From a virus: a DNA stretch of 64,000 nucleotides. Position numbers and translations under genes: made by a program. Of this stretch, positions 1-64,000 are shown in pieces. Below the pieces are notes generated by a model. It saw only the letters and a list, made by a program, of their open reading frames with translations, had not been told where the DNA came from and searched no databases. The number at the start of each line of letters is the position of its first letter. Position 1 is the stretch's first letter. The stretch spans positions 58,351-122,350 of IMG/VR virus record IMGVR_UViG_3300027816_000069. The stretch is one strand, 5' to 3'.

Positions 1-1
1 A

Positions 2-97
2 AAGATAACCCTAAACAGAATGCCTTTTCCGTCTATTTATAAAGATGGTCATCTTGATGAAAAAGAAATAACACTAGTTTGTGAGGAGTTTAAATGA
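2..97 (+). CDS. C-terminal end of a gene cut by the window edge
   Basis: A reading frame is open from the first bases and ends in a TGA that overlaps the next ATG (ATGA), the junction used throughout this region. About 31 residues are visible (ending VCEEFK). Nothing identifies a family. Confidence 0.55.
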   Translation, partial: KITLNRMPFPSIYKDGHLDEKEITLVCEEFK

Positions 98-435
98 ATC
101 TTTTAAGTGAAACAATTGATGTTCTTAATAATAGTGGTAAAACCCGATCTGACGTTAGATGGATCGGTTCTACTCATTATGGTTATTTTGATTGGGAGCA
201 TTTTGTTAAAATTGCTAATGTTGAATATGATGATGATGGTTATGGAGCAGCAAAAGTTGCTAGTCATTTGGTTATTGTTGGAGATGATTGGTGGCTTGAA
301 AGACAAGAATATGATGGTAGTGAATGGTGGAGTTATAAAAGTTTACCAACGAAACCACTAAATAAAATAGAACCAAATCGAGTTACTTATGGATATGATA
401 GAACTCTTAGAGAGATGAACGAAAAACGAGAATGA
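94..435 (+). CDS. hypothetical phage protein
   Basis: 113 residues, acidic and aromatic-rich (DDDGYG, DDWWLE, EWWSYK). The ATG follows a good GAGGAG ribosome-binding site and overlaps the upstream stop; the stop overlaps the next start. No signal peptide, membrane segment or known motif. It looks like a small soluble phage accessory protein; function unknown. Confidence 0.75.
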   Translation: MNLLSETIDVLNNSGKTRSDVRWIGSTHYGYFDWEHFVKIANVEYDDDGYGAAKVASHLVIVGDDWWLERQEYDGSEWWSYKSLPTKPLNKIEPNRVTYGYDRTLREMNEKRE

Positions 436-614
436 AAGAACACCAAAAATATACTGGTCAACATTTTATATTTCATCTGATGAAAGACGATAATCTGACC
501 ACAATATCTCTTAGTAGTAATTATGTTAATGCTCCTGCGGATAAATTTGAACTAAAGGAGTTGGCAGATTTTATCTATGCCTCATTAGAAAATGACCAGA
601 ATCAGAGTAATTGA
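432..614 (+). CDS. hypothetical small protein
   Basis: 60 residues with a C-terminal acidic helix (KELADFIYASLE). Start and stop both overlap neighbours, supporting translational coupling. Not recognised. Confidence 0.65.
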   Translation: MKEHQKYTGQHFIFHLMKDDNLTTISLSSNYVNAPADKFELKELADFIYASLENDQNQSN

Positions 615-780
615 ACTAGAGTATGATCTAATAGAAATTCATTATAATCCTATTCTAAAAAACAATCCTTATTTAGTGAGAATTTTTAGTTATAATAGTG
701 ACGAGCCGCAGGAAATTAGGATAGGCCAAAAACAATTCGGTGATCTATACAAGTTTCTCAAGGAGAATAAATACATATGA
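592..780 (+). CDS. hypothetical small protein
   Basis: 62 residues, predicted beta-rich, then a helical tail (KFLKENKYI). It starts 23 nt inside the previous gene and its TGA overlaps the next ATG. Not recognised. Confidence 0.65.
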   Translation: MTRIRVIELEYDLIEIHYNPILKNNPYLVRIFSYNSDEPQEIRIGQKQFGDLYKFLKENKYI

Positions 781-1004
781 ATCTTATTCAGTGTTTTAGT
801 AGTGTTGTTGGTCATAAAGAGGCTCAAGAACTTATAACCGATCTTAATCAAATGAAGTCGTCAAAGTCTGAAGATTTTTACATTAAATATGATGAATATC
901 AAGATTATTCTACTGACGACAATTATTTAGTGATAGGGAATGTTACAAAAGAAGATTGGGATGAACTTGATTTGGAGAGTGATTTTATTGAAGGATTTGT
1001 TTAA
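777..1004 (+). CDS. hypothetical small acidic protein
   Basis: 75 residues, strongly acidic C-terminal half (KEDWDELDLESDF). Last gene of the overlapping run from the left edge; followed by 60 nt with no gene except the ribosome-binding site of the lipoprotein gene. Function unknown. Confidence 0.65.
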   Translation: MNLIQCFSSVVGHKEAQELITDLNQMKSSKSEDFYIKYDEYQDYSTDDNYLVIGNVTKEDWDELDLESDFIEGFV

Positions 1005-1064
1005 TGATTGATTTTATTCTAAATGAGTCAAAATAGGTCAGACTAACCCTTTTACGGAGATTTT

Positions 1065-1313
1065 ATGAAGAAATTGATTTTTTTGCTGTGTTTGATTTTT
1101 ATCGGTTGTGATTCGCCCACTACATCTAACTCTCAGATTGATAAGATTCTGAGGGCTAAGAGTATTGTTAAAAGCATGGTTAAACATCCTGATACTTTGG
1201 TTTTTAAGGAATTTGAAACCAATGTTGTGGGAGATAATGTTAGTCTTACTTTTTCTTGTAAGAATGGTTTTGGTGTTCCAGAAACCCATACTGTGAATGT
1301 GTTGGTGGATTGA
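1065..1313 (+). CDS. small lipoprotein
   Basis: 82 residues with a textbook lipoprotein signal: MKK, a hydrophobic stretch and the lipobox IFIGC, so Cys15 would be acylated after cleavage by signal peptidase II and the protein anchored in a membrane. The mature part is a small mixed helix/strand domain with no recognised family. GGAG precedes the ATG. Phage lipoproteins of this size sometimes act in superinfection exclusion or as outer-membrane spanin subunits; neither role is shown here. Confidence 0.75.
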   Translation: MKKLIFLLCLIFIGCDSPTTSNSQIDKILRAKSIVKSMVKHPDTLVFKEFETNVVGDNVSLTFSCKNGFGVPETHTVNVLVD

Positions 1314-1332
1314 TTTTTTGTGAACTGAGGTA

Positions 1333-1360
1333 TTGACAACTGCCGATAGAGTGATATACT
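1333..1360 (+). promoter_or_regulatory. sigma70-like early promoter
   Basis: TTGACA, 16-nt spacer, TATACT, with TG one base before the -10 (extended -10). The spacer contains GCCGATA, shared with other early promoters here. Transcription would start near 1367, so the ATG at 1367 would have no leader; the real start is the next in-frame ATG at 1400, behind GGAGA. Confidence 0.8.
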
Positions 1361-1399
1361 ACCGTTATGAGTTCTAAGCCTTGGAGATTGGAGACAAAC

Positions 1400-1693
1400 A
1401 TGAACGATGTTAATATTCCAGAAAATACTCTGATTAGTTACTACCGTGACAAGCATGGTAATCCCCGTGGAGTTTTGGTGGCTGTTAAAAAGGGTCGTCA
1501 TGGGAATTTTAATGTGGGATATGCTCAGTGCCGTAAGGGCGATAAGTTTAGCAAAAAGATGGGGCTAAAGATTGCTCTTGGGCGATCTTATTATGAGCAT
1601 ATGGATGCTTTGGATAATATGCCTCATAACTTGCGTAAGATGCTTCCATCCTTTATTAAGAGATGTGAACGATATTATAAGGTGTTTGTATGA
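1400..1693 (+). CDS. hypothetical basic early protein
   Basis: 97 residues, Lys/Arg-rich (VKKGRHGNF, GDKFSKKMG, LPSFIKRCERYY), so probably nucleic-acid or protein binding. The start at 1400 was chosen over an in-frame ATG at 1367 because the promoter -10 ends at 1360 and GGAGA lies 6 nt before 1400. First gene of an early operon that runs to about 3.1 kb. No family recognised. Confidence 0.75.
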   Translation: MNDVNIPENTLISYYRDKHGNPRGVLVAVKKGRHGNFNVGYAQCRKGDKFSKKMGLKIALGRSYYEHMDALDNMPHNLRKMLPSFIKRCERYYKVFV

Positions 1694-1896
1694 AAACTAT
1701 AGACTATCCTTCTGCTGCTATGGAGTGTGCCAGATATATTTTTGATAGTGATTGTGAGCAGATTAGTTATCAAGAATATGTAAGAGATGGAAATGATCCA
1801 AGAGAACATATTCTATACTGTGCTGCTGTGGTTCTTGGCGAAACTGATGATTTTCAACCCGATATTGACGATTACCTTCATATGGAGAATGATTGA
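1690..1896 (+). CDS. hypothetical protein
   Basis: 68 residues, acidic, three Cys, mostly helical; ATGA overlap with the upstream gene. Not recognised. Confidence 0.65.
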   Translation: MKTIDYPSAAMECARYIFDSDCEQISYQEYVRDGNDPREHILYCAAVVLGETDDFQPDIDDYLHMEND

Positions 1897-2084
1897 TGAC
1901 TAAGGTTTATGATGTTAAGCAATATAATGGTAAGTTTGTTGTGACCAAGAACGACGAACCCATTTTGCTGCCTAAAACCGATGGACAGTTTATTGTCACA
2001 GAGTTTGATAGTAAAGAAGATGCTGAGAAGTATTTAACTATTCTTGAAAGTCTTTTAAAGAAGCGAAAGGTTAGTCATGCCTAA
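1896..2084 (+). CDS. hypothetical protein
   Basis: 62 residues; a short beta sheet followed by a helix (SKEDAEKYLTILESLLKKRK). A TTG lies in frame one codon upstream, but ATG at 1896, behind GGAG and overlapping the upstream TGA, is preferred. Function unknown. Confidence 0.65.
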   Translation: MTKVYDVKQYNGKFVVTKNDEPILLPKTDGQFIVTEFDSKEDAEKYLTILESLLKKRKVSHA

Positions 2085-2358
2085 ATTTTTAGTTACTATG
2101 AATCTTGTTGAAGCAAAGACCACAACCTTTGTTATTGAAGCAAAGTCTAGTGATGATGTACATGATGCTTTGGGCGAACTAGAGGCTGATTATTTTGAGG
2201 AAAACTGTGAGTGGGTAACGGTAGATTATGAATCTCCCATTATTGAAAGTGTGGAAGTGACCAACAAGGGTCTTGGAGTTTGTGACGCTAAAGAGAATAA
2301 AAAGATTCAGACCAAATTTAATAAGATTATCAAAGAACTAGATAAAACACAACAATGA
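2077..2358 (+). CDS. hypothetical protein
   Basis: 93 residues; a beta-alpha-beta N-terminal half (KFLVTMNL, SSDDVHDALGELEADYF) and a helical basic tail. The general shape resembles small ferredoxin-like phage proteins, but no family is identified. Overlaps both neighbours. Confidence 0.65.
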   Translation: MPKFLVTMNLVEAKTTTFVIEAKSSDDVHDALGELEADYFEENCEWVTVDYESPIIESVEVTNKGLGVCDAKENKKIQTKFNKIIKELDKTQQ

Positions 2359-3113
2359 TTCGCTCAAGATTACATCGCTGGACTTGTGGCAAAGTTGCTG
2401 ACTTTATTCGTGGAGAAGAAAAGCCATTTCCTTTAGAGGGGGACGAATGGGATGATTGGCATAAGAATGCTAGGAAAAATCGTCCATTTAGATACTGGCT
2501 TGCAGAAAAGGGTTTAAAGAAACTGCAAAATATTTGCTACTTTCCATATGATGTTTATCGTACAGTCTGGATTTATGTTCGTAACAGATGGATAGATCAA
2601 ACTCATAAGATAGATACTGGATTAAAACCCGGTGGCTATTATGAATTTGATACTAAACTATTGCATGGTCTTTTTAATGAATTGTGTGACTATGTTGAAG
2701 TAGAATTGGCCCACCTTAATTCTTATGACAATACAGCACAATATGTCTTTAAAAAGGGTCGCTGTCCACAAGCAGGACTAGACCATTTAGATTGGGCAGC
2801 AGAATTAACTATGGGCGAAAGTTTTAAGTTGGATAATGATGATCCCGACTATAATAAGCCCACACCCCAAGCAGAATCGGCCGAAATTATTATAACATTA
2901 TATTTGTGGTGGAAAAATATTCGACCACTACGATTTGACCCTCACCTATTATATGACGCTGTAGATGATAATCAGATTTTTGGCCCAAATATTTTGCCAG
3001 CATCCACTAAGGAAATCTTTGACAAAGTTGAGGAAATGGAGCAGCAATATAAGGAAGAAGATACGGATATGTTAATCTCTCTGGTTAAAGTTAGAGGCAG
3101 CGTATGGAGTTAA
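2355..3113 (+). CDS. conserved phage protein of unknown function
   Basis: 252 residues. The WLAEKGLKKLQN / PYDVYRTVW / RNRWIDQTHK block followed by LLHGLFNELCDYVEVE and LYLWWKNIRPLR is a pattern I recognise from uncharacterised proteins of large phages. Trp/Tyr-rich and soluble. No catalytic motif stands out. Start overlaps the upstream stop. Confidence 0.75.
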   Translation: MIRSRLHRWTCGKVADFIRGEEKPFPLEGDEWDDWHKNARKNRPFRYWLAEKGLKKLQNICYFPYDVYRTVWIYVRNRWIDQTHKIDTGLKPGGYYEFDTKLLHGLFNELCDYVEVELAHLNSYDNTAQYVFKKGRCPQAGLDHLDWAAELTMGESFKLDNDDPDYNKPTPQAESAEIIITLYLWWKNIRPLRFDPHLLYDAVDDNQIFGPNILPASTKEIFDKVEEMEQQYKEEDTDMLISLVKVRGSVWS

Positions 3114-3115
3114 CT

Positions 3116-3265
3116 ATGAAGGACAATTACTCATCTGCATCAGAAGCAGCATCAGAAGGATACTCTGAACTAATTTATCACAATAAAAATAAAAACCTTA
3201 ACCAATCACCCCCTAAAAAACTAAAGTGGTATGATTGGCTTTTACTATTAGTCTTTAGGAGATAA
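3116..3265 (+). CDS. hypothetical small protein with hydrophobic C-terminus
   Basis: 49 residues; polar, Ser/Asn/Lys-rich N-terminus and a short hydrophobic C-terminal stretch (WYDWLLLLVFRR) that could touch a membrane. It fills an otherwise empty gap and its 3' end carries the GGAGA ribosome-binding site of the next gene. Confidence 0.5.
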   Translation: MKDNYSSASEAASEGYSELIYHNKNKNLNQSPPKKLKWYDWLLLLVFRR

Positions 3266-3268
3266 CCA

Positions 3269-3502
3269 ATGTCTAAACAAATTTTTAATAGTTACGACGA
3301 AGCCCACAAGTATAGAATGAGTCACCCCATCCAGCAAGATTTGGATAACATAAAGAGTATTGCTACGGCAATTAAAGATATGACTATTATGTTTGATCTT
3401 AGTTATAGCCAATCAGCAGTAAAGGAATTACTTGCTGATATTGATATGGGCATGAGAGCAATATTAGAGATTATTAATGGGTCTAGCGGAAAGAATAAAT
3501 AA
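3269..3502 (+). CDS. hypothetical protein with a YDEAHKY head
   Basis: 77 residues. The N-terminus (IFNSYDEAHKY) recurs in the gene at 4000 (IFDNYDEAHKY), with a nearly identical DNA stretch. The rest is helical. GGAGATAACC precedes the ATG. Function unknown. Confidence 0.7.
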   Translation: MSKQIFNSYDEAHKYRMSHPIQQDLDNIKSIATAIKDMTIMFDLSYSQSAVKELLADIDMGMRAILEIINGSSGKNK

Positions 3503-3503
3503 T

Positions 3504-3791
3504 ATGACAACGCAAAATATTCCAAATTGGAAAAAAGGAGACATAGTTGCTCTGCTACAGAATAGCGATAGAGTTATCCATATTTTTGAAGCAGAACATG
3601 ATCCTTGGTATGGAAAATCCTTTTTTAGTTCAAAGGAAGATTGGTATTATGGTTGCAGAAACTGCGAAGAATTAAGATTAGCCACTATGGAAGATATAGA
3701 CCACAAAATAAAATACCAAAAAGAAAATGTAGAACGAGAAAAAGCAGTCTTAGATCAGTTACTTAATTTTAGGGGGCGTTTGTCACAATGA
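3504..3791 (+). CDS. hypothetical protein
   Basis: 95 residues starting MTTQNIPNWKKGD; a small beta-rich head (GDIVALLQ) then a charged helix (HKIKYQKENVEREKAVLDQL). An in-frame ATG at 3477 would overlap the previous gene by 26 nt and lacks a ribosome-binding site, so 3504 is preferred, with some doubt. Not recognised. Confidence 0.65.
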   Translation: MTTQNIPNWKKGDIVALLQNSDRVIHIFEAEHDPWYGKSFFSSKEDWYYGCRNCEELRLATMEDIDHKIKYQKENVEREKAVLDQLLNFRGRLSQ

Positions 3792-4003
3792 AAATACAAA
3801 ATAAAACAGAGATAGACCTATCCGTAGAAGATGTGAAAGTCGCTATTGCCAAGTATCTTCAAGAGTCGCAAAATCTATCACTAAATAGTGAACTAATTAT
3901 GCACTTTCATGTAATTAATAAACCAACTCAACACCCAATGTATATTTCTGATACATTAGATAAGTTTGTTTTTGATGGTGCTACTGTTATAGCGTCAAAA
4001 TGA
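3788..4003 (+). CDS. hypothetical protein
   Basis: 71 residues, alpha/beta, no signal or membrane segment. ATGA overlaps at both ends. Not recognised. Confidence 0.65.
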   Translation: MKIQNKTEIDLSVEDVKVAIAKYLQESQNLSLNSELIMHFHVINKPTQHPMYISDTLDKFVFDGATVIASK

Positions 4004-4326
4004 ATAAGATTTTTGACAATTATGACGAAGCCCACAAGTATAGTTTAACAATACCTTGGAAACTAGAAACTTGTAATGTTGGAGAAGGTTGTTGGTGCAG
4101 AATTATTCTGCCGACAGAAAAGATACTTTATAAAAATAAGGTGGGAGATACTGAAAGAGTTGATGAACTTGATTATATTATTCCAGATGGAAGCGTAGAT
4201 AAAGAAACGGCTGAATATATGGTTACTATACATAATCAGTTAATAAACATTTATAAGAATCAAAAGAAAAGATTAGAGACACTACAAAAATTGAATGATT
4301 TAGATCAAGAACTAGGAATAAAATAA
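4000..4326 (+). CDS. hypothetical protein sharing the YDEAHKY head
   Basis: 108 residues. Residues 1-12 match the gene at 3269; the body differs and ends in a coiled-coil-like helix (QKKRLETLQKLNDLDQELG). The shared head may be a docking peptide or the relic of a partial duplication. Function unknown. Confidence 0.7.
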   Translation: MNKIFDNYDEAHKYSLTIPWKLETCNVGEGCWCRIILPTEKILYKNKVGDTERVDELDYIIPDGSVDKETAEYMVTIHNQLINIYKNQKKRLETLQKLNDLDQELGIK

Positions 4327-4568
4327 TGAGTTGGCAATATAGAGTAGTTAAAAAAACAACCAAGATTCCTCTTGGAGAAACTGATATTACTTATGAAATT
4401 CATGATGTATATCTTGATGAAAGTCTAGATATTGTGAGTATTGGTAGACTATCATTTCCTATGGGTGATGATGTTGAGTCATTACAATGGAGCCTAGAAA
4501 GAATGATTGAGGCTTGTAAAAAGCCCGTCATCGACTATAATACTGGAGAAGAACAAGATCGGAATTAA
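4326..4568 (+). CDS. conserved small phage protein
   Basis: 80 residues beginning MSWQYRVV, with HDVYLDE and a C-terminal helix (LERMIEACKKPVIDY). This pattern occurs in small uncharacterised phage and cyanobacterial proteins. Start overlaps the upstream stop (TAATG). Role unknown. Confidence 0.7.
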   Translation: MSWQYRVVKKTTKIPLGETDITYEIHDVYLDESLDIVSIGRLSFPMGDDVESLQWSLERMIEACKKPVIDYNTGEEQDRN

Positions 4569-4570
4569 CC

Positions 4571-4680
4571 GACGCCACTGGGTTGATCGCCAGAGGGCAA
4601 CGTCCTGTGCCTCTAGTTCCCGTATGATCCTGCTATATGCTGGTTCGCTAGGGTTCTAACGCACGATAATGGGGGCGTTT
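4571..4680 (+). ncRNA. candidate structured RNA in a GC-rich gap
   Basis: The 131-nt gap is visibly richer in G+C than anything around it. Its ends can pair (ACGCC at 4572-4576 with GGCGT at 4674-4678) and are followed by TTTTC. Inside are a hairpin of AGA+GGCA with TGCC+TCT (4592-4614, one bulged G) and a weaker one at 4629-4643. No open reading frame of useful length. In an AT-rich phage this pattern suggests a folded RNA, but no known family is recognised. Confidence 0.4.
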
Positions 4681-4699
4681 TCAATACAAAGGAAAAAAT

Positions 4700-4990
4700 A
4701 TGGAAAATTTTGATTGGGATGCTTTTGTAGAGGAAAGTAAAAAATATAAAGCGTGTGCTTGTCTATGGATAGACGAAGAAAATGATAGAATAGAACTATT
4801 GTTGGATAGTTCTGCTGCTACTTATAGTCAATGGATACCGGGAGAAGGAGCAGATATTTGTTTGCTAAGATGCGATAAAAGTAGAAAAGTTATTGGAGTT
4901 AATCTTCCATTATATCAAACCGACTTTAGCGTATTTCATACTGATCGTATAAGAGTTAAAATAAACGAAGGTTTCTTAAAAGAAGAATAA
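4700..4990 (+). CDS. hypothetical protein
   Basis: 96 residues, soluble, with a Cys pair (KACACLW) and acidic surface. AAGGAAAAAAT precedes the ATG. First gene after the GC-rich gap. Not recognised. Confidence 0.7.
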   Translation: MENFDWDAFVEESKKYKACACLWIDEENDRIELLLDSSAATYSQWIPGEGADICLLRCDKSRKVIGVNLPLYQTDFSVFHTDRIRVKINEGFLKEE

Positions 4991-4992
4991 TT

Positions 4993-5205
4993 ATGATAGT
5001 TAACATACCAAAAGAATTAGAGAACCTAAACAGAAATGATATCGACAAAGTTTGTGAACTAGTAGATAAACTGGTCGATCATATTATGACAACTTATTAT
5101 TTTACAGAAAAAGATGAGGAGGTTCTAGCCGCCCTAATTACAGACTATATGATAGATTTGATTAATCCAGACTTACTAGATTTTGACAAGGAAAAAATAA
5201 AATGA
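4993..5205 (+). CDS. hypothetical acidic helical protein
   Basis: 70 residues, predicted almost entirely helical and acidic (DKVCELVDKLVDHI, DEEVLAALITDYMIDLI). ATGA overlap with the next gene. Not recognised. Confidence 0.65.
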   Translation: MIVNIPKELENLNRNDIDKVCELVDKLVDHIMTTYYFTEKDEEVLAALITDYMIDLINPDLLDFDKEKIK

Positions 5206-5624
5206 AAAAAGAAGTTGCTAAAAAGTGGGTTAAGGCTTTGCGTAGCGGAAAATATAAGCAAGGTAAAGGTTATCTAAAACAATTTAATAGTAAGAATCAA
5301 CCAAGACATTGTTGTTTGGGTGTTCTTTGTGAGTTGTATAATGATACTATGAAGAAAAATCATAAAAAAACATTGTTTGCTGAAGAAATGGAAGATAATG
5401 TATCAGGTACAAGTTTTGTTAGATTCGATCTAAAAGATGGGGGTCTACCAAAAGTGGTGAAAAAATGGGCTGGTATTAATGATGAGACAGGAGAATTTAT
5501 TTGTAAGGTAAAGTATAAAAATTATGAATATGACGATAGTCAAAATCTGTCAGTCATGAATGATGATGGTAAAAAGTTTTCAACTATCGCTGATATTATA
5601 GAAAAAAATATAGAGAATCTATGA
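5202..5624 (+). CDS. conserved phage protein of unknown function
   Basis: 140 residues. KKWVKALRSGKYKQGKGYL followed by RHCCLGVLCELY is a signature I recognise from a widespread uncharacterised phage family. The CCLGVLC cysteines could bind metal, but no partner ligands are evident. Overlaps both neighbours. Confidence 0.75.
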   Translation: MKKEVAKKWVKALRSGKYKQGKGYLKQFNSKNQPRHCCLGVLCELYNDTMKKNHKKTLFAEEMEDNVSGTSFVRFDLKDGGLPKVVKKWAGINDETGEFICKVKYKNYEYDDSQNLSVMNDDGKKFSTIADIIEKNIENL

Positions 5625-5920
5625 AAGGTCCGTTAATTTACTACGAACTTAAAGATATGTACGGGACCAATTTGAGTGATTCTAAACTAGCCACTGAATT
5701 GCGTAAGAGCGTTCTAGAAGAAATTGATCTTGGATTTAATGTTGAGATTGATTTTGATGGGGTAGATAGCATTAGTAAAAATTGGGCTAAAAACGCTTTT
5801 GGAACTATTGTGAAACAGAAGGGTGGCGATTTTTTCAAGAATCATATCTTACTAACTAATCTTAATAAGAAGAATATGACGGTCATTCTGAAAGAAATTA
5901 AGGAGATACTGGAAGTTTAA
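5621..5920 (+). CDS. STAS-like DUF4325 protein
   Basis: 99 residues. The VEIDFDGVDSISKNWAKNAF block and the alternating strand-helix pattern match DUF4325-type STAS-like domains, which in bacteria often sit beside ATPases or anti-sigma regulators as protein-interaction modules. Here it directly overlaps rtcB, so a regulatory or accessory link to RNA ligation is possible but only inferred from position. Confidence 0.65.
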   Translation: MKGPLIYYELKDMYGTNLSDSKLATELRKSVLEEIDLGFNVEIDFDGVDSISKNWAKNAFGTIVKQKGGDFFKNHILLTNLNKKNMTVILKEIKEILEV

Positions 5921-7287
5921 TGATAACAGGACAAACGCTCATAGATTTGGGATATAAACCATCGAAATGGTTTAAAAATGTTATTGATTATGCTAATGCT
6001 AATCAACTAGACAACAATGGTATCGTATCATATATTGAGTCTATTGTGCCTAAAACTATAGAACCCTATAATAATCCCATATCTTTTCATAAAAATATAG
6101 TTGCTAATAATAAGCAGGAACAGTCTAATATAGATAGTGTTTGTGCTGCAATGAATAGTATATTAAGAATTCCTACTGCTGTTAATGCAGCAATTATGCC
6201 CGATGCCTGTCCTACTGGCAAGGGAGAAATTCCTGTTGGTGGAATAGTAGTCACAAAAAACGCTATTCATCCTAGTATGCACAGTGCTGATATTTGTTGT
6301 TCAGTAATGGCTACAGATTTAGGCTACGCTGACCCAAAGAGCGTATTAGATGCTGCTTTTGAAACCACTCATTTTGGTATTGGCGGTCGAGATAGAGACA
6401 ATCAATTAGTTAGATTGCCATCCGACCTTAAAGAAAAGATCATGAATAATTACTATCTAAATAGTAATAAGAGTTTAAACTATGCTCATAGCCATCTTGG
6501 TACTCAAGGAGATGGAAATCATTTCTTGTTCGTGGGGAAAAGCAAGAGTAATGGTCATACATATTTGGTGACTCATCATGGTAGCAGAGGGTTTGGGGCT
6601 AATCTTTATAAGGAAGGTATGTATAAGGCCCAAATGTTTCGTCAAGAAATAGCACCCAATGTTGATCCTAAAAACGCATGGATTCCATATAATACAAAAG
6701 AGGGAAATGATTATTGGGAGGCTTTACAAATTGTAAGAGAGTGGACAAAACTTAATCATGAGTCTCTGCATGATGCTATTAAGGTTAAAGTATCTAGATT
6801 TTTATATTCTGATAGATTTTGGAATGAGCATAATTTTGTCTTTAAGAAAGACGATATTTTTTATCACGCAAAAGGCGCTACTCCAATGACCAATGATTTT
6901 GTTCCAGACTCAACAAGTGGACTCAGATTAGTTCCTCTTAATATGAGTGAGCCTATTTTGGTAATGAAAGAGTCACCCAACCTTACAGGATTGGGATTTG
7001 CCCCTCATGGAGCAGGCAGAGAATATAGCAGAACAGAGCATTGTAGAATTAAATTACAACATAAAAATGGCTATCAATTATTTGAAGAAGAAACACAGGG
7101 TCTTGACGTTAGGTTTTTTTCTGGTAAGATAGATATAAGCGAACTGCCAAGTGCTTACAAAAATGCCGACAAAATAAAAGAACAGATCAGACATTTTAAT
7201 CTAGGCACTATAGTAGATGAAATAGAACCATACGGCTGTATAATGAGTGGTCATGCTGATAAGCCTTGGAGAAAAAAGAAATGTTAG
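5920..7287 (+). CDS. rtcB: RtcB-type RNA ligase
   Basis: 455 residues. RtcB joins 2',3'-cyclic-phosphate or 3'-phosphate RNA ends to 5'-OH ends using GTP and Mn2+. Core motifs are in order: DICCSV (124-129, metal site), GTQGDGNHF (194-202), THHGSRGFG (218-226), HAKGA (316-320) and PHGAGREYSR (362-371), where His363 should be the guanylylated residue, ending YGCIMSGHADKPWRKK. Length is close to the family's usual 400-480, with all metal and GTP residues apparently present, so it is likely active. In a phage the obvious role is resealing host or phage RNAs, notably tRNAs cut by defence anticodon nucleases. A second RNA ligase lies 1.4 kb downstream. Confidence 0.93.
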   Translation: MITGQTLIDLGYKPSKWFKNVIDYANANQLDNNGIVSYIESIVPKTIEPYNNPISFHKNIVANNKQEQSNIDSVCAAMNSILRIPTAVNAAIMPDACPTGKGEIPVGGIVVTKNAIHPSMHSADICCSVMATDLGYADPKSVLDAAFETTHFGIGGRDRDNQLVRLPSDLKEKIMNNYYLNSNKSLNYAHSHLGTQGDGNHFLFVGKSKSNGHTYLVTHHGSRGFGANLYKEGMYKAQMFRQEIAPNVDPKNAWIPYNTKEGNDYWEALQIVREWTKLNHESLHDAIKVKVSRFLYSDRFWNEHNFVFKKDDIFYHAKGATPMTNDFVPDSTSGLRLVPLNMSEPILVMKESPNLTGLGFAPHGAGREYSRTEHCRIKLQHKNGYQLFEEETQGLDVRFFSGKIDISELPSAYKNADKIKEQIRHFNLGTIVDEIEPYGCIMSGHADKPWRKKKC

Positions 7288-7493
7288 AGTTTATAGCGAG
7301 ACTTTTCCTAAGCACAGTATTAGCGTGTGTAATATCTGTTGCGTGTTCTGTAGGTATAACATCGCTCTTATTTCATATTGTTCAGGTTTTTGATTTAAAT
7401 CCCGGTCGTGATAATTATTGGGTGTTTAATGTAACTATAGTTTCACTAATATTTAGTTGGATAATTAGTTTTGGTTACTTGATGTGGCATTAA
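7281..7493 (+). CDS. small membrane protein
   Basis: 70 residues with two predicted membrane helices (about 5-30 and 45-68) and a short loop between. ATG at 7281 is chosen because TTGGAG lies just upstream inside rtcB; an upstream in-frame TTG is less likely. Not recognised. Confidence 0.65.
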   Translation: MLEFIARLFLSTVLACVISVACSVGITSLLFHIVQVFDLNPGRDNYWVFNVTIVSLIFSWIISFGYLMWH

Positions 7494-7510
7494 ATCATGA
7501 GGATCATAAA

Positions 7511-7756
7511 ATGATTACATTTGACGAATTTCTAAAAAAAGTAGACGATACATTCTTGAATAATCACGCAGTAAGATCACGCGGAAAAATAAAAGCAGAA
7601 AATCAATGGAGATATGGTCAAACAGTAATTAATGTATTATACGATGTTTGGGGAGAAAAATGTAGGGAAATAACCAATACTCCCTTTGATTGTTTTTATA
7701 AAGATTCTGTGGTAAAATCTACGTTGGATAAACTAGAAAAGGAATGGATAGTATGA
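7511..7756 (+). CDS. conserved small phage protein (paralogue of 14646)
   Basis: 81 residues. FDEFL, WRYGQTVINVLYDV, DCFYKDS and LDKLEKEW match the product at 14646 position by position, so the phage carries two copies of this widespread uncharacterised family. ATG behind GAGG is used rather than an in-frame GTG 27 nt upstream. Confidence 0.75.
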   Translation: MITFDEFLKKVDDTFLNNHAVRSRGKIKAENQWRYGQTVINVLYDVWGEKCREITNTPFDCFYKDSVVKSTLDKLEKEWIV

Positions 7757-8220
7757 AAAAGAAAACTACAAAAAAGAAAAACAAACCAAAGAAACAAAAG
7801 ATTGATGTTGTAATAGAATCATTAGTTCATCTTGAACAAAGGGTTAAGGAACTAACTAAAAAGGTTGAACAACTACAATATTCTCAACCATATTATCCAA
7901 ATCCCAATTACCAGTACCACAAAGTCCACCAAAATATTGGCCTAATACCGAACCCTCTTTTAAATATAAGATGTAACCTCACATTTGTTAGTTCTTATCA
8001 AGAAGCAGAACAAATAAAAAAAGAGCTAGTAAACCTTGGTGCTAATGAAAGCGATATTATTATAAAATTTGTATCGGGTCCAAACAAATATCTAGTACAA
8101 ATGAATTCTACTTATTGCGATAATGAATTTCCTGAGCCATTAGACAAATTTTTGCATGATAATGAATGGGTTGCTTTTAGAAAAATTAAATACGATAAAG
8201 AAAAAAATGAATATTTGTAA
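7753..8220 (+). CDS. hypothetical protein, basic coiled-coil head
   Basis: 155 residues. A very Lys-rich N-terminus (MKKKTTKKKNKPKKQK) is followed by a heptad-like helix (about 20-45), a Tyr/Pro/Asn linker (PYYPNPNYQYHK) and an alpha/beta C-terminal domain. The tail suggests nucleic-acid binding. The start at 7753 overlaps the upstream TGA; ATG 7744 is a possible alternative. Confidence 0.65.
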   Translation: MKKKTTKKKNKPKKQKIDVVIESLVHLEQRVKELTKKVEQLQYSQPYYPNPNYQYHKVHQNIGLIPNPLLNIRCNLTFVSSYQEAEQIKKELVNLGANESDIIIKFVSGPNKYLVQMNSTYCDNEFPEPLDKFLHDNEWVAFRKIKYDKEKNEYL

Positions 8221-8452
8221 TGAATTAAAGAAAGTTCAAGAGATTACAGATCCAAAAATTATAGCAGAAACAATCTGGATGGCAGATAGACCTCGTACTT
8301 GGTGGGAATGGTTTAGTTGGACATTTTATCGAAGGCTTAAATATTTTTATTGTAGTTGTTTTCATTTAAAAAATCATCAAATAATTGCTTTTTATTCAAA
8401 CTATACTCATAGATACAGATGTAATAAATGTGAAAGAGAATTTGATGAATAA
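8207..8452 (+). CDS. small protein with zinc-ribbon-like C-terminus
   Basis: 81 residues. CSC..H near the middle and YRCNKCEREF at the end look like half-knuckles of a small zinc ribbon; the centre is Trp/Tyr-rich (RTWWEWFSWTFYRRLKYF). Start is uncertain (in-frame ATG also at 8156) but 8207 gives only a 14-nt overlap. Confidence 0.6.
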   Translation: MNICNELKKVQEITDPKIIAETIWMADRPRTWWEWFSWTFYRRLKYFYCSCFHLKNHQIIAFYSNYTHRYRCNKCEREFDE

Positions 8453-8732
8453 ACTCACAATCGCTATAGATTATGACGATACATATACTGCTGATCCTCC
8501 ATTTTGGAATAAGGTAATAGAATTAGCAAAAGATCATGGTCACGATATAATTTGTATTACAGCACGAAGAAATATCTTAGAACATCGTCAAGAACTTATG
8601 AAACTTTTACCGGAAGGGATAGCAACTTATTTTTCTTATGATGAACCAAAAGCAGAGTTTATAAAAAGACAAAATATAGTGGTGGATATTTGGATAGATG
8701 ATAGTCCCGGTTGGATTGTAGGAGTCACATAA
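8445..8732 (+). CDS. HAD-superfamily phosphatase-like protein
   Basis: 95 residues. IAIDYDDT carries the HAD nucleophile and acid/base Asp pair (Asp9, Asp11), ICITARRN the second motif, and VVDIWIDDSPG the C-terminal acidic motif. Very short HAD proteins of this type occur in many phages and may act on nucleotides or nucleic-acid 3'/5' phosphates. It directly precedes an RNA ligase, so an end-healing role is conceivable but unproven. Confidence 0.7.
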   Translation: MNKLTIAIDYDDTYTADPPFWNKVIELAKDHGHDIICITARRNILEHRQELMKLLPEGIATYFSYDEPKAEFIKRQNIVVDIWIDDSPGWIVGVT

Positions 8733-8733
8733 A

Positions 8734-9759
8734 ATGAGAAAACTAGCAAGCATACAAACAGTCAAGTATGTTAAACCCATACCAGATGCCGATAGTATAG
8801 AAACTGTGGGCGTTTTGGGCTGGGAAGTTGTAAGCAAGAAGGGTGAATTTCAAACCGGCGATACTTGTTTGTTTATAGAGATTGATAGTTTACTTCCAGA
8901 AATTCCAGAGTTTGAATTTCTTCGCAAGGTTTGTTGGAATGATAATCTAAAAAAGTATAGACTCAAAACAGTAAAATTGCGTAAACAACTATCTCAAGGA
9001 TTAGCATTACCCACAAGTGTCTTTCCTATACTAGCAGGATTAACCGCTGGGGCTGATGTTACTGATCTATTAGGTATTGAGAAATATGAACCCCCAATTC
9101 CTGCACAGATAGTGGGAGATGCAAGAAGTTTTAGTTGGCCTATAAGTAAGACTGATGAAACGCGAGTACAATTAGATGATGAGTATGGATTTATCGAAAG
9201 ATTAACCGGACAACCATACTATATCAGTTTGAAATTAGATGGAACTTCTAGTACATTTTTAATTGATCCTAAAGATGAAACTTTTCATGTTTGTGGAAGA
9301 AATTATAGTTACAAAAGAAATGATACTCATACCTTCTGGAAGATAGCACAAAGATATAATATTGAGCAGAAGTTGAGGTATTTTTGGGATAAGGGCAATA
9401 ATAGAATAGCAATACAAGGCGAAATCGTAGGGCCAGGAATTCAGAAAAATCCTCTTGGACTTAGCGTTCCAGATTTATACATATTTAATGTTATTGATAT
9501 AGCCGATAATACTAGATTTTCTTTAGGTATGTCTATGTTTATTGTTCAAGAACTTGGTCTGAAATTTGTACCAATAGTTGACAAAGGCTCAAGTTTCGCT
9601 TATACTAAGACCGATCTACTAGAGATGGCGAAGGGCAAATATAAAACCCACTTCTCTTCTGCTAAAGACTCTCAGAATCGTGAGGGAATAGTAATTCGTA
9701 GCATTTGCGGAGAGATTAGTTTTAAGGCTATAAATAATGACTTCTTACTGAAAGAGTAA
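8734..9759 (+). CDS. RNA ligase, Rnl-type with N-terminal OB domain
   Basis: 341 residues. Layout matches the DraRnl/DRB0094-like RNA ligases: an N-terminal OB-like domain (1-120) then a nucleotidyltransferase domain. Motif I is SLKLDGTS with Lys167 as the predicted AMP-accepting residue; CGRNY, IQGEIVG, LYIFNVIDI, EGIVIRS and SFKAINNDFLLK are motifs Ia, III, IIIa, IV and V. These enzymes seal 3'-OH/5'-phosphate nicks in RNA, the opposite end chemistry to RtcB, so the phage can repair both break types. Confidence 0.88.
   Translation: MRKLASIQTVKYVKPIPDADSIETVGVLGWEVVSKKGEFQTGDTCLFIEIDSLLPEIPEFEFLRKVCWNDNLKKYRLKTVKLRKQLSQGLALPTSVFPILAGLTAGADVTDLLGIEKYEPPIPAQIVGDARSFSWPISKTDETRVQLDDEYGFIERLTGQPYYISLKLDGTSSTFLIDPKDETFHVCGRNYSYKRNDTHTFWKIAQRYNIEQKLRYFWDKGNNRIAIQGEIVGPGIQKNPLGLSVPDLYIFNVIDIADNTRFSLGMSMFIVQELGLKFVPIVDKGSSFAYTKTDLLEMAKGKYKTHFSSAKDSQNREGIVIRSICGEISFKAINNDFLLKE
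9578..9606 (+). promoter_or_regulatory. possible internal sigma70-like promoter
   Basis: TTGACA, exactly 17 nt, TATACT inside the 3' end of the RNA ligase gene; only one mismatch to consensus. It could serve the membrane-protein genes that follow. It lacks the CGATA motif and may be chance coding sequence. Confidence 0.3.
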
Positions 9760-9760
9760 A

Positions 9761-9973
9761 ATGATTGATTTAAAGTGGTTTCATCCGTTCAATTTCGTAT
9801 TGTATAAAAGACCCAAAATTGATGCTGCTTGGGAACCTAGTGACGACTTATATCAGTGGGGCTTTAGTCTTGACTTGACCACCGAGATTTATTACTATAC
9901 ATACGATTGGGGAGTTGGTTTTAATTTCCGGTTGCTAGGATTTGGATTTGAAATAACAAAGGTGGGAGTATAA
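9761..9973 (+). CDS. conserved small beta-rich phage protein
   Basis: 70 residues; alternating aromatic strands (WGFSLDLTTEIYYYTYDWG, FNFRLLGFGFEI) indicate a small all-beta fold. I recognise the pattern from uncharacterised phage proteins. No signal peptide. Confidence 0.7.
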   Translation: MIDLKWFHPFNFVLYKRPKIDAAWEPSDDLYQWGFSLDLTTEIYYYTYDWGVGFNFRLLGFGFEITKVGV

Positions 9974-9974
9974 G

Positions 9975-10292
9975 ATGAAAACCTGTCATGGTCCTCAGCC
10001 TGTTTTTCTTATATTCTTAATGATATTAGGAGTATCAGTAGCAGTCCCATTACTATCCATACAATTTGATAGTATAGATCCTCAAAAAATATATGTTGTT
10101 ATTGATGTTACCGACAGTAACGGAAAAACTTATAGAAACTTAACAAGATCGGGTGTGGGTAATTTTATAGACTATCATCGAAACTCTTATAAATTCCATG
10201 GAAATTTTACAGAAATAACAAGAAAAGTTTCTGGAGAACAATTTTTAAAAGAAGTTCAACAGCCAGAAAAGTCTGACAATTTAGAAAGATAA
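9975..10292 (+). CDS. membrane-anchored hypothetical protein
   Basis: 105 residues; one N-terminal membrane helix (about 9-30, FLIFLMILGVSVAVPLLSI) and a beta-rich domain with IDVTDSNGKTYRNL, likely outside the cytoplasm. No lipobox. Function unknown. Confidence 0.65.
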   Translation: MKTCHGPQPVFLIFLMILGVSVAVPLLSIQFDSIDPQKIYVVIDVTDSNGKTYRNLTRSGVGNFIDYHRNSYKFHGNFTEITRKVSGEQFLKEVQQPEKSDNLER

Positions 10293-10295
10293 AAA

Positions 10296-10589
10296 ATGAA
10301 TATACTAATTAGCGTACTAGGAATAGTGAATATCTTATTAGGAGTGGCCAGCATACCCCCATGTTTAATGGCCGGATTAATGGTTTTTGATGCTCCTGGC
10401 TCAACAGAAAGCATAACACATCATATAGTATCTTTTTTGTTCTTGACTTTCCCGCTAATTTGTTTAATTTGTGGAATAACAGTTTTGTGGAGTAGTAATT
10501 GGTGGTCAATTTATCTAGCCTTATTTCCTATAAGTGAGGCATCTTTAGTTATATTTATATTTTGGGTATTTTCAGGTACTTCAATATGA
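10296..10589 (+). CDS. multi-pass membrane protein
   Basis: 97 residues, three predicted membrane helices with almost no extramembrane part. No holin family is recognised, though the size would fit one. Third membrane-associated product in a row after the RNA ligase. Confidence 0.65.
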   Translation: MNILISVLGIVNILLGVASIPPCLMAGLMVFDAPGSTESITHHIVSFLFLTFPLICLICGITVLWSSNWWSIYLALFPISEASLVIFIFWVFSGTSI

Positions 10590-10741
10590 AACTAACCAAT
10601 CAAGATTTAGATATACTAAGAGAATTACTAGAGGATAAACTCAAGAAAATAAATAACGGGCCAGAAGGAATTGAAATTCATCAGCGACCAGAAGTTTATA
10701 TTAACATCATCAAGAAGATAGATGGTCTATATTTCTCATGA
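10586..10741 (+). CDS. hypothetical small protein
   Basis: 51 residues (MKLTNQDLDILRELLEDK..., charged helix then IEIHQRPEVYINIIKKI). Both ends overlap neighbours by ATGA, which is why it is called despite its size. Confidence 0.6.
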   Translation: MKLTNQDLDILRELLEDKLKKINNGPEGIEIHQRPEVYINIIKKIDGLYFS

Positions 10742-11313
10742 TATATTTTAGTGCGGATCAGCATTTGGGGCATGGACGAATTATACAATATTGTAATCGT
10801 CCATTTAATGATGTTCACGAAATGAACAAGACTATTCTTGACAATATAAACGAAGTTGTCAAGAGTGATGATACTCTATATATACTGGGGGATTTTTGTT
10901 TTAAAGGCAAAAAGTCATTAGATTACAGATTACGAATAAATTGTCTAGATGTTCACTTAATATTAGGTAATCATGATCGAAGAAAAGATTTTTATCCAGA
11001 CGAACAGACTGTGGATATGCAGGGATTTACTTCAGTACAAGAAGTAAAAGAGATAACATATTGTAATCAAAGAATATATCTTAGCCATTATGCCCATAGA
11101 ACTTGGCCCGCTAGTCATAAAGGATCGTGGATGCTTTATGGACATACCCACTCTAAATTAGATCATGAGGATAGAACATCCAACAAATTAACTCTTGATA
11201 TTGGTGTGGATAATTGTGCTAATTATGGCAAACCCTTTGGTCAACCGTTTAGTTTTAAGGAAATACAACAACTATTTAATCAGAAAATGAGGATGTTAAA
11301 TGAGCGACTATGA
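10738..11313 (+). CDS. metallophosphoesterase
   Basis: 191 residues. The calcineurin-like metal motifs are complete: ADQHLGH (Asp7, His9), GDFCF (Asp52), GNHD (78-80), SHYAH and GHTHS. These bind two metal ions and hydrolyse phosphomono- or diesters. Length fits the compact phage/bacterial branch. It may trim RNA ends or cyclic phosphates alongside the two RNA ligases, but the substrate cannot be read from sequence. Confidence 0.85.
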   Translation: MIYFSADQHLGHGRIIQYCNRPFNDVHEMNKTILDNINEVVKSDDTLYILGDFCFKGKKSLDYRLRINCLDVHLILGNHDRRKDFYPDEQTVDMQGFTSVQEVKEITYCNQRIYLSHYAHRTWPASHKGSWMLYGHTHSKLDHEDRTSNKLTLDIGVDNCANYGKPFGQPFSFKEIQQLFNQKMRMLNERL

Positions 11314-11638
11314 CTATTTAAGTAGAGCTGAATTAATTGAAAAAATTATCACATTAAAACAAATTATTAGTGTTAAAAATAAAGAACAAGAAGAATATGA
11401 AAAATGCGTAGCCAGAGTAAATCCTCCAATACAAAAGAAAGTTGAAGAGCAAGATATTAAATTAAGCGATGCGTTTAAGTCTGATCTTAATAGTTTCCAG
11501 AGGATCAAAGAGTTAGAACGAACTATTGAAAAACAAAATGCAATTATCTCTATGGCTGCTGGTTATATTTCTGCTTCTAAAAGATTTAGTAGTAGTCATC
11601 CTATGGATGTTATGAAATGGTTAATGGGAGGTATGTAA
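11300..11638 (+). CDS. coiled-coil hypothetical protein
   Basis: 112 residues. Charged heptad-like stretches (about 8-40 and 68-85) separated by PPIQKK; ends PMDVMKWLMGGM. Likely a dimeric structural or adaptor protein. Overlaps both neighbours. Confidence 0.65.
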   Translation: MSDYDYLSRAELIEKIITLKQIISVKNKEQEEYEKCVARVNPPIQKKVEEQDIKLSDAFKSDLNSFQRIKELERTIEKQNAIISMAAGYISASKRFSSSHPMDVMKWLMGGM

Positions 11639-11850
11639 TGAAATATATTTATTCACTAATACTATTACTTGTTCCTCTTGGTCAACACTATACTTTAGAA
11701 CCAAATACTCCAGTATGGTTTTGCATACCGGATGAACTTGGTTGGACAAGAGGAAATGTGGTACATCTATGGGGCTATTATCCTATGGTGAGTAGCGATA
11801 AGGGATTAAAAGATTTTAAAGATATTAACTGGGAGATAGGATATGAGTAA
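11638..11850 (+). CDS. small secreted protein
   Basis: 70 residues with a signal-peptide-like start (MKYIYSLILLLVPLG) and a Trp-rich mature part. ATG at 11638 follows GGGAGG; an upstream in-frame ATG at 11617 would break the signal peptide. Function unknown. Confidence 0.6.
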   Translation: MKYIYSLILLLVPLGQHYTLEPNTPVWFCIPDELGWTRGNVVHLWGYYPMVSSDKGLKDFKDINWEIGYE

Positions 11851-12097
11851 ATATAAGATCTGTAAATTCGTTAATGGCAATAACAAAGAATGGTATCAGA
11901 TACAAAAAAAAGGATGGTTGTTTTGGAGTTATTTATGTACATATGAATGGTTTAGGAATGTAGAAGTACCTCCTTTAAGAAAAATATTAACATTTGAATC
12001 CATAGAAAAAGCATCAGAACACATTGAAATGATTAAGAACATTAAAAGAAGTAATATCATTAAGAAAGTAGAGTGTATTGATTATGAACCTAAATGA
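11843..12097 (+). CDS. hypothetical phage protein
   Basis: 84 residues, basic and aromatic (EWYQIQKKGWLFWSYL), with a C-terminal helix-strand pair (SIEKASEHIEMI, IIKKVECIDYEP). The style matches small phage proteins; no known role. Confidence 0.65.
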   Translation: MSKYKICKFVNGNNKEWYQIQKKGWLFWSYLCTYEWFRNVEVPPLRKILTFESIEKASEHIEMIKNIKRSNIIKKVECIDYEPK

Positions 12098-12620
12098 TAA
12101 ATTATACTATTGGGTAGCAATATTTGCATCTATTGGTTCAGTCTTGTGTTGGTTTGTTTTAAACCCTATTCATAAAGCAAATCTACAAAAAATAAACAAA
12201 CCTCCACTATTAACCTGTATCTATTGCAAAGGTACTGGAGAAAGAATTGAAGATGTAAATAAACTCATGTTTATGGCAAAGATACAACTTTATTTTAATA
12301 AACATATGGTGGTTGACAAATGCGAAAAGTGTGTTAAACTACCCAACGGTGAATATGATTATTGCGACGAAGTAAAAGAAAAATATGATAGTTTTTTCAA
12401 AGACTACGAAAAAGAAGGATCAAAATTTGAGAAAACAATGTGCGGAAAATGTATGGGGGCTGGTCAATTTCAAATATTAAGTAAAAACCCCAAAACAAAT
12501 AAATGGTACACTCAAGAAGATTATGAAGAAGATGAACGAGCAAAAATTAGGGTATTACAAGAACGCAATAACAAACAATTAACTAAGGAGAAAAAACATG
12601 ACAACAACAAAGATGAATAA
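12084..12620 (+). CDS. membrane-anchored zinc-knuckle protein
   Basis: 178 residues. One N-terminal membrane helix (about 8-26) followed by DnaJ-like Cys motifs: CIYCKGTGE, CEKC and CGKCMGAGQF, which probably bind zinc on the cytoplasmic side. The C-terminal third is highly charged (EDYEEDERAKIRVLQERNNK). The CxxCxGxG-type knuckles suggest a protein-handling or docking role; otherwise unknown. Confidence 0.65.
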   Translation: MNLNDKLYYWVAIFASIGSVLCWFVLNPIHKANLQKINKPPLLTCIYCKGTGERIEDVNKLMFMAKIQLYFNKHMVVDKCEKCVKLPNGEYDYCDEVKEKYDSFFKDYEKEGSKFEKTMCGKCMGAGQFQILSKNPKTNKWYTQEDYEEDERAKIRVLQERNNKQLTKEKKHDNNKDE

Positions 12621-12783
12621 TCTAACAAAAGAACAAAAGTTTGTAATCTTCTGGCTTTATAATAGAGTGGCCCAACAGATTCCATCCAACCCTATTGATT
12701 TTGGAGACAATGATATTATTGTTAATGGAATTAATGTAACGGAAATGGTTAGAGACTTACTACAGGATAGATTGTTTGTATGA
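12598..12783 (+). CDS. hypothetical small protein
   Basis: 61 residues. Helical head (LTKEQKFVIFWLYNRVAQQI) and tail (INVTEMVRDLLQDRLFV). AAGGAG precedes the ATG. Not recognised. Confidence 0.65.
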   Translation: MTTTKMNNLTKEQKFVIFWLYNRVAQQIPSNPIDFGDNDIIVNGINVTEMVRDLLQDRLFV

Positions 12784-13094
12784 ATCAAATGAATAACTTT
12801 GTAGAGCATATAAAAAATCTTAAATCTTTCTTATTAAAGCAAGAAGATCGTGAAAGACAAACAGGAAGATCAACTAGAATTATAAATCAAGCAAAACATC
12901 AAAGATCGACCGTAGTGTGTGCTAACTATAGACAAAAATTGGAATTTGAACATTTGGGGATTGAGACTATAACTCTAGAACAATACCACAAAGAAAAATG
13001 CGGATCATCAAAAACTTATTTATTTGATCACCTTACGATCTACTACATAATGGATAAGCACTATTCTCAACTGATTGAGGAATACGGAAATTAA
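12780..13094 (+). CDS. hypothetical protein with phage GRSTR motif
   Basis: 104 residues. RQTGRSTRIINQA followed by VVCANYRQ resembles a shortened P-loop-like strand-turn-helix seen in small uncharacterised phage proteins; a full Walker A and Walker B are absent. Overlaps the upstream stop. Confidence 0.65.
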   Translation: MNQMNNFVEHIKNLKSFLLKQEDRERQTGRSTRIINQAKHQRSTVVCANYRQKLEFEHLGIETITLEQYHKEKCGSSKTYLFDHLTIYYIMDKHYSQLIEEYGN

Positions 13095-13106
13095 AAGATA
13101 AAAACC

Positions 13107-13264
13107 GTGAATGTAAAATTACAGGAGTTTAAGTTTATTCTTATGTTCTTGGTCCTTCTCGACAGCATTATTTTGACAGTCTTGACAAAGAACTAGACGC
13201 TGTGGTACAATGGCACAAGGACGAAATGAATACACACTACAATGAATATGGAGAGCCAGTATGA
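13107..13264 (+). pseudogene. small gene interrupted by an apparent frameshift
   Basis: One frame reads VNVKLQEFK from a GTG at 13107; after about 13133 a convincing protein continues in the -1 frame (VYSYVLGPSRQHYFDSLDKE, then an acidic stretch to EYGEPV) and its TGA overlaps the next ATG, the usual junction here. The second part has no start codon of its own. Either a one-base error or mutation, or ribosomal slippage; no canonical slippery heptamer is present. Confidence 0.5.
13182..13211 (+). promoter_or_regulatory. possible promoter
   Basis: TTGACA, 18 nt, TACAAT with TGG just before the -10, upstream of the gene at 13261. It lies inside the frameshifted coding sequence, so may be fortuitous; if real it shows that segment is now regulatory. 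Confidence 0.35.
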
Positions 13265-13491
13265 AAGACCGATTTGATCTTGAAACTGAAATAACTTTTC
13301 TATATAACTTTTCTACTAATCTTAGAACTATTAGTGAAGGAGTTCTTGAGCATAATTTAAGTCACGATGAAATTGTTAATGCTCTTGAAGGAGTAGCAGT
13401 TATGCTAGATTTGCAAGTTAATAAATTAAGTGATACTATGGCTCAGTGTTTTAAACTGGATCAATATTATGAGGGTAAGAATGAATTCTAA
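13261..13491 (+). CDS. hypothetical helical protein
   Basis: 76 residues, predicted all-helical (HDEIVNALEGVAVMLDLQVN). GGAG precedes the ATG. Not recognised. Confidence 0.65.
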   Translation: MKDRFDLETEITFLYNFSTNLRTISEGVLEHNLSHDEIVNALEGVAVMLDLQVNKLSDTMAQCFKLDQYYEGKNEF

Positions 13492-13693
13492 ACTACAAAG
13501 TGATATTGAAAATTTTATTCATAGTGTTGGACAATATATTTTAATGGAGTATGAAAACTTTTACTCTCTATTTCAGCAGTCAGATATGTTCGATTTTATC
13601 GGTAGTTATTATTTGGGTGGTAGTAATGTGCCAGATACAGCAAGGTGTGTTATTGAACTAATCCTTATGAATCATAGAGCAAACAATGATTAA
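13481..13693 (+). CDS. hypothetical protein
   Basis: 70 residues; starts MNSKLQ behind GAGGGT. Mostly helical. Longer in-frame starts would sit deep in the upstream gene without a ribosome-binding site. Not recognised. Confidence 0.6.
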   Translation: MNSKLQSDIENFIHSVGQYILMEYENFYSLFQQSDMFDFIGSYYLGGSNVPDTARCVIELILMNHRANND

Positions 13694-14102
13694 GCACTTT
13701 CCAATTACAAATACAGACAAAGTTATTGAGCATTATTCACAACGGGATGGTGTTCCTATTAGTTATGTGTGTACCACAGACTTAAAGTGGCATGATTCTC
13801 CAGAAGATATTTTTTATAGAGCAACTCCCCATCCACAATTTGGTAATAAATATTTTGCCCTAAGAGCAACTGATGATGGTTTTTATATATCTAATGCTGA
13901 TAAGGTTGAGGATTTTACTTTTGGGTGTGTGAAAGATGATGATGGTAATCTACAGTATAGTCGATCTAGGCATGAATATAAAGCATTTAATAACGGCCAT
14001 ATGATTGATGGTGGCAGACACTATATTAGACATAGTGGTGATATTGACGTTTATGTTGTGCGTAATGGTCAAATGGTAAAAGAGAGTAGTAATGGAACCT
14101 AA
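13686..14102 (+). CDS. hypothetical phage protein
   Basis: 138 residues; beta-rich, with HPQFGNKYFALR and GDIDVYVVRNGQMV. Recognisable as a type of uncharacterised phage protein, with no catalytic motif. Overlaps neighbours by 8-11 nt. Confidence 0.7.
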   Translation: MIKHFPITNTDKVIEHYSQRDGVPISYVCTTDLKWHDSPEDIFYRATPHPQFGNKYFALRATDDGFYISNADKVEDFTFGCVKDDDGNLQYSRSRHEYKAFNNGHMIDGGRHYIRHSGDIDVYVVRNGQMVKESSNGT

Positions 14103-14433
14103 TCTAGAATATGATTTGCTAAAAACCGATTGGATTGTACAGAAGTGTAGGGGTAGTACAGTTTACAGTCAAAATTTATACGCCGCACTATGCAATAACG
14201 ATTTTTACTATGGCGATGATGGGTGGGGTTGTTCGTGGAGAATGAGCGGTGGAATAGTAGCAGATATACGAGATTGTGGGGAAACTTATATTGATTGGTA
14301 TTGTTCTGGTATGAGTAATAAGGATGGTTTTGTGGGCGAAAGTTTTATAACAGATGAAATTAGACTAGATTTACTCAAAATTGGTTGGACTATTAAAGAG
14401 GAAAAAAATGCCCAAAGTAACGATAACCTTTGA
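14092..14433 (+). CDS. hypothetical phage protein, Trp/Gly-rich
   Basis: 113 residues. FYYGDDGWGCSWRMSGGIVA and YIDWYCSG give it a small beta fold typical of uncharacterised phage proteins. Function unknown. Confidence 0.7.
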   Translation: MEPNLEYDLLKTDWIVQKCRGSTVYSQNLYAALCNNDFYYGDDGWGCSWRMSGGIVADIRDCGETYIDWYCSGMSNKDGFVGESFITDEIRLDLLKIGWTIKEEKNAQSNDNL

Positions 14434-14629
14434 TTTACCAGAAGAACAGTCTGAATTTGATTGTGCTATTAATGCTGGTAAGTTTAAAAATGCAGTATGG
14501 AATTTTGAACAACAACTACGATCTTTTTATAAATATCATCACGATTTTAAAACCGCCCACGATGCTGTTCAAGGAATTAGAGCCTGTTTTTATCAGTGTT
14601 TGAAGGAACACAATGTATCAACAGACTGA
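14408..14629 (+). CDS. conserved small phage protein
   Basis: 73 residues. VTITFDLPEEQSEFDCAINA then WNFEQQLRSFYKY is a pattern found in many uncharacterised phage proteins. ATG behind GAGGAA chosen over an upstream in-frame ATG at 14381. Confidence 0.7.
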   Translation: MPKVTITFDLPEEQSEFDCAINAGKFKNAVWNFEQQLRSFYKYHHDFKTAHDAVQGIRACFYQCLKEHNVSTD

Positions 14630-14645
14630 AGTGGTATGATATAGA

Positions 14646-14849
14646 ATGAAATTTCTAGAATTTCTAAATCTAGTTGATAGAACATACCATCTATTTAATT
14701 GGAGGTATGGACAAAGTTTAATGAATGTGCTATACTCAGTTAGTCCCAGTAAGTACGACAATTTGGTTGCTGCTGGTGAAGATTGCTACTATGATGATAG
14801 TAAGGTTCACCAAGTTATATCTAAGTTAGAAAACGAATGGAAAAATTAG
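14646..14849 (+). CDS. conserved small phage protein (paralogue of 7511)
   Basis: 67 residues. FLEFL, WRYGQSLMNVLYSV, DCYYDDS and ISKLENEW align with the gene at 7511 but without that protein's insert before WRYGQ. The retained WRYGQ and LExEW blocks mark the conserved core. Confidence 0.75.
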   Translation: MKFLEFLNLVDRTYHLFNWRYGQSLMNVLYSVSPSKYDNLVAAGEDCYYDDSKVHQVISKLENEWKN

Positions 14850-15346
14850 GATTAAAATTTGTTGCAGACTATATCTCTGTTGAAGAAGAAATTCAACTTA
14901 TTACTGATATAGAGAATTTTCGTAAAACTAATCCTAAATTGGTAGCAAATTATGGAGATAATAATTATGATAGTATTTACTTTGGAGACAGATATAAAAA
15001 GCCCATTGATGATGCTTTTGAGTCACTAAAAAATGTTTATACTAGATTAATTAAGGATAATTATATACAAGATGTTCCATTTGGGATTGCTATCAATAAA
15101 TATAAAAAGGGACAAAAAATAGCAGCACACATAGATAAACCCATTAGTGGGCCTATTGTTACGATTCTTAGTTTAGGATCAGTATCAACAATGGTTTTTA
15201 AAAAATCTAATCACTCTGCTGTTGATATAGAATTATTTCCACGCAGTATCATAAGAATGATGGGTGATATTAGAGATAATTGGACTCATGAAATTTTACC
15301 AGTAATAGATACTAGATATTCAGTAGTATTTCGGTCACTTAACTAA
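14837..15346 (+). CDS. AlkB-like 2-oxoglutarate/Fe(II) dioxygenase
   Basis: 169 residues. The double-stranded beta-helix core carries the iron facial triad HID (His98, Asp100) and His151 (NWTHEI), with Arg160 and Arg166 in RYSVVFR for 2-oxoglutarate and AlkB-type substrate binding. INKYKKGQKIAAHIDKP matches the AlkB N-x-Y...H-x-D block. AlkB enzymes remove methyl groups from DNA or RNA bases; a phage copy could repair alkylation or reverse host methyl marks. Slightly shorter than cellular AlkB, as usual in phages. Confidence 0.8.
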   Translation: MEKLGLKFVADYISVEEEIQLITDIENFRKTNPKLVANYGDNNYDSIYFGDRYKKPIDDAFESLKNVYTRLIKDNYIQDVPFGIAINKYKKGQKIAAHIDKPISGPIVTILSLGSVSTMVFKKSNHSAVDIELFPRSIIRMMGDIRDNWTHEILPVIDTRYSVVFRSLN

Positions 15347-15353
15347 TATAGTC

Positions 15354-15974
15354 ATGCTAATAGTCAAAAAACAACCCTATAATAGTGTTTGGGTGAGCGC
15401 ATCAACACAAGATGAACTAGGATTAACTTTCATGCGTTTTCAAGAACACTATGAAAGTGCTAATCCTAGATTTCGTAATAATATTTTTACACTAGGAGAA
15501 TTAAGACACTGGTATTCTGAAACATATGGCTCAAATAGTTATCATGCTCATTGGATAGGGTTCAATTTTCCCAGTAAAGTATTGGTTCCCTTTAAAGATG
15601 GATTATTTGACCCGTTAACAACTGAAGAAAATAATCTTATACAACTATTAGGCTATCGTAAAGATCATTTCTATATTATAGGCGCTCAAACCAACGAGAT
15701 ACTGCGTCATGAATTAAGTCATGCACTATACGCCTCTAATGCTAAATATAAACTAGAAATAGACTCTTTTATTTCCAAACACAAAAATAAACTTAAAAAG
15801 TCTTTATCTTATATCTTAGATAAAGGATATTGTAAAGAGGTTCTAAACGATGAACTTCAAGCATACATAACAGATAATGACGACAATGAACTGATTAATA
15901 TTACTTGTCCAACAGTAATTGCTGGTATCAACAAGATTTTTCAAAAGTATAACACAGCAGGAATAAAGAAATGA
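15354..15974 (+). CDS. putative zinc metallopeptidase-like protein
   Basis: 206 residues. RHELSHALY contains HExxH (His119, Glu120, His123) and the downstream NDELQAY supplies a plausible third ligand (Glu167), a gluzincin-like layout. No signal peptide, so it would act in the cytoplasm. I recognise the RHELSHALY...NDExQAY pattern from uncharacterised bacterial and phage proteins; substrate unknown. Confidence 0.65.
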   Translation: MLIVKKQPYNSVWVSASTQDELGLTFMRFQEHYESANPRFRNNIFTLGELRHWYSETYGSNSYHAHWIGFNFPSKVLVPFKDGLFDPLTTEENNLIQLLGYRKDHFYIIGAQTNEILRHELSHALYASNAKYKLEIDSFISKHKNKLKKSLSYILDKGYCKEVLNDELQAYITDNDDNELINITCPTVIAGINKIFQKYNTAGIKK

Positions 15975-16150
15975 AAGAAGAATTATCTGATGAGGAAAAG
16001 TTTTATTACGAATGGGTCAAAAATAATCTAGAGTATATTAATCAGCATAAAAACTCTATTGAGGTTATGAAAAAATTGTATATGATTGGTTTTTCAGACG
16101 GTTTTACCTATCAAAGAAAACTCCGAGCAGAAGAAGAATTACAAAAATGA
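15971..16150 (+). CDS. hypothetical small charged protein
   Basis: 59 residues, helical, ending in RAEEELQK. Coupled by ATGA at its 3' end and starting immediately at the previous stop. Not recognised. Confidence 0.6.
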   Translation: MKEELSDEEKFYYEWVKNNLEYINQHKNSIEVMKKLYMIGFSDGFTYQRKLRAEEELQK

Positions 16151-16446
16151 GTCCTATGTATAATCCAGATGACTGGAGTGAAGAATTTAATATCGTATTA
16201 AAATACGAACCAATGAGTAGTAGCACAGTAAATAAAATATTAACACAATATAAACATGATGATATTTTAAATTATATCAAAGAACTCTGGAATCTAATTG
16301 ATTATCAGAGAAAACTTATAAATGAACAAAATCAACATATTGTTGCTTTTAAACATAAAGAAGCGTGGAAAAGATACGATCTTCCCGAACAATCTTTTAA
16401 AGTTTCTGTTGACAAACCGCCGAAAGATGGTAATATGAGTTGCTAG
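16147..16446 (+). CDS. hypothetical protein
   Basis: 99 residues; central helical stretch (ILNYIKELWNLIDYQRKLIN) and a flexible tail. Not recognised. Confidence 0.6.
   Translation: MSPMYNPDDWSEEFNIVLKYEPMSSSTVNKILTQYKHDDILNYIKELWNLIDYQRKLINEQNQHIVAFKHKEAWKRYDLPEQSFKVSVDKPPKDGNMSC
16409..16436 (+). promoter_or_regulatory. possible promoter for the thyX segment
   Basis: TTGACA, 16 nt, TAATAT at the very end of the preceding gene, 22 nt before the gene at 16459. The spacer has GCCGAAAG, close to the CGATA motif. Plausible but inside coding sequence. Confidence 0.35.
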
Positions 16447-16458
16447 GAGGCTATCTAT

Positions 16459-16710
16459 ATGCTGTGGACAGAGGTTCGTTTTTGGGCAAAATCTCATGGG
16501 TACGAAGTTTTAAAAGATAAGGGCGATGAAGAAAAGGACGAGCCAGTAACATACTACTGGTCTAAAATTGACGACCCTAGTGTTAGTGGAGTTAGTCCAA
16601 GTGTTAGCAAACTTGCCAGGGATATTTACAACAATATTACAAATAATGCTTGGGTAGATCATCAAAAAGAATACAAGGAAAAACACATCAATGAACGTAA
16701 AACTAATTAG
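16459..16710 (+). CDS. conserved small phage protein
   Basis: 83 residues. VRFWAKSHGYEVLKD followed by YYWSK is a recurrent pattern in small phage proteins of unknown role. Strong TAGGAGG ribosome-binding site. Its 3' end overlaps the ThyX relic. Confidence 0.7.
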   Translation: MLWTEVRFWAKSHGYEVLKDKGDEEKDEPVTYYWSKIDDPSVSGVSPSVSKLARDIYNNITNNAWVDHQKEYKEKHINERKTN

Positions 16711-16798
16711 TTTAACTCCAGACGCAGAAAAAAACATAGCATATTGTGCTAGAGTGTCCAACCCAAACAATCAAGGTTTAGATAATTATGCTAAATAA
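16691..16798 (+). pseudogene. N-terminal relic of a second ThyX
   Basis: A 35-residue frame reads MNVKLISLTPDAEKNIAYCA then RVSNPNNQ and ends at a TAA. This is the typical N-terminus of one ThyX subtype (the xARVSNPxNQ block), but everything downstream is missing. Its last 11 nt overlap the ATG of the complete ThyX in another frame. Best read as the stump of an older thyX gene largely replaced by the present one. Confidence 0.65.
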
Positions 16799-17414
16799 AG
16801 TTGAACTACTAGGATATTATGGAAATGATAAAATTCATGCTTGTTCTGCATGGACTAGTACATCTAGAGACTTATCGGAAGATAAGATTGATCGAATACC
16901 TAAACTATTAAAAATGTTAGCGGATGAAGGTCATCATACTCCTTTTGAAAAAAGTTATTTACATTTTTTAGTAACAACAGATATAGCATCGCACATTCAT
17001 ATAATTAAACACAGAATAGGAGTAAGTGTTAATGGCGAATCTGCAAGATATAAAGAGATTAAGGAAGATCAATATTTAATTCCTGAAGATTGGCCTTTAA
17101 TTTGGCAAGAACAACTTAAATCTTATACTCAACTAGGTTTGGATAAATACCATAATTGTATAGAAAGTTTAGTTAATGATTATGGTTTCGATAGAAAAAG
17201 AGCCAAAGAAAGTGCTAGATTTTTTAGACCATACAATACCCAGATTACTTCTGATGTAAGTTTTAATTGGAGAAGTTTTTATCATTTTCAATCATTACGC
17301 AATAAACCTAATGCTCAGTTAGAAATTAGAGAAATTGCACAAACTATGTTAGATTTAGTAAAAAATATTGATAATAATCCATTTAAATATACAATAGAGG
17401 CATTTGGATTATAA
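16788..17414 (+). CDS. thyX: flavin-dependent thymidylate synthase ThyX
   Basis: 208 residues, normal for ThyX, which makes dTMP from dUMP with FAD, NADPH and methylene-tetrahydrofolate. GHHTPFEK (49-56) and the signature KHRIGVSVNGESARYKE (74-90) are present, then FRPY, and NWRSFYHF for dUMP/FAD binding. The signature departs from the usual RHR-x7-S: Lys replaces the first Arg and eight residues separate it from Ser85. Complete from its own start; the overlapping stump just upstream belongs to another ThyX type. Confidence 0.9.
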   Translation: MLNKVELLGYYGNDKIHACSAWTSTSRDLSEDKIDRIPKLLKMLADEGHHTPFEKSYLHFLVTTDIASHIHIIKHRIGVSVNGESARYKEIKEDQYLIPEDWPLIWQEQLKSYTQLGLDKYHNCIESLVNDYGFDRKRAKESARFFRPYNTQITSDVSFNWRSFYHFQSLRNKPNAQLEIREIAQTMLDLVKNIDNNPFKYTIEAFGL

Positions 17415-18047
17415 GATTTTATCTGATTTACTAATATTATCTTTAGCCCATAATGGCTGTAAATTTGTATAGTGAAAACACTTTCTCTGTTGTTCAGGAT
17501 CGCTCATGTCAAAACTGGAACATGGAATTATATGGTCTATATGCCAACCATATTTTCCATAATTTTCCCAAGTCATGCCTTCTTGAAACTTATTTGCTAA
17601 ATATGTTTTTAAATATTCAATATCACAGCCAATTAGTTCTTTAGTTTTTTCTTGTTTTATATTATTCTTAACTGCCAATCTTAATCTGCTTCTTAAACTA
17701 CTTAATATTCTATATGATAAATTATTTTGATATTTATTTCTTTCATATTCTCTCTGTAATTTTCTATATTCTAAACTGGCTTTATGTCTAAGAATTTCTT
17801 TTTTATTTTTTTCATAGTAATTTTTATTATATTTTGAAGTATAGTTTTTATTATTTTTTCTATACTCATTCATATATTTTGATCTACTTTGTAAGATTGA
17901 GGTCTTGTTTTTTTGAAAATGCTGTTTATGATAAAGAGAAACGCAAGACTTACATTTTGCGTCCAATCCAAATTTTCCGCCCTTTTTCTTGTAAAAAGAA
18001 GTTAACTTTTTATTTTTGAGGCAAACGGTACATTTTTTAGTTTTCAT
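17409..18047 (-). CDS. HNH homing-type endonuclease
   Basis: 212 residues, the only minus-strand gene. A zinc knuckle at the N-terminus (CTVC...CKSC) recognises DNA, a long Lys/Asn/Tyr-rich linker follows, and the C-terminal HNH nuclease core reads WHIDHIIPCSSFDMSD...CFHYTNLQPLWAKDN. Start at 18047 is set by AAAGGAAAT upstream; longer in-frame starts lack one. It ends convergently, overlapping thyX by 6 nt. Freestanding HNH endonucleases move between phages by cutting related genomes, in keeping with the scrambled thyX locus. A related fragment lies at 25.2 kb. Confidence 0.88.
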   Translation of the reverse strand: MKTKKCTVCLKNKKLTSFYKKKGGKFGLDAKCKSCVSLYHKQHFQKNKTSILQSRSKYMNEYRKNNKNYTSKYNKNYYEKNKKEILRHKASLEYRKLQREYERNKYQNNLSYRILSSLRSRLRLAVKNNIKQEKTKELIGCDIEYLKTYLANKFQEGMTWENYGKYGWHIDHIIPCSSFDMSDPEQQRKCFHYTNLQPLWAKDNISKSDKIL

Positions 18048-18096
18048 ATATTTCCTTTTAATATCAAATACACCAAAATTCAAGAATTTACTCAAA

Positions 18097-18291
18097 ATGA
18101 AAACATTTAATATCACGGCACAGGTATTTAAAAACAGCGATTTGTCAAAACAAAATCTATTAATTAATCAGGTATTTGATGGTTCTACTTCTGAAAATGC
18201 TCTTTCTAATTTTAAATTACATTTTCCTTCTATAGAATATTCTTTAGTAAAAATTCTATCTGTTGAAGAAATTCCTCAAGAAGCGGCTTGA
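18097..18291 (+). CDS. hypothetical protein
   Basis: 64 residues starting MKTFNITAQVFK. No clear ribosome-binding site, possibly because the divergent HNH gene inserted just upstream removed its leader. Ends at the -35 box of the next promoter. Not recognised. Confidence 0.5.
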   Translation: MKTFNITAQVFKNSDLSKQNLLINQVFDGSTSENALSNFKLHFPSIEYSLVKILSVEEIPQEAA

Positions 18292-18315
18292 CTTCTGCCG
18301 ATAATGCTGTATACT
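18288..18315 (+). promoter_or_regulatory. sigma70-like early promoter for UV endonuclease
   Basis: TTGACT, 16 nt, TATACT, with GCCGATA in the spacer at the same offset as the 1333 promoter. It fixes the downstream start: the -10 overlaps an ATG at 18304, so translation must begin at 18337 behind AAGGAGA. Confidence 0.78.
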
Positions 18316-18336
18316 GTGACCAAGGAGACTCTATTT

Positions 18337-19248
18337 ATGCGTTATGGCCTCTGCTGCATCTCATTAAAACTTAAAGATCAAGGTGTTGGTCATCAGACCA
18401 TGACCTTCAAGAGATTTAATAGTTTGCCAAGACAAGAAGCACTAACTATTCTTGGCGACCGTATTCTTAACAATCTTATCACTACACGAAAAACTATTGA
18501 ATTTTGTGCTGAGAATAATTATGTCTATCGTGTTAGTAGCGATATTTTTCCACTAATTACATATGATGAGGCTAATGTATCTTTAGAAAATTTGCCTAAT
18601 CATGATGATATTCAAGATGAATTTGATAATATTGCTCTAACAATCACCGACAATAATGTTCGTGTGAGTTGTCATCCAAGTGAGTATAATTCACTCTCTA
18701 GTCTTTCAGAAAAAGTTGTTGATAAAACTATTACAGAACTGAATTTTTACAGTAGTTTTTTTGACAGAATTGGTTTGTCCGCAGATACTAATTCTCCCAT
18801 GAATCTTCATGTTCATAACAATAATGGGACTAGAGAAGAAATATCTCATAGGTTTTATCAAAACTTCAAACGTCTCGACGAAAATTGTCAAAGTCGCTTA
18901 ACGATAGAAAATGACGACAAACTTAATTGTTGGAGTGTGCGTGAATTAGTAGATATTTTTCATCCTATTACACGCATCCCTATTTGTTTTGACTATTTAC
19001 ATCACAAGTGTCACCCAAATAATTTATCAGAATGTGAAGCCATCAATATGTGCTATGATACATGGCAGACCACTCCACTATTTCATTATAGTGAAAGTCG
19101 AGAGGGTAATAATCCTCGCGCTCATGCTGAGTACGCATATAATAAATTTGAGACATATGGGTTAGAGTTTGATGTTGATATGGAACTCAAAGGAAAAGAT
19201 ATCGCCATTGAAAAATATGATGAGATTCTAAAGGAGACTATTGTATGA
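18337..19248 (+). CDS. uvsE: UV damage endonuclease (UVDE/UvsE family)
   Basis: 303 residues. UVDE nicks DNA 5' of UV photoproducts and abasic sites. The TIM-barrel family signatures are clear: YGLCCISLKLK at the N-terminus, GDRILNNLITTRKTI (about 45-60), YRVSSDIFPLI, VSCHPSEYN, NLHVHNNNG, LTIENDD and PICFDYLHHKCHP, supplying the His/Glu/Asp metal ligands. Length matches the family. Start set by promoter and AAGGAGA. Works beside the AlkB-like and HhH glycosylase genes as a phage DNA-repair set. Confidence 0.92.
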   Translation: MRYGLCCISLKLKDQGVGHQTMTFKRFNSLPRQEALTILGDRILNNLITTRKTIEFCAENNYVYRVSSDIFPLITYDEANVSLENLPNHDDIQDEFDNIALTITDNNVRVSCHPSEYNSLSSLSEKVVDKTITELNFYSSFFDRIGLSADTNSPMNLHVHNNNGTREEISHRFYQNFKRLDENCQSRLTIENDDKLNCWSVRELVDIFHPITRIPICFDYLHHKCHPNNLSECEAINMCYDTWQTTPLFHYSESREGNNPRAHAEYAYNKFETYGLEFDVDMELKGKDIAIEKYDEILKETIV

Positions 19249-19391
19249 GTGGATGGCTAATAGCATTTACAGGATGTATATATGCTTATGTAGCAGCAGA
19301 GCAAGCATACAAAGGCAATATGGGTTTATTTATAGCATATACAGGTTACGCTTTTGCCAATATCGGTTTATATATGTTAGCAAGTAAATAG
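19245..19391 (+). CDS. small two-helix membrane protein
   Basis: 48 residues; two predicted membrane helices (WLIAFTGCIYAYVAAEQA and IAYTGYAFANIGLYMLA). ATGA overlap with the UVDE gene. Similar tiny membrane proteins recur in phages; role unknown. Confidence 0.65.
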   Translation: MSGWLIAFTGCIYAYVAAEQAYKGNMGLFIAYTGYAFANIGLYMLASK

Positions 19392-19401
19392 GAGATATTC
19401 G

Positions 19402-19572
19402 ATGAGCGATCTCAAAAATAGGCCCGAACCAAAAAAAATAAAGATGCCCCCACTAGTTGACCGATCACAGGAATACGATATAATGGAGGGATACGAGCCA
19501 GCCGATCACAACACTAATGAAACAGATAGCCAAGACAATACGCAGAGCATATCAGAATTGGGTTCCTTGTAA
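19402..19572 (+). CDS. hypothetical small polar protein
   Basis: 56 residues, disordered-looking, Pro- and Asp/Asn-rich. Good AGGAGA ribosome-binding site, but the sequence also contains a promoter and overlaps the next gene by 56 nt, so its coding status is less sure. Confidence 0.5.
   Translation: MSDLKNRPEPKKIKMPPLVDRSQEYDIMEGYEPADHNTNETDSQDNTQSISELGSL
19457..19484 (+). promoter_or_regulatory. sigma70-like promoter for the deaminase-like gene
   Basis: TTGACC, 16 nt, TATAAT, with ACGATA touching the -10. It ends 33 nt before the ATG at 19517 and lies inside the small gene at 19402. Confidence 0.55.
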
Positions 19573-19975
19573 GGAAATTCGTTGTTGGCATTATTGTTCT
19601 GCTTTTGATGGAACAAAAATGATAGGTTTTGCTCAAAATAATCCTATTAAAACTCATGCTGGTGCTTATAGAATTGGTGAAAATTTTAATCTTCCCAAAT
19701 ATAAAGAGCATCCGTTTTACCATGCGGAAAGTCATCTGATTTCTAAGTTACTGGATCAGTATAACTATATTGATCCTTCTTGGAATATTGTAGTGATGAG
19801 AATTAATCGCAAGGGTTTGATTCTTGGTAGTAAGCCTTGTGAAAATTGTGATAAACTTTTACAATCTGTTGGTTTAACTGCCGTGTTTTATAGTAATGAT
19901 GATGGTAGTTTTAGTGATAGTTTTGGTGATATGGTTTATCGCCCTGACTTGACAAATTCTTTGGCTAGTGTATAA
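19517..19975 (+). CDS. cytidine/deoxycytidylate deaminase-like protein
   Basis: 152 residues. HAE (69-71) and KPCENC (Cys108, Cys111) form the zinc site of the cytidine-deaminase fold, with Glu71 as proton shuttle. Spacing fits the superfamily, but CRCWHY-type residues and the long His-Glu to Cys spacer do not point to a named subfamily; substrates could be dCMP, cytidine in nucleic acid, or another amine. Phages use such enzymes for dTMP supply, which fits ThyX nearby. Confidence 0.65.
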   Translation: MKQIAKTIRRAYQNWVPCKEIRCWHYCSAFDGTKMIGFAQNNPIKTHAGAYRIGENFNLPKYKEHPFYHAESHLISKLLDQYNYIDPSWNIVVMRINRKGLILGSKPCENCDKLLQSVGLTAVFYSNDDGSFSDSFGDMVYRPDLTNSLASV

Positions 19976-19976
19976 T
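19949..19976 (+). promoter_or_regulatory. sigma70-like promoter for the DksA-like gene
   Basis: TTGACA, 16 nt, TATAAT, 20 nt before the ATG at 19996. Perfect hexamers; no CGATA in this spacer. Overlaps the end of the deaminase-like gene. Confidence 0.72.
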
Positions 19977-19995
19977 TCCGCTATTGGAGGAACCT

Positions 19996-20214
19996 ATGAA
20001 TTGTATTTATTGTTATCGTTCTATTCCAGATGAAAGATTAGAGTTTCTGATAGAGAATAATCGTCCTAAAACTTGCATTAATTGTTCTACCGAACAACGT
20101 GCTGTGGGTTTTATGGATTGGGAACACAAAACCGCTCCACAGTTGGTGTTAGTTCCCGCTAATGCTAAAGAGAGTATTCGTATCCTAAATAGGGCTAATA
20201 GGAGATCAAGATGA
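19996..20214 (+). CDS. DksA/TraR-type zinc-finger protein
   Basis: 72 residues. CIYCYRSIPDERLEFL...TCINC (Cys3, Cys6, Cys27, Cys30) is the C4 zinc finger of the DksA/TraR family, which binds in the RNA polymerase secondary channel. It lacks the long coiled coil of full DksA, so it may be a finger-only TraR-like factor. TTGGAGG precedes the ATG. An early transcription modulator is a reasonable inference, given its strong own promoter. Confidence 0.68.
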   Translation: MNCIYCYRSIPDERLEFLIENNRPKTCINCSTEQRAVGFMDWEHKTAPQLVLVPANAKESIRILNRANRRSR

Positions 20215-20417
20215 CTTGGCTAGACTTATATGACTATCTTAACAAACAAGCAAATCTTACACAAAATGTAGGAGAATTTAACTGGCAAGATCAAGTGATA
20301 GTTTATGATAGTTGGAACATGAAAGAATATAATTGTAATGGATTAAGTTGGATGATATCACTAAATAATCAAGACCATCATTGCCTAAATATTAATACCT
20401 CATTGGAGAATTCTTAA
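20211..20417 (+). CDS. conserved small phage protein
   Basis: 68 residues starting MTWLDLYDYLNK, with WQDQVIVYDSW. Pattern known from uncharacterised phage proteins. ATGA overlap upstream. Confidence 0.68.
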   Translation: MTWLDLYDYLNKQANLTQNVGEFNWQDQVIVYDSWNMKEYNCNGLSWMISLNNQDHHCLNINTSLENS

Positions 20418-20662
20418 TGGATATAGAAATTGAGAGTCTTTTATTCAAGCAAGTAGAATGTCCTAAGAATCACCTAATGACCAAAATTATTAATCTATGG
20501 AGTAATCGATATCGTATTAATGTGTACATAGAAATCGAAGAAGATAATCTGATCAAGAAACGTATACATAGCAGTTATTTTTGTCACTATAGTCCCGGTA
20601 AACTAACTATTATTCCAGATAAAGACAAAGGACGTTATAATGAATCCAGAACTCAGTGGTAA
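20417..20662 (+). CDS. hypothetical protein
   Basis: 81 residues, beta-rich (RINVYIEIEEDNLIKKRIHS). Starts on the last base of the previous stop and overlaps the next gene by 23 nt. Not recognised. Confidence 0.62.
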   Translation: MDIEIESLLFKQVECPKNHLMTKIINLWSNRYRINVYIEIEEDNLIKKRIHSSYFCHYSPGKLTIIPDKDKGRYNESRTQW

Positions 20663-21047
20663 ACTAATCTCAAAGTATCCAGAACAATTTTCTAATTATC
20701 AATACATTGAATGCGACGATGGATGGTATGATCTTCTAGATAAATTATGCTCTTCTATCCAATCTCATCTGGATCACAGAAAAAAAACAGAAGAACCTCT
20801 TTCCTACTTTAGTTGGTCACAAATCAAAGAAAAGTTTGGTGGATTAAGAGCCTATTCTTATGGTGCAGATTCTTATATCAATGGATTAATTGCTATGGCA
20901 GAAAGTATGAGTTACAGCATTTGTGAAATTTCTGGAGAAAAAGGAAAGTTGCGTAAACAAAGAATTGGAGAAAATGGAGAGCCTATTCCTGCATGGATGA
21001 AAACCCTGTCAGATAGTGAGGCACAAAAGGCGGGATACGTTCTCTAA
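20640..21047 (+). CDS. conserved phage protein of unknown function
   Basis: 135 residues. DDGWYDLLDKLCSSIQ, then IKEKFGGLRAYSYGADSYI and GLIAMAESMSYSICEISGEKG define a widespread uncharacterised phage family; in relatives the C-terminal Cys/Gly part often looks like a metal knuckle, here reduced to one Cys. Confidence 0.75.
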   Translation: MNPELSGKLISKYPEQFSNYQYIECDDGWYDLLDKLCSSIQSHLDHRKKTEEPLSYFSWSQIKEKFGGLRAYSYGADSYINGLIAMAESMSYSICEISGEKGKLRKQRIGENGEPIPAWMKTLSDSEAQKAGYVL

Positions 21048-21057
21048 AGAATCCCTC

Positions 21058-21085
21058 TTGACAATGCCGATACCTGTGCTATACT
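21058..21085 (+). promoter_or_regulatory. sigma70-like early promoter
   Basis: TTGACA, 16 nt, TATACT, with TGC before the -10 (extended) and TGCCGATA in the spacer. Leader of about 27 nt ending in AAGGAGATTC before the ATG at 21119. Confidence 0.82.
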
Positions 21086-21118
21086 TAGGACATAACACCT
21101 AACACAAGGAGATTCAAA

Positions 21119-21523
21119 ATGCCTCGCGGCCAGAAAATTTGTCCAAGTTGTTCTGCTATCAATGGTCCCCGTGCATACACTTGTAAGAGTTGTGGTTCAG
21201 ATTTTGCTTTCAAGCCCAAAAGCAAGGAAGTTAAAAACACCAAGATCATTAAGGATGTTAATTGGAAAGAATTGGTTAAGGGTGATCGTATAAAAGTTCG
21301 CGGTGGCCCCTATTATGTTCATAAGGGTGAATTTATCCCTATGGGTTATCGTGGACGCTTTGTGGTAGACTGTATTGATGACAAGGGCATTAGGGCTTAT
21401 GGTATTGATAAGCACGGTGGATTTGCTCATATTTATATGGGTGGAGACTTTCAAAACAAGGAAACCGGCGTATGGAAGATTGCTCACGAAATTGTCAAAC
21501 TGAAAAACAGAGAAGTGGTATAA
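21119..21523 (+). CDS. zinc-ribbon early protein
   Basis: 134 residues. N-terminal zinc ribbon CPSCSAINGPRAYTCKSCGS (8-27), a Lys-rich linker, then a beta barrel-like domain (VKGDRIKVRGG, GYRGRFVVDCID). Known from many phages without a function; the layout suggests nucleic-acid or polymerase binding. Codon use is richer in AAG than neighbours. Confidence 0.75.
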   Translation: MPRGQKICPSCSAINGPRAYTCKSCGSDFAFKPKSKEVKNTKIIKDVNWKELVKGDRIKVRGGPYYVHKGEFIPMGYRGRFVVDCIDDKGIRAYGIDKHGGFAHIYMGGDFQNKETGVWKIAHEIVKLKNREVV

Positions 21524-21795
21524 TGAGTTTGGTTCCTCAACAACAAGAACAATTAGAAAAACTGTTAGAACATAGAGACTCTATAGTTAGCCACTTATAT
21601 CAGATTGAGCATATTTTAAAGGAATATTTTCCTGAGCAATTTGAACTAGCATATCAACATTGGATTCCTCAAATTACTACTGCTCTTTATGAACAACCTA
21701 AGTGGCTTCCTAGAGGACAATATTCTATGGAAGATACAGTAAAGAATATTACAGATAAGGACGATGGTTCTGGTGTATTTAAATATTTGAGGTAA
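21523..21795 (+). CDS. conserved phage helical protein
   Basis: 90 residues. QLEKLLEHRDSIVSHLYQIE then EYFPEQFELAYQHWIPQI and TALYEQPKWLPRG are found in uncharacterised phage proteins. Start overlaps the upstream stop (TAATG). Confidence 0.7.
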   Translation: MSLVPQQQEQLEKLLEHRDSIVSHLYQIEHILKEYFPEQFELAYQHWIPQITTALYEQPKWLPRGQYSMEDTVKNITDKDDGSGVFKYLR

Positions 21796-21798
21796 TAT

Positions 21799-22182
21799 AT
21801 GGACGAAAAACTCTATTCTATTGTTGATCTTGAAGGATACGCTAAACAGGTTAGAGAAGCGGCTGCTCAAACCTTATCAGAAAATAACAACGATAATCTT
21901 GATGATTATATCACCATCACACAACTAGTCCAGATGGTGCGTAAAAACTGTTGTGGTTTTGATGATGATAACAGACCTCTCTTAAATGAAGATATTAACG
22001 AGCAAATTTATGACTGTACTATAACTTGGATACATAATGTCGCATTAGCAAAATTGGCTGCTAAAGACTTACTAGAATGTGCTTGGGATGATAAGGCTAA
22101 TGAAATGGTATTTTGGCCTAAAGAGACTGAAAATGATAAATCCGTCAAACGAAGAAATAAGAAAAAGAATAAAGAGTCTTGA
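21799..22182 (+). CDS. conserved phage protein, related to 34188
   Basis: 127 residues. VDLEGYAKQVREAAAQTLS, LDDYITITQLVQMV and KLAAKDLLECAWDDKANEMVF typify a widespread uncharacterised phage family; the helix-turn-helix-like C-terminal half resembles that of the protein at 34188, ending in the same xFW motif. Basic tail (KRRNKKKNK). Confidence 0.72.
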   Translation: MDEKLYSIVDLEGYAKQVREAAAQTLSENNNDNLDDYITITQLVQMVRKNCCGFDDDNRPLLNEDINEQIYDCTITWIHNVALAKLAAKDLLECAWDDKANEMVFWPKETENDKSVKRRNKKKNKES

Positions 22183-22312
22183 AGAAGAAATACATAATTA
22201 CGAAACATATCTACTGTCAGAAAGTTGCAGTAGGTGTGCTGATGCTTATGCTAAGATAGAGCAATACAAGACAGAAATTGGTGAACTGATACAACTATAT
22301 CATAATGATTAA
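22133..22312 (+). CDS. hypothetical coiled-coil protein
   Basis: 59 residues; charged helix (EEIRKRIKSLEEEIHNYETY) and a second helix after CSRC. Overlaps the previous gene by 50 nt and stops 3 nt before the tmRNA. Not recognised. Confidence 0.6.
   Translation: MINPSNEEIRKRIKSLEEEIHNYETYLLSESCSRCADAYAKIEQYKTEIGELIQLYHND
22278..22306 (+). promoter_or_regulatory. possible tmRNA promoter
   Basis: TTGGTG, 17 nt, CATAAT, ending 9 nt before the tmRNA 5' end. Weak hexamers but correct placement; it lies inside the preceding gene. Confidence 0.35.
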
Positions 22313-22315
22313 TAA

Positions 22316-22673
22316 GGGGGTATAACGGTATCGATTGGATAATAGCAATTATGTTAGCAAGTAGTGGTTGATCGACCGGCCACTTTAAAAAGTCGATTAA
22401 ACGCTTTAACTAGCGAAACTCAGTTAGCCCTTGCTGCCTAATAAATAAGTAGCAACAATCTTAGAAAGCGATGAAGGTAGCGTTCAAAAGATTGATGTAA
22501 AATCCTTCGGCTGCTAGAATAGCCAACGGGTTCTAGCCTGAGATTAGTTGGTACGGAAAGATGAATGTTGTTTGTTCTTTAGTCTTTCTTAAAATTTATG
22601 AATAAACTAAACTTGTAGAATATATAATGAAAATTATCGCAACACATGGGTTCGACTCCCATTACCTCCACTA
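22316..22673 (+). ncRNA. ssrA: transfer-messenger RNA (tmRNA)
   Basis: tmRNA frees stalled ribosomes and tags the unfinished protein for degradation. The tRNA-like half is complete: acceptor 7 bp (GGGGGTA at 22316-22322 with TACCTCC at 22663-22669), discriminator A, and T-arm ATGGG-TTCGACT-CCCAT. The 3' end is encoded ACTA rather than ACCA, so CCA must be added by enzyme. TAACGG follows the acceptor as in other tmRNAs. The mRNA-like part after GATTAAAC reads from a GCT resume codon (22403) ALTSETQLALAA and two stops; the ALAA end is typical of degradation tags. Confidence 0.93.
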
Positions 22674-23017
22674 TGCCTAGAAAAATTTGTACTTATTGTG
22701 GTAAAAGAAAAAACCGTAAAAGTTTTCCTAAACATAGTTTGTACAAAGATAAACTAGATACAAGATGTAAAAAATGCGTTAAAGAACATTCAAAGGTAAG
22801 AAATAAACTTCATAAAAAAGCACCAGATAAACCAGAAGTTTGTGAGTGTTGTAAAAAGATCCCCATTAAATGGGTATTAGATCATAACCATGATGATGAT
22901 ACTTTTCGTGGATGGCTTTGTGATAGATGCAATACCGGCATAGGAAAATTAGGAGATAATTTAGGTGGTATTGTCAATGCGATGAATTATTTTCTCTCAA
23001 GACCCAATCGCAAATAG
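22673..23017 (+). CDS. recombination endonuclease VII family nuclease
   Basis: 114 residues. Two zinc knuckles (Cys6/Cys9 with Cys32/Cys35; Cys57/Cys60 with Cys83/Cys86) and the His-Me core LDHNHDDDTFRGWLC followed by DRCN match phage endonuclease VII, which resolves branched DNA, though shorter family members act as mobile endonucleases. Its ATG starts on the last base of the tmRNA 3' end (ACTATG). An in-frame upstream ATG would translate the tmRNA T-arm and is an artefact. Confidence 0.88.
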   Translation: MPRKICTYCGKRKNRKSFPKHSLYKDKLDTRCKKCVKEHSKVRNKLHKKAPDKPEVCECCKKIPIKWVLDHNHDDDTFRGWLCDRCNTGIGKLGDNLGGIVNAMNYFLSRPNRK

Positions 23018-23024
23018 TCGATAC

Positions 23025-23053
23025 TTGACAGCAGCATGAGCGTCTGGTACGAT
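23025..23053 (+). promoter_or_regulatory. sigma70-like early promoter for DNA ligase
   Basis: TTGACA, 17 nt, TACGAT with TGG before the -10. CGATA sits immediately upstream of the -35 rather than in the spacer. ACAGGAGA precedes the ATG at 23079. Confidence 0.75.
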
Positions 23054-23078
23054 ACCATCAACACAGGAGACTAAACGG

Positions 23079-24395
23079 ATGACTCACGATTTTGATTATG
23101 TTTGGAAGATGGTAACTGCTCTTAGAAATACAAGCAGCACAAAAGAAAAAGAAGATATTATCAAGATTAATTGTGGAATTTTCAATAATTCATCTGCAAA
23201 TTTTGCTAAGAAAATTCTACTCTATACTTATCATCCACTTTGGCAATATCATGTAACCAGTGATAATTTAAAGAAGAAAAATTATTTGGTCGCCAGAAAG
23301 AATGAATACAAAAATTTCTTTGATCTGCTTGATGCTCTAAAGAGTCGTAAAATTACTGGGCATGATGCTATATCTGCTGTGAATAGTTTTGTCGAACATT
23401 ACGCTGACTATGAGGAACTTATTCATTGTGTTTTGGATAAAGACTTGAAAACCCGTGCTGGCGATAAGATCATTAATAAGGCTATTCCAGATCATATTCC
23501 AGAATTTAGTGTAGCCTTGGCCGATAAATATAGTCCAGATATTGTAGATTGGAAAGATGAATGGTATGTTAGTCGTAAGATCGATGGTGCTAGATGTATC
23601 GCTATTGTTGATAGTAATGGGGAGTCTACTTTTTATTCCCGCACGGGAAAAGAGTTTGATACTCTTGGTGTTGTTGCTGGTGGCATTAAGAGTTTGGGTG
23701 TTACTAATGTAGTATTTGATGGTGAACTTTGTCTTGTGGATGATGAGGGTAATGAAGATTTTCAGGGGATCATGAAACAACTCAAAAAGAAGGATCATAC
23801 CATCCCTAATCCTTCATATAAGATTTTTGATATGATTTCTCACGACGAATTTTATAGTAAGAAGGGCGAGAAGAACAAGCCTTATTCTATTCGCTATAAT
23901 AATCTACGAGAAGTTATGAAAAATAATACTTGTACTTGTCTTAGTGTGCTTGGTCAAGAACTTATTAAAGATGATGATCATTTTCAGGAGTGGATTAAAA
24001 AAAGTAAAGATTACAAGTATGAAGGACTTATGCTACGAGCAGACGAACCATATAAAGGGAAGCGTAGTAAAGATCTGCTGAAAGTTAAGAAGTTTTTTGA
24101 CGATGAGTATGAAGTTATTGATGTGGAAATGGGTCCATTTCGTTATGTATTGAATGGTAAAGAGCATGAGGAAACCATGCTTTCTTGCGTAATGATTAAG
24201 CATAAAGATCATGTTGTTAGAGTTGGTAGTGGATTTGCTATTGACCAAAGACAAGAGTTTTATCAAGACCCCAAAAAGATTCTTGGTAAAATTATTACGG
24301 TTCAATATTTTGAGGAAACTAAAAACCAAGAAGGCGGAATTAGTTTGCGTTTCCCAACATTTAAGTTTTTGCATGGGTCTGCTAGAACCGTTTAA
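23079..24395 (+). CDS. ATP-dependent DNA ligase
   Basis: 438 residues. Seals nicks in DNA using ATP. After an N-terminal helical domain (1-140), the adenylation domain has motif I SRKIDGAR with Lys167 as the AMP carrier, FYSRTGK (motif Ia), FDGELC (III), YKIFDMI (IIIa), YEGLMLR (IV) and LLKVKKF (V), then an OB domain with VRVGSG and QYFEE. Layout and length match T4/T3-type phage DNA ligases. Own promoter; early gene. Confidence 0.92.
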   Translation: MTHDFDYVWKMVTALRNTSSTKEKEDIIKINCGIFNNSSANFAKKILLYTYHPLWQYHVTSDNLKKKNYLVARKNEYKNFFDLLDALKSRKITGHDAISAVNSFVEHYADYEELIHCVLDKDLKTRAGDKIINKAIPDHIPEFSVALADKYSPDIVDWKDEWYVSRKIDGARCIAIVDSNGESTFYSRTGKEFDTLGVVAGGIKSLGVTNVVFDGELCLVDDEGNEDFQGIMKQLKKKDHTIPNPSYKIFDMISHDEFYSKKGEKNKPYSIRYNNLREVMKNNTCTCLSVLGQELIKDDDHFQEWIKKSKDYKYEGLMLRADEPYKGKRSKDLLKVKKFFDDEYEVIDVEMGPFRYVLNGKEHEETMLSCVMIKHKDHVVRVGSGFAIDQRQEFYQDPKKILGKIITVQYFEETKNQEGGISLRFPTFKFLHGSARTV

Positions 24396-24405
24396 GAAAC
24401 GAGTC

Positions 24406-24434
24406 TTGACAAGACGATACCAGTAGTGTAGAAT
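24406..24434 (+). promoter_or_regulatory. sigma70-like early promoter for the glycosylase
   Basis: TTGACA, 17 nt, TAGAAT; the spacer holds ACGATACC. Leader ends in TTGGAG before the ATG at 24465. Confidence 0.75.
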
Positions 24435-24464
24435 CGTAGCATACACGCTAACATTGGAGTTTTT

Positions 24465-25166
24465 ATGATTGTTGAGAACACTGTGGTCGATACCAATAAA
24501 GTTGAAATGAGCAAGACGAAGGCTGATATTTTCTTTGAGACTTTTCCTAAAGATAAGGTTGTCAAGTATAAGGAATATTGGGAGAGTGTTCGTCCTCAGA
24601 ATGTTGAGGATATTTTTCGTCGCTATCTTTTCAGTTTTATGAGCGTTCATACAACATGGAAGTCTAATGTTAGTGGCTATAACGCAATCAAAGACTTTAA
24701 TGATTGGATTGATAATAAAGAACTGCTGAGAGATAAGATTAAAAGTAGTGGTTGTGGGCTATACAACAATCGCACAAAGTTTATTTGGGATTTTAAGGAT
24801 AAATTTTGGTCTAATCCGAAAGACTTTTATCTAACAAACAAAAAGTATCATGTAAAAAAGAGAGATCAGATTGTCAATAATATTTCTGGACTAGGTACTG
24901 CAAAAGTTTCGTTTGCATTAGAGCAATGCCACCCTAATGAGTGTAGGGTATTTTGTGGTGATACTCATATGCTGGAATTGTATGGCATGAAAACTCTTAC
25001 TTATCAGTCTAAAAGGGGTCTTGAACAATATAAGAAAATGGAAAGACATTGGAGTATTAATTGTGGCAAATTAGGCGTTCCTCCTTATATTGCTAGATGT
25101 ATTTTTTGGGATGCAAAACAGAACAAGACCGATTCTCGTTATTGGTCGTATGTATTTGAAGAATAA
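24465..25166 (+). CDS. HhH-type DNA glycosylase-like protein
   Basis: 233 residues. The helix-hairpin-helix NISGLGTAKVSF (139-150) followed by RVFCGDTHM (161-169) is the HhH-GPD layout: Lys147 could act as the Schiff-base nucleophile and Asp166 as the catalytic Asp. No iron-sulphur Cys cluster. The N-terminal half is helical and unusual, so the target lesion cannot be named. Own early promoter; part of the phage repair set. Confidence 0.72.
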   Translation: MIVENTVVDTNKVEMSKTKADIFFETFPKDKVVKYKEYWESVRPQNVEDIFRRYLFSFMSVHTTWKSNVSGYNAIKDFNDWIDNKELLRDKIKSSGCGLYNNRTKFIWDFKDKFWSNPKDFYLTNKKYHVKKRDQIVNNISGLGTAKVSFALEQCHPNECRVFCGDTHMLELYGMKTLTYQSKRGLEQYKKMERHWSINCGKLGVPPYIARCIFWDAKQNKTDSRYWSYVFEE

Positions 25167-25318
25167 AGATTTTTGGAGAGTGGCATATAGACCATATCAA
25201 ACCATGTTGTAGTTTTGATCTCACAGATACACAACAGCAAAAATTATGTTTTCACTATACCAACCTACAACCGTTATGGGCTATTGATACTCTAAAAAAG
25301 TCTGGAAAATTATTATGA
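25160..25318 (+). pseudogene. C-terminal fragment of an HNH endonuclease
   Basis: A frame with no start reads FGEWHIDHIKPCCSFDL...CFHYTNLQPLWA and stops at a TGA overlapping the next ATG. It matches the HNH core of the minus-strand endonuclease at 17.4 kb almost residue for residue, but the N-terminal zinc and linker parts are gone. A degraded homing endonuclease lodged behind the glycosylase gene. Confidence 0.75.
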
Positions 25319-25425
25319 GCCAAAACGGTAAAGGAAGTAAACCAAGACCTAAAAGCGTAGATTATAAAACATGGGAGAAAAACTATGAGCGAATTTTTAG
25401 AAAAAAAGCCAAGAAAAAAATTTAA
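25315..25425 (+). CDS. tiny conserved phage protein (NGKGSKPRP)
   Basis: 36 residues: MSQNGKGSKPRPKSVDYKTW followed by ENYERIF and a Lys-rich tail. Very short proteins with this NGKGSxxRP head and NWxxIF-like tail occur in many large phages. Overlaps both the HNH fragment and the next gene. Function unknown. Confidence 0.65.
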   Translation: MSQNGKGSKPRPKSVDYKTWEKNYERIFRKKAKKKI

Positions 25426-25669
25426 TTGTAGTCTTTTTCTGAGATGCGGTTGTCAGAGCGAAATGCTGGTTCTAGACTATGATCCAGAATTAGACATGGT
25501 GGATATATCAATATATGAGATATTAACTTCCTATAAATATAGAATGTCTTGGTGGCAAAAATTACGATATATTTATCAGACGCTAAGGCATGGACAACCA
25601 TATAACGATCAAATAGTCTTAAATAGGACTCAGATAGATCAACTGAAAGAGTACATTAATTCATTATAA
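25385..25669 (+). CDS. conserved small phage protein
   Basis: 94 residues. RCGCQSEMLVLDYD then MSWWQKLRYIYQTLRHGQPYNDQIVL is a pattern of uncharacterised phage proteins. GGGAGA precedes the ATG, inside the preceding tiny gene. Confidence 0.7.
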   Translation: MSEFLEKKPRKKFNCSLFLRCGCQSEMLVLDYDPELDMVDISIYEILTSYKYRMSWWQKLRYIYQTLRHGQPYNDQIVLNRTQIDQLKEYINSL

Positions 25670-25680
25670 ATATCCGTTTT

Positions 25681-25694
25681 GGTGTTATTATATT
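25681..25694 (+). promoter_or_regulatory. putative late-promoter motif before DUF1501 gene
   Basis: TTTTGGTGTTATTATATTA about 20-35 nt before the GTG start. The same YGGTGTWWT core precedes the protease pair and three structural operons. No TTGACA site is present. TATAAATA at 25665-25672 is also present but common by chance here. Confidence 0.4.
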
Positions 25695-25715
25695 AATGGC
25701 AACGGAGTTTATAAT

Positions 25716-27062
25716 GTGAAAATATCCAGAAGATCACTTATTCAAAGTGGCCTATTAGGCTACTCATCATTATCTGCAACTGAGGTTATAGCAGAATCTA
25801 AAACTGATAATTCAGTCATACTGGTTTGGTTGCCGGGCGGGCTTTCTCAATTAGAAAGTTATGATCCTAAATCACAAGCCAAAAGCGATGTAAAGGGATT
25901 ATTTAATAGTATTCCTACTAATGTGGTTGGAACTCATATTAGTGAACTATTTCCTTTACAGGCACAAATAGCAGATAAATTTACTCTTATACGATCTATG
26001 ACCCACAGATTCACCGATCATGGTGGAGGGTCCAAAAGAGTAATGACAGGAAAAGAACCCAAAGTTCCTACAGGTACTATTAACGATACTCCATCTATAG
26101 CATCAGTAGTTTCAAAACATAACCATAATAATGGTTGTATTATTCCATCTAATATTTTATTAGCGGATGGTGGCACTAATTCTGTTGATGAATTTGCACT
26201 AGGGTCTGCATTTTTGGGATCGTCATATGATGCCTTTATTGTTGATGGCGACCCTTCTGCTAAAAATTTTAAAGTAAACAATATTACTATGTCAGATAGT
26301 CTTAAAGGCAGAATTGATGATAGATTACAATTGCTATCTCAAATAGATAAAATAGATAGACAATTAGATTATTCGCAATCTATGAGTGCTATGGATAATT
26401 TTCATAAAAAGGCTTATGATTTATTAACTTCTCATGAAGTTAAAGGAATTTTTGATGTAGTCTCTGAGCCGTTATCTGTTAGAGAGAGTTATGGATTAAA
26501 TGCTTGGGGTCAAAGATGTCTTATGGCAAGAAAACTAGCAGAAGCAGGCAGTAATTTCGTAACTGTAACATTAAGAAATCCGCCAGGATCACCACCAGAT
26601 CATTCGTATTATAATTGGGATTGTCATGCTGTTAATTGCGATATATTTATAGATATGAAATATAAAGCAAATTTTTATGATCAGGCTGTTAGTGGATTAA
26701 TTAATGATATCTATAATAGAGGATTAGATAAAAATATTTTAGTTGTAGTAATGGGAGAATTTGGACATACTCCTAAATTAGAATATAAAGAAGCAAGAGG
26801 TAAAATAAGAAATGGTAGAGATCATTGGTCTAAAGCATTTTCTATATTAGTATCTGGTGGTGGATTAAAAATGGGTCAGGTTATTGGCAAAACAGATGAC
26901 AATGCTGCATTTGTAATTGATCGTCCTGTGACTCCAGAGGACTTGTGGGCCACGATTTATAGGCACTTGGGTATTGATGCGTCTAAAGTTATTTATGACC
27001 TCAGTGGTCGGCCAATTCCTATTTTAGCAGATGGCAGACCCATAAAAGAACTGGTGATTTAA
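25716..27062 (+). CDS. Tat-exported DUF1501 protein
   Basis: 448 residues. N-terminal twin-arginine signal (SRRSLIQSGLLGY) and the DUF1501 fold, a sulfatase/alkaline-phosphatase-superfamily relative: WLPGGLSQLESYDPK (about 35-49), RSMTHRFTDHGGGSKRVMTG, NAWGQRCLMARKLAEAG, NWDCHAVNC, VVVMGEFGHTPK and GRDHWSKAFSI. GTG start behind CGGAG; an overlapping ATG is followed at once by a stop. DUF1501 proteins are extremely common in Planctomycetota; enzyme activity is unknown. Unusual cargo for a phage, likely host-derived. Confidence 0.85.
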   Translation: MKISRRSLIQSGLLGYSSLSATEVIAESKTDNSVILVWLPGGLSQLESYDPKSQAKSDVKGLFNSIPTNVVGTHISELFPLQAQIADKFTLIRSMTHRFTDHGGGSKRVMTGKEPKVPTGTINDTPSIASVVSKHNHNNGCIIPSNILLADGGTNSVDEFALGSAFLGSSYDAFIVDGDPSAKNFKVNNITMSDSLKGRIDDRLQLLSQIDKIDRQLDYSQSMSAMDNFHKKAYDLLTSHEVKGIFDVVSEPLSVRESYGLNAWGQRCLMARKLAEAGSNFVTVTLRNPPGSPPDHSYYNWDCHAVNCDIFIDMKYKANFYDQAVSGLINDIYNRGLDKNILVVVMGEFGHTPKLEYKEARGKIRNGRDHWSKAFSILVSGGGLKMGQVIGKTDDNAAFVIDRPVTPEDLWATIYRHLGIDASKVIYDLSGRPIPILADGRPIKELVI

Positions 27063-27245
27063 ATGAATATGATACAATATCTGGCTCATGAATTAAATAA
27101 TAAGGTGTTTCATCTACAAAAACTGCTCAAAGAAACAGAACTTGCTCTGGATGAATCAAAAAAAGAAAATATGAAACTATTATCTCTTTTAGAAGCACGG
27201 AAAATTTCTCCCAATACGGAAACTGAAACAGCAGACTGTTGCTGA
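27063..27245 (+). CDS. hypothetical coiled-coil protein
   Basis: 60 residues; heptad-like helix (HELNNKVFHLQKLLKETELA) and a short C-terminal tail ending DCC. Begins immediately after the DUF1501 stop, so probably co-translated. Not recognised. Confidence 0.6.
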   Translation: MNMIQYLAHELNNKVFHLQKLLKETELALDESKKENMKLLSLLEARKISPNTETETADCC

Positions 27246-27271
27246 AAAATAAAAAATCTCAAGTTGTGCTA

Positions 27272-27299
27272 TTGACAAGCCGATACTGTGAGATAGAAT
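27272..27299 (+). promoter_or_regulatory. sigma70-like early promoter
   Basis: TTGACA, 16 nt, TAGAAT, with AGCCGATAC in the spacer. Followed by an unusually long leader of about 70 nt. Confidence 0.78.
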
Positions 27300-27375
27300 G
27301 AGTTAGTCGCTGTGAGAGATTTGATCATGCGATCAACTCACAAAAGACAAATTTGGATATGTTTGGAGGTTGATT

Positions 27376-27654
27376 ATGGCTGAAGTTAATGTGCTTGAGA
27401 AGCAGAAGAGGATTCGTTGCTCTGACGAGGCTTTTCTTGAGGCGGTTTTTAGCAGTAAGACTTATGCTGAAGTTTCTGCTAAGACTGGGCAGAAGATTGC
27501 CACTACTATGGCTAGGTATGCCCGTGCTAAGGCGGCATTAAAGGCCAAGGGTGAGGATCTTCCTAAGATGGAAAGAGCAAAGCCTGTTAAGAGTGTGGAT
27601 AATATTGAGGCTATGGCGGATTTTGTCCGTCGCCTCAAGGCTCACAAGGCTTGA
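27376..27654 (+). CDS. putative small HTH DNA-binding protein
   Basis: 92 residues, strongly basic and Ala-rich. CSDEAFLEAVFSSKTYAEVS followed by AKTGQKIATTMARYARAKAAL looks like a helix-turn-helix (about 16-50). Codon use differs sharply from neighbours, with nearly all Lys as AAG. GGAGGT before the ATG; an in-frame TTG two codons earlier is disregarded. Single-gene unit between its own promoter and terminator, as expected for a highly expressed early regulator. Confidence 0.65.
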   Translation: MAEVNVLEKQKRIRCSDEAFLEAVFSSKTYAEVSAKTGQKIATTMARYARAKAALKAKGEDLPKMERAKPVKSVDNIEAMADFVRRLKAHKA

Positions 27655-27664
27655 ACATAAATAG

Positions 27665-27745
27665 CAGCCAACTACAATCGTCCAGAGATAAAGGAACAGC
27701 ATTTAATCAACCTCTTATCAACGGATATTGTAGTTGGTTGTTTTT
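27665..27745 (+). terminator. putative terminator with long loop
   Basis: CAGCCAACTACAAT pairs with ATTGTAGTTGGTTG (14 bp, one wobble) across a 48-nt loop and is followed by TTTTT. It closes the preceding single-gene unit. The large loop is unusual and may itself fold. Confidence 0.6.
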
Positions 27746-27775
27746 ATATCTTGTATTACTAAAAAGGAATAACTT

Positions 27776-27997
27776 ATGAAAAAGACAGAAAGTTTTTTTG
27801 AATTAAACGCCATAGGAACTAAGGTACGTTTAGAAGATGATGTGTTTGGTACTATAGTTGGGATACATATCTCTCAGAATAATGCTATAGCCTATGAAAT
27901 TGGATGGTGGAATGGACGATCTTACTCTAAGGATGCTTTCCTTCCTCATCAATTAGTTATAACTAGTGACGAAAAAATTCGTATAGGTTTTGCATGA
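27776..27997 (+). CDS. conserved small phage protein
   Basis: 73 residues. GTKVRLEDDVFGTIVGIHIS and YEIGWWNGRSYSKDAFLP form a small SH3/KOW-like barrel found in uncharacterised phage proteins. AAAGGAATAACTT precedes the ATG. Confidence 0.72.
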   Translation: MKKTESFFELNAIGTKVRLEDDVFGTIVGIHISQNNAIAYEIGWWNGRSYSKDAFLPHQLVITSDEKIRIGFA

Positions 27998-28296
27998 ATA
28001 AGAACGCTAATCCTTTGGATTATGTGCTTAAATGTTCTGAGCAAGGACTTGTGCCGTATGACTTTGATATATTAAACGCTAAAGACGAACTGAAAAAACT
28101 TCGGGATTGTCAAAAAGAACTATCTGAACTAAAACAAATTATGTCTAATACTGTAGCATGGGGTTTGGTGAATGATCGTAAAGATATTTATGATCTAAGA
28201 ACTCAACCTAATCCTTATTATGATCAAACTAAAGTAGTTTCATTATGTTGCGATCAAAACTCATTTAATAAGATTAACAATGGTAACATATCCTAA
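27994..28296 (+). CDS. conserved phage protein
   Basis: 100 residues; central helix (KDELKKLRDCQKELSELK) then VAWGLVNDRKDIYDLRTQPN, a motif recurrent in phage proteins of unknown function. ATGA overlap upstream. Confidence 0.68.
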   Translation: MNKNANPLDYVLKCSEQGLVPYDFDILNAKDELKKLRDCQKELSELKQIMSNTVAWGLVNDRKDIYDLRTQPNPYYDQTKVVSLCCDQNSFNKINNGNIS

Positions 28297-28630
28297 TAGA
28301 TTCTTTTATGGTTTTTCTGTGAATGATGGCAATCATAATTCACATTTTATTCACTATATTATAGAAACCGTACATGATATATCTGATTATAATGGAGATA
28401 CTATAATTGAAAGAGTATCTCGTATGGAAGATTATTATCTGAATACCGACAGAATAGATGAACCATATTATATTGTATATGGATCACTAAAACCAGAATT
28501 TAATGAATCTTCCAAATTTATAGCCTCTTTTGAAAATCTTAGTCAGGCTATCTGTTTGGTCGAACATTTAACTGGTAACAAAATAGTTGAATCTGATTTA
28601 CCTATTTATAGACAAAAGCATGAAAACTAA
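28280..28630 (+). CDS. hypothetical protein
   Basis: 116 residues, alpha/beta, acidic. Overlaps both neighbours (17 and 11 nt). Not recognised. Confidence 0.62.
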   Translation: MVTYPNRFFYGFSVNDGNHNSHFIHYIIETVHDISDYNGDTIIERVSRMEDYYLNTDRIDEPYYIVYGSLKPEFNESSKFIASFENLSQAICLVEHLTGNKIVESDLPIYRQKHEN

Positions 28631-29111
28631 ATATATAGTAGAAATACTTAGAAGCGAAGGTGCGAGCGCCCAATTTTATTCTATTAAAGGCTCAAAAACT
28701 TTAGGCTTTAAAGAATTCTGTTCAAAAAAGACCGCACTCTATGCTTATAAGGTTCAGAAAAAATTATCTAAACTAGGTTTAGCCCCTAAAGTTTATGTTA
28801 AAATTAAACGAGTTCCCATTCATAATCATAATGAGTCTACTAATTGGGGATTCGTTACTCAAAAGGCAAGAATTCTAGGGCATAAATATTCTAGAGAAAA
28901 AATACAAACTCTTGTTGATAAAATATTCGACAAAACAAATTTAAAGTTTTGGGACTGCCATTCTTGGAATATTGGCAGATTAAATAACAAGTATGTTTGC
29001 ATAGATACTGGTAGGGAAAGTTTTGATAGCAATTGTAACGCTTGGGGAAATGTTGACCCAGGTCCAAAATGTGACTATTGTTTAAAATATAAATGTAAAT
29101 GCGAGGAATAA
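28620..29111 (+). CDS. small protein-kinase-like protein
   Basis: 163 residues. The C-terminal half reads WDCHSWNIGRLNNKYVCIDTG: Asp112, His114, Asn117 and Asp129 resemble the catalytic loop and metal-binding Asp of aminoglycoside/RIO-type kinases (D-x-H-x-x-N...D-x-G). The N-lobe is reduced, and there is no glycine loop. A Cys cluster (CDYCLKYKCKC) follows. Start at 28620 avoids a 44-nt overlap. A kinase remnant or minimal kinase; activity uncertain. Confidence 0.5.
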   Translation: MKTKYIVEILRSEGASAQFYSIKGSKTLGFKEFCSKKTALYAYKVQKKLSKLGLAPKVYVKIKRVPIHNHNESTNWGFVTQKARILGHKYSREKIQTLVDKIFDKTNLKFWDCHSWNIGRLNNKYVCIDTGRESFDSNCNAWGNVDPGPKCDYCLKYKCKCEE

Positions 29112-29114
29112 TAT

Positions 29115-29426
29115 ATGCCTTATGTAGATGAAGATGATAGAGAAGAATTAGATTTTTGTATTGACCAATTAACTAATTGTTTACGCGTTATGAAACACCC
29201 CCTGAATAATCCTCATGATTTTAGCATATATCTAGGTAGAATAAACTATTGTTTTTCTAGAATAATTAGCGGGTTGATGGGTAATCCATCTTATGCTAAG
29301 ATAGCAATGATTACTGGTGTATTAGAGAATATTAAACAAGAATTTTATCGTCGCGTAGCATCACCATATGAAGATAAAAAGATTTTGGAATATGGAGATA
29401 TAAAAGAATATAAAAAACTTAGTTAG
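29115..29426 (+). CDS. DUF6899-like phage protein
   Basis: 103 residues. DEDDREELDFCIDQLTNCL, NYCFSRII, ITGVLENIKQEFYRRVASPY and YEDKKI.EYGDI match a family of small uncharacterised phage proteins (DUF6899-like by memory). All-helical. Confidence 0.72.
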   Translation: MPYVDEDDREELDFCIDQLTNCLRVMKHPLNNPHDFSIYLGRINYCFSRIISGLMGNPSYAKIAMITGVLENIKQEFYRRVASPYEDKKILEYGDIKEYKKLS

Positions 29427-29435
29427 GAGATTATT

Positions 29436-29786
29436 ATGTCTAGAGATTATGATGATATTATTAAAGAGATAACTAAAAGTAATAAAGAAATTCATAATAT
29501 GGATAAGAGTTTTTCTAAAGATATAGACTCTCTTCAAAAGAATATTAAGACGATAGAGACTAAGTTAGCCAAAATAGATGCTACTCTTGAAAAAGTATAC
29601 GATCTTTTAACTGCTATAACTGTTTTTATAGAAGAAGCAGAAGAAGATGAAGAGGTTGACGAAGATTCAGAAGATTGGACCCCTTATGATGAAAGAAATT
29701 TTTCATATGAGGACGATGAAGAAGAAAATACAGATAGTGATTATGGTCTAGAAAATGATTGGGAAGATCATAATGATGATAACTAA
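29436..29786 (+). CDS. coiled-coil protein with acidic tail
   Basis: 116 residues. Heptad-rich helix (about 15-70: KDIDSLQKNIKTIETKLAK...) followed by about 45 residues of almost pure Asp/Glu. AGGAGA precedes the ATG. Acid tails of this kind can mimic DNA or bind basic partners; no evidence of which. Confidence 0.65.
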   Translation: MSRDYDDIIKEITKSNKEIHNMDKSFSKDIDSLQKNIKTIETKLAKIDATLEKVYDLLTAITVFIEEAEEDEEVDEDSEDWTPYDERNFSYEDDEEENTDSDYGLENDWEDHNDDN

Positions 29787-30037
29787 TGGCTAGTTTAGCG
29801 TTAATAGTGGCATTTATATTTTTAGGAATGATATTCTGTGGCCCATTAGTGCTGCTGTTAAATAGAGTAAATATATTACCTAGAATAATTATTCAATTAT
29901 TATCTACTGTTTGTATAGTTTATGGATTTTGGTGGATAATCACTCTTGTTACCCCTATTCGCTGGCTAGGATTATTGCCCATATATTGTGGGTGGTTAGC
30001 CATAAAAACTAAAGAGAGGACACTTGACAGTCGATAG
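29786..30037 (+). CDS. multi-pass membrane protein
   Basis: 83 residues, three predicted membrane helices with short basic loops. Its 3' end overlaps the -35 of the rIIA promoter. Not recognised. Confidence 0.65.
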   Translation: MASLALIVAFIFLGMIFCGPLVLLLNRVNILPRIIIQLLSTVCIVYGFWWIITLVTPIRWLGLLPIYCGWLAIKTKERTLDSR

Positions 30038-30051
30038 CAGTATGGTACGAT
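30024..30051 (+). promoter_or_regulatory. sigma70-like early promoter for rIIA
   Basis: TTGACA, 16 nt, TACGAT with TGG before the -10 and GTCGATAG in the spacer. Leader ends TTGGAGACAAAC, nearly the same leader as at 1400. Confidence 0.8.
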
Positions 30052-30094
30052 AGGAGCATCACAGGAACCTTGGTTAAACACTTGGAGACAAACG

Positions 30095-32761
30095 ATGAAG
30101 TTGGCAGACAGGACAGTTGAGACTCATAGCACTGGCATTAAGAGTGAGTCTGGTTTCACTATTGCACAAACCAGCAAAATGTTTAAAATCTTGTCAGACT
30201 CGCTGTATTCTGATAAGGTTATGGCCGTTATTCGTGAACTATCAACCAATGCTTATGATAGTCATATCGCTTCTGGCAATAAGAATCCATTCAAGGTGAT
30301 TCTGCCGAATGCTGCTAATCCTAACTTTGTAGTGCGTGATTATGGTACTGGTCTTAGTCAGGCCGATATGGAGAACCTGTATACAACATACGGGGCTAGT
30401 AACAAGAATACTAGTAACGATTTTGTTGGTTGTCTTGGTCTTGGTAGTAAGAGTCCTTTTGCTTATACCAAGAGTTTTACCACCAGTTCTTATTTTAACG
30501 GCCAAAAATATACTTATGTAGCCGCTATTGATGACTCTGGAGTGCCAACGCTGAATCTGTTTAATATCTCAGAAACAGATGAGCCTAATGGTCTAGAGAT
30601 TAGTTTTGCTGTAAAGCAATATGACTTTGCTGAATTTAGCAGTAAGTCTATGCGTATTTTTCACTATTTTAAGATGAAGCCAATTATTGAGGGTGGCGTA
30701 CTCAATAATCTAAAAGATCACAAGTACAGTAATCGTAGTATTGTTTTGAGTGGTGATGGATGGAGAGTTTGTCGTCTAAATAACGATGCTAATTATTATC
30801 CCAATGTTCATCATCATATTGATAGTGGTATTGTGGCACTTATGGGTAATATTGCATACCCTGTTAAGGCTAGTCAGATTATTGGTGAGGATAAGCAGAC
30901 CACTAATGATGCTATTCAGCGTTGGAATCGTGCTTTTCAAAAGGCCGATATCGACAGTTGGAAAAGTTTTGTTAATGAAATTATCAATCAGAACCTTTAT
31001 CTGGAACTTGACTTTAGTATTGGCGAATTGGAAATGGATGTTTCCAGAGAAGGCTTACAGTATACTAAAGACGTAATTAAGACCTTGCGTGAAAAGACTC
31101 AAGAGATTTATCTTGAGATGAAGGAAGAATTTAGCAAGAAAATTTCTGCCGCTAAAACTAAGGTAGAAGCAATTACACTATATTATACCCTTAATGATCT
31201 TGCTGGAGGATGGGGTGTTGGTGCTGAGTGGACCGATAGTAATGGTAAGAAGCATAATATTAATTCTGGAACAGATCTAGAATATAAGATTGCTGCCGGA
31301 AAGAGTATGTACGTTTTTAACTATCGTACTGCTGGCTATCGTTCTCGCCGCATGGTTTATCAGACAAATAGTATTCATCACAATACTCTTACTGGTAAGG
31401 GAGAATACTATTGGAATAGCCAGAAAAAGACAGGCGAACTATCCTTCTTTGTTTGCGACATTAAAACAGAAGAAACAGCAAAGAAGATTGTTACTAGATA
31501 TTGCAACGAGAAGAATTGCTTTGCATATCTAATGATTGATACCAAAGATCATACTAAAGTTGGTGAAGGTTTTGATGATCTTATTACTGATGTTGGTTCT
31601 CATAATATCAAGAAGGTTTCAGATTACAAAGACCTTATTAAGAATAATGGTCCTCGTAAGTCTAGCAATAGAGGTTCTACTGGCGTTATTAGTGATCAAG
31701 ATGTATTCTTTATTTATGGTCAATCTAAGAATAGTGGAACAATTTCTTCTGTTTATAACGATGCGACATATCTGCGTACTCTCACAGAATCTGAACTAGA
31801 AGATTTTGAAGATAGTACGGATATTGTTTATGTGCCCATTACGCGATATAGTAGCGATAGTGGCTATCCATCATTAATGGGCTTAAACAAGATTATCTCT
31901 GATAGTTCTTTGTCTACTATGGTCAAAGAATTGTTTGGATCAGTCAAAATATATGCTATTAAGAGTAACTTTGTTAAGAAGTTGCAGAACAGTGGATATA
32001 ATATGATTGATTTTAATAAGTTTTTCAAGACTCAACTAAAGAAATTGGCAAGCGGCACATTTGGTCAAATGGCCGAATACAATAGTCTGGTTCAGTTTTG
32101 CAAAAACGAAGATGCTAAGATGAGCAAAGACAGTGGATATGGATATGGGTCTATGGAGAAACAGTTTGTGTTCCATATGCTAAATATTTTTGGTCTAGAT
32201 TATAGTAAGCATCTAAATAACAAAGATTTGACCGATGCTATAGATCATTGTCTGGTCATAGAGTTTTTTGCTGATACTGTTCATCGTTCTAATTTTGATA
32301 TTGCTCGATTTACTCAGAAAGAGTATTTTGATCATATTACCAAACTACTAAATAAGATCGGTATCACCAGTATTGATAGTAAAAAGATCAAAGATAGTAA
32401 TATTGCATACAATACTCTGAGTCGTGCAATTGAACACACTATGTACAATTCGCTAGATCATGATGTTGTTTCTGAATGTCTGGAAATTATTAAGCCAGAT
32501 ATGACCAAGAAGCATACTCTGCCAAAGATTAGTGATATTAAAAATCTAATCAAGATCGGGCTTGACAACAACCCGATACTGAAGTATATTGTTGGTAGTC
32601 ACAGCGTTAGTGGTAATCTTAGGGATTTGCAATTGTCTAACGATCCTGTTTCTCAACTGCAAGAACGAAATTACTATTATAGAAATAGCAACAAGCCTTG
32701 GCTGGCAACTCTAAGTGATGTGGATTCTCTTAGAAAGCAAATTGGTAGTTTGGTTAAGTAA
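30095..32761 (+). CDS. rIIA: rIIA-like protein with GHKL ATPase domain
   Basis: 888 residues. The N-terminus has the GHKL (Hsp90/gyrase/MutL) ATP-binding fold: VIRELSTNAYDSH (44-56, Mg-coordinating Asn), VVRDYGTGLS, and GLGSKSPFAYT. This layout is that of T4 rIIA and its homologues in large phages, which with rIIB block exclusion by prophage systems and affect lysis timing. The C-terminal 500 residues are family-specific and unassigned. The 3' end contains a promoter for rIIB. Confidence 0.87.
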   Translation: MKLADRTVETHSTGIKSESGFTIAQTSKMFKILSDSLYSDKVMAVIRELSTNAYDSHIASGNKNPFKVILPNAANPNFVVRDYGTGLSQADMENLYTTYGASNKNTSNDFVGCLGLGSKSPFAYTKSFTTSSYFNGQKYTYVAAIDDSGVPTLNLFNISETDEPNGLEISFAVKQYDFAEFSSKSMRIFHYFKMKPIIEGGVLNNLKDHKYSNRSIVLSGDGWRVCRLNNDANYYPNVHHHIDSGIVALMGNIAYPVKASQIIGEDKQTTNDAIQRWNRAFQKADIDSWKSFVNEIINQNLYLELDFSIGELEMDVSREGLQYTKDVIKTLREKTQEIYLEMKEEFSKKISAAKTKVEAITLYYTLNDLAGGWGVGAEWTDSNGKKHNINSGTDLEYKIAAGKSMYVFNYRTAGYRSRRMVYQTNSIHHNTLTGKGEYYWNSQKKTGELSFFVCDIKTEETAKKIVTRYCNEKNCFAYLMIDTKDHTKVGEGFDDLITDVGSHNIKKVSDYKDLIKNNGPRKSSNRGSTGVISDQDVFFIYGQSKNSGTISSVYNDATYLRTLTESELEDFEDSTDIVYVPITRYSSDSGYPSLMGLNKIISDSSLSTMVKELFGSVKIYAIKSNFVKKLQNSGYNMIDFNKFFKTQLKKLASGTFGQMAEYNSLVQFCKNEDAKMSKDSGYGYGSMEKQFVFHMLNIFGLDYSKHLNNKDLTDAIDHCLVIEFFADTVHRSNFDIARFTQKEYFDHITKLLNKIGITSIDSKKIKDSNIAYNTLSRAIEHTMYNSLDHDVVSECLEIIKPDMTKKHTLPKISDIKNLIKIGLDNNPILKYIVGSHSVSGNLRDLQLSNDPVSQLQERNYYYRNSNKPWLATLSDVDSLRKQIGSLVK
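32562..32590 (+). promoter_or_regulatory. internal promoter for rIIB inside rIIA
   Basis: TTGACA, 17 nt, TATATT, with CCCGATACT in the spacer as at other early promoters, about 195 nt before the rIIB ATG. T4 also has an rIIB promoter within the end of rIIA, so the arrangement makes sense. Confidence 0.6.
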
Positions 32762-32786
32762 TCACAGGAAACTAAGGAGATTTATA

Positions 32787-33659
32787 ATGAGTGTTCCATT
32801 TATGTTTGTTGACGGTAATTTGACTCTTGTTCTTAACAATAAGAGTTATCAGGTGTTGCCAGATCATCTAAACTATAAGATGATTCTGGAAGTTCTACCT
32901 ACTGCTAGTGCAGATGAACTGCTAGAGATGGTGGATATTCAAAAGGCCGTGACAGTTTATAGTCAGGGTCTTGTGGAGATCAAGGAAGGTCGTGTTCTTT
33001 ATGATAACGAAGAAGTACATGGTAGTATCAGTAAGCGTATTCTTGAGTTTATGAGCAAGGGTCTGCCATTTCAGCCTCTTGTTAATTTCTTGAATAACTT
33101 GATGGATAATCCTAGTATGCAGAGTCAGCAGGAACTATATGATTTCCTAGAGCATGAGCATCTGCCAATTACTGAAGATGGTCATTTTCTAGCATATAAG
33201 GCTGTTCGGTCAGATTATATGGACAAGTATGCTGGCAAGTTTCGTAACAAGGTTGGCGATATTTGTAAGATGACTCGTTCAAAGGTTGATGATAATCGTA
33301 GTGTGGGATGTTCTCAGGGACTTCATGCTGGGGCATTGAATTATGTTGCGTCTTATGGTAATGTAGATGCTGGTGATAAGATCGTGATTGTTAAGATCAA
33401 TCCTAAAGATGTAGTGAGTGTTCCTAGTGATTGTAATCATGAGAAACTTCGCACCTGCCAATATGAAGTTGTTGGAGAGTATCAGGGCGAATTGCTCAAG
33501 CCTCTTTACTCTGCTAATTTTAATGAAGATGATTATAATGATGATGAAGACGAGTATGATAATGACTATGATTGGGGATGGAATGACGATGAAGAAGATA
33601 TAGATGATGATTTTTATGCTGAACAAGAGGATGAAGAGGACTACGACGATCAATATTGA
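32787..33659 (+). CDS. rIIB: rIIB-like protein
   Basis: 290 residues. LPFQPLVNFLNNLMDNPS, ELYDFLEHEHLPITEDGHFLAYKAV, GCSQGLHAGALNYV and IVIVKINPKDVVSVPSDC match T4 rIIB homologues. The last 50 residues are a long Asp/Glu/Tyr tail not typical of short rIIB proteins. AAGGAG before the ATG. Partner of rIIA in protection against exclusion systems. Confidence 0.87.
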   Translation: MSVPFMFVDGNLTLVLNNKSYQVLPDHLNYKMILEVLPTASADELLEMVDIQKAVTVYSQGLVEIKEGRVLYDNEEVHGSISKRILEFMSKGLPFQPLVNFLNNLMDNPSMQSQQELYDFLEHEHLPITEDGHFLAYKAVRSDYMDKYAGKFRNKVGDICKMTRSKVDDNRSVGCSQGLHAGALNYVASYGNVDAGDKIVIVKINPKDVVSVPSDCNHEKLRTCQYEVVGEYQGELLKPLYSANFNEDDYNDDEDEYDNDYDWGWNDDEEDIDDDFYAEQEDEEDYDDQY

Positions 33660-33670
33660 TCGTTGGAGGA

Positions 33671-33725
33671 AGATGGTCCGCTGGGCGGATACTAGTTAAA
33701 GAGCGGTTCGATTCCGTTACCATCT
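33671..33725 (+). ncRNA. 55-nt truncated tRNA-like element
   Basis: AGATGGT (33671-33677) pairs perfectly with ACCATCT (33719-33725) as a 7-bp acceptor, directly stacked on a standard T-arm (AGCGG-TTCGATT-CCGTT). Only 24 nt remain between, enough for one arm. They can fold as a D-arm-like CCGC/GCGG, or as a 5-bp arm with a 7-nt loop GCGGATA. A normal tRNA needs about 20 nt more. Either a decayed tRNA or a tRNA mimic. TTTT follows. Confidence 0.55.
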
Positions 33726-33743
33726 TTTAAGGACTTATATACA

Positions 33744-34178
33744 ATGCACGAAGATTATGATGATCATGACTATGATGATGAGGACTACTATGATTATGAT
33801 GATAATGACCAGTATGATCCTTACAAGTTTTATTTCAAGTTTGATGTGGGTGCAGACTCACCAATATCAGATATGATTAATAAATGGTTTAATCTTAGTC
33901 AAGACTCTTTCAATGGATTACACTGGTATAGTTTTCCAACAAATATTGATGGTTGGCCTGTAATTAAGTTTCCTGTGAGTAGTTGGAATCCCAATACTGG
34001 CAAGGATAATTCCTTCCAGTATTTGGGGTCCAATTATCAAGGATCACCCATATGGAAAAAAAAGTATTTCGTATATAATCCTCTAAATATAGAGTATAAA
34101 TTACATTTACAGCAACACGCTACACATTTTATACAACAACCGACATATTACAAAGGAATGTTTGATATACTCAACTAA
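33744..34178 (+). CDS. hypothetical protein with acidic head
   Basis: 144 residues. The first 25 are Asp/Tyr/His (HEDYDDHDYDDEDYYDYDDN), very like the C-terminal tail of rIIB just upstream, suggesting local duplication of a low-complexity segment. The rest is an aromatic-rich beta domain of unknown function. Confidence 0.65.
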   Translation: MHEDYDDHDYDDEDYYDYDDNDQYDPYKFYFKFDVGADSPISDMINKWFNLSQDSFNGLHWYSFPTNIDGWPVIKFPVSSWNPNTGKDNSFQYLGSNYQGSPIWKKKYFVYNPLNIEYKLHLQQHATHFIQQPTYYKGMFDILN

Positions 34179-34187
34179 GGAAAAATT

Positions 34188-34607
34188 ATGAGCGAATGGT
34201 TTGTAGTTAAAGACAAAGATCATTTAATAGAATCAACCAGAATATTAGTATTTAATAGTTTTGGTAATACAGAATCTAATGTTAAACTAAGTATTAATTC
34301 ACAAGACCAAGAAGAATTAGATACTATATTATCTTTCAATGAAACTGAAAATATTATGATGCCACATTTGCGTAAGCAAAGAAATAAACGCACCAACGCA
34401 GAAAGATATCTATTAGAAGATAAGCAATATCAAGAAATCATTCAATTACTTGGATCTCGTATGGTTAGTAATATTCTACATGGTCTAGTAAAGAAGGGAC
34501 TAGTAGAATCAGCATTTGATACTGAATGTAATGATTTTATTTTTTGGGTGCCAGACTTGGAAAAGGGCTTAGAGTCAAATGAAGAAAACAAACCAGAAAC
34601 CGATTGA
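34188..34607 (+). CDS. conserved phage protein, related to 21799
   Basis: 139 residues. AERYLLEDKQYQEIIQLLGS and NILHGLVKKGLVESAFDTE then NDFIFW resemble the C-terminal half of the product at 21799. The helical, winged-helix-like pattern may bind DNA or protein; unproven. Confidence 0.65.
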   Translation: MSEWFVVKDKDHLIESTRILVFNSFGNTESNVKLSINSQDQEELDTILSFNETENIMMPHLRKQRNKRTNAERYLLEDKQYQEIIQLLGSRMVSNILHGLVKKGLVESAFDTECNDFIFWVPDLEKGLESNEENKPETD

Positions 34608-34977
34608 ACACGATGTACACCTAAAATATTTGTGTAAGAAGTGTGGTCAAATTCATTGGCTATCTCTTAAAGAGTCGTCTACCAAACACTTTAAAATTGT
34701 TTGTGACTGTGGTAATATTTTTGGAGTAAAGCGAACATCCAGAATCAAGATTCTGTATTCTAAAGTTTCCAAAACTTCTACAACCACTAAATCACCACCT
34801 ACTTCAACTCCACAACCTATTCCCGACTCTTTATTGTCACAAGGAATTGGTGTGTTGTTGCCCTATGGCTTTACAAAAAAAGAAGCCAGTGAACTGTTAG
34901 AGAAAACGTATATGCTGCATCCTACACAGGATATAGCGTCTTTGGTTAAAGAATCATTATCTTCATTAAGGAACTAA
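34579..34977 (+). CDS. zinc-ribbon protein with RuvA domain-III-like tail
   Basis: 132 residues. N-terminal zinc ribbon (YLCKKCGQIHWL...IVCDCGNIFG), a Thr/Ser/Pro linker (about 70-90), then GVLLPYGFTKKEASELLEKT and LVKESLSSL, a three-helix pattern like RuvA domain III, the part of RuvA that grips RuvB. It stops 2 nt before the RuvB-type gene. Inferred role: recruits or activates the helicase at DNA junctions. No RuvA OB or tetramer domain is present. Confidence 0.5.
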   Translation: MKKTNQKPIEHDVHLKYLCKKCGQIHWLSLKESSTKHFKIVCDCGNIFGVKRTSRIKILYSKVSKTSTTTKSPPTSTPQPIPDSLLSQGIGVLLPYGFTKKEASELLEKTYMLHPTQDIASLVKESLSSLRN

Positions 34978-34979
34978 TT

Positions 34980-35885
34980 ATGGCAAACTATCTTAGACCA
35001 TCATCTTTTGACGAAGTAATCGGCCAAGGCGATACTATCAACCGTCTAAAAATCATGGTGAGAGGCTGTTTAAAATCTGGAGGGGTGCTACCTCATGTTT
35101 TAATTGACGGGCCTCCTGGCCTTGGTAAAACGACAATAGCGGGTGCTATAGCGAACGAGTTGGGGGTCAACTTGTATACGCTCAATGCGGCCAATATCCG
35201 TAGCATCAAGAACATCCTTCCGTATTTAATGAGCATATCTCCACGATCAGTATTGTTTATTGATGAGATTCATAGACTGCCTAAGATTGTAGAAGAATTT
35301 CTATATCCAATCATGGAGGATTTTGTTCTTAGTATTACTGTGAAAGATGATAATGATAAAGAACAACCAACAACTATTGATCTTCCGGCCTTTACATTGG
35401 TAGGAGCAACAACTAGCGGTGGCAGTTTGAGCCAGCCTTTCTATGATCGTTTTATCATTAAAGAACATCTATCTTTTTATAACCTGAGTGAGTTAGCCAA
35501 ACTAGCAGGATTGACAGCAAACAAACTCGGACTAATGATAGACGACTATAGTCTTGAGCAAATTGCTATGAGGAGTAAAGGTACTCCTAGAATTTTGCAA
35601 AGTAGGTTGCACTGGTATAGGAATTATATCATGTGTGAAAAAGATACTAAGAATGATATTGATGCTATTTTTCAACTACAGGGTATAGATAGTCAGGGAT
35701 TAGATGTATATGATAGATTGTACCTAGATATTTTGCGTAAGGCTAAAGGAAATCCTTTAGGATTGAAAACCATATCTTCTATGACAGGAATAGCCATAGA
35801 GACTATTGAAAATAGTATTGAGCCTTATCTTGTAAGAGCTGGATTTATTCAGCGCACACCAAAAGGAAGAATTATAGTAAAATAG
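34980..35885 (+). CDS. ruvB: RuvB-type Holliday-junction helicase
   Basis: 301 residues. RuvB drives branch migration of Holliday junctions. Starts with YLRPSSFDEVIGQ, Walker A GPPGLGKTT (44-52), Walker B LFIDEIHRL (92-100), sensor GATTSGG, the PFYDRF region equivalent to the arginine-finger strand, and the winged-helix end GLKTISSMTG...IEPYLVRAGFIQRTPKGR, which is diagnostic for RuvB over other clamp-loader ATPases. Slightly shorter than the bacterial 330-350. RuvB in a phage is uncommon; endonuclease VII at 22.7 kb could be the resolving nuclease. Confidence 0.92.
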   Translation: MANYLRPSSFDEVIGQGDTINRLKIMVRGCLKSGGVLPHVLIDGPPGLGKTTIAGAIANELGVNLYTLNAANIRSIKNILPYLMSISPRSVLFIDEIHRLPKIVEEFLYPIMEDFVLSITVKDDNDKEQPTTIDLPAFTLVGATTSGGSLSQPFYDRFIIKEHLSFYNLSELAKLAGLTANKLGLMIDDYSLEQIAMRSKGTPRILQSRLHWYRNYIMCEKDTKNDIDAIFQLQGIDSQGLDVYDRLYLDILRKAKGNPLGLKTISSMTGIAIETIENSIEPYLVRAGFIQRTPKGRIIVK

Positions 35886-35936
35886 AGACTATATAATAGT
35901 ATTAATAATTCAAAGAATAGCTAAATATAACATATC

Positions 35937-35950
35937 GGTGTATTATATTA
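35937..35950 (+). promoter_or_regulatory. putative late-promoter motif before the proteases
   Basis: CGGTGTATTATATTA in the 86-nt gap after ruvB, resembling the site before the DUF1501 gene (GGTGTTATTATATTA). No TTGACA box in this gap. Confidence 0.42.
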
Positions 35951-35986
35951 TGCGATTTTTGTTTCACGATAATGGAGTATTCCACC

Positions 35987-36724
35987 ATGAAACGCATAAT
36001 ATTACTATGGTTATTTTTGATATGCTCAATTTCTTATGGTGGTACTGGTAGTCCCGACACGCCAGATGATAAATATGTAGATTATGGCAAAAAATTTACA
36101 TCAGTAGTAAGAATTTGTGGTTCATATAAAAATAATCCACAAGAACAATACTGTGGATCAGCGGTGATTATTAGTCCTCACTATATTGTGACTGCTGCTC
36201 ATGTTGTCAGGGGTTCTAGGTCTTGTCATATAGTATTAAATAATAAAAACTATGAAATTACTCAAGTTGTCGCCCACCAAGACTTTGAAAAAGATACTTT
36301 AGATAGTGCTGATATTGCAGTAGGGTATAGTAAGGAACCTATGAACCTAGACTCTTATCCTGAACTTTATACTGAACAAGACGAAAAAAATAAGTCATGT
36401 GCATTATCTGGATTTGGTTTTGCTGGTAATTTTAATAGTGGTGCAACATTTAGTGACGGTGAAAGAAGAGCTGGTACTAATGTAATAGATTATGTAAATA
36501 AGGGGCTATTATTTTGCTCTCCATCAAAACCCCAAGAAAAAAACACAACTAGATTAGAATTTCTAATTGCTAGTGGAGATAGTGGTGGTGGTCTTTTTAT
36601 AGGTAATAAATTAGCTGGTATTCATTCATTTATTTTTGCAGATAAAAACCTAAGTCAGATTATCTTACTGAATCAGCACACACTAGAATTAGTAAGTATG
36701 CGGATTGGATTAAGGAAAACATGA
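35987..36724 (+). CDS. secreted trypsin-like serine protease
   Basis: 245 residues. Signal peptide (MKRIILLWLFLICSISYGG), then a chymotrypsin-fold domain with the full triad: His72 (VTAAHVV), Asp109 (DSADIAV) and Ser199 (SGDSGGG). Cysteines at CGS...C suggest disulphides, so it acts outside the cytoplasm. Start at 35987 chosen because GGAG precedes it; an ATG 15 nt earlier would overlap that site. Forms a unit with the next protease. Possible jobs: host envelope opening, removal of competitors or virion processing. Confidence 0.85.
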   Translation: MKRIILLWLFLICSISYGGTGSPDTPDDKYVDYGKKFTSVVRICGSYKNNPQEQYCGSAVIISPHYIVTAAHVVRGSRSCHIVLNNKNYEITQVVAHQDFEKDTLDSADIAVGYSKEPMNLDSYPELYTEQDEKNKSCALSGFGFAGNFNSGATFSDGERRAGTNVIDYVNKGLLFCSPSKPQEKNTTRLEFLIASGDSGGGLFIGNKLAGIHSFIFADKNLSQIILLNQHTLELVSMRIGLRKT

Positions 36725-36725
36725 A

Positions 36726-37667
36726 ATGAAACGCAATGATTATTCTCTATTACCATATACTAGACAAGATATATATGGATTATCTCCAAAAGTTAGTCAA
36801 ATTTTAGGGTGGGAAATTATTCAGTTTGATATTGTTGAGCAATGGAAGTATTGTAGTGGTGATGATGTTATTGTGGCGGTGATAGATACTGGTTGTGATT
36901 TAGATCATCCAGATTTATCTAAAAATTTATTACAAGGAATTAATCTTATAGACTCTAAAAAAGACCCAATAGACGATAATGGTCATGGCACTCATGTGTG
37001 TGGCACTATAGGAGCATCTCATAATAGTATAGGCATGGTTGGTGTAGCGCCAAATACCAAAATTTTACCTATAAAAGCATTAGATGGTGCTGGATCTGGT
37101 AGTAATAAAGATATTGCAAGAGGTATAGTTTATGCTGCTGATAGGGGATCGAATTTGATTGCTATGTCTTTAGGTTCTCCAAATTTTTCTCAAGCTCTGT
37201 ATGATGCAATAATTTATGCTACTAAGAAAAATAGTATTATTTTTTGTGCTGCTGGTAATGCTGGAGAAAATACTCCAATCATGTATCCAGCAAAACATAA
37301 AGAGACCATAGCAATAGGCTCTATTGATCGTAACCTGAATAGATCAACATTTACTTGTAAGGGTGAAGAATTAGATTTTTTATGTCCAGGACAAGATATA
37401 TTTAGTTGTGTACCAAATAATACATATGCTATTATGAGTGGAACTAGCATGGCTAATCCATTCGCTGTTGGTTGTGCCTCATTAGTATTGTCTTTTTATA
37501 AATCACAAAAGCAAGAACATAAACTTTCTTCTAAAGAAGACTATATTAATTTATTCAAACAAATGAGTAAGAGTCTGAAAAATAGCAAATATGCGGGAAA
37601 GAAAGAGTATGAAGGATATGGTATAATATACCCAAGTATAGGTAATATTACTGCCCCACCTGCATAA
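36726..37667 (+). CDS. subtilisin-like serine protease (S8)
   Basis: 313 residues. Complete subtilase core: VIDTGCD (Asp54), DNGHGTH (His87), oxyanion Asn178 (AAGNAG) and GTSMANP (Ser241). No signal peptide or inhibitory propeptide, so it is intracellular or virion-packaged, unlike the protease just upstream, and would be active once folded. One base separates the two genes. Subtilases are rare in phage genomes; target unknown. Confidence 0.87.
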   Translation: MKRNDYSLLPYTRQDIYGLSPKVSQILGWEIIQFDIVEQWKYCSGDDVIVAVIDTGCDLDHPDLSKNLLQGINLIDSKKDPIDDNGHGTHVCGTIGASHNSIGMVGVAPNTKILPIKALDGAGSGSNKDIARGIVYAADRGSNLIAMSLGSPNFSQALYDAIIYATKKNSIIFCAAGNAGENTPIMYPAKHKETIAIGSIDRNLNRSTFTCKGEELDFLCPGQDIFSCVPNNTYAIMSGTSMANPFAVGCASLVLSFYKSQKQEHKLSSKEDYINLFKQMSKSLKNSKYAGKKEYEGYGIIYPSIGNITAPPA

Positions 37668-37720
37668 TTAATAGTAGCAAATCTTTGCCCTGTCAAGTGC
37701 TTATTTTTTAAGTTGCCGAC

Positions 37721-37749
37721 TTGACTTCGGGCATGGCAAGTGTTATAAG
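37721..37749 (+). promoter_or_regulatory. possible sigma70-like promoter before the glycan module
   Basis: TTGACT, 17 nt, TATAAG in a gap after the subtilase gene. The surrounding GCCCTGTCAAGT ... ACTTGACTTCGGGC can also form an imperfect hairpin, so a combined terminator/promoter is possible. The rest of the gap holds nothing else. Confidence 0.4.
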
Positions 37750-37759
37750 TATGTATCAG

Positions 37760-37960
37760 ATGAAACAAACAATGAACTACGACGATAACAATAAACCTAA
37801 CAAAAGAAAAAGAAATCCAGCAAAAAAGAGCACTAAGCACTTTTTTGATGATGATCAATTTCTCAAACAAAAAATCAATAAGGACTTTAAGCAAAGGAAA
37901 AAATCCATCGTAGAAGACGATGATGATTGGAAAAATTGGAATAATGAACAATACGAATAA
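37760..37960 (+). CDS. hypothetical small basic/acidic protein
   Basis: About 66 residues with a Lys/Arg block (KPNKRKRNPAKKSTK) and an acidic end (VEDDDDWKNWNNE). Starts at 37751, 37760 or 37772 are all possible and none has a clear ribosome-binding site. Not recognised. Confidence 0.5.
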   Translation: MKQTMNYDDNNKPNKRKRNPAKKSTKHFFDDDQFLKQKINKDFKQRKKSIVEDDDDWKNWNNEQYE

Positions 37961-38696
37961 TATTCATTATGTATTTGGTTTACGTCCAGATTTTGGTGGC
38001 AAACCTTGGTCTTATTGTCATTATTTATCAGTAAAATCTGCTGCTACTATCAATTCAGGCAGTAATATCTATTTCTGGCATGAACATGAGCCAGAAGGAG
38101 AATGGTGGGATAAAAGTAAACAATACCTCATACTAAAACCAATAAAAGCTCCCACATCTATATTTGATAGACCACTATTACACCATGCACATAAGGCGGA
38201 TGTAATTAGGCTATTAGCATTAAAAGAATTTGGTGGAACCTATATTGATAGCGATGTGATTTGTCTCAAGCCATTTGATACAATACAACATTGTGGCTTT
38301 TGGGGAGGCAAGCAGTATGACTATGGATTATGTAATGCGACTATGGGAGGATGTAGTGGGGCCTTATTTATTGATTTATGGTTAGACACATTCAAAACTT
38401 TCAGAAGCCAAGGTTGGGACCAATACTGGGATGAACACGCAGTCAAGATTCCGAGACAACTATCACAAATATATCCTAATTTAGTAACAGTTTTAGATCA
38501 AGAACTTTTTTTCTGGCCCTTTTGTCATCAAATAAAAGATATCTTTGAGAGTGATAAACCCAAATATCTACAAAGATCATATTCAGTACATTTATGGGAA
38601 ACAATATCTTGGAACTGGCTGAGTCAATTAACTCCAGATACTATAAATCGAAATAGTGAATTAGGAATTATTCTACAAGAAAATAATATTATATGA
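37944..38696 (+). CDS. GT32-type glycosyltransferase
   Basis: 250 residues. HHAHKADVIRLLALKEFGG followed by TYIDSDV (Asp102, Asp104, the metal-binding DxD) is the GT-A core of the GT32/Och1-like group, which moves sugars from nucleotide donors. No signal or membrane segment, so cytoplasmic. First enzyme of the glycan module. The start could be an ATG 24 nt earlier. Confidence 0.82.
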   Translation: MNNTNNIHYVFGLRPDFGGKPWSYCHYLSVKSAATINSGSNIYFWHEHEPEGEWWDKSKQYLILKPIKAPTSIFDRPLLHHAHKADVIRLLALKEFGGTYIDSDVICLKPFDTIQHCGFWGGKQYDYGLCNATMGGCSGALFIDLWLDTFKTFRSQGWDQYWDEHAVKIPRQLSQIYPNLVTVLDQELFFWPFCHQIKDIFESDKPKYLQRSYSVHLWETISWNWLSQLTPDTINRNSELGIILQENNII

Positions 38697-38926
38697 TACG
38701 CAAAATTAAAACATTCTTGAAATCCTTATTATTTCATATTCATGCTGGTTTACCAAAAAGTAGTCAGGCAGAAATTAATCGCAGATATGATATTTGTATA
38801 AGTTGTGATAGTTTTGACACTGTTCATTCTCAATGCAAACAATGTGGATGTAATATTAATAATAAGAAAATGTTTATGAATAAATTAGCGTGGGCAGACC
38901 AAAAGTGTCCTCTTAATAAGTGGTGA
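38693..38926 (+). CDS. small zinc-binding protein
   Basis: 77 residues. RRYDICISCDSFD...CKQCGCNINNK and CPLNKW form a four-Cys knuckle common in small phage proteins near glycan genes; the basic N-terminus (MIRKIKTFLKSLLFH) is amphipathic. Function unknown. Confidence 0.7.
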   Translation: MIRKIKTFLKSLLFHIHAGLPKSSQAEINRRYDICISCDSFDTVHSQCKQCGCNINNKKMFMNKLAWADQKCPLNKW

Positions 38927-38929
38927 AAT

Positions 38930-39478
38930 ATGAAAACAGCTCAAACTCAATATCATAAAAGTAAAATTAATTATGTGCGTGGCAATCTATTTGATTATGC
39001 TCATGATTATACCAAACAGGGTAATAGAGGGTGCAGCGTTATAGTACCTCATGTGTGCAATAACTCTAATGCTTTTGGTGCAGGTTTTGCTGGTGTATTA
39101 GGCGACAAATATCCTATAGTTAAAGAAAACTATCACCTTTTAGGTTCAACATTTTTAAAGAATAATCTTGGATATGTGCAGTTTGTTGAGGTTAGTAAAG
39201 ATAATACTTATGGCCACAAACTAATATTTGCGAATATGATTGCTCAGAATGGTTTAATTTCTAAGACTAATCCTAGACCGCTAAATTATTATGCATTATG
39301 CAAAAGCATGAGTAATGTATATCGTTATATTACAACTAACTTTTCTTCTGATAATAAAGTTGAAATTCATGCTCCAAAATTTGGTAGCGGTTTGGCTGGT
39401 GGTAATTGGAAATTTATTGCTGATCTAATAGACGACATATGGTCAAATTATCCAGTATTCGTATATGAGTACAAATGA
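38930..39478 (+). CDS. macro-domain protein
   Basis: 182 residues. VRGNLFDYA, VIVPHVCNNSNAFGAGFAG and IHAPKFGSGLAGGNW match macro domains, which bind or hydrolyse ADP-ribose groups (ADP-ribose 1''-phosphate, or ADP-ribosyl on proteins or nucleic acids). The catalytic Asn and glycine loops look intact. In phages such proteins may erase ADP-ribosylation used in defence, or process cyclic-phosphate by-products of RNA repair. Confidence 0.78.
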   Translation: MKTAQTQYHKSKINYVRGNLFDYAHDYTKQGNRGCSVIVPHVCNNSNAFGAGFAGVLGDKYPIVKENYHLLGSTFLKNNLGYVQFVEVSKDNTYGHKLIFANMIAQNGLISKTNPRPLNYYALCKSMSNVYRYITTNFSSDNKVEIHAPKFGSGLAGGNWKFIADLIDDIWSNYPVFVYEYK

Positions 39479-39774
39479 TACCAGATAATATTATTATATA
39501 TCTACTAGTAGTTCTGAATATTATACTGGTGGCTCTTGGGTATTTATTAGGCAGATTACATAATGGTAATACAGACTATGTTTATAGTATCGGTAACAAA
39601 AAGAACAATTCAACAGCACCATCCAAAACACCTATACAAATCAATGAACAAAAATTTGTGACTGATATTAAAACAGACAATATAGAGAAAAAATTTGAAA
39701 CCTTGGGTGATACTAAAACAAGTGAAGAAAACATATCATCAGCAATCAATAAACTAAAGAATATGAAAGGGTGA
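39475..39774 (+). CDS. single-span membrane protein
   Basis: 99 residues; an N-terminal membrane helix (IIIYLLVVLNIILVALGYLLG) and a polar tail of about 70 residues ending in a helix (EENISSAINKLKNMKG). It overlaps the macro gene and precedes the actin-like gene by 4 nt, so it could be a membrane anchor for the filament. Confidence 0.65.
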   Translation: MIPDNIIIYLLVVLNIILVALGYLLGRLHNGNTDYVYSIGNKKNNSTAPSKTPIQINEQKFVTDIKTDNIEKKFETLGDTKTSEENISSAINKLKNMKG

Positions 39775-39778
39775 AATT

Positions 39779-40783
39779 ATGGCAATCGGATTAGACGTTG
39801 GTACAAGTTATATTGTGGCTTCTAGAGAAAATAATGGCAATGTGGAATATAAGGACTTTAGAGACGCTTTTTATATTATTAAGCCAACAACACCAGTAGC
39901 CACCAAAATGATTGAGAAAGGACTATCTGGTAAGATTTTCATTAAGGATAGTGATGGTTCTTTTATTATTCTTGGTAAAGACGCTTTAGAAAAAGCTATA
40001 GAAAGAAATGATACGGCTAAACGCCCAATGTATCGTGGAGTAGTTTCAGCCAAAGAAAAAGACGCTAAAAGAATTCTAGCTTTTATTCTTAAAGAAGTTG
40101 TTGGAACAGCCTCAGAACCCAATGAACCACTAGTTTTCTGCGTTCCTGCACAACCAGTTGATCAAGATGATGAAGATTTTGATGTTGGATATCATGAAGA
40201 TGTAGTAAAGACTGTGCTAGCAGAATGTGGCTATAATGCTCGTGCTATTAATGAAGCAGAAGCTCTGTGTTATGCGGAACTAGAATCCGATGATTATACT
40301 GGCATTGGAATAAGTTGTGGAGCAGGAATGACGAATGTTTGTGTGATGCTTAACGGCGAGCCAACTGTGGTTTTTAGTACCACCAAGAGTGGCGATTGGA
40401 TTGATCGTATGAGTGCCGTAGCCACAGGAGAAACGGACAGTGTTGTTCAGGCTGAAAAAGAGGGCGGCGATTTTAAAATTGGCGAACCAAATGATAATCC
40501 TGTGTTGTCCGCAGTTTCAGCATATTATGAAAGATTAATTGACTATACAACCAAGCAACTATCTGCTGCACTATCTAATCATAAATCATTACCCAAATTT
40601 AAAAATCCCATTAAAATTGTGATTGCTGGGGGAACATCACAAGCAAAAGGATATATTAGTAATTTTCAAATGAAACTGAACGACAATGGTTTTCCATTAC
40701 AAGTTAAAGAAGTGGTTCACGCTAATGATCCACTCCATGCGGTATCGAAGGGTTGTCTGATAGCATCAAAGGCTCTATCATAA
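39779..40783 (+). CDS. actin/Hsp70-fold ATPase (MreB/ParM-like)
   Basis: 334 residues. IGLDVGTSYI (3-12) is phosphate-loop 1, GIGISCGAGMTNVCVM loop 2, and IKIVIAGGTSQAKGY the adenosine motif; INEAEALCYAEL is the connecting helix of actin-like proteins. Size fits MreB, ParM or MamK-like filament proteins and is too short for Hsp70. Phage actin-like proteins can position DNA or virions. Flanked by two small membrane proteins. Confidence 0.78.
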   Translation: MAIGLDVGTSYIVASRENNGNVEYKDFRDAFYIIKPTTPVATKMIEKGLSGKIFIKDSDGSFIILGKDALEKAIERNDTAKRPMYRGVVSAKEKDAKRILAFILKEVVGTASEPNEPLVFCVPAQPVDQDDEDFDVGYHEDVVKTVLAECGYNARAINEAEALCYAELESDDYTGIGISCGAGMTNVCVMLNGEPTVVFSTTKSGDWIDRMSAVATGETDSVVQAEKEGGDFKIGEPNDNPVLSAVSAYYERLIDYTTKQLSAALSNHKSLPKFKNPIKIVIAGGTSQAKGYISNFQMKLNDNGFPLQVKEVVHANDPLHAVSKGCLIASKALS

Positions 40784-40917
40784 TGACAGAGATCTTATTA
40801 ATATTTTTTATAGTTTTGGGTTTGAGTGTTGGTATTTTAGATTCGTTTCGTAAACTAGAAAATAATACAACTATTATTAAGCATTCTAGCATATTTAATT
40901 ACTGGCTAGGGAAATAA
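40783..40917 (+). CDS. tiny membrane protein
   Basis: 44 residues; one membrane helix (LLIFFIVLGLSVGILD) and a short polar end. Overlaps the actin-like gene stop (TAATG) and ends just before the next ATG. Not recognised. Confidence 0.6.
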   Translation: MTEILLIFFIVLGLSVGILDSFRKLENNTTIIKHSSIFNYWLGK

Positions 40918-40918
40918 A

Positions 40919-41779
40919 ATGACTGATATAGAACAAATCATACTTGTAACAAAACCATATCAAGAATCTTACGAAGAGAAAGTAAGATCAGGACAACAAT
41001 TTTTATCTAATCAAAATATAATATTTACAGGACTTGTGAGAGATGCTGAAACTGTTTTAGAAAAGAATATTTCTAAACTTGAGAATTTTGCTCGGAAATA
41101 CTGCCATAGCTATAAAATAGTTTTATATGAAAATGATTCTATTGACAATACAAAAAATATACTAAAAACTTTATCTATTCAGAATCCAAACATACATATC
41201 ATATTAGAGACTTTGTCAAGACCTAAGTTTGGCCCAGTGAAAGACAAAAGTAGAACAGAAGCACTAGCCGAATATCGTAATAAATGTCAATCATTGATTA
41301 AGTCTCAATATCCTGATACAGATTTTATTATAACAATAGATTTGGATTTTCAAGACTTTAGCGAAAATGGTTTATTTAATTCTTTTGGTTGGCTACAAGA
41401 AAATGCTGATATAGGAGGTATGTCAGGTAATAGTTTTGCATTAAGGTCACTTTTTAATCAGTCGCAAGCTTTATGGAATTATGATAGTTGGGCTTATCGT
41501 GGATCGTGGTGGGAAGATACCACACGATTTAACAATTCACCTTATCAAACTTATGATAGTTCATTATGGTTTGGATTATGGCTACCACCAAGAGGATCAA
41601 CGCCATTTAAAGTTAATAGTGCATTTGGTGGATCTTGTATATATCGCTCAAAATATTATTTTAATGGAATTTATGGTGGACAAGATTGTGAGCACGTAGT
41701 ATTCCATTATAATTTATATCAACAAAATAATTTTAATTTATATCTAAATCCATCACAAATTATGCTATTATCAATGTAA
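40919..41779 (+). CDS. GT-A glycosyltransferase (CAP59/GT69-like)
   Basis: 286 residues. FTGLVRDAETVLEKNISKLE, KIVLYENDSIDNTK and the acidic motif ITIDLDFQD are the N-terminal and DxD parts of a GT-A fold most like the fungal CAP59/alpha-mannosyltransferase group and related phage enzymes. No membrane segment. Likely adds a sugar in the module's glycan. Confidence 0.7.
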   Translation: MTDIEQIILVTKPYQESYEEKVRSGQQFLSNQNIIFTGLVRDAETVLEKNISKLENFARKYCHSYKIVLYENDSIDNTKNILKTLSIQNPNIHIILETLSRPKFGPVKDKSRTEALAEYRNKCQSLIKSQYPDTDFIITIDLDFQDFSENGLFNSFGWLQENADIGGMSGNSFALRSLFNQSQALWNYDSWAYRGSWWEDTTRFNNSPYQTYDSSLWFGLWLPPRGSTPFKVNSAFGGSCIYRSKYYFNGIYGGQDCEHVVFHYNLYQQNNFNLYLNPSQIMLLSM

Positions 41780-41797
41780 ATCAATACGGAACATAAA

Positions 41798-42157
41798 ATG
41801 TTTGTTATAAAAAAATGGGGTTATGAATTTTGGATTGAAAATAATAATAAATATTGTGGTAAACATTTACATATAATACCAACCAGATTTTGCTCGGCAC
41901 ATTATCATAAAAATAAACAAGAGACATTTTATGTCATAAATGGTGAATTATTATTAGAATACTCATCAGATCAAAGTATAGAAACTTGGCAATATGGGGT
42001 TAAACATAAAAAGATATTGAAGTCAGGCGATTCTTTTACTATCATGCCAAATATTGTACACAGATTTTCTAGTAATCTTAATACCCCTTGTGATTTTATA
42101 GAAATTTCTACATATCATAGTGATGATGATGTTTATAGGATTATAGAAAGTTTCTAA
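41798..42157 (+). CDS. cupin-fold sugar isomerase-like protein
   Basis: 119 residues. KHLHIIPTRFCSAHYHKNKQ then ETFYVINGELLLEY and GDSFTIMPNIVHRF supply the two cupin motifs with His/Glu metal ligands, resembling the C-terminal domain of type II phosphomannose isomerases and lyxose isomerases. Probably interconverts or binds a sugar phosphate in the module. Confidence 0.72.
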   Translation: MFVIKKWGYEFWIENNNKYCGKHLHIIPTRFCSAHYHKNKQETFYVINGELLLEYSSDQSIETWQYGVKHKKILKSGDSFTIMPNIVHRFSSNLNTPCDFIEISTYHSDDDVYRIIESF

Positions 42158-42450
42158 TGATCTATTATATAGATATCGATAATACTATATGTCATACCAT
42201 TGATAGTAATTATTGGAGGGCTAAGCCCCTAAAAGATAGAATTACTAAAATCAATAATCTCTTCCATGCGGGACACACAATAATATATTGGTCTGCTAGA
42301 GGATCACATTCTGGTAAAGATTGGTATGATTTTACAGATCAGCAACTTAATGACTGGGGATGCCTAAGACATAAGCTAGTTCTACAAAAGCCAGCATATG
42401 ATATATTTATTGATGATAAAGTTATAAATACAAAGGACTTCTTTGAATAA
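42157..42450 (+). CDS. HAD-fold capsule-type phosphatase-like protein
   Basis: 97 residues. IDIDNTICHT (Asp pair), IIYWSARGS, LQKPAYDIFIDDK cover the HAD motifs. This short form is common in capsule and nucleotide-sugar clusters. Too short for GmhB, the usual heptose-bisphosphate phosphatase, although it sits right before the heptose genes. Confidence 0.72.
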   Translation: MIYYIDIDNTICHTIDSNYWRAKPLKDRITKINNLFHAGHTIIYWSARGSHSGKDWYDFTDQQLNDWGCLRHKLVLQKPAYDIFIDDKVINTKDFFE

Positions 42451-43217
42451 TGAAACATATAGCAGTTATTGGAGAAGTATGTACTGATGAATATATATTT
42501 GGTCAATGTGATAGAGTGTGTCCAGAAGCTCCATCATTATGCTTTAATCACAATAATAAGAAACATACAAATGTAGGTATGGCTGGTAATGTTTATAGTA
42601 ATTTAGTGTCGCTCAATAACAATAGTTATCTATTTAATATAGATTTAATAGCACCAGTATCGGACATTATAAAAAGAAGATTTGTAGATACTAGATATAA
42701 CAGTGTAGTATTTAGAGAAGATATTAATGATAGTGTATCAAAAATAGATTTACATAAATATGTTTTTAATCAGTATGATTGTATTGTTTTTGCGGATTAT
42801 TGCAAGGGCTTTTTATTAGAATCAGATATACAATATATTTGTGAACAAAAAAAGAATACTTGTATTACGTTTTTAGATACTAAAAAACAACTTAAAAGTC
42901 TAGCTCCTTATATTAATTTCATAAAAATTAATCATCTTGAATACAAGAATAATATGCAATATTTAGATATTATTACTGAATATGCAAAATTAATAGTGAC
43001 ATACGGCGAAGAAGGAGCAAAAGCATTTACAAAAACAGATGTCAAACACTATCCTTCTAAGAAAGTAATTTTAAGAGACGTTTGTGGTGCTGGTGATACA
43101 TTTTTAGCAGCATTAGTATTTAATTATTTGGATACAAATAATATAGATATGGCTATAAATTTTGCTAATACTTGCGCATCAAAAGTAGTCTCACAAGTTG
43201 GTGTGGCTACTATATGA
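42450..43217 (+). CDS. rfaE1: PfkB-family sugar kinase, HldE kinase-like
   Basis: 255 residues. IGEVCTDEYIFGQCDRVCPE then AP is the N-terminal signature of the heptose-7-phosphate kinase half of HldE (usually GDVMLDRY...RISPEAP); DVCGAGDTFLAALVF is the PfkB catalytic motif. Shorter than the usual 310-330, missing mainly central segments. The next gene encodes the other half of HldE, overlapping by ATGA. Confidence 0.75.
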   Translation: MKHIAVIGEVCTDEYIFGQCDRVCPEAPSLCFNHNNKKHTNVGMAGNVYSNLVSLNNNSYLFNIDLIAPVSDIIKRRFVDTRYNSVVFREDINDSVSKIDLHKYVFNQYDCIVFADYCKGFLLESDIQYICEQKKNTCITFLDTKKQLKSLAPYINFIKINHLEYKNNMQYLDIITEYAKLIVTYGEEGAKAFTKTDVKHYPSKKVILRDVCGAGDTFLAALVFNYLDTNNIDMAINFANTCASKVVSQVGVATI

Positions 43218-43615
43218 CAACAGTTTGGACGAATGGATGTTTCGATATCCTACATATAGGACATATCGAATTGTTTAAATACGCTAGATCTTTAGGGGAT
43301 CAACTAATTGTTGGTATTGATAGTGATAATAGGGTTCGATCCCTAAAAGGCACATCTCGACCAATTAATAATCAAGAATATAGAAAACAACTATTAAATA
43401 GTATTAAATATATAGATAATGTTGTGATTTTTAATTCTGATACTGAACTAAAGGAAAATATTAAGATATTTCATGTTGATATGATAGTTATTGGTGATGA
43501 TTATAAAGATCGATATGTAATAGGATCTGAATTAGTGAAGAATATAATTTTTATGCCAAAAATTTTAAATATATCAACCACATCTATTTTAGAAAGAATA
43601 CATTCAGATGCATGA
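43214..43615 (+). CDS. rfaE2: heptose-1-phosphate adenylyltransferase-like protein
   Basis: 133 residues. VWTNGCFDILHIGHIELFKY (HxGH nucleotidyltransferase motif), VGIDSDNRVRSLKG, RPINNQEYR and ISTTSILERI match RfaE2/the second domain of HldE, which makes ADP-heptose from heptose 1-phosphate and ATP. Start at 43214 gives the ATGA junction with the kinase. With the GT9 gene downstream it indicates an ADP-heptose pathway. Confidence 0.82.
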   Translation: MTTVWTNGCFDILHIGHIELFKYARSLGDQLIVGIDSDNRVRSLKGTSRPINNQEYRKQLLNSIKYIDNVVIFNSDTELKENIKIFHVDMIVIGDDYKDRYVIGSELVKNIIFMPKILNISTTSILERIHSDA

Positions 43616-44528
43616 TCTTGATATTATCCATAACTTCTATAAAGATATCAATAAAAAAGTATCTTATCCTATTGACTTTCAAAACTTTACACTTATTAAT
43701 GCCAATACTGGCATTGGTGATGCCCTATCTTTATATATTATAGACTCACCTATAAAAGACAATAATATTAAAGTAATAGTTCAACATCCTTCGATAGTTC
43801 AAGAATTAGCACAATATAACAATTATATACCAACAATTAATCATCAACATAATTGGTATAGTAGTATAATAAGCGTATTAGATATTCAATTATACTCTAA
43901 TTTTGGTGGTCATTTTTTACAAAAAAATCAACAATTTCTAGGCTTAGATACTGATATAATACCGAGACCTAAATTAGTATCTAGTGCTCAAATAGAATCT
44001 AATAAAGTTGTTATGACTTTTGACAAAGGAATTGTGCATCAACAACATATACATCCTAGAGCTAGAATTATATACGATGAATCAAAACAAATTATTCAAA
44101 CATTTATTAATAATCATAAACATCAATATCGTTTTGTGGAAGTTGGTAAGTATTCTTTAGGTCTTGATAATGTAGAAAATAAAACTAATATAGGTATACG
44201 CGGCACGGCAGATGAAATAGCGTCATGCGAATATTTTTTTGGTAATCATAATGGATTAATGCATATCGCAGCAGGTTTAGAAAAAAAATCTATTATTATT
44301 GTGAATTTTCCTAGTGCCAAAGATATTATCTTACCGTGTCTCAAAAAAGTAAATATACCAGATATTGATTGGTTATATCCACAAAACACACATCTGCATC
44401 AAGATAATGACGGCCTATTAGTCAAGAAACTTACATATGAAAACATACAAAAGGCATTTAATGGTGAAATATATCCATTTTTTCAAAATAATTATATTTT
44501 TAATACCTTTCAAAATTTAATGAGTTAA
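43608..44528 (+). CDS. GT9 heptosyltransferase-like protein
   Basis: 306 residues. NTGIGDALSLYIID at the start and DEIASCEYFFGNHNGLMHIA followed by AGLEKKSIII are the N- and C-terminal motifs of glycosyltransferase family 9 (ADP-heptose:LPS heptosyltransferases). Immediately follows the ADP-heptose gene, so the donor is probably ADP-heptose; the acceptor (LPS core, protein or virion) is unknown. Confidence 0.75.
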   Translation: MHDLDIIHNFYKDINKKVSYPIDFQNFTLINANTGIGDALSLYIIDSPIKDNNIKVIVQHPSIVQELAQYNNYIPTINHQHNWYSSIISVLDIQLYSNFGGHFLQKNQQFLGLDTDIIPRPKLVSSAQIESNKVVMTFDKGIVHQQHIHPRARIIYDESKQIIQTFINNHKHQYRFVEVGKYSLGLDNVENKTNIGIRGTADEIASCEYFFGNHNGLMHIAAGLEKKSIIIVNFPSAKDIILPCLKKVNIPDIDWLYPQNTHLHQDNDGLLVKKLTYENIQKAFNGEIYPFFQNNYIFNTFQNLMS

Positions 44529-44530
44529 TT

Positions 44531-45118
44531 ATGTCTAATGAAACTAAAAAAGCGTCTAATAGAAGGAAAAATACTTGGTTATATAATAAAATATTCTCAG
44601 GTTATGGTATAGATATAGGCTGTGGATCGGATATACTGAATAAAGAACAAGAATTTCCAAATATTATTCAAGTGGATCCTTTTGATATAGAGCATGGAGA
44701 TGCTCAATATATAAATCAATTTGTTCACAATCAATATGATTTTGTGTATAGTTCTCAATGTTTAGAGCATATGTATGATCCTTTTATTAGTATTAAAAAC
44801 TGGTGGTCGATAGTCAAACCAGGAGGGTATTTGATTTTAAGCGTTCCAGATGAAGACCTGTACGAGCAAGGGATTTTCCCTTCTAGGTGGAATAATGATC
44901 ATAAATGGACTTTTTCTATCAATAAAAAGAACAGTTGGAGTAAAAAACATATAGATATATTGTATTTAATATCCTCATTAAATAATTTTTCCATAATAAA
45001 AATAGAGCTGATAGATACTAATTACGACTATTCTATTGTAAATACTGATCAAACAAGAAGTGATGCCGAAGCTTTTATTGAAGTTATACTAAAAAAGGAA
45101 AATAACAAATGCATATAA
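44531..45118 (+). CDS. SAM-dependent methyltransferase (class I)
   Basis: 195 residues. GIDIGCGSD is the SAM glycine loop, FVYSSQCLEHMYDP motif II/III and IVKPGGYLILSVPDE the post-IV strand, as in type-11 methyltransferases that modify small molecules or sugars. In this context O-methylation of a glycan is likely. Confidence 0.8.
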   Translation: MSNETKKASNRRKNTWLYNKIFSGYGIDIGCGSDILNKEQEFPNIIQVDPFDIEHGDAQYINQFVHNQYDFVYSSQCLEHMYDPFISIKNWWSIVKPGGYLILSVPDEDLYEQGIFPSRWNNDHKWTFSINKKNSWSKKHIDILYLISSLNNFSIIKIELIDTNYDYSIVNTDQTRSDAEAFIEVILKKENNKCI

Positions 45119-45747
45119 AATTTAATTCAGAAGACTATGAAAAAATTATAGAAATAGCAGATTCGTTTTGTAAAGACATAACCGATCAGTTTGGTTGTGA
45201 TATAGCAGAAATTCATTTGCTTATATATAAGCTTATAAGCACTTTAAAACCAAAAACATATGCGGAAATAGGCTCTCATGCTGGCAGGTCCGCTTTTTTT
45301 GCAAGCGTAGCCAGTTCAGAATTTGAAACTGAAATATATTGTTTTGACAAACCCAATGCCGGTTGGGGAGGAGTTCCAAATACACAGCTTTTTTTAGAAA
45401 AGACCCTTAATACAGTAGCTCATAACAGATATCAAATATATTATGGAGATTCTCATAGTGACCTTATAAAAGAAAAAATAAAAGAAAAAATATATGATTT
45501 ATTTTTAATAGATGGAGATCATTCACCGGATGGTATGATGGCGGATTTTGCTGTTGTTTGGGAAAATGTTAGGTCTCAAGGTTTGATTATTATAGACGAT
45601 TTGTTTCATCATCCAGATCTCGATGTTGCTTTTGATAAAATAATTTTAGATTATAAAATTGATACATATATAAAATATATAAATAGCGATGCTATTGATT
45701 ACAGTAGAATACTGCATAGAGGAGTCGGGATAATTCAAAAACCATAA
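45109..45747 (+). CDS. SAM-dependent methyltransferase (type 24, CmcI-like)
   Basis: 212 residues. YAEIGSHAGRSAFF, IYCFDKPNAGWGG, DLFLIDGDHSPDGMMADFAV and GLIIIDDLFHHPD fit the type-24/CmcI-like family, often found with glycosyltransferases as sugar O-methyltransferases. Overlaps the previous methyltransferase by 10 nt. Confidence 0.78.
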   Translation: MHIKFNSEDYEKIIEIADSFCKDITDQFGCDIAEIHLLIYKLISTLKPKTYAEIGSHAGRSAFFASVASSEFETEIYCFDKPNAGWGGVPNTQLFLEKTLNTVAHNRYQIYYGDSHSDLIKEKIKEKIYDLFLIDGDHSPDGMMADFAVVWENVRSQGLIIIDDLFHHPDLDVAFDKIILDYKIDTYIKYINSDAIDYSRILHRGVGIIQKP

Positions 45748-45772
45748 ACCTAAAATAAAAAAAGAAAGATTA

Positions 45773-45910
45773 TTGAAATTAGAATCTTACGTTGCTGCTT
45801 TGCGGGGATCTGCTAAAATAATGAGGATATTGGGTTTGAGACTGACTTATGCATTTCAAAATTTATTTGAGCATACTAGTGGGCTAATTAAAATAACGAA
45901 TGATGAATAG
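45773..45910 (+). CDS. possible small gene with TTG start
   Basis: 45 residues from a TTG (KLESYVAALRGSAKIMRILG...), basic amphipathic helix, stop overlapping the next start. No ATG before residue 17. The 150-nt gap is otherwise unexplained. Moderate support only. Confidence 0.4.
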   Translation: MKLESYVAALRGSAKIMRILGLRLTYAFQNLFEHTSGLIKITNDE

Positions 45911-46433
45911 ACTAAACAATCAAAGAGTTTATCTGGCTGGTGCTATGGATAGGGTAGCAGATAGAGGCTCCACATGGAGAGATAATATTACGCCTTTCCT
46001 AGAAAATATTGGAGTTATAGTATTTAACCCAATCAAAAAACCAACAGACATAGGATTAGAAGATAATGATAGTCATGCTGTTAAAACTAAACTAAAACAG
46101 CAACGACGATATGAAGAACTATCATCTATGATGAAAACTATTCGTAGTGTGGATCTACGATTAGTTGATATTAGTGATTTTCTGATAGTTAATCTTGATT
46201 TGGACGTTCACCCATGCGGCACATATGAAGAAATGTTTCTTGCAAATCGTTCAAAAAAACCTATAATTATTCATGTAGAGCAAGGTAAGGAACATACACC
46301 GGATTGGCTCTTTGGAACCATTCCTCATCAAATGTTTTTCTCAAACTGGAAAGATATAGAACATTACCTAACTCATATCAATAGCGATGAAAATATAGAT
46401 ACCTATAATCGTTGGCGATTCTTTAATATGTAA
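45900..46433 (+). CDS. nucleoside 2-deoxyribosyltransferase-like protein
   Basis: 177 residues. VYLAGAMDRVADRGSTWRDN, then IVNLDLDVHPCGTYEEMFLA and KPIIIHVEQGK form the Rossmann-like fold of deoxyribosyltransferase/DUF4406-type proteins known in cyanophages. Probably acts on nucleotides (base exchange or cleavage). Two adjacent ATGs (45900, 45903) are possible starts. Confidence 0.72.
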   Translation: MMNRLNNQRVYLAGAMDRVADRGSTWRDNITPFLENIGVIVFNPIKKPTDIGLEDNDSHAVKTKLKQQRRYEELSSMMKTIRSVDLRLVDISDFLIVNLDLDVHPCGTYEEMFLANRSKKPIIIHVEQGKEHTPDWLFGTIPHQMFFSNWKDIEHYLTHINSDENIDTYNRWRFFNM

Positions 46434-46437
46434 TTAT

Positions 46438-47571
46438 ATGCAAAAACTAATTAACGAAATAAAACTAGATTTTGATGATGTTTTGATTAGACCAAAAAGG
46501 TCCACACTCAACAGCAGATCAGAAGTTGATTTATCAAGAACCTTCAAGTTTGCACATTCTCCTAGAGAATTAACTTGTGTGCCGATTATGGTTGCTAATA
46601 TGGATACTGTTGGAACAGTAGGTATGGCTAAGTCATTAACACAACATAAAGCGATAACCTGTTTACATAAGCATTATGACTCAGACACTCTGATTAAGCT
46701 ATTTACTTTAAAACCATCTACTGAGCTGATATGGTATTCTACAGGAACTTCTCAAAAAGATTTATCAAAACTAGAAGGGGTTTTTTATACTATCAGAGCA
46801 AGTGGTGGGTATATTCCTAATGTGTGCTTGGATGTGGCAAATGGATATACAGAACAATTTGTCAAAACTGCCGCACACTTACGCAAATCTTTTCCAGAAA
46901 TTATTTTAATGGCTGGGAATGTGGTTACTCCAGAAATGACTGAAGAACTTATTCTTCATGGCAAAGTTGATATAGTCAAGGTTGGTATAGGCTCAGGTAG
47001 TGTTTGCACCACACGTTTAAAAACGGGCGTGGGATACCCTCAATTGAGCGCTATAATGGAATGCGCCGACGCTGCTCATGGTCTAAAAGGTCATTTATGT
47101 AGCGATGGAGGATGTAAAATTGTTGGAGATATTTGTAAGGCATTTGGTGGTAATAGTGATTTTGTAATGCTTGGTAGTATGTTTGCTGGAGCGGATGAGT
47201 GTGAGGGAGAATGGGAATATGAATATCGCGGAGCCATAATTAATAACGACAACACTGTACTCTGTGAGTGGTGGCAGCCGAACGATCCTGGTTCACAAAC
47301 AGAAAAAAGAAAAAAAACGTTTAAGTATTATGGAATGAGCAGTAAAAACGCGATGGACAAACACCATAATGGAGTAGCAGATTACAGAACAGCAGAGGGT
47401 AAATGTGTTACTGTTCCATATAAAGGACCAGCATCAGAAATTATACAAGATATCTATGGTGGCTTAAGAAGCGCATGCACATATATTGGAGCAAATAATA
47501 TAAAAGATTTTGGCAAAAAAACAACATTTATACAAGTTAATAACACTCATAATAAGGTATATGAAAAATGA
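46438..47571 (+). CDS. guaC: GMP reductase
   Basis: 377 residues. IMPDH/GMPR TIM barrel: KLDFDDVLIRPKRS, MVANMDTVG, GSGSVCTTRLKTGVGYPQ with catalytic Cys190, SDGGC, MLGSMFAG and YRTAEGKCVTVPYKGP. The EGK.V.VPYKGP loop and absence of CBS domains mark it as GMP reductase (GMP to IMP, NADPH). Slightly longer than the bacterial 345. In a phage it may shift the guanine pool; rare. Confidence 0.87.
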   Translation: MQKLINEIKLDFDDVLIRPKRSTLNSRSEVDLSRTFKFAHSPRELTCVPIMVANMDTVGTVGMAKSLTQHKAITCLHKHYDSDTLIKLFTLKPSTELIWYSTGTSQKDLSKLEGVFYTIRASGGYIPNVCLDVANGYTEQFVKTAAHLRKSFPEIILMAGNVVTPEMTEELILHGKVDIVKVGIGSGSVCTTRLKTGVGYPQLSAIMECADAAHGLKGHLCSDGGCKIVGDICKAFGGNSDFVMLGSMFAGADECEGEWEYEYRGAIINNDNTVLCEWWQPNDPGSQTEKRKKTFKYYGMSSKNAMDKHHNGVADYRTAEGKCVTVPYKGPASEIIQDIYGGLRSACTYIGANNIKDFGKKTTFIQVNNTHNKVYEK

Positions 47572-48641
47572 ATATTTTTTCTCCAGTTAGTGCGCATACA
47601 GGATATGGTTTAGTTGGATATAATATATGGAAACATATCTATAATCATAGTCCTGAGAAGACCACATTATTTTTACAAGGACAAGGTAGTTTTGAACAAA
47701 ATTGGGATATATCTGCCTTAAAACAAAGTATTGATAATAGAATTCATTTTAATAAAGATGCTCCATGCTTTAAGCTATGGCATGGTAATGACTTATTTAC
47801 TAGAACTATTGGTAATTCTAAGTATGGAGTATTGTCATTTTTTGAAATTGATAAACTAACTCCTATAGAAAAAGTAAGCTATAATAGTGCTGATATTATT
47901 ATGATGCCATCATTATGGGCAAAAAATGTCTTAGAAAATAATGGTGTGACCAAACCAATAGTAGTTATACCACAAGGCGTAGATACCACTATTTTTAATG
48001 GACTAGTTTCGCCTCCAGATAAAGAAACCAGAAACACATTTGTCTTTTTAAATGTAGGCAAGTGGGAAGTACGTAAAGGTCATGATATATTAGTAGATAT
48101 GTTTAATAATGCTTTTAATGAAGAAGATGATGTGGAATTATGGATGATTAATCATAATCCTTTTTTAAATAATGAACAAACTAAACAGTGGGGTGAATTA
48201 TATTCGTCATCTAAATTGGGTTCAAAGATTAGATTTTTTCCACGACTACCAGATCAAGCAACATTGTCTAAAGTTATGTCATATGCTGATTGTGGAATAT
48301 TTCCATCAAGAGGAGAAGGATGGAATAATGAAGCTTTAGAGATGATGGCAATGAATAAACCAGTTATTATCACAAACTATTCGGCGCACACACAGTTTTG
48401 CAATAAAGATAATTCATATTTAATTGATATTCAAGAAACAGAGTCTGCATTTGATAATATGTGGTTTCATGGCGAAGGTAATTGGGCCACAATTGGTCCT
48501 GATCAAATAGACCAAAGTATAGAACATATGAGATATGTCTATAAAAATAATATTAGAACAAATCCTAGTGGACTACAAACAGCACAAGATCATTCTTGGA
48601 CTAAAACGGCCAATAGCATCATATCTACTATGTATAGTTAA
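47568..48641 (+). CDS. GT4-family glycosyltransferase
   Basis: 357 residues, GT-B fold. VVIPQGVDTTIFN, FLNVGKWEVRKGHDILVD, ADCGIFPSRGEGWNNEALEM (the E-x7-E site) and VIITNYSAHTQF match family 4. Last gene of the glycan module before the structural genes; overlaps guaC by ATGA. Confidence 0.85.
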   Translation: MNIFSPVSAHTGYGLVGYNIWKHIYNHSPEKTTLFLQGQGSFEQNWDISALKQSIDNRIHFNKDAPCFKLWHGNDLFTRTIGNSKYGVLSFFEIDKLTPIEKVSYNSADIIMMPSLWAKNVLENNGVTKPIVVIPQGVDTTIFNGLVSPPDKETRNTFVFLNVGKWEVRKGHDILVDMFNNAFNEEDDVELWMINHNPFLNNEQTKQWGELYSSSKLGSKIRFFPRLPDQATLSKVMSYADCGIFPSRGEGWNNEALEMMAMNKPVIITNYSAHTQFCNKDNSYLIDIQETESAFDNMWFHGEGNWATIGPDQIDQSIEHMRYVYKNNIRTNPSGLQTAQDHSWTKTANSIISTMYS

Positions 48642-48643
48642 TT

Positions 48644-48658
48644 GGTGTAATCAAATTA
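48644..48658 (+). promoter_or_regulatory. putative late-promoter motif
   Basis: TTGGTGTAATCAAATTA immediately after the GT4 stop and 15-30 nt before the first structural-type gene; same core as the other late sites. Confidence 0.42.
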
Positions 48659-48673
48659 AATAGGAGATACTAT

Positions 48674-49183
48674 ATGCCAATACCAAAAAGAAAACAAAAC
48701 GAAGACAAAAACACTTATGTGTCTCGTTGCATGGGTAATGAGACGATGAAAAAGGACTATCCAGACTCAAAACAAAGAGTAGCCATCTGTTTAGGACAAA
48801 CACGCACAAAAAGTAATCTCATAGAAGAAGTTCATGATGAGCTTTTTGCTAAAAATTGTTCATGGGATGATGAGTGGGATGAGTTTGTATGGGAAGTAGA
48901 AGCTAAAGAGATTTTTGATGAAGAAGGCAAGAGTTTAGGATCAGAATATCAGGGGAGAAAAGTAACACTAAATAAGCCCTTTAGAACACCAGATGGTCCA
49001 AAGAAATTTGCTGTTTATGTAAAAAATGAAAGTGGTAATGTTGTGATTGTACGTTTTGGTGATCCTAATATGAAAATCAAGAAAAATATTCCAGAGCGTA
49101 GAAAAAGCTTTAGGGCTCGACACAATTGTGATAATCCGGGTCCAAAATTTAAAGCCCGATATTGGGCTTGTAAGTCATGGTAA
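48674..49183 (+). CDS. putative head-associated structural protein
   Basis: 169 residues. MPIPKRKQNEDKNTYVSRCM followed by GNE.MKKDYPDSKQRVAICL is the N-terminal tag seen on phage head-morphogenesis or protease-scaffold proteins, and the C-terminal RRKSFRARHNC...ARYWACKSW block is also common there. TAGGAGA precedes the ATG. Exact role unclear. Confidence 0.65.
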   Translation: MPIPKRKQNEDKNTYVSRCMGNETMKKDYPDSKQRVAICLGQTRTKSNLIEEVHDELFAKNCSWDDEWDEFVWEVEAKEIFDEEGKSLGSEYQGRKVTLNKPFRTPDGPKKFAVYVKNESGNVVIVRFGDPNMKIKKNIPERRKSFRARHNCDNPGPKFKARYWACKSW

Positions 49184-49205
49184 TAAAAAAATAAGGAGAA
49201 TAACT

Positions 49206-49694
49206 ATGTCTGAACGCATCAAAGATATTTTAAATTCTGTTAATGAAACTCTTCATAACACAAAATCTCAAGATACTGACTTTACTGAAGTTGAAGAAAT
49301 GGAAGTTGAAAGTCCAGAAATGGAATTGATGGAATATAAAAACGATTTTTATCAAATGAGTGTTGGTGCCATAAAATCAATTGCCACACACGCAAATGTT
49401 ATCCTACAAGCATTAGATAATCCTAGCGTAAAGGAAGCCTTGACAGAAAGCTGGCTACAGGGTAAAATCGCCGTGACCGAAGATTATATGATCACGATCC
49501 ACAATTTTGTCATGTTTGGTAAAACAGAAACCGATACTGAAGGTAGCGTTTCTGAACACGCCACAAATGGCGATAAACCTGGACTGTGGGATAATATTCG
49601 TAAGAAAAAGGAAAAGATGGGCAAAAATTATCGACCAGCTAAACCTGGAGATAAAGATAGACCCGATCCAGAACAATGGAAAAAATTAACTTAG
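49206..49694 (+). CDS. putative structural/assembly protein
   Basis: 162 residues. Acidic coil (VEEMEVESPEMELMEYK), then SVGAIKSIATHANVILQALD and a basic C-terminus GLWDNIRKKKEKMGKNYRPA, all seen in phage structural-region proteins. AAGGAG before ATG 49206; longer in-frame starts lie inside the previous gene. Confidence 0.65.
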   Translation: MSERIKDILNSVNETLHNTKSQDTDFTEVEEMEVESPEMELMEYKNDFYQMSVGAIKSIATHANVILQALDNPSVKEALTESWLQGKIAVTEDYMITIHNFVMFGKTETDTEGSVSEHATNGDKPGLWDNIRKKKEKMGKNYRPAKPGDKDRPDPEQWKKLT

Positions 49695-49743
49695 TAGTTA
49701 ATTAGTATAAATACTAGGACTCTTATTAAGGATTAAATAAAAC

Positions 49744-50400
49744 ATGATAGATATTGTATCTGTTGGTAATCAAAAATTATCTTATAAAGACCATGCTGAT
49801 ATTCAATTTGAGTCTTTACCATTCTATTTAGAATTAGCACAAAAAGCCATATCTAAATTTGGTAAGAACTTTTCTGCAAATATTAGCAAGGAAATGTTGA
49901 GAAGTGAGGACGCTATAGCGTCGGTAGCAAACTGTATAATGATGGCAGATTGGAGATGGGATAAAGATCGGAAGGGAGATTCTGGTTTACAAAAAACTAA
50001 ATATTCTTATAGAAATCAGTGCGCTATTTGGGCAATCAAAAGCTATATCAGCCGTAAGAAGAATAAAAAGAGTAAAAGAGGTATCGAGATCAATGGCTGC
50101 TATGATAGCGAACAAGATTACTCATTATTAGATATCTTATGTATTGAAAATGAATGTCCAGTTGAAACACTACAAAATAAAGAAGAAGATCAAAATCTTA
50201 AAAATTATTTTAAGCAAATATTAGATCCTAACAATAAATTGCTCTCAGAAAGACAGTCTCAATATATCAAAATGTATTATTTTGAGAATAAGACATTTGC
50301 TGAAATCGGCAAAAGGTTTTCTGTAACCAGAGAGGCCGTAAGACAAGGTATCAAAAAGGCAATTATAAAAATTAAGGAGGTTAGCGAAGCACATGCCTAA
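49744..50400 (+). CDS. phage RNA polymerase sigma factor
   Basis: 218 residues. Region 2-like helices (about 55-110, with ADWRWDKD and QCAIWAIKSYISRKKNKK) and a clear region-4 helix-turn-helix: LSERQSQYIKMYYFENKTFA then EIGKRFSVTREAVRQGIKKA (168-206). No region 1.1 or 3, as in small late sigma factors such as T4 gp55. Located among structural genes, so a late-transcription sigma is likely. Upstream gap has TATAAATA at 49706 but no YGGTGT motif. Confidence 0.82.
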   Translation: MIDIVSVGNQKLSYKDHADIQFESLPFYLELAQKAISKFGKNFSANISKEMLRSEDAIASVANCIMMADWRWDKDRKGDSGLQKTKYSYRNQCAIWAIKSYISRKKNKKSKRGIEINGCYDSEQDYSLLDILCIENECPVETLQNKEEDQNLKNYFKQILDPNNKLLSERQSQYIKMYYFENKTFAEIGKRFSVTREAVRQGIKKAIIKIKEVSEAHA

Positions 50401-50791
50401 TGTTAAAATATTATTGAGTGTTATTAGTGCGGAACCAACAAGAAATGAAAAATACGTCTTATCTTCAACAGATCATCAAATAATATTCCCATCATTTGAA
50501 TTAGTATCTGGTGATAAGATTGAAGATGAAATTATAAATTTTTTGGGTAATTTTTTTGGACCACTAGCCCTGAAAGGCCACGCCTCCAGTTTAGGATTGT
50601 TGAGTGTGAATCATCATAATGTTCAAAATCTGCTAGACTGCAAAAATACCATATATATACTATATGGTTTAGTAACTCATAAACTACCAATTTATAATTC
50701 TGGTGTGGTATGGAAATCTTTTAATTTTTTAGATCTATCTATACCAAATGAACTAGCAATTATTGGTGAAACTATCAGATTAGGATTTTAA
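50393..50791 (+). CDS. hypothetical protein
   Basis: 132 residues, alpha/beta, with GDKIEDEIINFLGNFFGPLA and NTIYILYGLVT. Something like a degenerate Nudix fold is conceivable but the Nudix box is absent. Overlaps the sigma gene by 8 nt. Confidence 0.65.
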   Translation: MPNVKILLSVISAEPTRNEKYVLSSTDHQIIFPSFELVSGDKIEDEIINFLGNFFGPLALKGHASSLGLLSVNHHNVQNLLDCKNTIYILYGLVTHKLPIYNSGVVWKSFNFLDLSIPNELAIIGETIRLGF

Positions 50792-51118
50792 ATGATATTA
50801 AGCATATTCAAAAAAATATTTAATAAAAAATCACAAAAAATTACTAAATTAGAATTTAATCTTGATGATAGTATAATCAATACAATCTTTTATCATTATG
50901 ACGAAACCACTGAGGATGCCCATAAAATAGCTAACATAATTTATGCTTTAAATACAGGATTATTATCAAAACAAATTATAGATAGTATAATTAGTCTGAA
51001 AACTAATAATAAACAATTTATTACAGATATTTTAAGTAGAATAAACTATTTAAGCACCTTAACATTAGATAATGTTGTAGTAACTCCACTGGAAACTTTT
51101 AATAAAAATGCAAAATAA
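50792..51118 (+). CDS. hypothetical helical protein
   Basis: 108 residues; basic amphipathic start (MILSIFKKIFNKKSQK) then helices. Directly abuts the previous stop. Not recognised. Confidence 0.62.
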   Translation: MILSIFKKIFNKKSQKITKLEFNLDDSIINTIFYHYDETTEDAHKIANIIYALNTGLLSKQIIDSIISLKTNNKQFITDILSRINYLSTLTLDNVVVTPLETFNKNAK

Positions 51119-51536
51119 TCCTACTATAGTTTGGGAAAAATGGGTTGATCCATACGGAAATAATCCAGAAGATATAGAGTGGCCAGGATATGATTCTGAT
51201 CATATTATTGATGATCATGATGAAGAATCTGAACACAAGCCTAAAGTTAGCAAAATTAATGCTATAGTCACTTCGATGGGTATTATTCCATTTAATGAAC
51301 ATACAGATTGTAGTAAAATTTTTAATTTTTGGGTAGGACACACCAATTTTAGTATTACTCAATATATTGCTCATATTTTGCAGTCTATAGAGGGGGTTGA
51401 GACTTTGGATATATTTACTAGATATAGATTTAGAATAGCATTTGGTAAGGCGTTTGATGATAGACAAGTGATGGATACTATAAATAGTAAAATCAAAACA
51501 TTATTTATCACAAATGCCAATGAATCCGAATTTTGA
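51108..51536 (+). CDS. hypothetical protein
   Basis: 142 residues. Acidic first half (DDHDEESEHKPK) and an alpha/beta second half (FNFWVGHTNFSI, YRFRIAFGKAFDD). Overlaps both neighbours. Not recognised. Confidence 0.65.
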   Translation: MQNNPTIVWEKWVDPYGNNPEDIEWPGYDSDHIIDDHDEESEHKPKVSKINAIVTSMGIIPFNEHTDCSKIFNFWVGHTNFSITQYIAHILQSIEGVETLDIFTRYRFRIAFGKAFDDRQVMDTINSKIKTLFITNANESEF

Positions 51537-52191
51537 ACAAAAATTATCCAATATCCATCATTATGGTATTGATCCAGAAAATAGAGAAATATTTCTCCAT
51601 TCACACATGATGGATTGCGAGGATGAAAATGGCGTAGATTATAGATGTGCTGTGACTTTTGAAAAAAATTTACGCTACCTTAATACCATATCATTTGATC
51701 CTATTATTATACATATGCATATGCCGGGCGGCGATTGGTCGGATTGTTTGGGTATATATGACGCTATGCAACACTCACAATCTCCCATTGCCTGCGTAGC
51801 ATATGCTAAAGCAGAATCTGCTAGTGGTGTTATTTTCCAAGCGGCCGATCTGAGAATATTAATGCCTAATGCATATATGCTTATTCATTATGGGTCTTTA
51901 TCACTAGATGGTGAACACAAAGCGGCCCTTAGTAATCTAAAATGGAACGAACAAGAAGCATCAAAAATGATAGAAATTTTTACAGAGAAATGCTGCTTGT
52001 CTCCAATGGCTAAAGAAAAAATGTGGAAAAAATCAATGATAAAAAAACATATAACCTCCCAACTGTCTAATAAATCAGATTGGATACTTACAGCTAACGA
52101 ATCGGTGTATTATGGTTTTGCTGATGGTATATTTGGCACATCACCATATCAATCCATAGAACACATCAAGAAAAAATTAGCGAAAAAATAA
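51514..52191 (+). CDS. ClpP-type serine protease (S14), possible prohead protease
   Basis: 225 residues. IIIHMHMPGGDWSDCLGIYD (66-84), AKAESASGVIFQAAD with Ser102 aligned to the nucleophile, and MPNAYMLIHYGS with His125, form the ClpP fold. ATG 51514 or 51520 possible. In phages such enzymes mature capsid or scaffold proteins, which fits the location; they can also be stand-alone proteases. Confidence 0.8.
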   Translation: MPMNPNFEQKLSNIHHYGIDPENREIFLHSHMMDCEDENGVDYRCAVTFEKNLRYLNTISFDPIIIHMHMPGGDWSDCLGIYDAMQHSQSPIACVAYAKAESASGVIFQAADLRILMPNAYMLIHYGSLSLDGEHKAALSNLKWNEQEASKMIEIFTEKCCLSPMAKEKMWKKSMIKKHITSQLSNKSDWILTANESVYYGFADGIFGTSPYQSIEHIKKKLAKK

Positions 52192-52829
52192 TGTTTATAG
52201 AATACTATATTACTAATATAGACGAAAAAGAAATTGAACTAAAAAATAATATAGAACAAATTATACAATACCCCATATCAGGCATAGTAGCGTCTCATCC
52301 ACAAAGCAAATTTATAAAAAAAAATTTTCCTAATATTCGTACCGGTTGCTTTGTAGATTATCCCATAGCTAATAATGATATTGATCGTAGACCAGATTTA
52401 ATCAAAGACGCAATCAGTATTGAATGTAATTATATTAATATTACCATACCATTCTATTATATTATTAATAGAAAATATAATAAATTTAGAGAAGATATAA
52501 AAAAAAATTTAGATATCTGTAACTCCCATTCTATAGAATTAAGATATATTCTAGAATATCGTAAATTTGATCACCAGCTATTATTAAAGGTTTGTGAAAT
52601 TCTATTAGAAAATCAGATCAATACCATATATCCTTCAACGGGACTGTTTTTAGATAATATCGAAGACAATACTATAGCATGTGCCTATCTCAATAATAAA
52701 ACAGGCATTAATACTATTGTAAATGGTAATATTTGGAAAAAAGACCAAATCACACAAATACATAAAATTCAACCATATGGATTTAGTACAAATCAAATAG
52801 AGACTGTAAAGCTTGCTTTAATACCATAA
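52191..52829 (+). CDS. DeoC-like TIM-barrel protein, probably inactive
   Basis: 212 residues. VASHPQSKFIKKNFP, IRTGCFVDYPIANND, AISIECNYINITIPF, IELRYILEYRKFDHQLLLKV and IYPSTGLF follow the order of deoxyribose-phosphate aldolase strands. The Schiff-base Lys of the active site (K in KTSTG) is replaced: the motif here is YPSTG. Either a pseudoenzyme or a different use of the barrel. Last gene before the structural gap. Confidence 0.6.
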   Translation: MFIEYYITNIDEKEIELKNNIEQIIQYPISGIVASHPQSKFIKKNFPNIRTGCFVDYPIANNDIDRRPDLIKDAISIECNYINITIPFYYIINRKYNKFREDIKKNLDICNSHSIELRYILEYRKFDHQLLLKVCEILLENQINTIYPSTGLFLDNIEDNTIACAYLNNKTGINTIVNGNIWKKDQITQIHKIQPYGFSTNQIETVKLALIP

Positions 52830-52866
52830 TAATAATAGCCAATAAATATACAAACTTATGTTATTT

Positions 52867-52880
52867 GGTGTATAGAACTT
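52867..52880 (+). promoter_or_regulatory. putative late-promoter motif
   Basis: TTATTTGGTGTATAGA in a 90-nt gap before the structural gene at 52920, preceded by AATAAATATAC. Same YGGTGT core as the other four sites. Confidence 0.42.
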
Positions 52881-52919
52881 TGAATCTCATATTAATGCAA
52901 ATTTTCATGGAGAAAACAA

Positions 52920-53522
52920 ATGCCTATTACACAAATTGTAGCAGTAAAAGCTGATGGTAGTGAGTATAATACAGTACCACCCAATGCCACGGGTAGTGGT
53001 GCTGGCGGTAATGGCGGTTCTGTTGCTAAAGCCTCAGACTCGTCTTTGCTTGATGGCGTAAGTGTGGCACGATATGATGCTGGTGTTTTTGGTTCGACCG
53101 TTTTAGATAATAATCATATTGATAAGGCTTTATCTGGCGGCACTTTAGCTTATAATAATCCTGGCCCAATAGCCAAAAAGATTACTTCAGATCTTAATGG
53201 ATCAGCAAATGATGTGCTTCGTAGTGGCGCTGCTCAACCAACATTAGTTCAGAGTATCCATAAGATTCAAGTAGAAGGTATGGGGTATGCTGAAGGTGTT
53301 AGAACCACAAAGACTACTTCTGCTATTAGAGGTGGCTACTGGAATATTTACAATGGTCAATTTGCTGGTGGCTATCCTCAGTCATCTGTTGATGTATTGA
53401 GTTTAGCTCCTTCATATCAAGATAGTGCTGCTAATCCTACACGAGCCATACCGGGTAGAATTACATATAAAACATCAGCACCAGTATCAGTAAATACTAA
53501 TTACAAAAAGAAAACTGGCTGA
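52920..53522 (+). CDS. virion structural protein (probable)
   Basis: 200 residues, low in charge, Gly/Ala/Ser-rich (PPNATGSGAGGNGGSVAKAS) with a beta-rich second half. Composition and place between late motif and terminator suggest an abundant virion protein, perhaps decoration or tail; no homology recognised. CATGGAGAAAACA before the ATG. Confidence 0.6.
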   Translation: MPITQIVAVKADGSEYNTVPPNATGSGAGGNGGSVAKASDSSLLDGVSVARYDAGVFGSTVLDNNHIDKALSGGTLAYNNPGPIAKKITSDLNGSANDVLRSGAAQPTLVQSIHKIQVEGMGYAEGVRTTKTTSAIRGGYWNIYNGQFAGGYPQSSVDVLSLAPSYQDSAANPTRAIPGRITYKTSAPVSVNTNYKKKTG

Positions 53523-53554
53523 TAATTTATATAAGCCTCATACTGATTTAGTGT

Positions 53555-53588
53555 ATATAAGCTAGTAGAGTATTCTGCTAGCTTATAT
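53555..53588 (+). terminator. strong hairpin terminator
   Basis: ATATAAGCTAG pairs perfectly with CTAGCTTATAT (11 bp), with an inner AGA/TCT extension, followed by TCTTTAA. It closes the single-gene unit at 52920. The weak T-tract makes it an RNA-stability hairpin or weak terminator. Confidence 0.65.
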
Positions 53589-53605
53589 TCTTTAATGAGG
53601 TCTCT

Positions 53606-53926
53606 ATGAGTGAAACTATTATACATTTCTGGGAAAATATTGCTACTACTAGCATAGGAATTATTGTGACCATGTTAGGATTTTGGGTGGCTATTGGCCG
53701 TAAAATGGTCACTAAAAGTGAAGTGCTTGAAATAGTTAAAAATGAAAGCCCCTATCTGATTGATAGGCAGTTTATCATGGAAAGATTAGCCATGAATAAA
53801 GAAACTCAGGCCGCATTTGCTAATGCTTTACAACGCAATACTGAAGTTATGAATGATCTTAAGGTTCAATTAGCAACACTAGGTAAAACTCTAGAAGCTT
53901 TAGAAGATAGAATAGAAAGAGCATAG
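53606..53926 (+). CDS. membrane-anchored coiled-coil protein (holin/XhlA-like)
   Basis: 106 residues. One membrane helix (TTSIGIIVTMLGFWVAIG, 14-31) and a long heptad helix (ATLGKTLEALEDRIERA at the end). Size and shape resemble XhlA-type phage membrane proteins that work with holins, but a tail-associated role cannot be excluded. Confidence 0.55.
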   Translation: MSETIIHFWENIATTSIGIIVTMLGFWVAIGRKMVTKSEVLEIVKNESPYLIDRQFIMERLAMNKETQAAFANALQRNTEVMNDLKVQLATLGKTLEALEDRIERA

Positions 53927-53930
53927 ACTT

Positions 53931-54332
53931 ATGAAAGCATCATTATATGATTTTGCAATTGATCAGGGCAGTTCTTTTAGATTATCATTTATTTATAAAG
54001 ATGCCCAAGGTAATCCTATTGACTTAACTGGGTGGTGCGCACGACTAATTTGGAAAACAAACAAAGGAGATGTTCAAACATTTATTACCACAAATGTAGA
54101 TTATACAATATATAAATTTACTATTGATCCCTTGTTGGGTAAAGTAACTTTACTTTTGCCGCCATCAACAACTAATAACTTAGCGTTTAATACCGCTAAA
54201 TATGATTTAGAACTTCAAAGCGATGATGAGATTTATACAGGGGCTGGTAAAAATATAATTAGATTACTATATGGTAATATTACTCTTAATCCAAGATTTA
54301 GTAAAACTGATACCTTATTAAACTGTGATTAA
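53931..54332 (+). CDS. tail-fibre-associated beta protein
   Basis: 133 residues. YDFAIDQGSSFRLSFIYKDA, DLTGWCARLIWKT and KYDLELQSDDEIY form an immunoglobulin-like module found in phage baseplate and fibre proteins. Precedes the giant fibre gene by 3 nt. Confidence 0.68.
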   Translation: MKASLYDFAIDQGSSFRLSFIYKDAQGNPIDLTGWCARLIWKTNKGDVQTFITTNVDYTIYKFTIDPLLGKVTLLLPPSTTNNLAFNTAKYDLELQSDDEIYTGAGKNIIRLLYGNITLNPRFSKTDTLLNCD

Positions 54333-54335
54333 AAT

Positions 54336-57300
54336 ATGAGCATTGAAATACAGGAAACAGTTTACAATCTTGAAATAGAAACCACTATTGGTTTAATTGA
54401 TACAGATAATTCTTCTATAGCTCATGCCGCATTAATTGCTATAGAAAATATAGATAGTATTACTAATATTGATCTAGCAGATAAAACATATGAAACTATA
54501 ACAGATACTGTTTCTGTTGTAGAATTAAGCTCCTCTAGCGCTCAACAATTATCAATTAATAGTGATTTTTTATCACCAATTCCAGCTGATTATATTATTG
54601 GTCTTAACGAATATTTAAGTAATTTTATAGATAATTATGAAATAGATTGCGGTCTGCCATCTCACACAAGACTACAATTACGCAGGGACGTGTCTAATAA
54701 TTGGACTATTAATAATCCTATACTGTATAGTGGTGAAATTGGCTATGAAACAAATACTGGGCGTTTTAAGATTGGCGATGGAACTACCTCTTGGATAAAT
54801 TTAGACTATAATGCAATAATCCCAGCTGGTTTTTTGGCTGGGAGCGGATTGAATGTAAGTATAGCAAATGATGGGTCAACAGTTACATATAGTTTGAGTG
54901 ATCCCACAATTCAATTAAATGATATTACTGATTTAACGTCTCAAGCAAAATCATTTCTAGAGACCCCAAGTAGTTTTAATTTATCATCATTAGTAACTGA
55001 TGAAATTGGTAGTGGCTCTCTGGTATTTGCTAGTGGAGCAACGTTATATAATGTTACATTATCTGGTTCTATCAATATTGGATCAGAAAGCTTAAACGAA
55101 ATTATTGAAGATACTATTGGTAATAAAATTAAAGCAGGATCTAATATTGATATTAATTATAATGATACTAATGGTGAGACTACAGTCAGTACCACTGGAG
55201 TTAGCTTAATAGGACATCTACACACAGTATCAGATATTATTAATTTTAATAGTGGAGTTAATGATTTATTGCCAGTAAAAGATATTCTAGGTAGTGGCTA
55301 TGTTAATGTAAATGCTACTTCTGGCAACTACACTATTAGTGTTAGTGGATTACAGCCAAGTGGAAATTATAGCATTGTCGGCCATACCCATACTGCATCC
55401 AATATTACAGACTTTAATAGCAGCGTTAGCGGCTTAATACCACCATCAAATTTTACATCTTTGGTTGGTATTAGCGGAATTACAGTAAGTAATAGTGGTA
55501 CAAATTATATTGTAAGATTAACAGACCCTACTATTCAATTAAATGATATTACAGATTTATCTACTAACGCCATCTCTTTTTTATTAACGCCAAATAGTCT
55601 TAATTTATCCAACTTAATTACTGATGAAACTGGGAGTGGATTATTAGTATTTAACAATAGTCCAATATTTACTGGTAATCCAAGAGTACCAACTGCGACA
55701 GCCGGCACCAATACTGCACAAATTGCTAGCACAGCATTCGTGAGAACAGAAATCAGTAATCTAGTAGATTATGCTCCAGGCTTTTTAGACACATTAAATG
55801 AACTAGCTAATGCTTTAGGAGATGATCCAAATTTTGCTACAACAATTACTACCATGATTAGTAATAAAGTAAGCAAAGATGGAGACACAATGACAGGCAC
55901 ACTATATGCTCCAAGTGGAGTATTTAGTAGTGGCTTAACCCTAAATGGCAATACTGTTAGCGTTGTTGGTCATACTCATACATCCAGCAATATTATAGAT
56001 TTCAACAGTAGTGTTAGTGGACTATTACCTATCATAAGTAATAGTGGTAATAATAGATTATTAACTAGCACTGGTACTAGTACTGGTATTAATGCTGAGA
56101 ATAATTTAACATTTGATGGTACTACTCTTAGTATTAGTGGATCTCTAATTGTTGATGATCTTCAGCTAAATTCTAATATAATTAGTGCTAATAAAGTTAT
56201 TATAGATGGTGGTCCAGATGGGGTGGTGATATCAGGAACAGTAGTTCCGTCGCTAACATTTATTGGATCAACGCCTAGTATGGGGTCAGTTATATTCTTA
56301 GATGGTTATACTAATAATAATATATCTTTAAGTCGTTTTAATAATACTAGCGTTATAGATATTTCAACAGAGCATGGCGCACCATACTCTACTGGTATTA
56401 TCAATTTTTATGCTGATGAATTAACATTTAATGGTATACCTATTAGTATCAGTGGACATACTCACATAGCATCTCAAATTATTGATTTCAATAGTAGTGT
56501 GAGTGGCTTAATTCCTGTGAAGAATATACTAGCTGGTAGTGGAATAGTAGTATCATCAATTAGTGGCATTTATACTATTGATGCTAATATTAGTGGAGTT
56601 ATTTTAGAAACTATTCAGGATAATTTAGGCAATGAATTTTTAGTTGAGGGAACAGGAGTTCAACTAACTTATAATGATAGTGCTAATACTCTTACTTTAA
56701 ATAATCTTCATACTGAAATTAATGAACTTAGTCTTGAGCCTCAAGGTTTTGTTAATCGTCTTGATAGTATTATAAGTTTCAATGATAGTACCAGAACTTT
56801 TACTATTGCTCCTAGTGGTTCTAGTTATGAAATTTATATTGAGGGCGTAAAAGTTACTAAAACAACCAGTGAAAGCATTGTTATTGGTAGCGGCACAGCG
56901 CTAAACTATATTCATTTTAATACTGATACTGGATTATTAGATACTAAAACCACAGGATTTAATTTTGATACTGATGTACCCATTGCTTTTATTCATTGGA
57001 ATAGTGATATTAATCAAAGCACATTTTTTGGAGAAGAGAGACACGGCATCAGAATGGACAGCATGACCCACAAGTGGATTCATAACACTTTTGGTATGCA
57101 ATATATTAATGGATTAAGTATTGGTGGATATACTCTATCAGGAAACGGAAGTTTGGACAGCCATGCTCAAATTGATATTAGTGATGGTACTCTTTATCAA
57201 GAAGATATTATTATTAATATTGCTGATGGAAACAATGGGGTTGAATTTACTCAACAGTTGAGTCCAATAGCTTATATTCCAGTTTATTATCATAGTGGCT

Positions 57301-58583
57301 CTACTGGACAATGGGTAAGAGATGTTTCAACTCCGTATCCATTAAAATATAATGCTACACGAGCGCTTTATAATTTATATTCTGGTGGAACATGGACTAC
57401 ACCTAATGTGCCTAATAATCGTTATTTTGCTATGTGGATTGTGGCCACTAATGATATTAATGATCCAGTATTAGCCATTATGGGACAACGAGAAGATAGT
57501 AGTTTAGGCGGTGCTGAAAATAATAATAATTGGGGTGAGATTAATTTAACAAATATTCCTACCAATGAATTAAGACCATTATATCGATTAATTTTTGTTA
57601 CTAATGATGCTTTTGCTAATACCTCTAAAAGCAGTTTACAAAGCATACTAGATTTGCGCAAAAGTATTATCACAAGCACATATGGCGTTACCCAAAATGA
57701 TCATGGTAGTTTATTCGGTTTGGGCGACGACGATCATTCACAATACGTTCATATTAATGAAGCTCGCACTATTAGTGCTAATCATACTTTTACTAATGGA
57801 TTAACTATTAATAATGGATTATTAAGTGCTACTAGTGGTAATTTTACTGCGATACAAGTAAATGGAACAGGAGTGAGCGTTAGTGGTCACTCTCATACAG
57901 CTTCTAATATTACGGATTTTAGTAGTTCTGTTAGCGGTTTGCTACCATTAACAAATATAGTTGGTGGAACTAATATTAGTGTAATTCCTAGTGGAACAGT
58001 ATACACTATTAGTGTGAGCGGTAGCTTAGGATTAACCACAGAAGAAGTAGACGATAGAGTAGCATCACTATTAGTAGCAGGAAGTGGAATTAATTTAAAT
58101 TATGATGATAGTGGTAATATTCTTACTATTTCTAGCAGCGGCTCAACAATATTAAATCCTAGCGACAATAGAATATTAACTAGCAACGGCACTACTAATG
58201 GCATCAATGGTGAAAGTAATCTTACATTTGACGGATCGGTCCTTAATGTAGATGGTAATATAGTATTTGACAGTTTCACAGAGAGTGTGGTATCAATAGG
58301 ATCAAGTGGACCAACAAAAACATTATCTATTGAGGGTGGAACCGTTCAAACTTGTACGCTCACATCTAATTGTGTTTTTACTATGCCAAGTGCTGTGGCT
58401 GGTAAAAGTTTCAGTATGTTTTTAAATACTGGTAGCGGAAATTATACCGCTAGTTTTAGCGGAGTATTATGGAGTGATAGCGCGCCGCCAACAGTTACTA
58501 CAACATCAAACAAGGTGGATATATTGAGTTTTATTAGTGATGGAACTTATTGGTATGGAAGTTATTCTCAAAATTATGGATAA
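54336..58583 (+). CDS. giant tail fibre with His-motif repeats
   Basis: 1415 residues, Ser/Thr/Asn/Gly-rich. N-terminal adhesin-type module (YSGEIGYETNTGRFKIGDGT, about 130-150), then a repeated unit GHTHTASNITDFNSSVSGL at residues 293, 349, 545, 707 and 1184. HxH motifs of this kind coordinate metal in trimeric phage fibres such as T4 gp12/gp37. TAFVRTEISNLV also recurs in fibre shafts. A long trimeric fibre for host recognition. Confidence 0.82.
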   Translation: MSIEIQETVYNLEIETTIGLIDTDNSSIAHAALIAIENIDSITNIDLADKTYETITDTVSVVELSSSSAQQLSINSDFLSPIPADYIIGLNEYLSNFIDNYEIDCGLPSHTRLQLRRDVSNNWTINNPILYSGEIGYETNTGRFKIGDGTTSWINLDYNAIIPAGFLAGSGLNVSIANDGSTVTYSLSDPTIQLNDITDLTSQAKSFLETPSSFNLSSLVTDEIGSGSLVFASGATLYNVTLSGSINIGSESLNEIIEDTIGNKIKAGSNIDINYNDTNGETTVSTTGVSLIGHLHTVSDIINFNSGVNDLLPVKDILGSGYVNVNATSGNYTISVSGLQPSGNYSIVGHTHTASNITDFNSSVSGLIPPSNFTSLVGISGITVSNSGTNYIVRLTDPTIQLNDITDLSTNAISFLLTPNSLNLSNLITDETGSGLLVFNNSPIFTGNPRVPTATAGTNTAQIASTAFVRTEISNLVDYAPGFLDTLNELANALGDDPNFATTITTMISNKVSKDGDTMTGTLYAPSGVFSSGLTLNGNTVSVVGHTHTSSNIIDFNSSVSGLLPIISNSGNNRLLTSTGTSTGINAENNLTFDGTTLSISGSLIVDDLQLNSNIISANKVIIDGGPDGVVISGTVVPSLTFIGSTPSMGSVIFLDGYTNNNISLSRFNNTSVIDISTEHGAPYSTGIINFYADELTFNGIPISISGHTHIASQIIDFNSSVSGLIPVKNILAGSGIVVSSISGIYTIDANISGVILETIQDNLGNEFLVEGTGVQLTYNDSANTLTLNNLHTEINELSLEPQGFVNRLDSIISFNDSTRTFTIAPSGSSYEIYIEGVKVTKTTSESIVIGSGTALNYIHFNTDTGLLDTKTTGFNFDTDVPIAFIHWNSDINQSTFFGEERHGIRMDSMTHKWIHNTFGMQYINGLSIGGYTLSGNGSLDSHAQIDISDGTLYQEDIIINIADGNNGVEFTQQLSPIAYIPVYYHSGSTGQWVRDVSTPYPLKYNATRALYNLYSGGTWTTPNVPNNRYFAMWIVATNDINDPVLAIMGQREDSSLGGAENNNNWGEINLTNIPTNELRPLYRLIFVTNDAFANTSKSSLQSILDLRKSIITSTYGVTQNDHGSLFGLGDDDHSQYVHINEARTISANHTFTNGLTINNGLLSATSGNFTAIQVNGTGVSVSGHSHTASNITDFSSSVSGLLPLTNIVGGTNISVIPSGTVYTISVSGSLGLTTEEVDDRVASLLVAGSGINLNYDDSGNILTISSSGSTILNPSDNRILTSNGTTNGINGESNLTFDGSVLNVDGNIVFDSFTESVVSIGSSGPTKTLSIEGGTVQTCTLTSNCVFTMPSAVAGKSFSMFLNTGSGNYTASFSGVLWSDSAPPTVTTTSNKVDILSFISDGTYWYGSYSQNYG

Positions 58584-58588
58584 TAGTT

Positions 58589-59608
58589 ATGTTTAGTGCT
58601 AAAATAAATTTATACAAACCATTTAGTCGATTAGTTAAGAAAAATCAACTATTAACACTAGATGTAGTATATCAAGGTAAGCCGTTCGTTAATGTTGTTA
58701 GCAGCAATCAGAATAATTATAATTTAGATACGGCATATAGAGGCCAACCATTTGTAGGCACACCAAATCACTATATTAAGCGTTCGCTTATTGGAACTAA
58801 TCATCCTGATGTTGAAAATTGGCTCAATACTATCTCCCTAAATAATGGAAGTGCTAGTAGTACCACAATATCAGCACTCAATACTTTTTGTAATAGTATA
58901 GATGTCGCTGGATTACGACAAAAATTTTATCGACTTAATTTATTTTGTGGAAATAATTTGAATGCCTGTTTGGTACCATTATATGTGAATTTATGGTGGA
59001 ATCAACCAGTACTAGGATCTTCTATAGATCAAAATTTCAATTTTACTACTAGCGATTATAATGAAACCGGAATGAATGGAGGTTTACTAGGTAATGGAAG
59101 TAATAAGTATTTAGATACTAGATTGTATTCAAATTTATTGCCTGATCTTAGTAGTGGAGGACATTTGTCGGTATATGCTGCTGGAAGTTTTTCCTCTCAG
59201 ATAGCCATAGGAATTTATAATTATACAACCCCGCCCTTTACAATTACTCATGAATCAGAACTACAAATTGGATCTACTACAACAAATGCATATATTAATT
59301 TTGGTGGTGGAGCAGAATCTCCTTCATATACATCTCCGGTATTTATAGTTGGAAATCGTAGTTCTAATACTAGTATCATTTGTTATGCTAATGGAGTAGG
59401 CGGAACCAGTTTTACTGGTTTGGCAAATAGCAGCAATCCAGCATTATCTTTTTTTGTTTTTGCTAGAAATCTCATAGGTGTACCAACAGCACACTTTGGT
59501 CAAAGATTAAGATCTTATTCTATTGGAGCTGGATTTACACCACAAGAAATTACCAACTACAATAGTATTATGCAAACTTTCCAAACATCATTAAACAGGA
59601 ACGTATAA
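58589..59608 (+). CDS. virion fibre/adhesin protein
   Basis: 339 residues. Repeated short head motif (VVYQGKPFVNV, TAYRGQPFVGT), and an all-beta C-terminal domain (LLGNGSNKYLDTRL, SVYAAGSF, NLIGVPTAHFGQRL) resembling lectin/LamG-like modules of phage fibres. Start at 58589 lacks a strong ribosome-binding site and may be coupled to the fibre upstream. Confidence 0.65.
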   Translation: MFSAKINLYKPFSRLVKKNQLLTLDVVYQGKPFVNVVSSNQNNYNLDTAYRGQPFVGTPNHYIKRSLIGTNHPDVENWLNTISLNNGSASSTTISALNTFCNSIDVAGLRQKFYRLNLFCGNNLNACLVPLYVNLWWNQPVLGSSIDQNFNFTTSDYNETGMNGGLLGNGSNKYLDTRLYSNLLPDLSSGGHLSVYAAGSFSSQIAIGIYNYTTPPFTITHESELQIGSTTTNAYINFGGGAESPSYTSPVFIVGNRSSNTSIICYANGVGGTSFTGLANSSNPALSFFVFARNLIGVPTAHFGQRLRSYSIGAGFTPQEITNYNSIMQTFQTSLNRNV

Positions 59609-59609
59609 T

Positions 59610-62600
59610 ATGGCCACATTATTTGTAGATTTTGAAAATGGAAATGATAATTATGCTGGAACCAGCTTTAATCCACTAGCGTCTGGAACAGACGGCCGAA
59701 TCACCATATCCACAGCCCAAACTTTTAGTTCAGCTACCGCTAATTTTCCTAATGATGGCTCAATAACTCAGACTAAAAATTTATTTGGCTCGGCAGAAAG
59801 TATTGATAATGGTAATGCTTTTAGTGCGCTAGATATTAGTAGAACACGGGTCATCAACGAAACATCTCCAATATCTGGATCTAACGTATATACAATAGTT
59901 GAACTAGCTAATAATGCTACTCATAGATTAGCTCCACAAACAATAAGCTATTCATTAAATACTTCTCTACCATATACAGTATCACTTTATGCTAAAAGTT
60001 TTGGTCGATATATAGTAACTATGCGTTTTGGTAGTTTAACTAGCAAGGGTGCCAGATTTAATTTAAATAATGGTACTGTAGAAGCTGTCGGATTTAATGC
60101 TACAGCATCAATATCTAGTGCTGGTAATGGGTGGTACAGAATATCGTTAACAGCAACGCCAGCGGCCAGTAATGATTCGATTGAGTTAGGTTTAACCGAC
60201 AATAATTATAGTGATACTGGTATGGAAACTTATGTTGGTAATGGCGTAGATGGCATTTATATATCCGCCCCTCAATTAGAACAAAACTCATCAGCTACAA
60301 CTTATGAAAAACCAACCGAACAATATTTAAGTATTTGGAATGGAAGTTTATATGCTGTATTTAAACTAGTATATTTATTAAATTCAACAACATTTATAAT
60401 TACTGCTTTGTCTAGTGGTACAGCGGCGACAAGTCAAGCTGTTGATCGTCAATATTATATTGGAGGACGATGGAAAAATATTAATCTTAGTAACAGTGCT
60501 GTTGGGGCTAATGCCGCAAGATTAGTTCCTGGTGATACTATAAGAATTATGGGTAGTCCAGCCCCAACTTTAGTTGGTAGTGGATTATGGACTAGTGACA
60601 GAGGCGGAATTTCTAGTAATGTTAGTAGTACGACTAATACTTCTCCAATTACTGTTAATACATCTAGTTCAATGGCAACGCTTGGTGTAAGTACCGGCGA
60701 TACTATTACTATTGCTGGTCACACAACCAATACTAATGCGAACGGAACATGGGTTGTTACAGTCGCAGATCCAGCCCTTGGTCGTTGTACGCTTAATGGA
60801 TCCACAGGAAACGGAGTTGGTGGAGCGTCGGGGTTTTTCAAAAAAAGAACAAATTGTGTTGTAACATTAGATAGCGCAGTAACGGCTAATATTGCTAGTT
60901 ATGGAAATCGAGGAGAAGGTCGCACAGGATGGACAGGAGTAACAAATGTGACAGTTACGCTAGATGCTACTGATACTAAAGAGGGAGATGTCAGCGATAG
61001 CGTAGCTATAGGCGCAGCATTTACAACGGGCAAAGCAGCATATAAAAGTACAGGCGCATTAAATCTGAGTGGTTATCAACAACTTAGTTTTCATATTAAA
61101 CAAACGGCTGGAACAGTTGCTGTTGTTGGGGATATTAGTATCAGATTATGTTCTGATACTTTAGGAGATACTCCGGTTCATACATTCAATATACCGGCGC
61201 TAGGAGTATTAAATCAATGGGCTTGTTTTACTATAGATCTTGGCTCTAATATGAATAGCAGCATTCAAAGTGTTGCCTTATACGTCGATACTGATAGAGG
61301 CGCTCAAACATTCTTATTAAGTAATATTATTGCTTGTAAAGCATCATCATCACCGGATAGTTTAAATTTATGCTCGCTGATTAGTAAAAATACAACTAAT
61401 GAGCCTTGGTTTCCTATTATGAGTATTAATGGAACAAGAGTAGTACTAGGTGCCTATCCAAATATTACCCCACTAGCTAATCCTAGCAATAATGATACTT
61501 ATAGAGGATATTATGGATTTTCTGGAACTGGTAATTCTACTGTTTATAAGAGAGAAACTATTAAAACACCAATTGGTACTTCTGTAAATATCCCACAAGC
61601 ACTTAGACCACCAGAAGCTGGGTCAGTTAATTTGCCATATAATTTTGAGGGCGGCTGGGATCGAACAAATATGAGTGTTCAAAATTTAGAAACTTATATT
61701 GATGGTATTAATGGTTATGGGCTAGGATGTATATCTCAAAATATGGTTTATGTTAATATTAACAAAATTGGTGTTGTAAGATATTATACAGGCGGTAGTT
61801 TTAATGCTAATCATCTTTCTACTCTAAGTTTAGAATATGCTATAGGATGTACCAACATTGGTTGGGACTTCAGCATTGCTCAACAAAATATTATTAATAA
61901 AATAGCGGCTGTGGGTAATAATTATGGTATTAACATGGCTAATGCCGGAACGAATGTATTGTCTAATATAATACTTGTATCTAACATACAGGCTGGTATG
62001 TATACAAACAATACTACTGCTAATAATAAATATAACAATTTTACTGTACTGAATACTAGTAGGAATGGATTAGATATTAGAGATACCACTGATTCTATAT
62101 TTAATAGTGGTGTTATTGAGGCATCTAGCACATATGGAATTAATGCATTATCATCTAACAATAATATATTTAATAATTTATCAACAAATAATAATACTAT
62201 TTATGGTGCATTTTTAGGTGGTGGTCAATTATTATTAAATAATTCTACTATAAATGAAACTGTTGAATTTTTTGTGGGTAATACTAGTCTTAATGGTAGA
62301 ATACTTAGTTCTAATCATGATAATACAGCAAATAATTATATTATTACAACAGACTACGGCTTAATAAGGCCACAAACTAGCATACGGTATACTAATAGTG
62401 GTTGGGCATGGGCATTAAGTCCGACTAATGCTACATATAGAAACTCTTTTTTCCCACTGGATTTATCTGTGACTAAAATAGCAGTATCTGCTAATAGTCT
62501 TGTTACAGTAAAGGCTTGGATGAGACGAAGTAATGTCTTATTAACTACGGGATTAAGAATTAAAGGTGGTCAAATAGATGGTGTACCAAATGATATTACT

Positions 62601-62750
62601 AGTTATATGACTGCTGCTGCTGATACATGGCAGCAAGTAACTTTAACTTTTACTCCATCAGAAGTTGGCGTGGTGGAAATACTAGCAGAATGTTATGGTG
62701 GAACCACCCATACGGCATATGTTGATGATATTAGTGTAACTCAAGTTTAA
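59610..62750 (+). CDS. beta-helix tail spike
   Basis: 1046 residues. Opens MATLFVDFENGNDNYAG as many pectate-lyase-fold spikes do. Carbohydrate-binding-like jelly-roll modules lie at about 75-230 and 940-1046 (both with VTMRF/VKAWMRR-type strands and TYE/AYVDDISV ends), and the middle is a right-handed parallel beta-helix with NosD-like turns (NNYGINMANAG, NKYNNFTVLNTSRNG, GINALSSNNNIFNNL). Likely binds or cleaves host polysaccharide. Confidence 0.8.
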   Translation: MATLFVDFENGNDNYAGTSFNPLASGTDGRITISTAQTFSSATANFPNDGSITQTKNLFGSAESIDNGNAFSALDISRTRVINETSPISGSNVYTIVELANNATHRLAPQTISYSLNTSLPYTVSLYAKSFGRYIVTMRFGSLTSKGARFNLNNGTVEAVGFNATASISSAGNGWYRISLTATPAASNDSIELGLTDNNYSDTGMETYVGNGVDGIYISAPQLEQNSSATTYEKPTEQYLSIWNGSLYAVFKLVYLLNSTTFIITALSSGTAATSQAVDRQYYIGGRWKNINLSNSAVGANAARLVPGDTIRIMGSPAPTLVGSGLWTSDRGGISSNVSSTTNTSPITVNTSSSMATLGVSTGDTITIAGHTTNTNANGTWVVTVADPALGRCTLNGSTGNGVGGASGFFKKRTNCVVTLDSAVTANIASYGNRGEGRTGWTGVTNVTVTLDATDTKEGDVSDSVAIGAAFTTGKAAYKSTGALNLSGYQQLSFHIKQTAGTVAVVGDISIRLCSDTLGDTPVHTFNIPALGVLNQWACFTIDLGSNMNSSIQSVALYVDTDRGAQTFLLSNIIACKASSSPDSLNLCSLISKNTTNEPWFPIMSINGTRVVLGAYPNITPLANPSNNDTYRGYYGFSGTGNSTVYKRETIKTPIGTSVNIPQALRPPEAGSVNLPYNFEGGWDRTNMSVQNLETYIDGINGYGLGCISQNMVYVNINKIGVVRYYTGGSFNANHLSTLSLEYAIGCTNIGWDFSIAQQNIINKIAAVGNNYGINMANAGTNVLSNIILVSNIQAGMYTNNTTANNKYNNFTVLNTSRNGLDIRDTTDSIFNSGVIEASSTYGINALSSNNNIFNNLSTNNNTIYGAFLGGGQLLLNNSTINETVEFFVGNTSLNGRILSSNHDNTANNYIITTDYGLIRPQTSIRYTNSGWAWALSPTNATYRNSFFPLDLSVTKIAVSANSLVTVKAWMRRSNVLLTTGLRIKGGQIDGVPNDITSYMTAAADTWQQVTLTFTPSEVGVVEILAECYGGTTHTAYVDDISVTQV

Positions 62751-62761
62751 AGAGGATTATT

Positions 62762-62938
62762 ATGAATTATATTATTAGTGAGGTATATTTAGATCCTGCA
62801 AACAAATATAGGGTGCGAGTAATTATAGACGAAAATAGTGCAGAATTTTTCAAATTTGACCATTACCCTACCAAAGAACAAGTTAATGAGGCGGTTCAAA
62901 ACTATCTAGATAATAAATCTTTACCAGACAACGAATAA
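62762..62938 (+). CDS. hypothetical small late protein
   Basis: 58 residues (MNYIISEVYLDPANKYRVRV..., beta head, helical tail). AGAGGATTATT precedes the ATG. Coupled behind the spike gene. Not recognised. Confidence 0.6.
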   Translation: MNYIISEVYLDPANKYRVRVIIDENSAEFFKFDHYPTKEQVNEAVQNYLDNKSLPDNE

Positions 62939-62946
62939 TATGTTTT

Positions 62947-62960
62947 GGTGTAATACTAGT
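62947..62960 (+). promoter_or_regulatory. putative late-promoter motif
   Basis: TTTTGGTGTAATACTAG in the gap before the gene at 62988; closest match to the consensus of the five sites. Confidence 0.42.
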
Positions 62961-62987
62961 TATATCCACTAACAAGAAGGAATTATT

Positions 62988-63206
62988 ATGGCTAATGATA
63001 TTAGTAAAGCTATTGTGGCCAATCCTATTAAAAATGGCACCAGCATTGTGGGGTGCAAAGTAACAGGATTTGATAGTCACGATCTATTAAATACTTATGT
63101 TAGTAATAGTCCAACTATTACTGATATACAAGATAAGTATGATAACAGATTCTCTAATGGATTATTAGTACAACTAGTTGGAACCTCTGGCGTTATAGGA
63201 GTTTAA
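62988..63206 (+). CDS. small structural protein
   Basis: 72 residues, uncharged C-terminal half (GLLVQLVGTSGVIGV). AAGGAATTATT before the ATG. Probably a minor virion or fibre-capping protein, judged by place only. Confidence 0.6.
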   Translation: MANDISKAIVANPIKNGTSIVGCKVTGFDSHDLLNTYVSNSPTITDIQDKYDNRFSNGLLVQLVGTSGVIGV

Positions 63207-63208
63207 AT

Positions 63209-64000
63209 ATGAGCGGAATAGTTAGACTAAATCAACTTCCAGAAGGTAGTGGTAATTTAACTAGTGACGATATTTTTGTATTTATGGATGATCCATCTGG
63301 TAGTGCTGTTACTAAAAAAATTAGTTTGAGTGAAATTGTTGATGTTATTCCTAAATCACAACCATTTGACCCTACTATCTTAATTAATGATGATAATAGT
63401 GTTAGTGCTTATATGTTAACTTCAATCTGGGATAATCAATTTGAGAATTTTACCGCAATAGGATTACGTATAGGAGATAGCGTAACAAGTATAGGAAATG
63501 ATGCGTTCTACTTTTGTTCTGGCTTTACTGGAAATTTAACAATACCCGATAGCGTAACAACTATAGGAAGTAATGCGTTCAATAATTGTTCTGGCTTTAC
63601 TGGAAATTTAACAATACCAGATAGCGTAACAACTATAGGAGATTATGCGTTCAATAGTTGTGCTGGCTTTAACGGCAGTTTAACAATAGGAAATAGCGTA
63701 ACAACTATAGGAAATTATGCTTTTGGGTATTGTTATGGCTTTAACGGCAGTTTAACAATAGGAAATAGCGTAACAAGTATAGGAAATTATGCGTTCTACT
63801 TTTGTTCTGGCTTTACTGGAAATTTAACAATACCCGATAGCGTAACAACTATAGGAAGTAATGCGTTCAATAATTGTTCTGGCTTTACTGGAAATTTAAC
63901 AATACCCGATAGCGTAACAACTATAGGAAGTAATGCGTTCAATAATTGTTCTGGCTTTACTGGAAATTTAACAATACCAGATAGCGTAACAACTATAGGA
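63209..64000 (+). CDS. BspA-type leucine-rich-repeat fibre protein, 3' truncated by window
   Basis: 264 residues visible. MSGIVRLNQLPEGSGNLTSD followed by DIFVFMDDPSGSAVTKKISL is a fibre N-terminal connector; from residue 90 it becomes tandem 24-residue LRR_5 (BspA) repeats, consensus DSVTTIGSNAFNNCSGFTGN then LTIP. BspA repeats form a solenoid used in bacterial and eukaryotic adhesins; here probably host-receptor binding. The frame is open to the window edge. Confidence 0.82.
   Translation, partial: MSGIVRLNQLPEGSGNLTSDDIFVFMDDPSGSAVTKKISLSEIVDVIPKSQPFDPTILINDDNSVSAYMLTSIWDNQFENFTAIGLRIGDSVTSIGNDAFYFCSGFTGNLTIPDSVTTIGSNAFNNCSGFTGNLTIPDSVTTIGDYAFNSCAGFNGSLTIGNSVTTIGNYAFGYCYGFNGSLTIGNSVTSIGNYAFYFCSGFTGNLTIPDSVTTIGSNAFNNCSGFTGNLTIPDSVTTIGSNAFNNCSGFTGNLTIPDSVTTIG
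63476..64000 (+). repeat. tandem 72-bp repeat array encoding BspA repeats
   Basis: Seven full 72-bp units start at 63476, 63548, 63620, 63692, 63764, 63836 and 63908, plus 21 bp of an eighth; the array continues beyond the window. Units 2, 6 and 7 are almost identical, and units 1-2 resemble 5-6, so blocks of units have duplicated recently. Copy number should be unstable by slippage or recombination. Confidence 0.92.

Follow-up and report, generated by a model that had tools for sequence, protein, structure and literature searches.

Planctomycete-type DUF1501 cargo and a coupled serine protease cassette in an uncultured lineage of large tailed phages

Why should a phage encode an exported protein of the DUF1501 family, a hallmark of Planctomycetota, together with two serine proteases? 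The question arises from a window of 64,000 nucleotides (positions 58,351 to 122,350 of IMG/VR record IMGVR_UViG_3300027816_000069), the whole stretch of DNA analysed here. The initial annotation proposed that all three genes are unusual, possibly host-derived phage cargo, expressed late for release or for action on virions. The record is that of a phage, encoding a large terminase, a tape measure, a major head protein, and tail fibres, and the three genes proved to be real and correctly placed, all on the plus strand:

25716..27062, plus strand: DUF1501 protein, 448 amino acids, GTG start (PF07394; twin-arginine signal; alkaline phosphatase [AP] superfamily fold, predicted)
35987..36724, plus strand: S1 (trypsin-like) protease with a predicted Sec signal peptide (PF00089); the annotated start at 35972 is also possible
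36726..37667, plus strand: S8 subtilase of the intracellular-subtilisin type, without a signal peptide (PF00082; nearest PDB relatives are intracellular subtilisins)

These genes are two different things, a core protease cassette on the one hand and accessory DUF1501 cargo on the other. The large tailed phage from which the window comes belongs to an uncultured lineage of such phages that is widespread and occurs in lakes and oceans; no close cultured relative of the lineage was found.

The DUF1501 protein matches Pfam PF07394 with 267.3 bits (curated cut-off, 27), covers positions 2 to 390 of the 390-position model, and keeps the family-invariant residues H97, H102, D302, H304, E348, and H370. 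Its N terminus (MKISRRSLIQ...) retains the twin arginine (R5-R6) of a predicted Tat signal, and "RR" is found in nearly all cellular relatives; full-length match, twin-arginine start, and invariant residues are thus the same as in the planctomycete family. With an AlphaFold2 model (pLDDT 86) as the Foldseek query, the top 50 PDB matches all belonged to the AP superfamily, which comprises sulfatases, LtaS/LtaP, and PhoA (probability 1.00, E values of 2e-7 to 2e-5), although with TM-scores of only 0.31 to 0.43 and about 10% identity, so that the likeness is one of predicted fold. A sequence profile search gave only a marginal sulfatase match (E = 1.8), and the residues that are candidates for metal ligands and nucleophile are invariant in the alignment. 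We infer that DUF1501 probably acts as a hydrolase, within the alkaline phosphatase/sulfatase superfamily. That it acts on protein, such as the proteinaceous envelope first proposed, is unlikely, because phosphatases and sulfatases are the enzymes that share its modelled fold.

The 80 best cellular relatives of the window DUF1501 come from planctomycetes, with the exception of one record under the label Actinomycetota and a few with no more precise label than "bacterium", and its best segments are 37 to 43% identical to them. Phage copies are at most about 44% identical to cellular ones, and copies from two other phyla show only about 26% identity. In a tree constructed without Verrucomicrobiota, which also carry such genes (PMC5615132), the window copy nests among planctomycete copies, and hence branches inside Planctomycetota as host derivation had predicted. 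Viral copies occupy three to four separate positions in the tree, and a single ancestral viral clade was rejected by the AU test. These phylogenetic data support repeated capture of DUF1501 from planctomycetes, on at least three occasions. The proposed host origin therefore stands for DUF1501, by its nearest relatives and its nesting in the tree, but not for the proteases, both of which belong to the old core gene set of the phage clade. The repeated pick-up of DUF1501 also suggests a planctomycete host, and the lineage most likely infects Planctomycetota; a search of the major head protein against 294 planctomycete genomes gave no match and was uninformative on the host.

In two relatives, G011 and G012, exactly this gene is missing at the corresponding site, where the homologue of the 60-amino-acid ORF listed below directly follows that of a 94-amino-acid ORF. 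Two features downstream of the gene are as follows:

27063..27245, plus strand: 60-amino-acid ORF at the downstream edge of the DUF1501 insertion, from homologue placement in G011/G012
27272..27299, plus strand: sigma-70-like TTGACA-N16-TAGAAT before the next gene (27370), read from the sequence and kept in G011/G012

The sigma-70-like element contrasts with the late-type motif described below. Among 97 related phage records, 11 carry DUF1501, for the most part close to UvdE-ligase-rIIA or RuvB-trypsin, which are common cargo sites, and it has been swapped between viruses at these shared sites. Contamination or mis-binning was rejected as its source, given that phage genes surround DUF1501 in several contigs and that relatives have a precisely empty site in its place. 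None of 50,697 isolated-phage records carries DUF1501, and one paper describes no more than a weak DUF1501 match in a 61-amino-acid phage ORF (PMC5418858). Like phage morons and auxiliary genes with their own promoter, DUF1501 is a single-gene insertion with its own upstream motif at common swap sites; unlike them, it belongs to a planctomycete hallmark family (at least 93 matches in each of six planctomycete genomes) that has been captured at least three times. In the cellular examples checked, it has a PSCyt/PSD1 (DUF1549/DUF1553) neighbour, which is the usual context and not a defining feature of the family, whereas the window copy is phage-encoded and has no such partner beside it. HXXSHH/DUF1552 was found among viral contigs in the L005/L006 virus only; none was found in the window's virus, with controls that gave no match either.

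The protease pair presents a different picture. The S1 protein matches PF00089 (1.2e-13; best start, 35987) and the S8 protein matches PF00082 (2.6e-50), the latter starting 1 nt after the S1 stop. Two sites within the pair need to be distinguished:

36644..36648, plus strand: five-A run where the S1 frame diverges from that of every relative, by comparison with them
36747..36758, plus strand: LLPY codons of S8, matching the LIPY/F inhibitory pro-peptide motif as defined in PMC6220982

The catalytic triads reported as intact are indeed present and invariant among relatives (H72, D109, and S199 in S1; D54, H87, and S241 in S8), but the S1 protein is not fully so: its C terminus is frameshifted at the five-A run, and its last 30 or so residues no longer match those of relatives. 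The same departure occurs in three other contigs of the same virus. The S1 family comprises at least 80 viral contigs, and 57 of 59 members have a signal-peptide-like N terminus. A hydrophobic N terminus is absent from 21 of 23 distinct S8 members. LLPY occupies residues 8 to 11 of the window subtilase, and the LIPY/F motif, defined as [LVI]-[IFLV]-P-[YFH] in the pro-peptide of intracellular subtilisins (PMC6220982), is present in 19 of the 23 by a strict test of the first 30 residues; in the remaining four it lies further in or reads LFPY, as judged by eye. Translational coupling of S1 and S8 is usual and conserved across relatives, as is the gene order rIIA-rIIB-x-RuvB-S1-S8, outside the structural cluster. 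The pair is thus a core phage cassette of an uncultured clade, and "unusual phage cargo" fits neither member, since S1 is a core gene of this clade and 92 isolated-phage records carry subtilases. Phages of Bacillus and Lactococcus, such as Bacillus phage SP-15, encode subtilases of the same family as the window S8 (up to 40% identity over 84% of the protein), whereas no isolated phage has a relative of its S1 partner. The best PDB relatives of S8 are the Bacillus/Planococcus intracellular subtilisins (1e-65 to 1e-63), which it resembles in the missing signal peptide and the LLPY motif and from which it differs in being phage-encoded and translationally coupled to an exported-type S1 protease behind a late-type promoter motif.

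This motif, GGTGTA followed by an A/T-rich stretch, is promoter-like and common to the S1/S8 pair and structural genes. The top-ranked 6-mers upstream of genes were GTGTAT (9 versus 1.0 expected) and GGTGTA (7 versus 0.8 expected); a plain consensus search of the window found no excess (23 versus 23.0 expected), the excess being visible only in position-aware and cross-genome tests. The sites, together with two genes further downstream, are the following:

25681..25695, plus strand: GGTGTTATTATATTA, weak late-type variant (GGTGTT) 35 nt before the DUF1501 start; matrix score 8.8
35937..35950, plus strand: GGTGTATTATATTA, late-type motif before the protease pair; matrix score 13.6
48644..48657, plus strand: late-type motif upstream of 48674-49183; orthologous site in G011 at 22167
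52867..52880, plus strand: late-type motif 53 nt before 52920-53522, from the motif scan
62947..62960, plus strand: late-type motif 41 nt before the ORF at 62988, from the motif scan
49744..50400, plus strand: sigma-factor-like protein (phrog_351, RNA polymerase sigma factor, 6e-10; 74% identical in G011)
51514..52191, plus strand: head maturation protease, ClpP-like (phrog_94, 3e-17)

Structural-gene sites in the record score 13.0 to 20.0. The S1-upstream site, which was left out of matrix training, falls in this range, and its orthologues score 15.5 (G011) and 14.0 (G012). Of 59 distinct relatives, 36 have GGTGTA upstream of S1, against 2.5 in shuffled sequences and 0 in antisense; this count is partly confounded because the motif apparently lies within the C-terminal codons of the preceding gene in many of them, and we do not take it as main evidence. 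Relative G008, which is 86% identical, retains the DUF1501-upstream site as GGTGTTTTTATATTA, though the spacer differs. A strong copy lies 33 nt upstream of the PSCyt1-PSCyt2-PSD1 and DUF1501 set in G336; a late-type motif is missing directly upstream of several other viral DUF1501 genes. The shared motif of the initial annotation is therefore genome-wide, precedes structural genes, and fits the S1 site well, but at DUF1501 it is only a weak variant. Likewise, the motif held in common with structural genes supports late expression of the protease pair; for DUF1501, late expression is plausible but more weakly supported. The sigma-factor-like protein is a candidate reader of the motif.

The best overall explanation, which we regard as having about an even chance of being right as a whole, is that a late protease pair and an accessory, Tat-exported DUF1501 protein aid the release of a planctomycete phage. 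Alternatively, DUF1501 might be an auxiliary metabolic gene that helps the host PSCyt/DUF1501 system to acquire carbohydrate, sulfur, or phosphorus during infection and plays no part in release or in clearing the surface. This is a serious possibility, if not a probable one: in four marine relatives a planctomycete cytochrome-type PSCyt1-PSCyt2-PSD1 gene adjoins DUF1501 (G336, G330, and G331 are among the carriers), a ferredoxin also occurs with DUF1501 in marine relatives, the modelled AP-superfamily fold would suit it, and cellular PSCyt genes lie near sulfatases, some bearing carbohydrate-binding modules (PMC5615132). However, the DUF1501 genes of the window and L006 viruses are without the cytochrome partner, the former follows a late-type motif, and the latter is located beyond tail-fibre genes, on their downstream side, with small membrane proteins around it.

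It is improbable that DUF1501 is a superinfection-exclusion or receptor-destroying factor altering the surface polymer bound by the phage. Many exclusion genes are accessory and swapped between viruses, as DUF1501 is, and its predicted Tat export and AP/sulfatase fold would be suitable, but nothing links DUF1501 type to tail-fibre type, and a late-type motif before DUF1501 is at odds with the early production that is usual for exclusion factors. The virion role entertained for the proteases, maturing virion proteins or being packaged in virions, also seems improbable despite the promoter motif common with structural genes. Capsid processing is an unlikely job for the pair because a separate, dedicated head maturation protease is present; moreover, an S1 protease with a signal-peptide-like N terminus should not meet cytoplasmic precursors, and the pair lies outside the structural cluster.

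Under the release explanation, a phage-specific promoter would switch on the coupled pair late in infection. S1 would be sent by Sec across the cytoplasmic membrane, while S8 would be an intracellular-subtilisin-type zymogen restrained by its LLPY pro-peptide until processed, and together they may break down host protein on either side of that membrane and contribute to release. Some members of the lineage would also make the Tat-exported DUF1501 enzyme, whose most likely action is to remove sulfate or phosphate from glycans of the cell surface or from related polymers of the envelope; this would either clear surface material before release or keep the host glycan-processing system running. 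A bolder version, in which large planctomycete phages of a widely distributed lineage repeatedly take PSCyt/PSD1/DUF1501 parts, run them from their own late promoter, and dismantle the envelope from both sides with an AP-superfamily enzyme, the exported S1 protease, and the autoinhibited subtilisin, we consider rather unlikely.

What is new here is that viruses have repeatedly captured a hallmark gene of planctomycetes. The literature that we found gives no function for DUF1501 and its PSCyt/PSD1 partners, despite their very high copy number in planctomycetes. Their independent selection as phage cargo on several occasions marks these proteins as ones that matter for the surface or the metabolism of the host, and the phage copies offer small, testable versions of them. 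For the phage lineage, the captures point to a host, a candidate late promoter and sigma factor are supplied, and the coupling of an exported protease to an intracellular-subtilisin zymogen suggests a release strategy.

The record comprises 122,350 bases, of which the window is the final 64 kb. Genes for a terminase, a tape measure, and a major head protein on the minus strand of its first 36 kb, together with tail fibers bearing an Mtd-type domain that are encoded inside the window, mark it as a tailed phage. About 9 kb, including rIIA, rIIB, and a RuvB-like gene, separates the gene for the twin-arginine protein DUF1501 from the genes for a trypsin-like protease (S1) and a subtilase (S8), and these are two distinct things.

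Genes under study (window coordinates)
25716-27062, plus strand, DUF1501 gene
35972-36724, plus strand, S1 protease gene (start at 35987 preferred because relatives start there)
36726-37667, plus strand, S8 subtilase gene
49744-50400, sigma-factor-like protein

The window also encodes RtcB (5920-7287), an RNA ligase (8734-9759), ThyX (16788-17414), the endonuclease UvdE (18304-19248), and an IMPDH/GMP-reductase-like protein (46438-47571). The major head protein (1452-2462 of L009, an earlier stretch of the record; record 21452-22462) recurs at 86-100% identity in at least 80 viral contigs, which come from many different samples; other genes of the phages that share it diverge widely, and the protein may be unusually slow-changing or recently spread.

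The S1-S8 pair is a core phage cassette. The gene order rIIA-rIIB-x-RuvB-S1-S8 is identical in three related viral contigs (G011, G012, and G013), with identities of 48-52% for S1 and 57-67% for S8, and an S1-family profile search retrieved at least 80 viral contigs with lengths of up to 204 kb. A hydrophobic N terminus is present in 57 of 59 distinct S1 proteins, and in most of them a GTIDP-like mature start, itself conserved, comes next. Of 30 adjacent same-strand pairs, 26 have an S8 start between -23 and +6 nt from the S1 stop, a proximity that suggests translational coupling. The S8 protein has no signal peptide, its closest solved structures are intracellular subtilisins, and viral S8 members carry LLPY-like residues near the N-terminal start, which fit the inhibitory LIPY/F motif of intracellular subtilisins ([LVI]-[IFLV]-P-[YFH]; PMC6220982). 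Together, these features indicate that S8 is most likely a self-inhibited cytoplasmic zymogen. The initial annotation regarded the subtilase as unusual phage cargo, which is not borne out, since subtilases are present in 92 isolated-phage records; no relative of the S1 protein was found among isolated phages. The window also encodes a Volactin-family actin homolog (39779-40783; PF25216, 3.9e-63). This is a conserved phage actin whose Pfam family name hints at archaea, and of 80 related viral loci, 54 have it close to the S1-S8 genes.

The initial annotation described the S1 triad as intact. The triad, upstream of a five-A run at 36644-36648, is indeed unaffected, but the protein as a whole is not fully intact: at this run the frame leaves that of relatives, and about 30 C-terminal residues are replaced. 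The departure, common to three further contigs of the same virus, may be a fixed mutation or tolerated slippage, and the protease may have reduced activity.

A late-type motif (GGTGTA, then A/T-rich) had been proposed upstream of both the DUF1501 gene and the protease pair. A plain motif search of the window gave no excess; among all 6-mers about 20-65 nt 5' of genes in the full record, GTGTAT (9 observed versus 1.0 expected) and GGTGTA (7 versus 0.8) are the two most enriched. The motif precedes structural genes (record 26646-, 21385-, 18579-, and 36280-; window 48644, 52867, and 62947), and the site 5' of a 175-aa head-region gene is also found in the related contig G009. Scored against a matrix trained without it, the S1 site reaches 13.6, whereas the DUF1501 site, a GGTGTT variant, scores 8.8 and is retained in an 86%-identical relative despite a different spacer. 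Given the enrichment and these scores, the late-type label is correct for the proteases and, in the case of DUF1501, plausible, late timing itself being predicted. The sigma-factor-like protein could be a candidate reader of the motif. An ordinary sigma-70-like site (27272-27299) precedes the gene downstream of the DUF1501 insertion.

The structural model of DUF1501 (49 sequences; pLDDT 86, pTM 0.87) points to a putative hydrolase: its top 50 PDB matches are alkaline-phosphatase-superfamily enzymes only, including sulfatases, LtaS/LtaP, and Escherichia coli alkaline phosphatase (E 2e-7 to 2e-5, TM 0.31-0.43), and H97, H102, D302, H304, E348, and H370 are invariant in viral and cellular members.

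The best 80 genome matches of DUF1501, from a scan with two short peptide patterns that biases the list to close types, are planctomycetes, bar a few labeled "bacterium" and one labeled Actinomycetota. In each of six planctomycete genomes, at least 93 copies are present; copies from Gammaproteobacteria and Bacteroidota plasmids show about 26% identity, and DUF1501 was found in no isolated phage. In a careful tree with outgroups, viral copies fall in three to four separate positions, and a single viral clade is rejected by the AU test (p 1e-60). One viral group clusters with planctomycete copies including Singulisphaera (98/93), and the window's group sits among other planctomycetes (97/93), in line with the possible host origin suggested in the initial annotation.

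DUF1501 occurs in 11 of 97 distinct related phage records, two of which have three copies, and recurs at certain genomic places. One lies around UvdE-ligase-glycosylase-rIIA (the window, G330/G331, G346/G347, G350, and G369, with G335 near UvdE); another extends from RuvB to the protease pair (G307 in between, G346/G347 near RuvB). G011 and G012 lack the gene at the window's site, and there the flanking open reading frames (ORFs) directly adjoin. Four marine relatives (G336, G338, G330, and G331) share one DUF1501 type, near-identical in G336 and G338. A PSCyt1-PSCyt2-PSD1 gene overlaps DUF1501 in G336, G330, and G331 (domains checked in G336 and G331), and the G338 contig stops at that point. 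G336 has a strong motif copy 33 nt 5' of the pair, and G330/G331 also carry a DUF1559 gene (checked in G331). L295, a stretch from marine relatives, encodes at 1874-2860 and 7452-9953 members of two families that are hallmarks of planctomycetes, the pseudopilin-like DUF1559 and PSCyt1-PSCyt2-PSD1. In the related virus of L006, DUF1501 and then HXXSHH/DUF1552 lie 3' of tail-fiber genes; the two follow each other directly (7983-10721) and adjoin small membrane proteins, and S1-like and papain-like ORFs, recognized by eye without a Pfam match, lie nearby.

Every part is a member of a known family. What is new is that these families have viral members, that these were captured independently and more than once into shared sites, that phages carry a PSCyt/PSD1/DUF1501 set, and that an exported protease is putatively coupled to a zymogen, with one late-type motif shared by the two; no account of these features in phages was found in the open-access literature.

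This phage clade probably infects Planctomycetota, which would most simply explain why planctomycete hallmark genes were captured again and again; Verrucomicrobiota, a phylum outside the tree sample, may be the hosts instead. Late in infection, exported S1 and the cytoplasmic S8 zymogen would break down host proteins on either side of the membrane, which would help release. The initial annotation put forward a proteinaceous envelope as one possible target; a purely proteinaceous one is not needed for this reading, and planctomycetes do have peptidoglycan. A nucleotide-sugar epimerase and several glycosyltransferases (L009 9394-10395 and 12402-13664; window 37920-38696, 40919-41779, and 47568-48641) suggest that the phage also edits surface sugars. 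The main rival explanation for DUF1501 is metabolic support of the host. Cellular PSCyt genes are often close to sulfatases, and some have carbohydrate-binding modules (PMC5615132). In our preferred reading, members with DUF1501 would export it by Tat, and it would probably remove sulfate or phosphate from surface glycans or related polymers.
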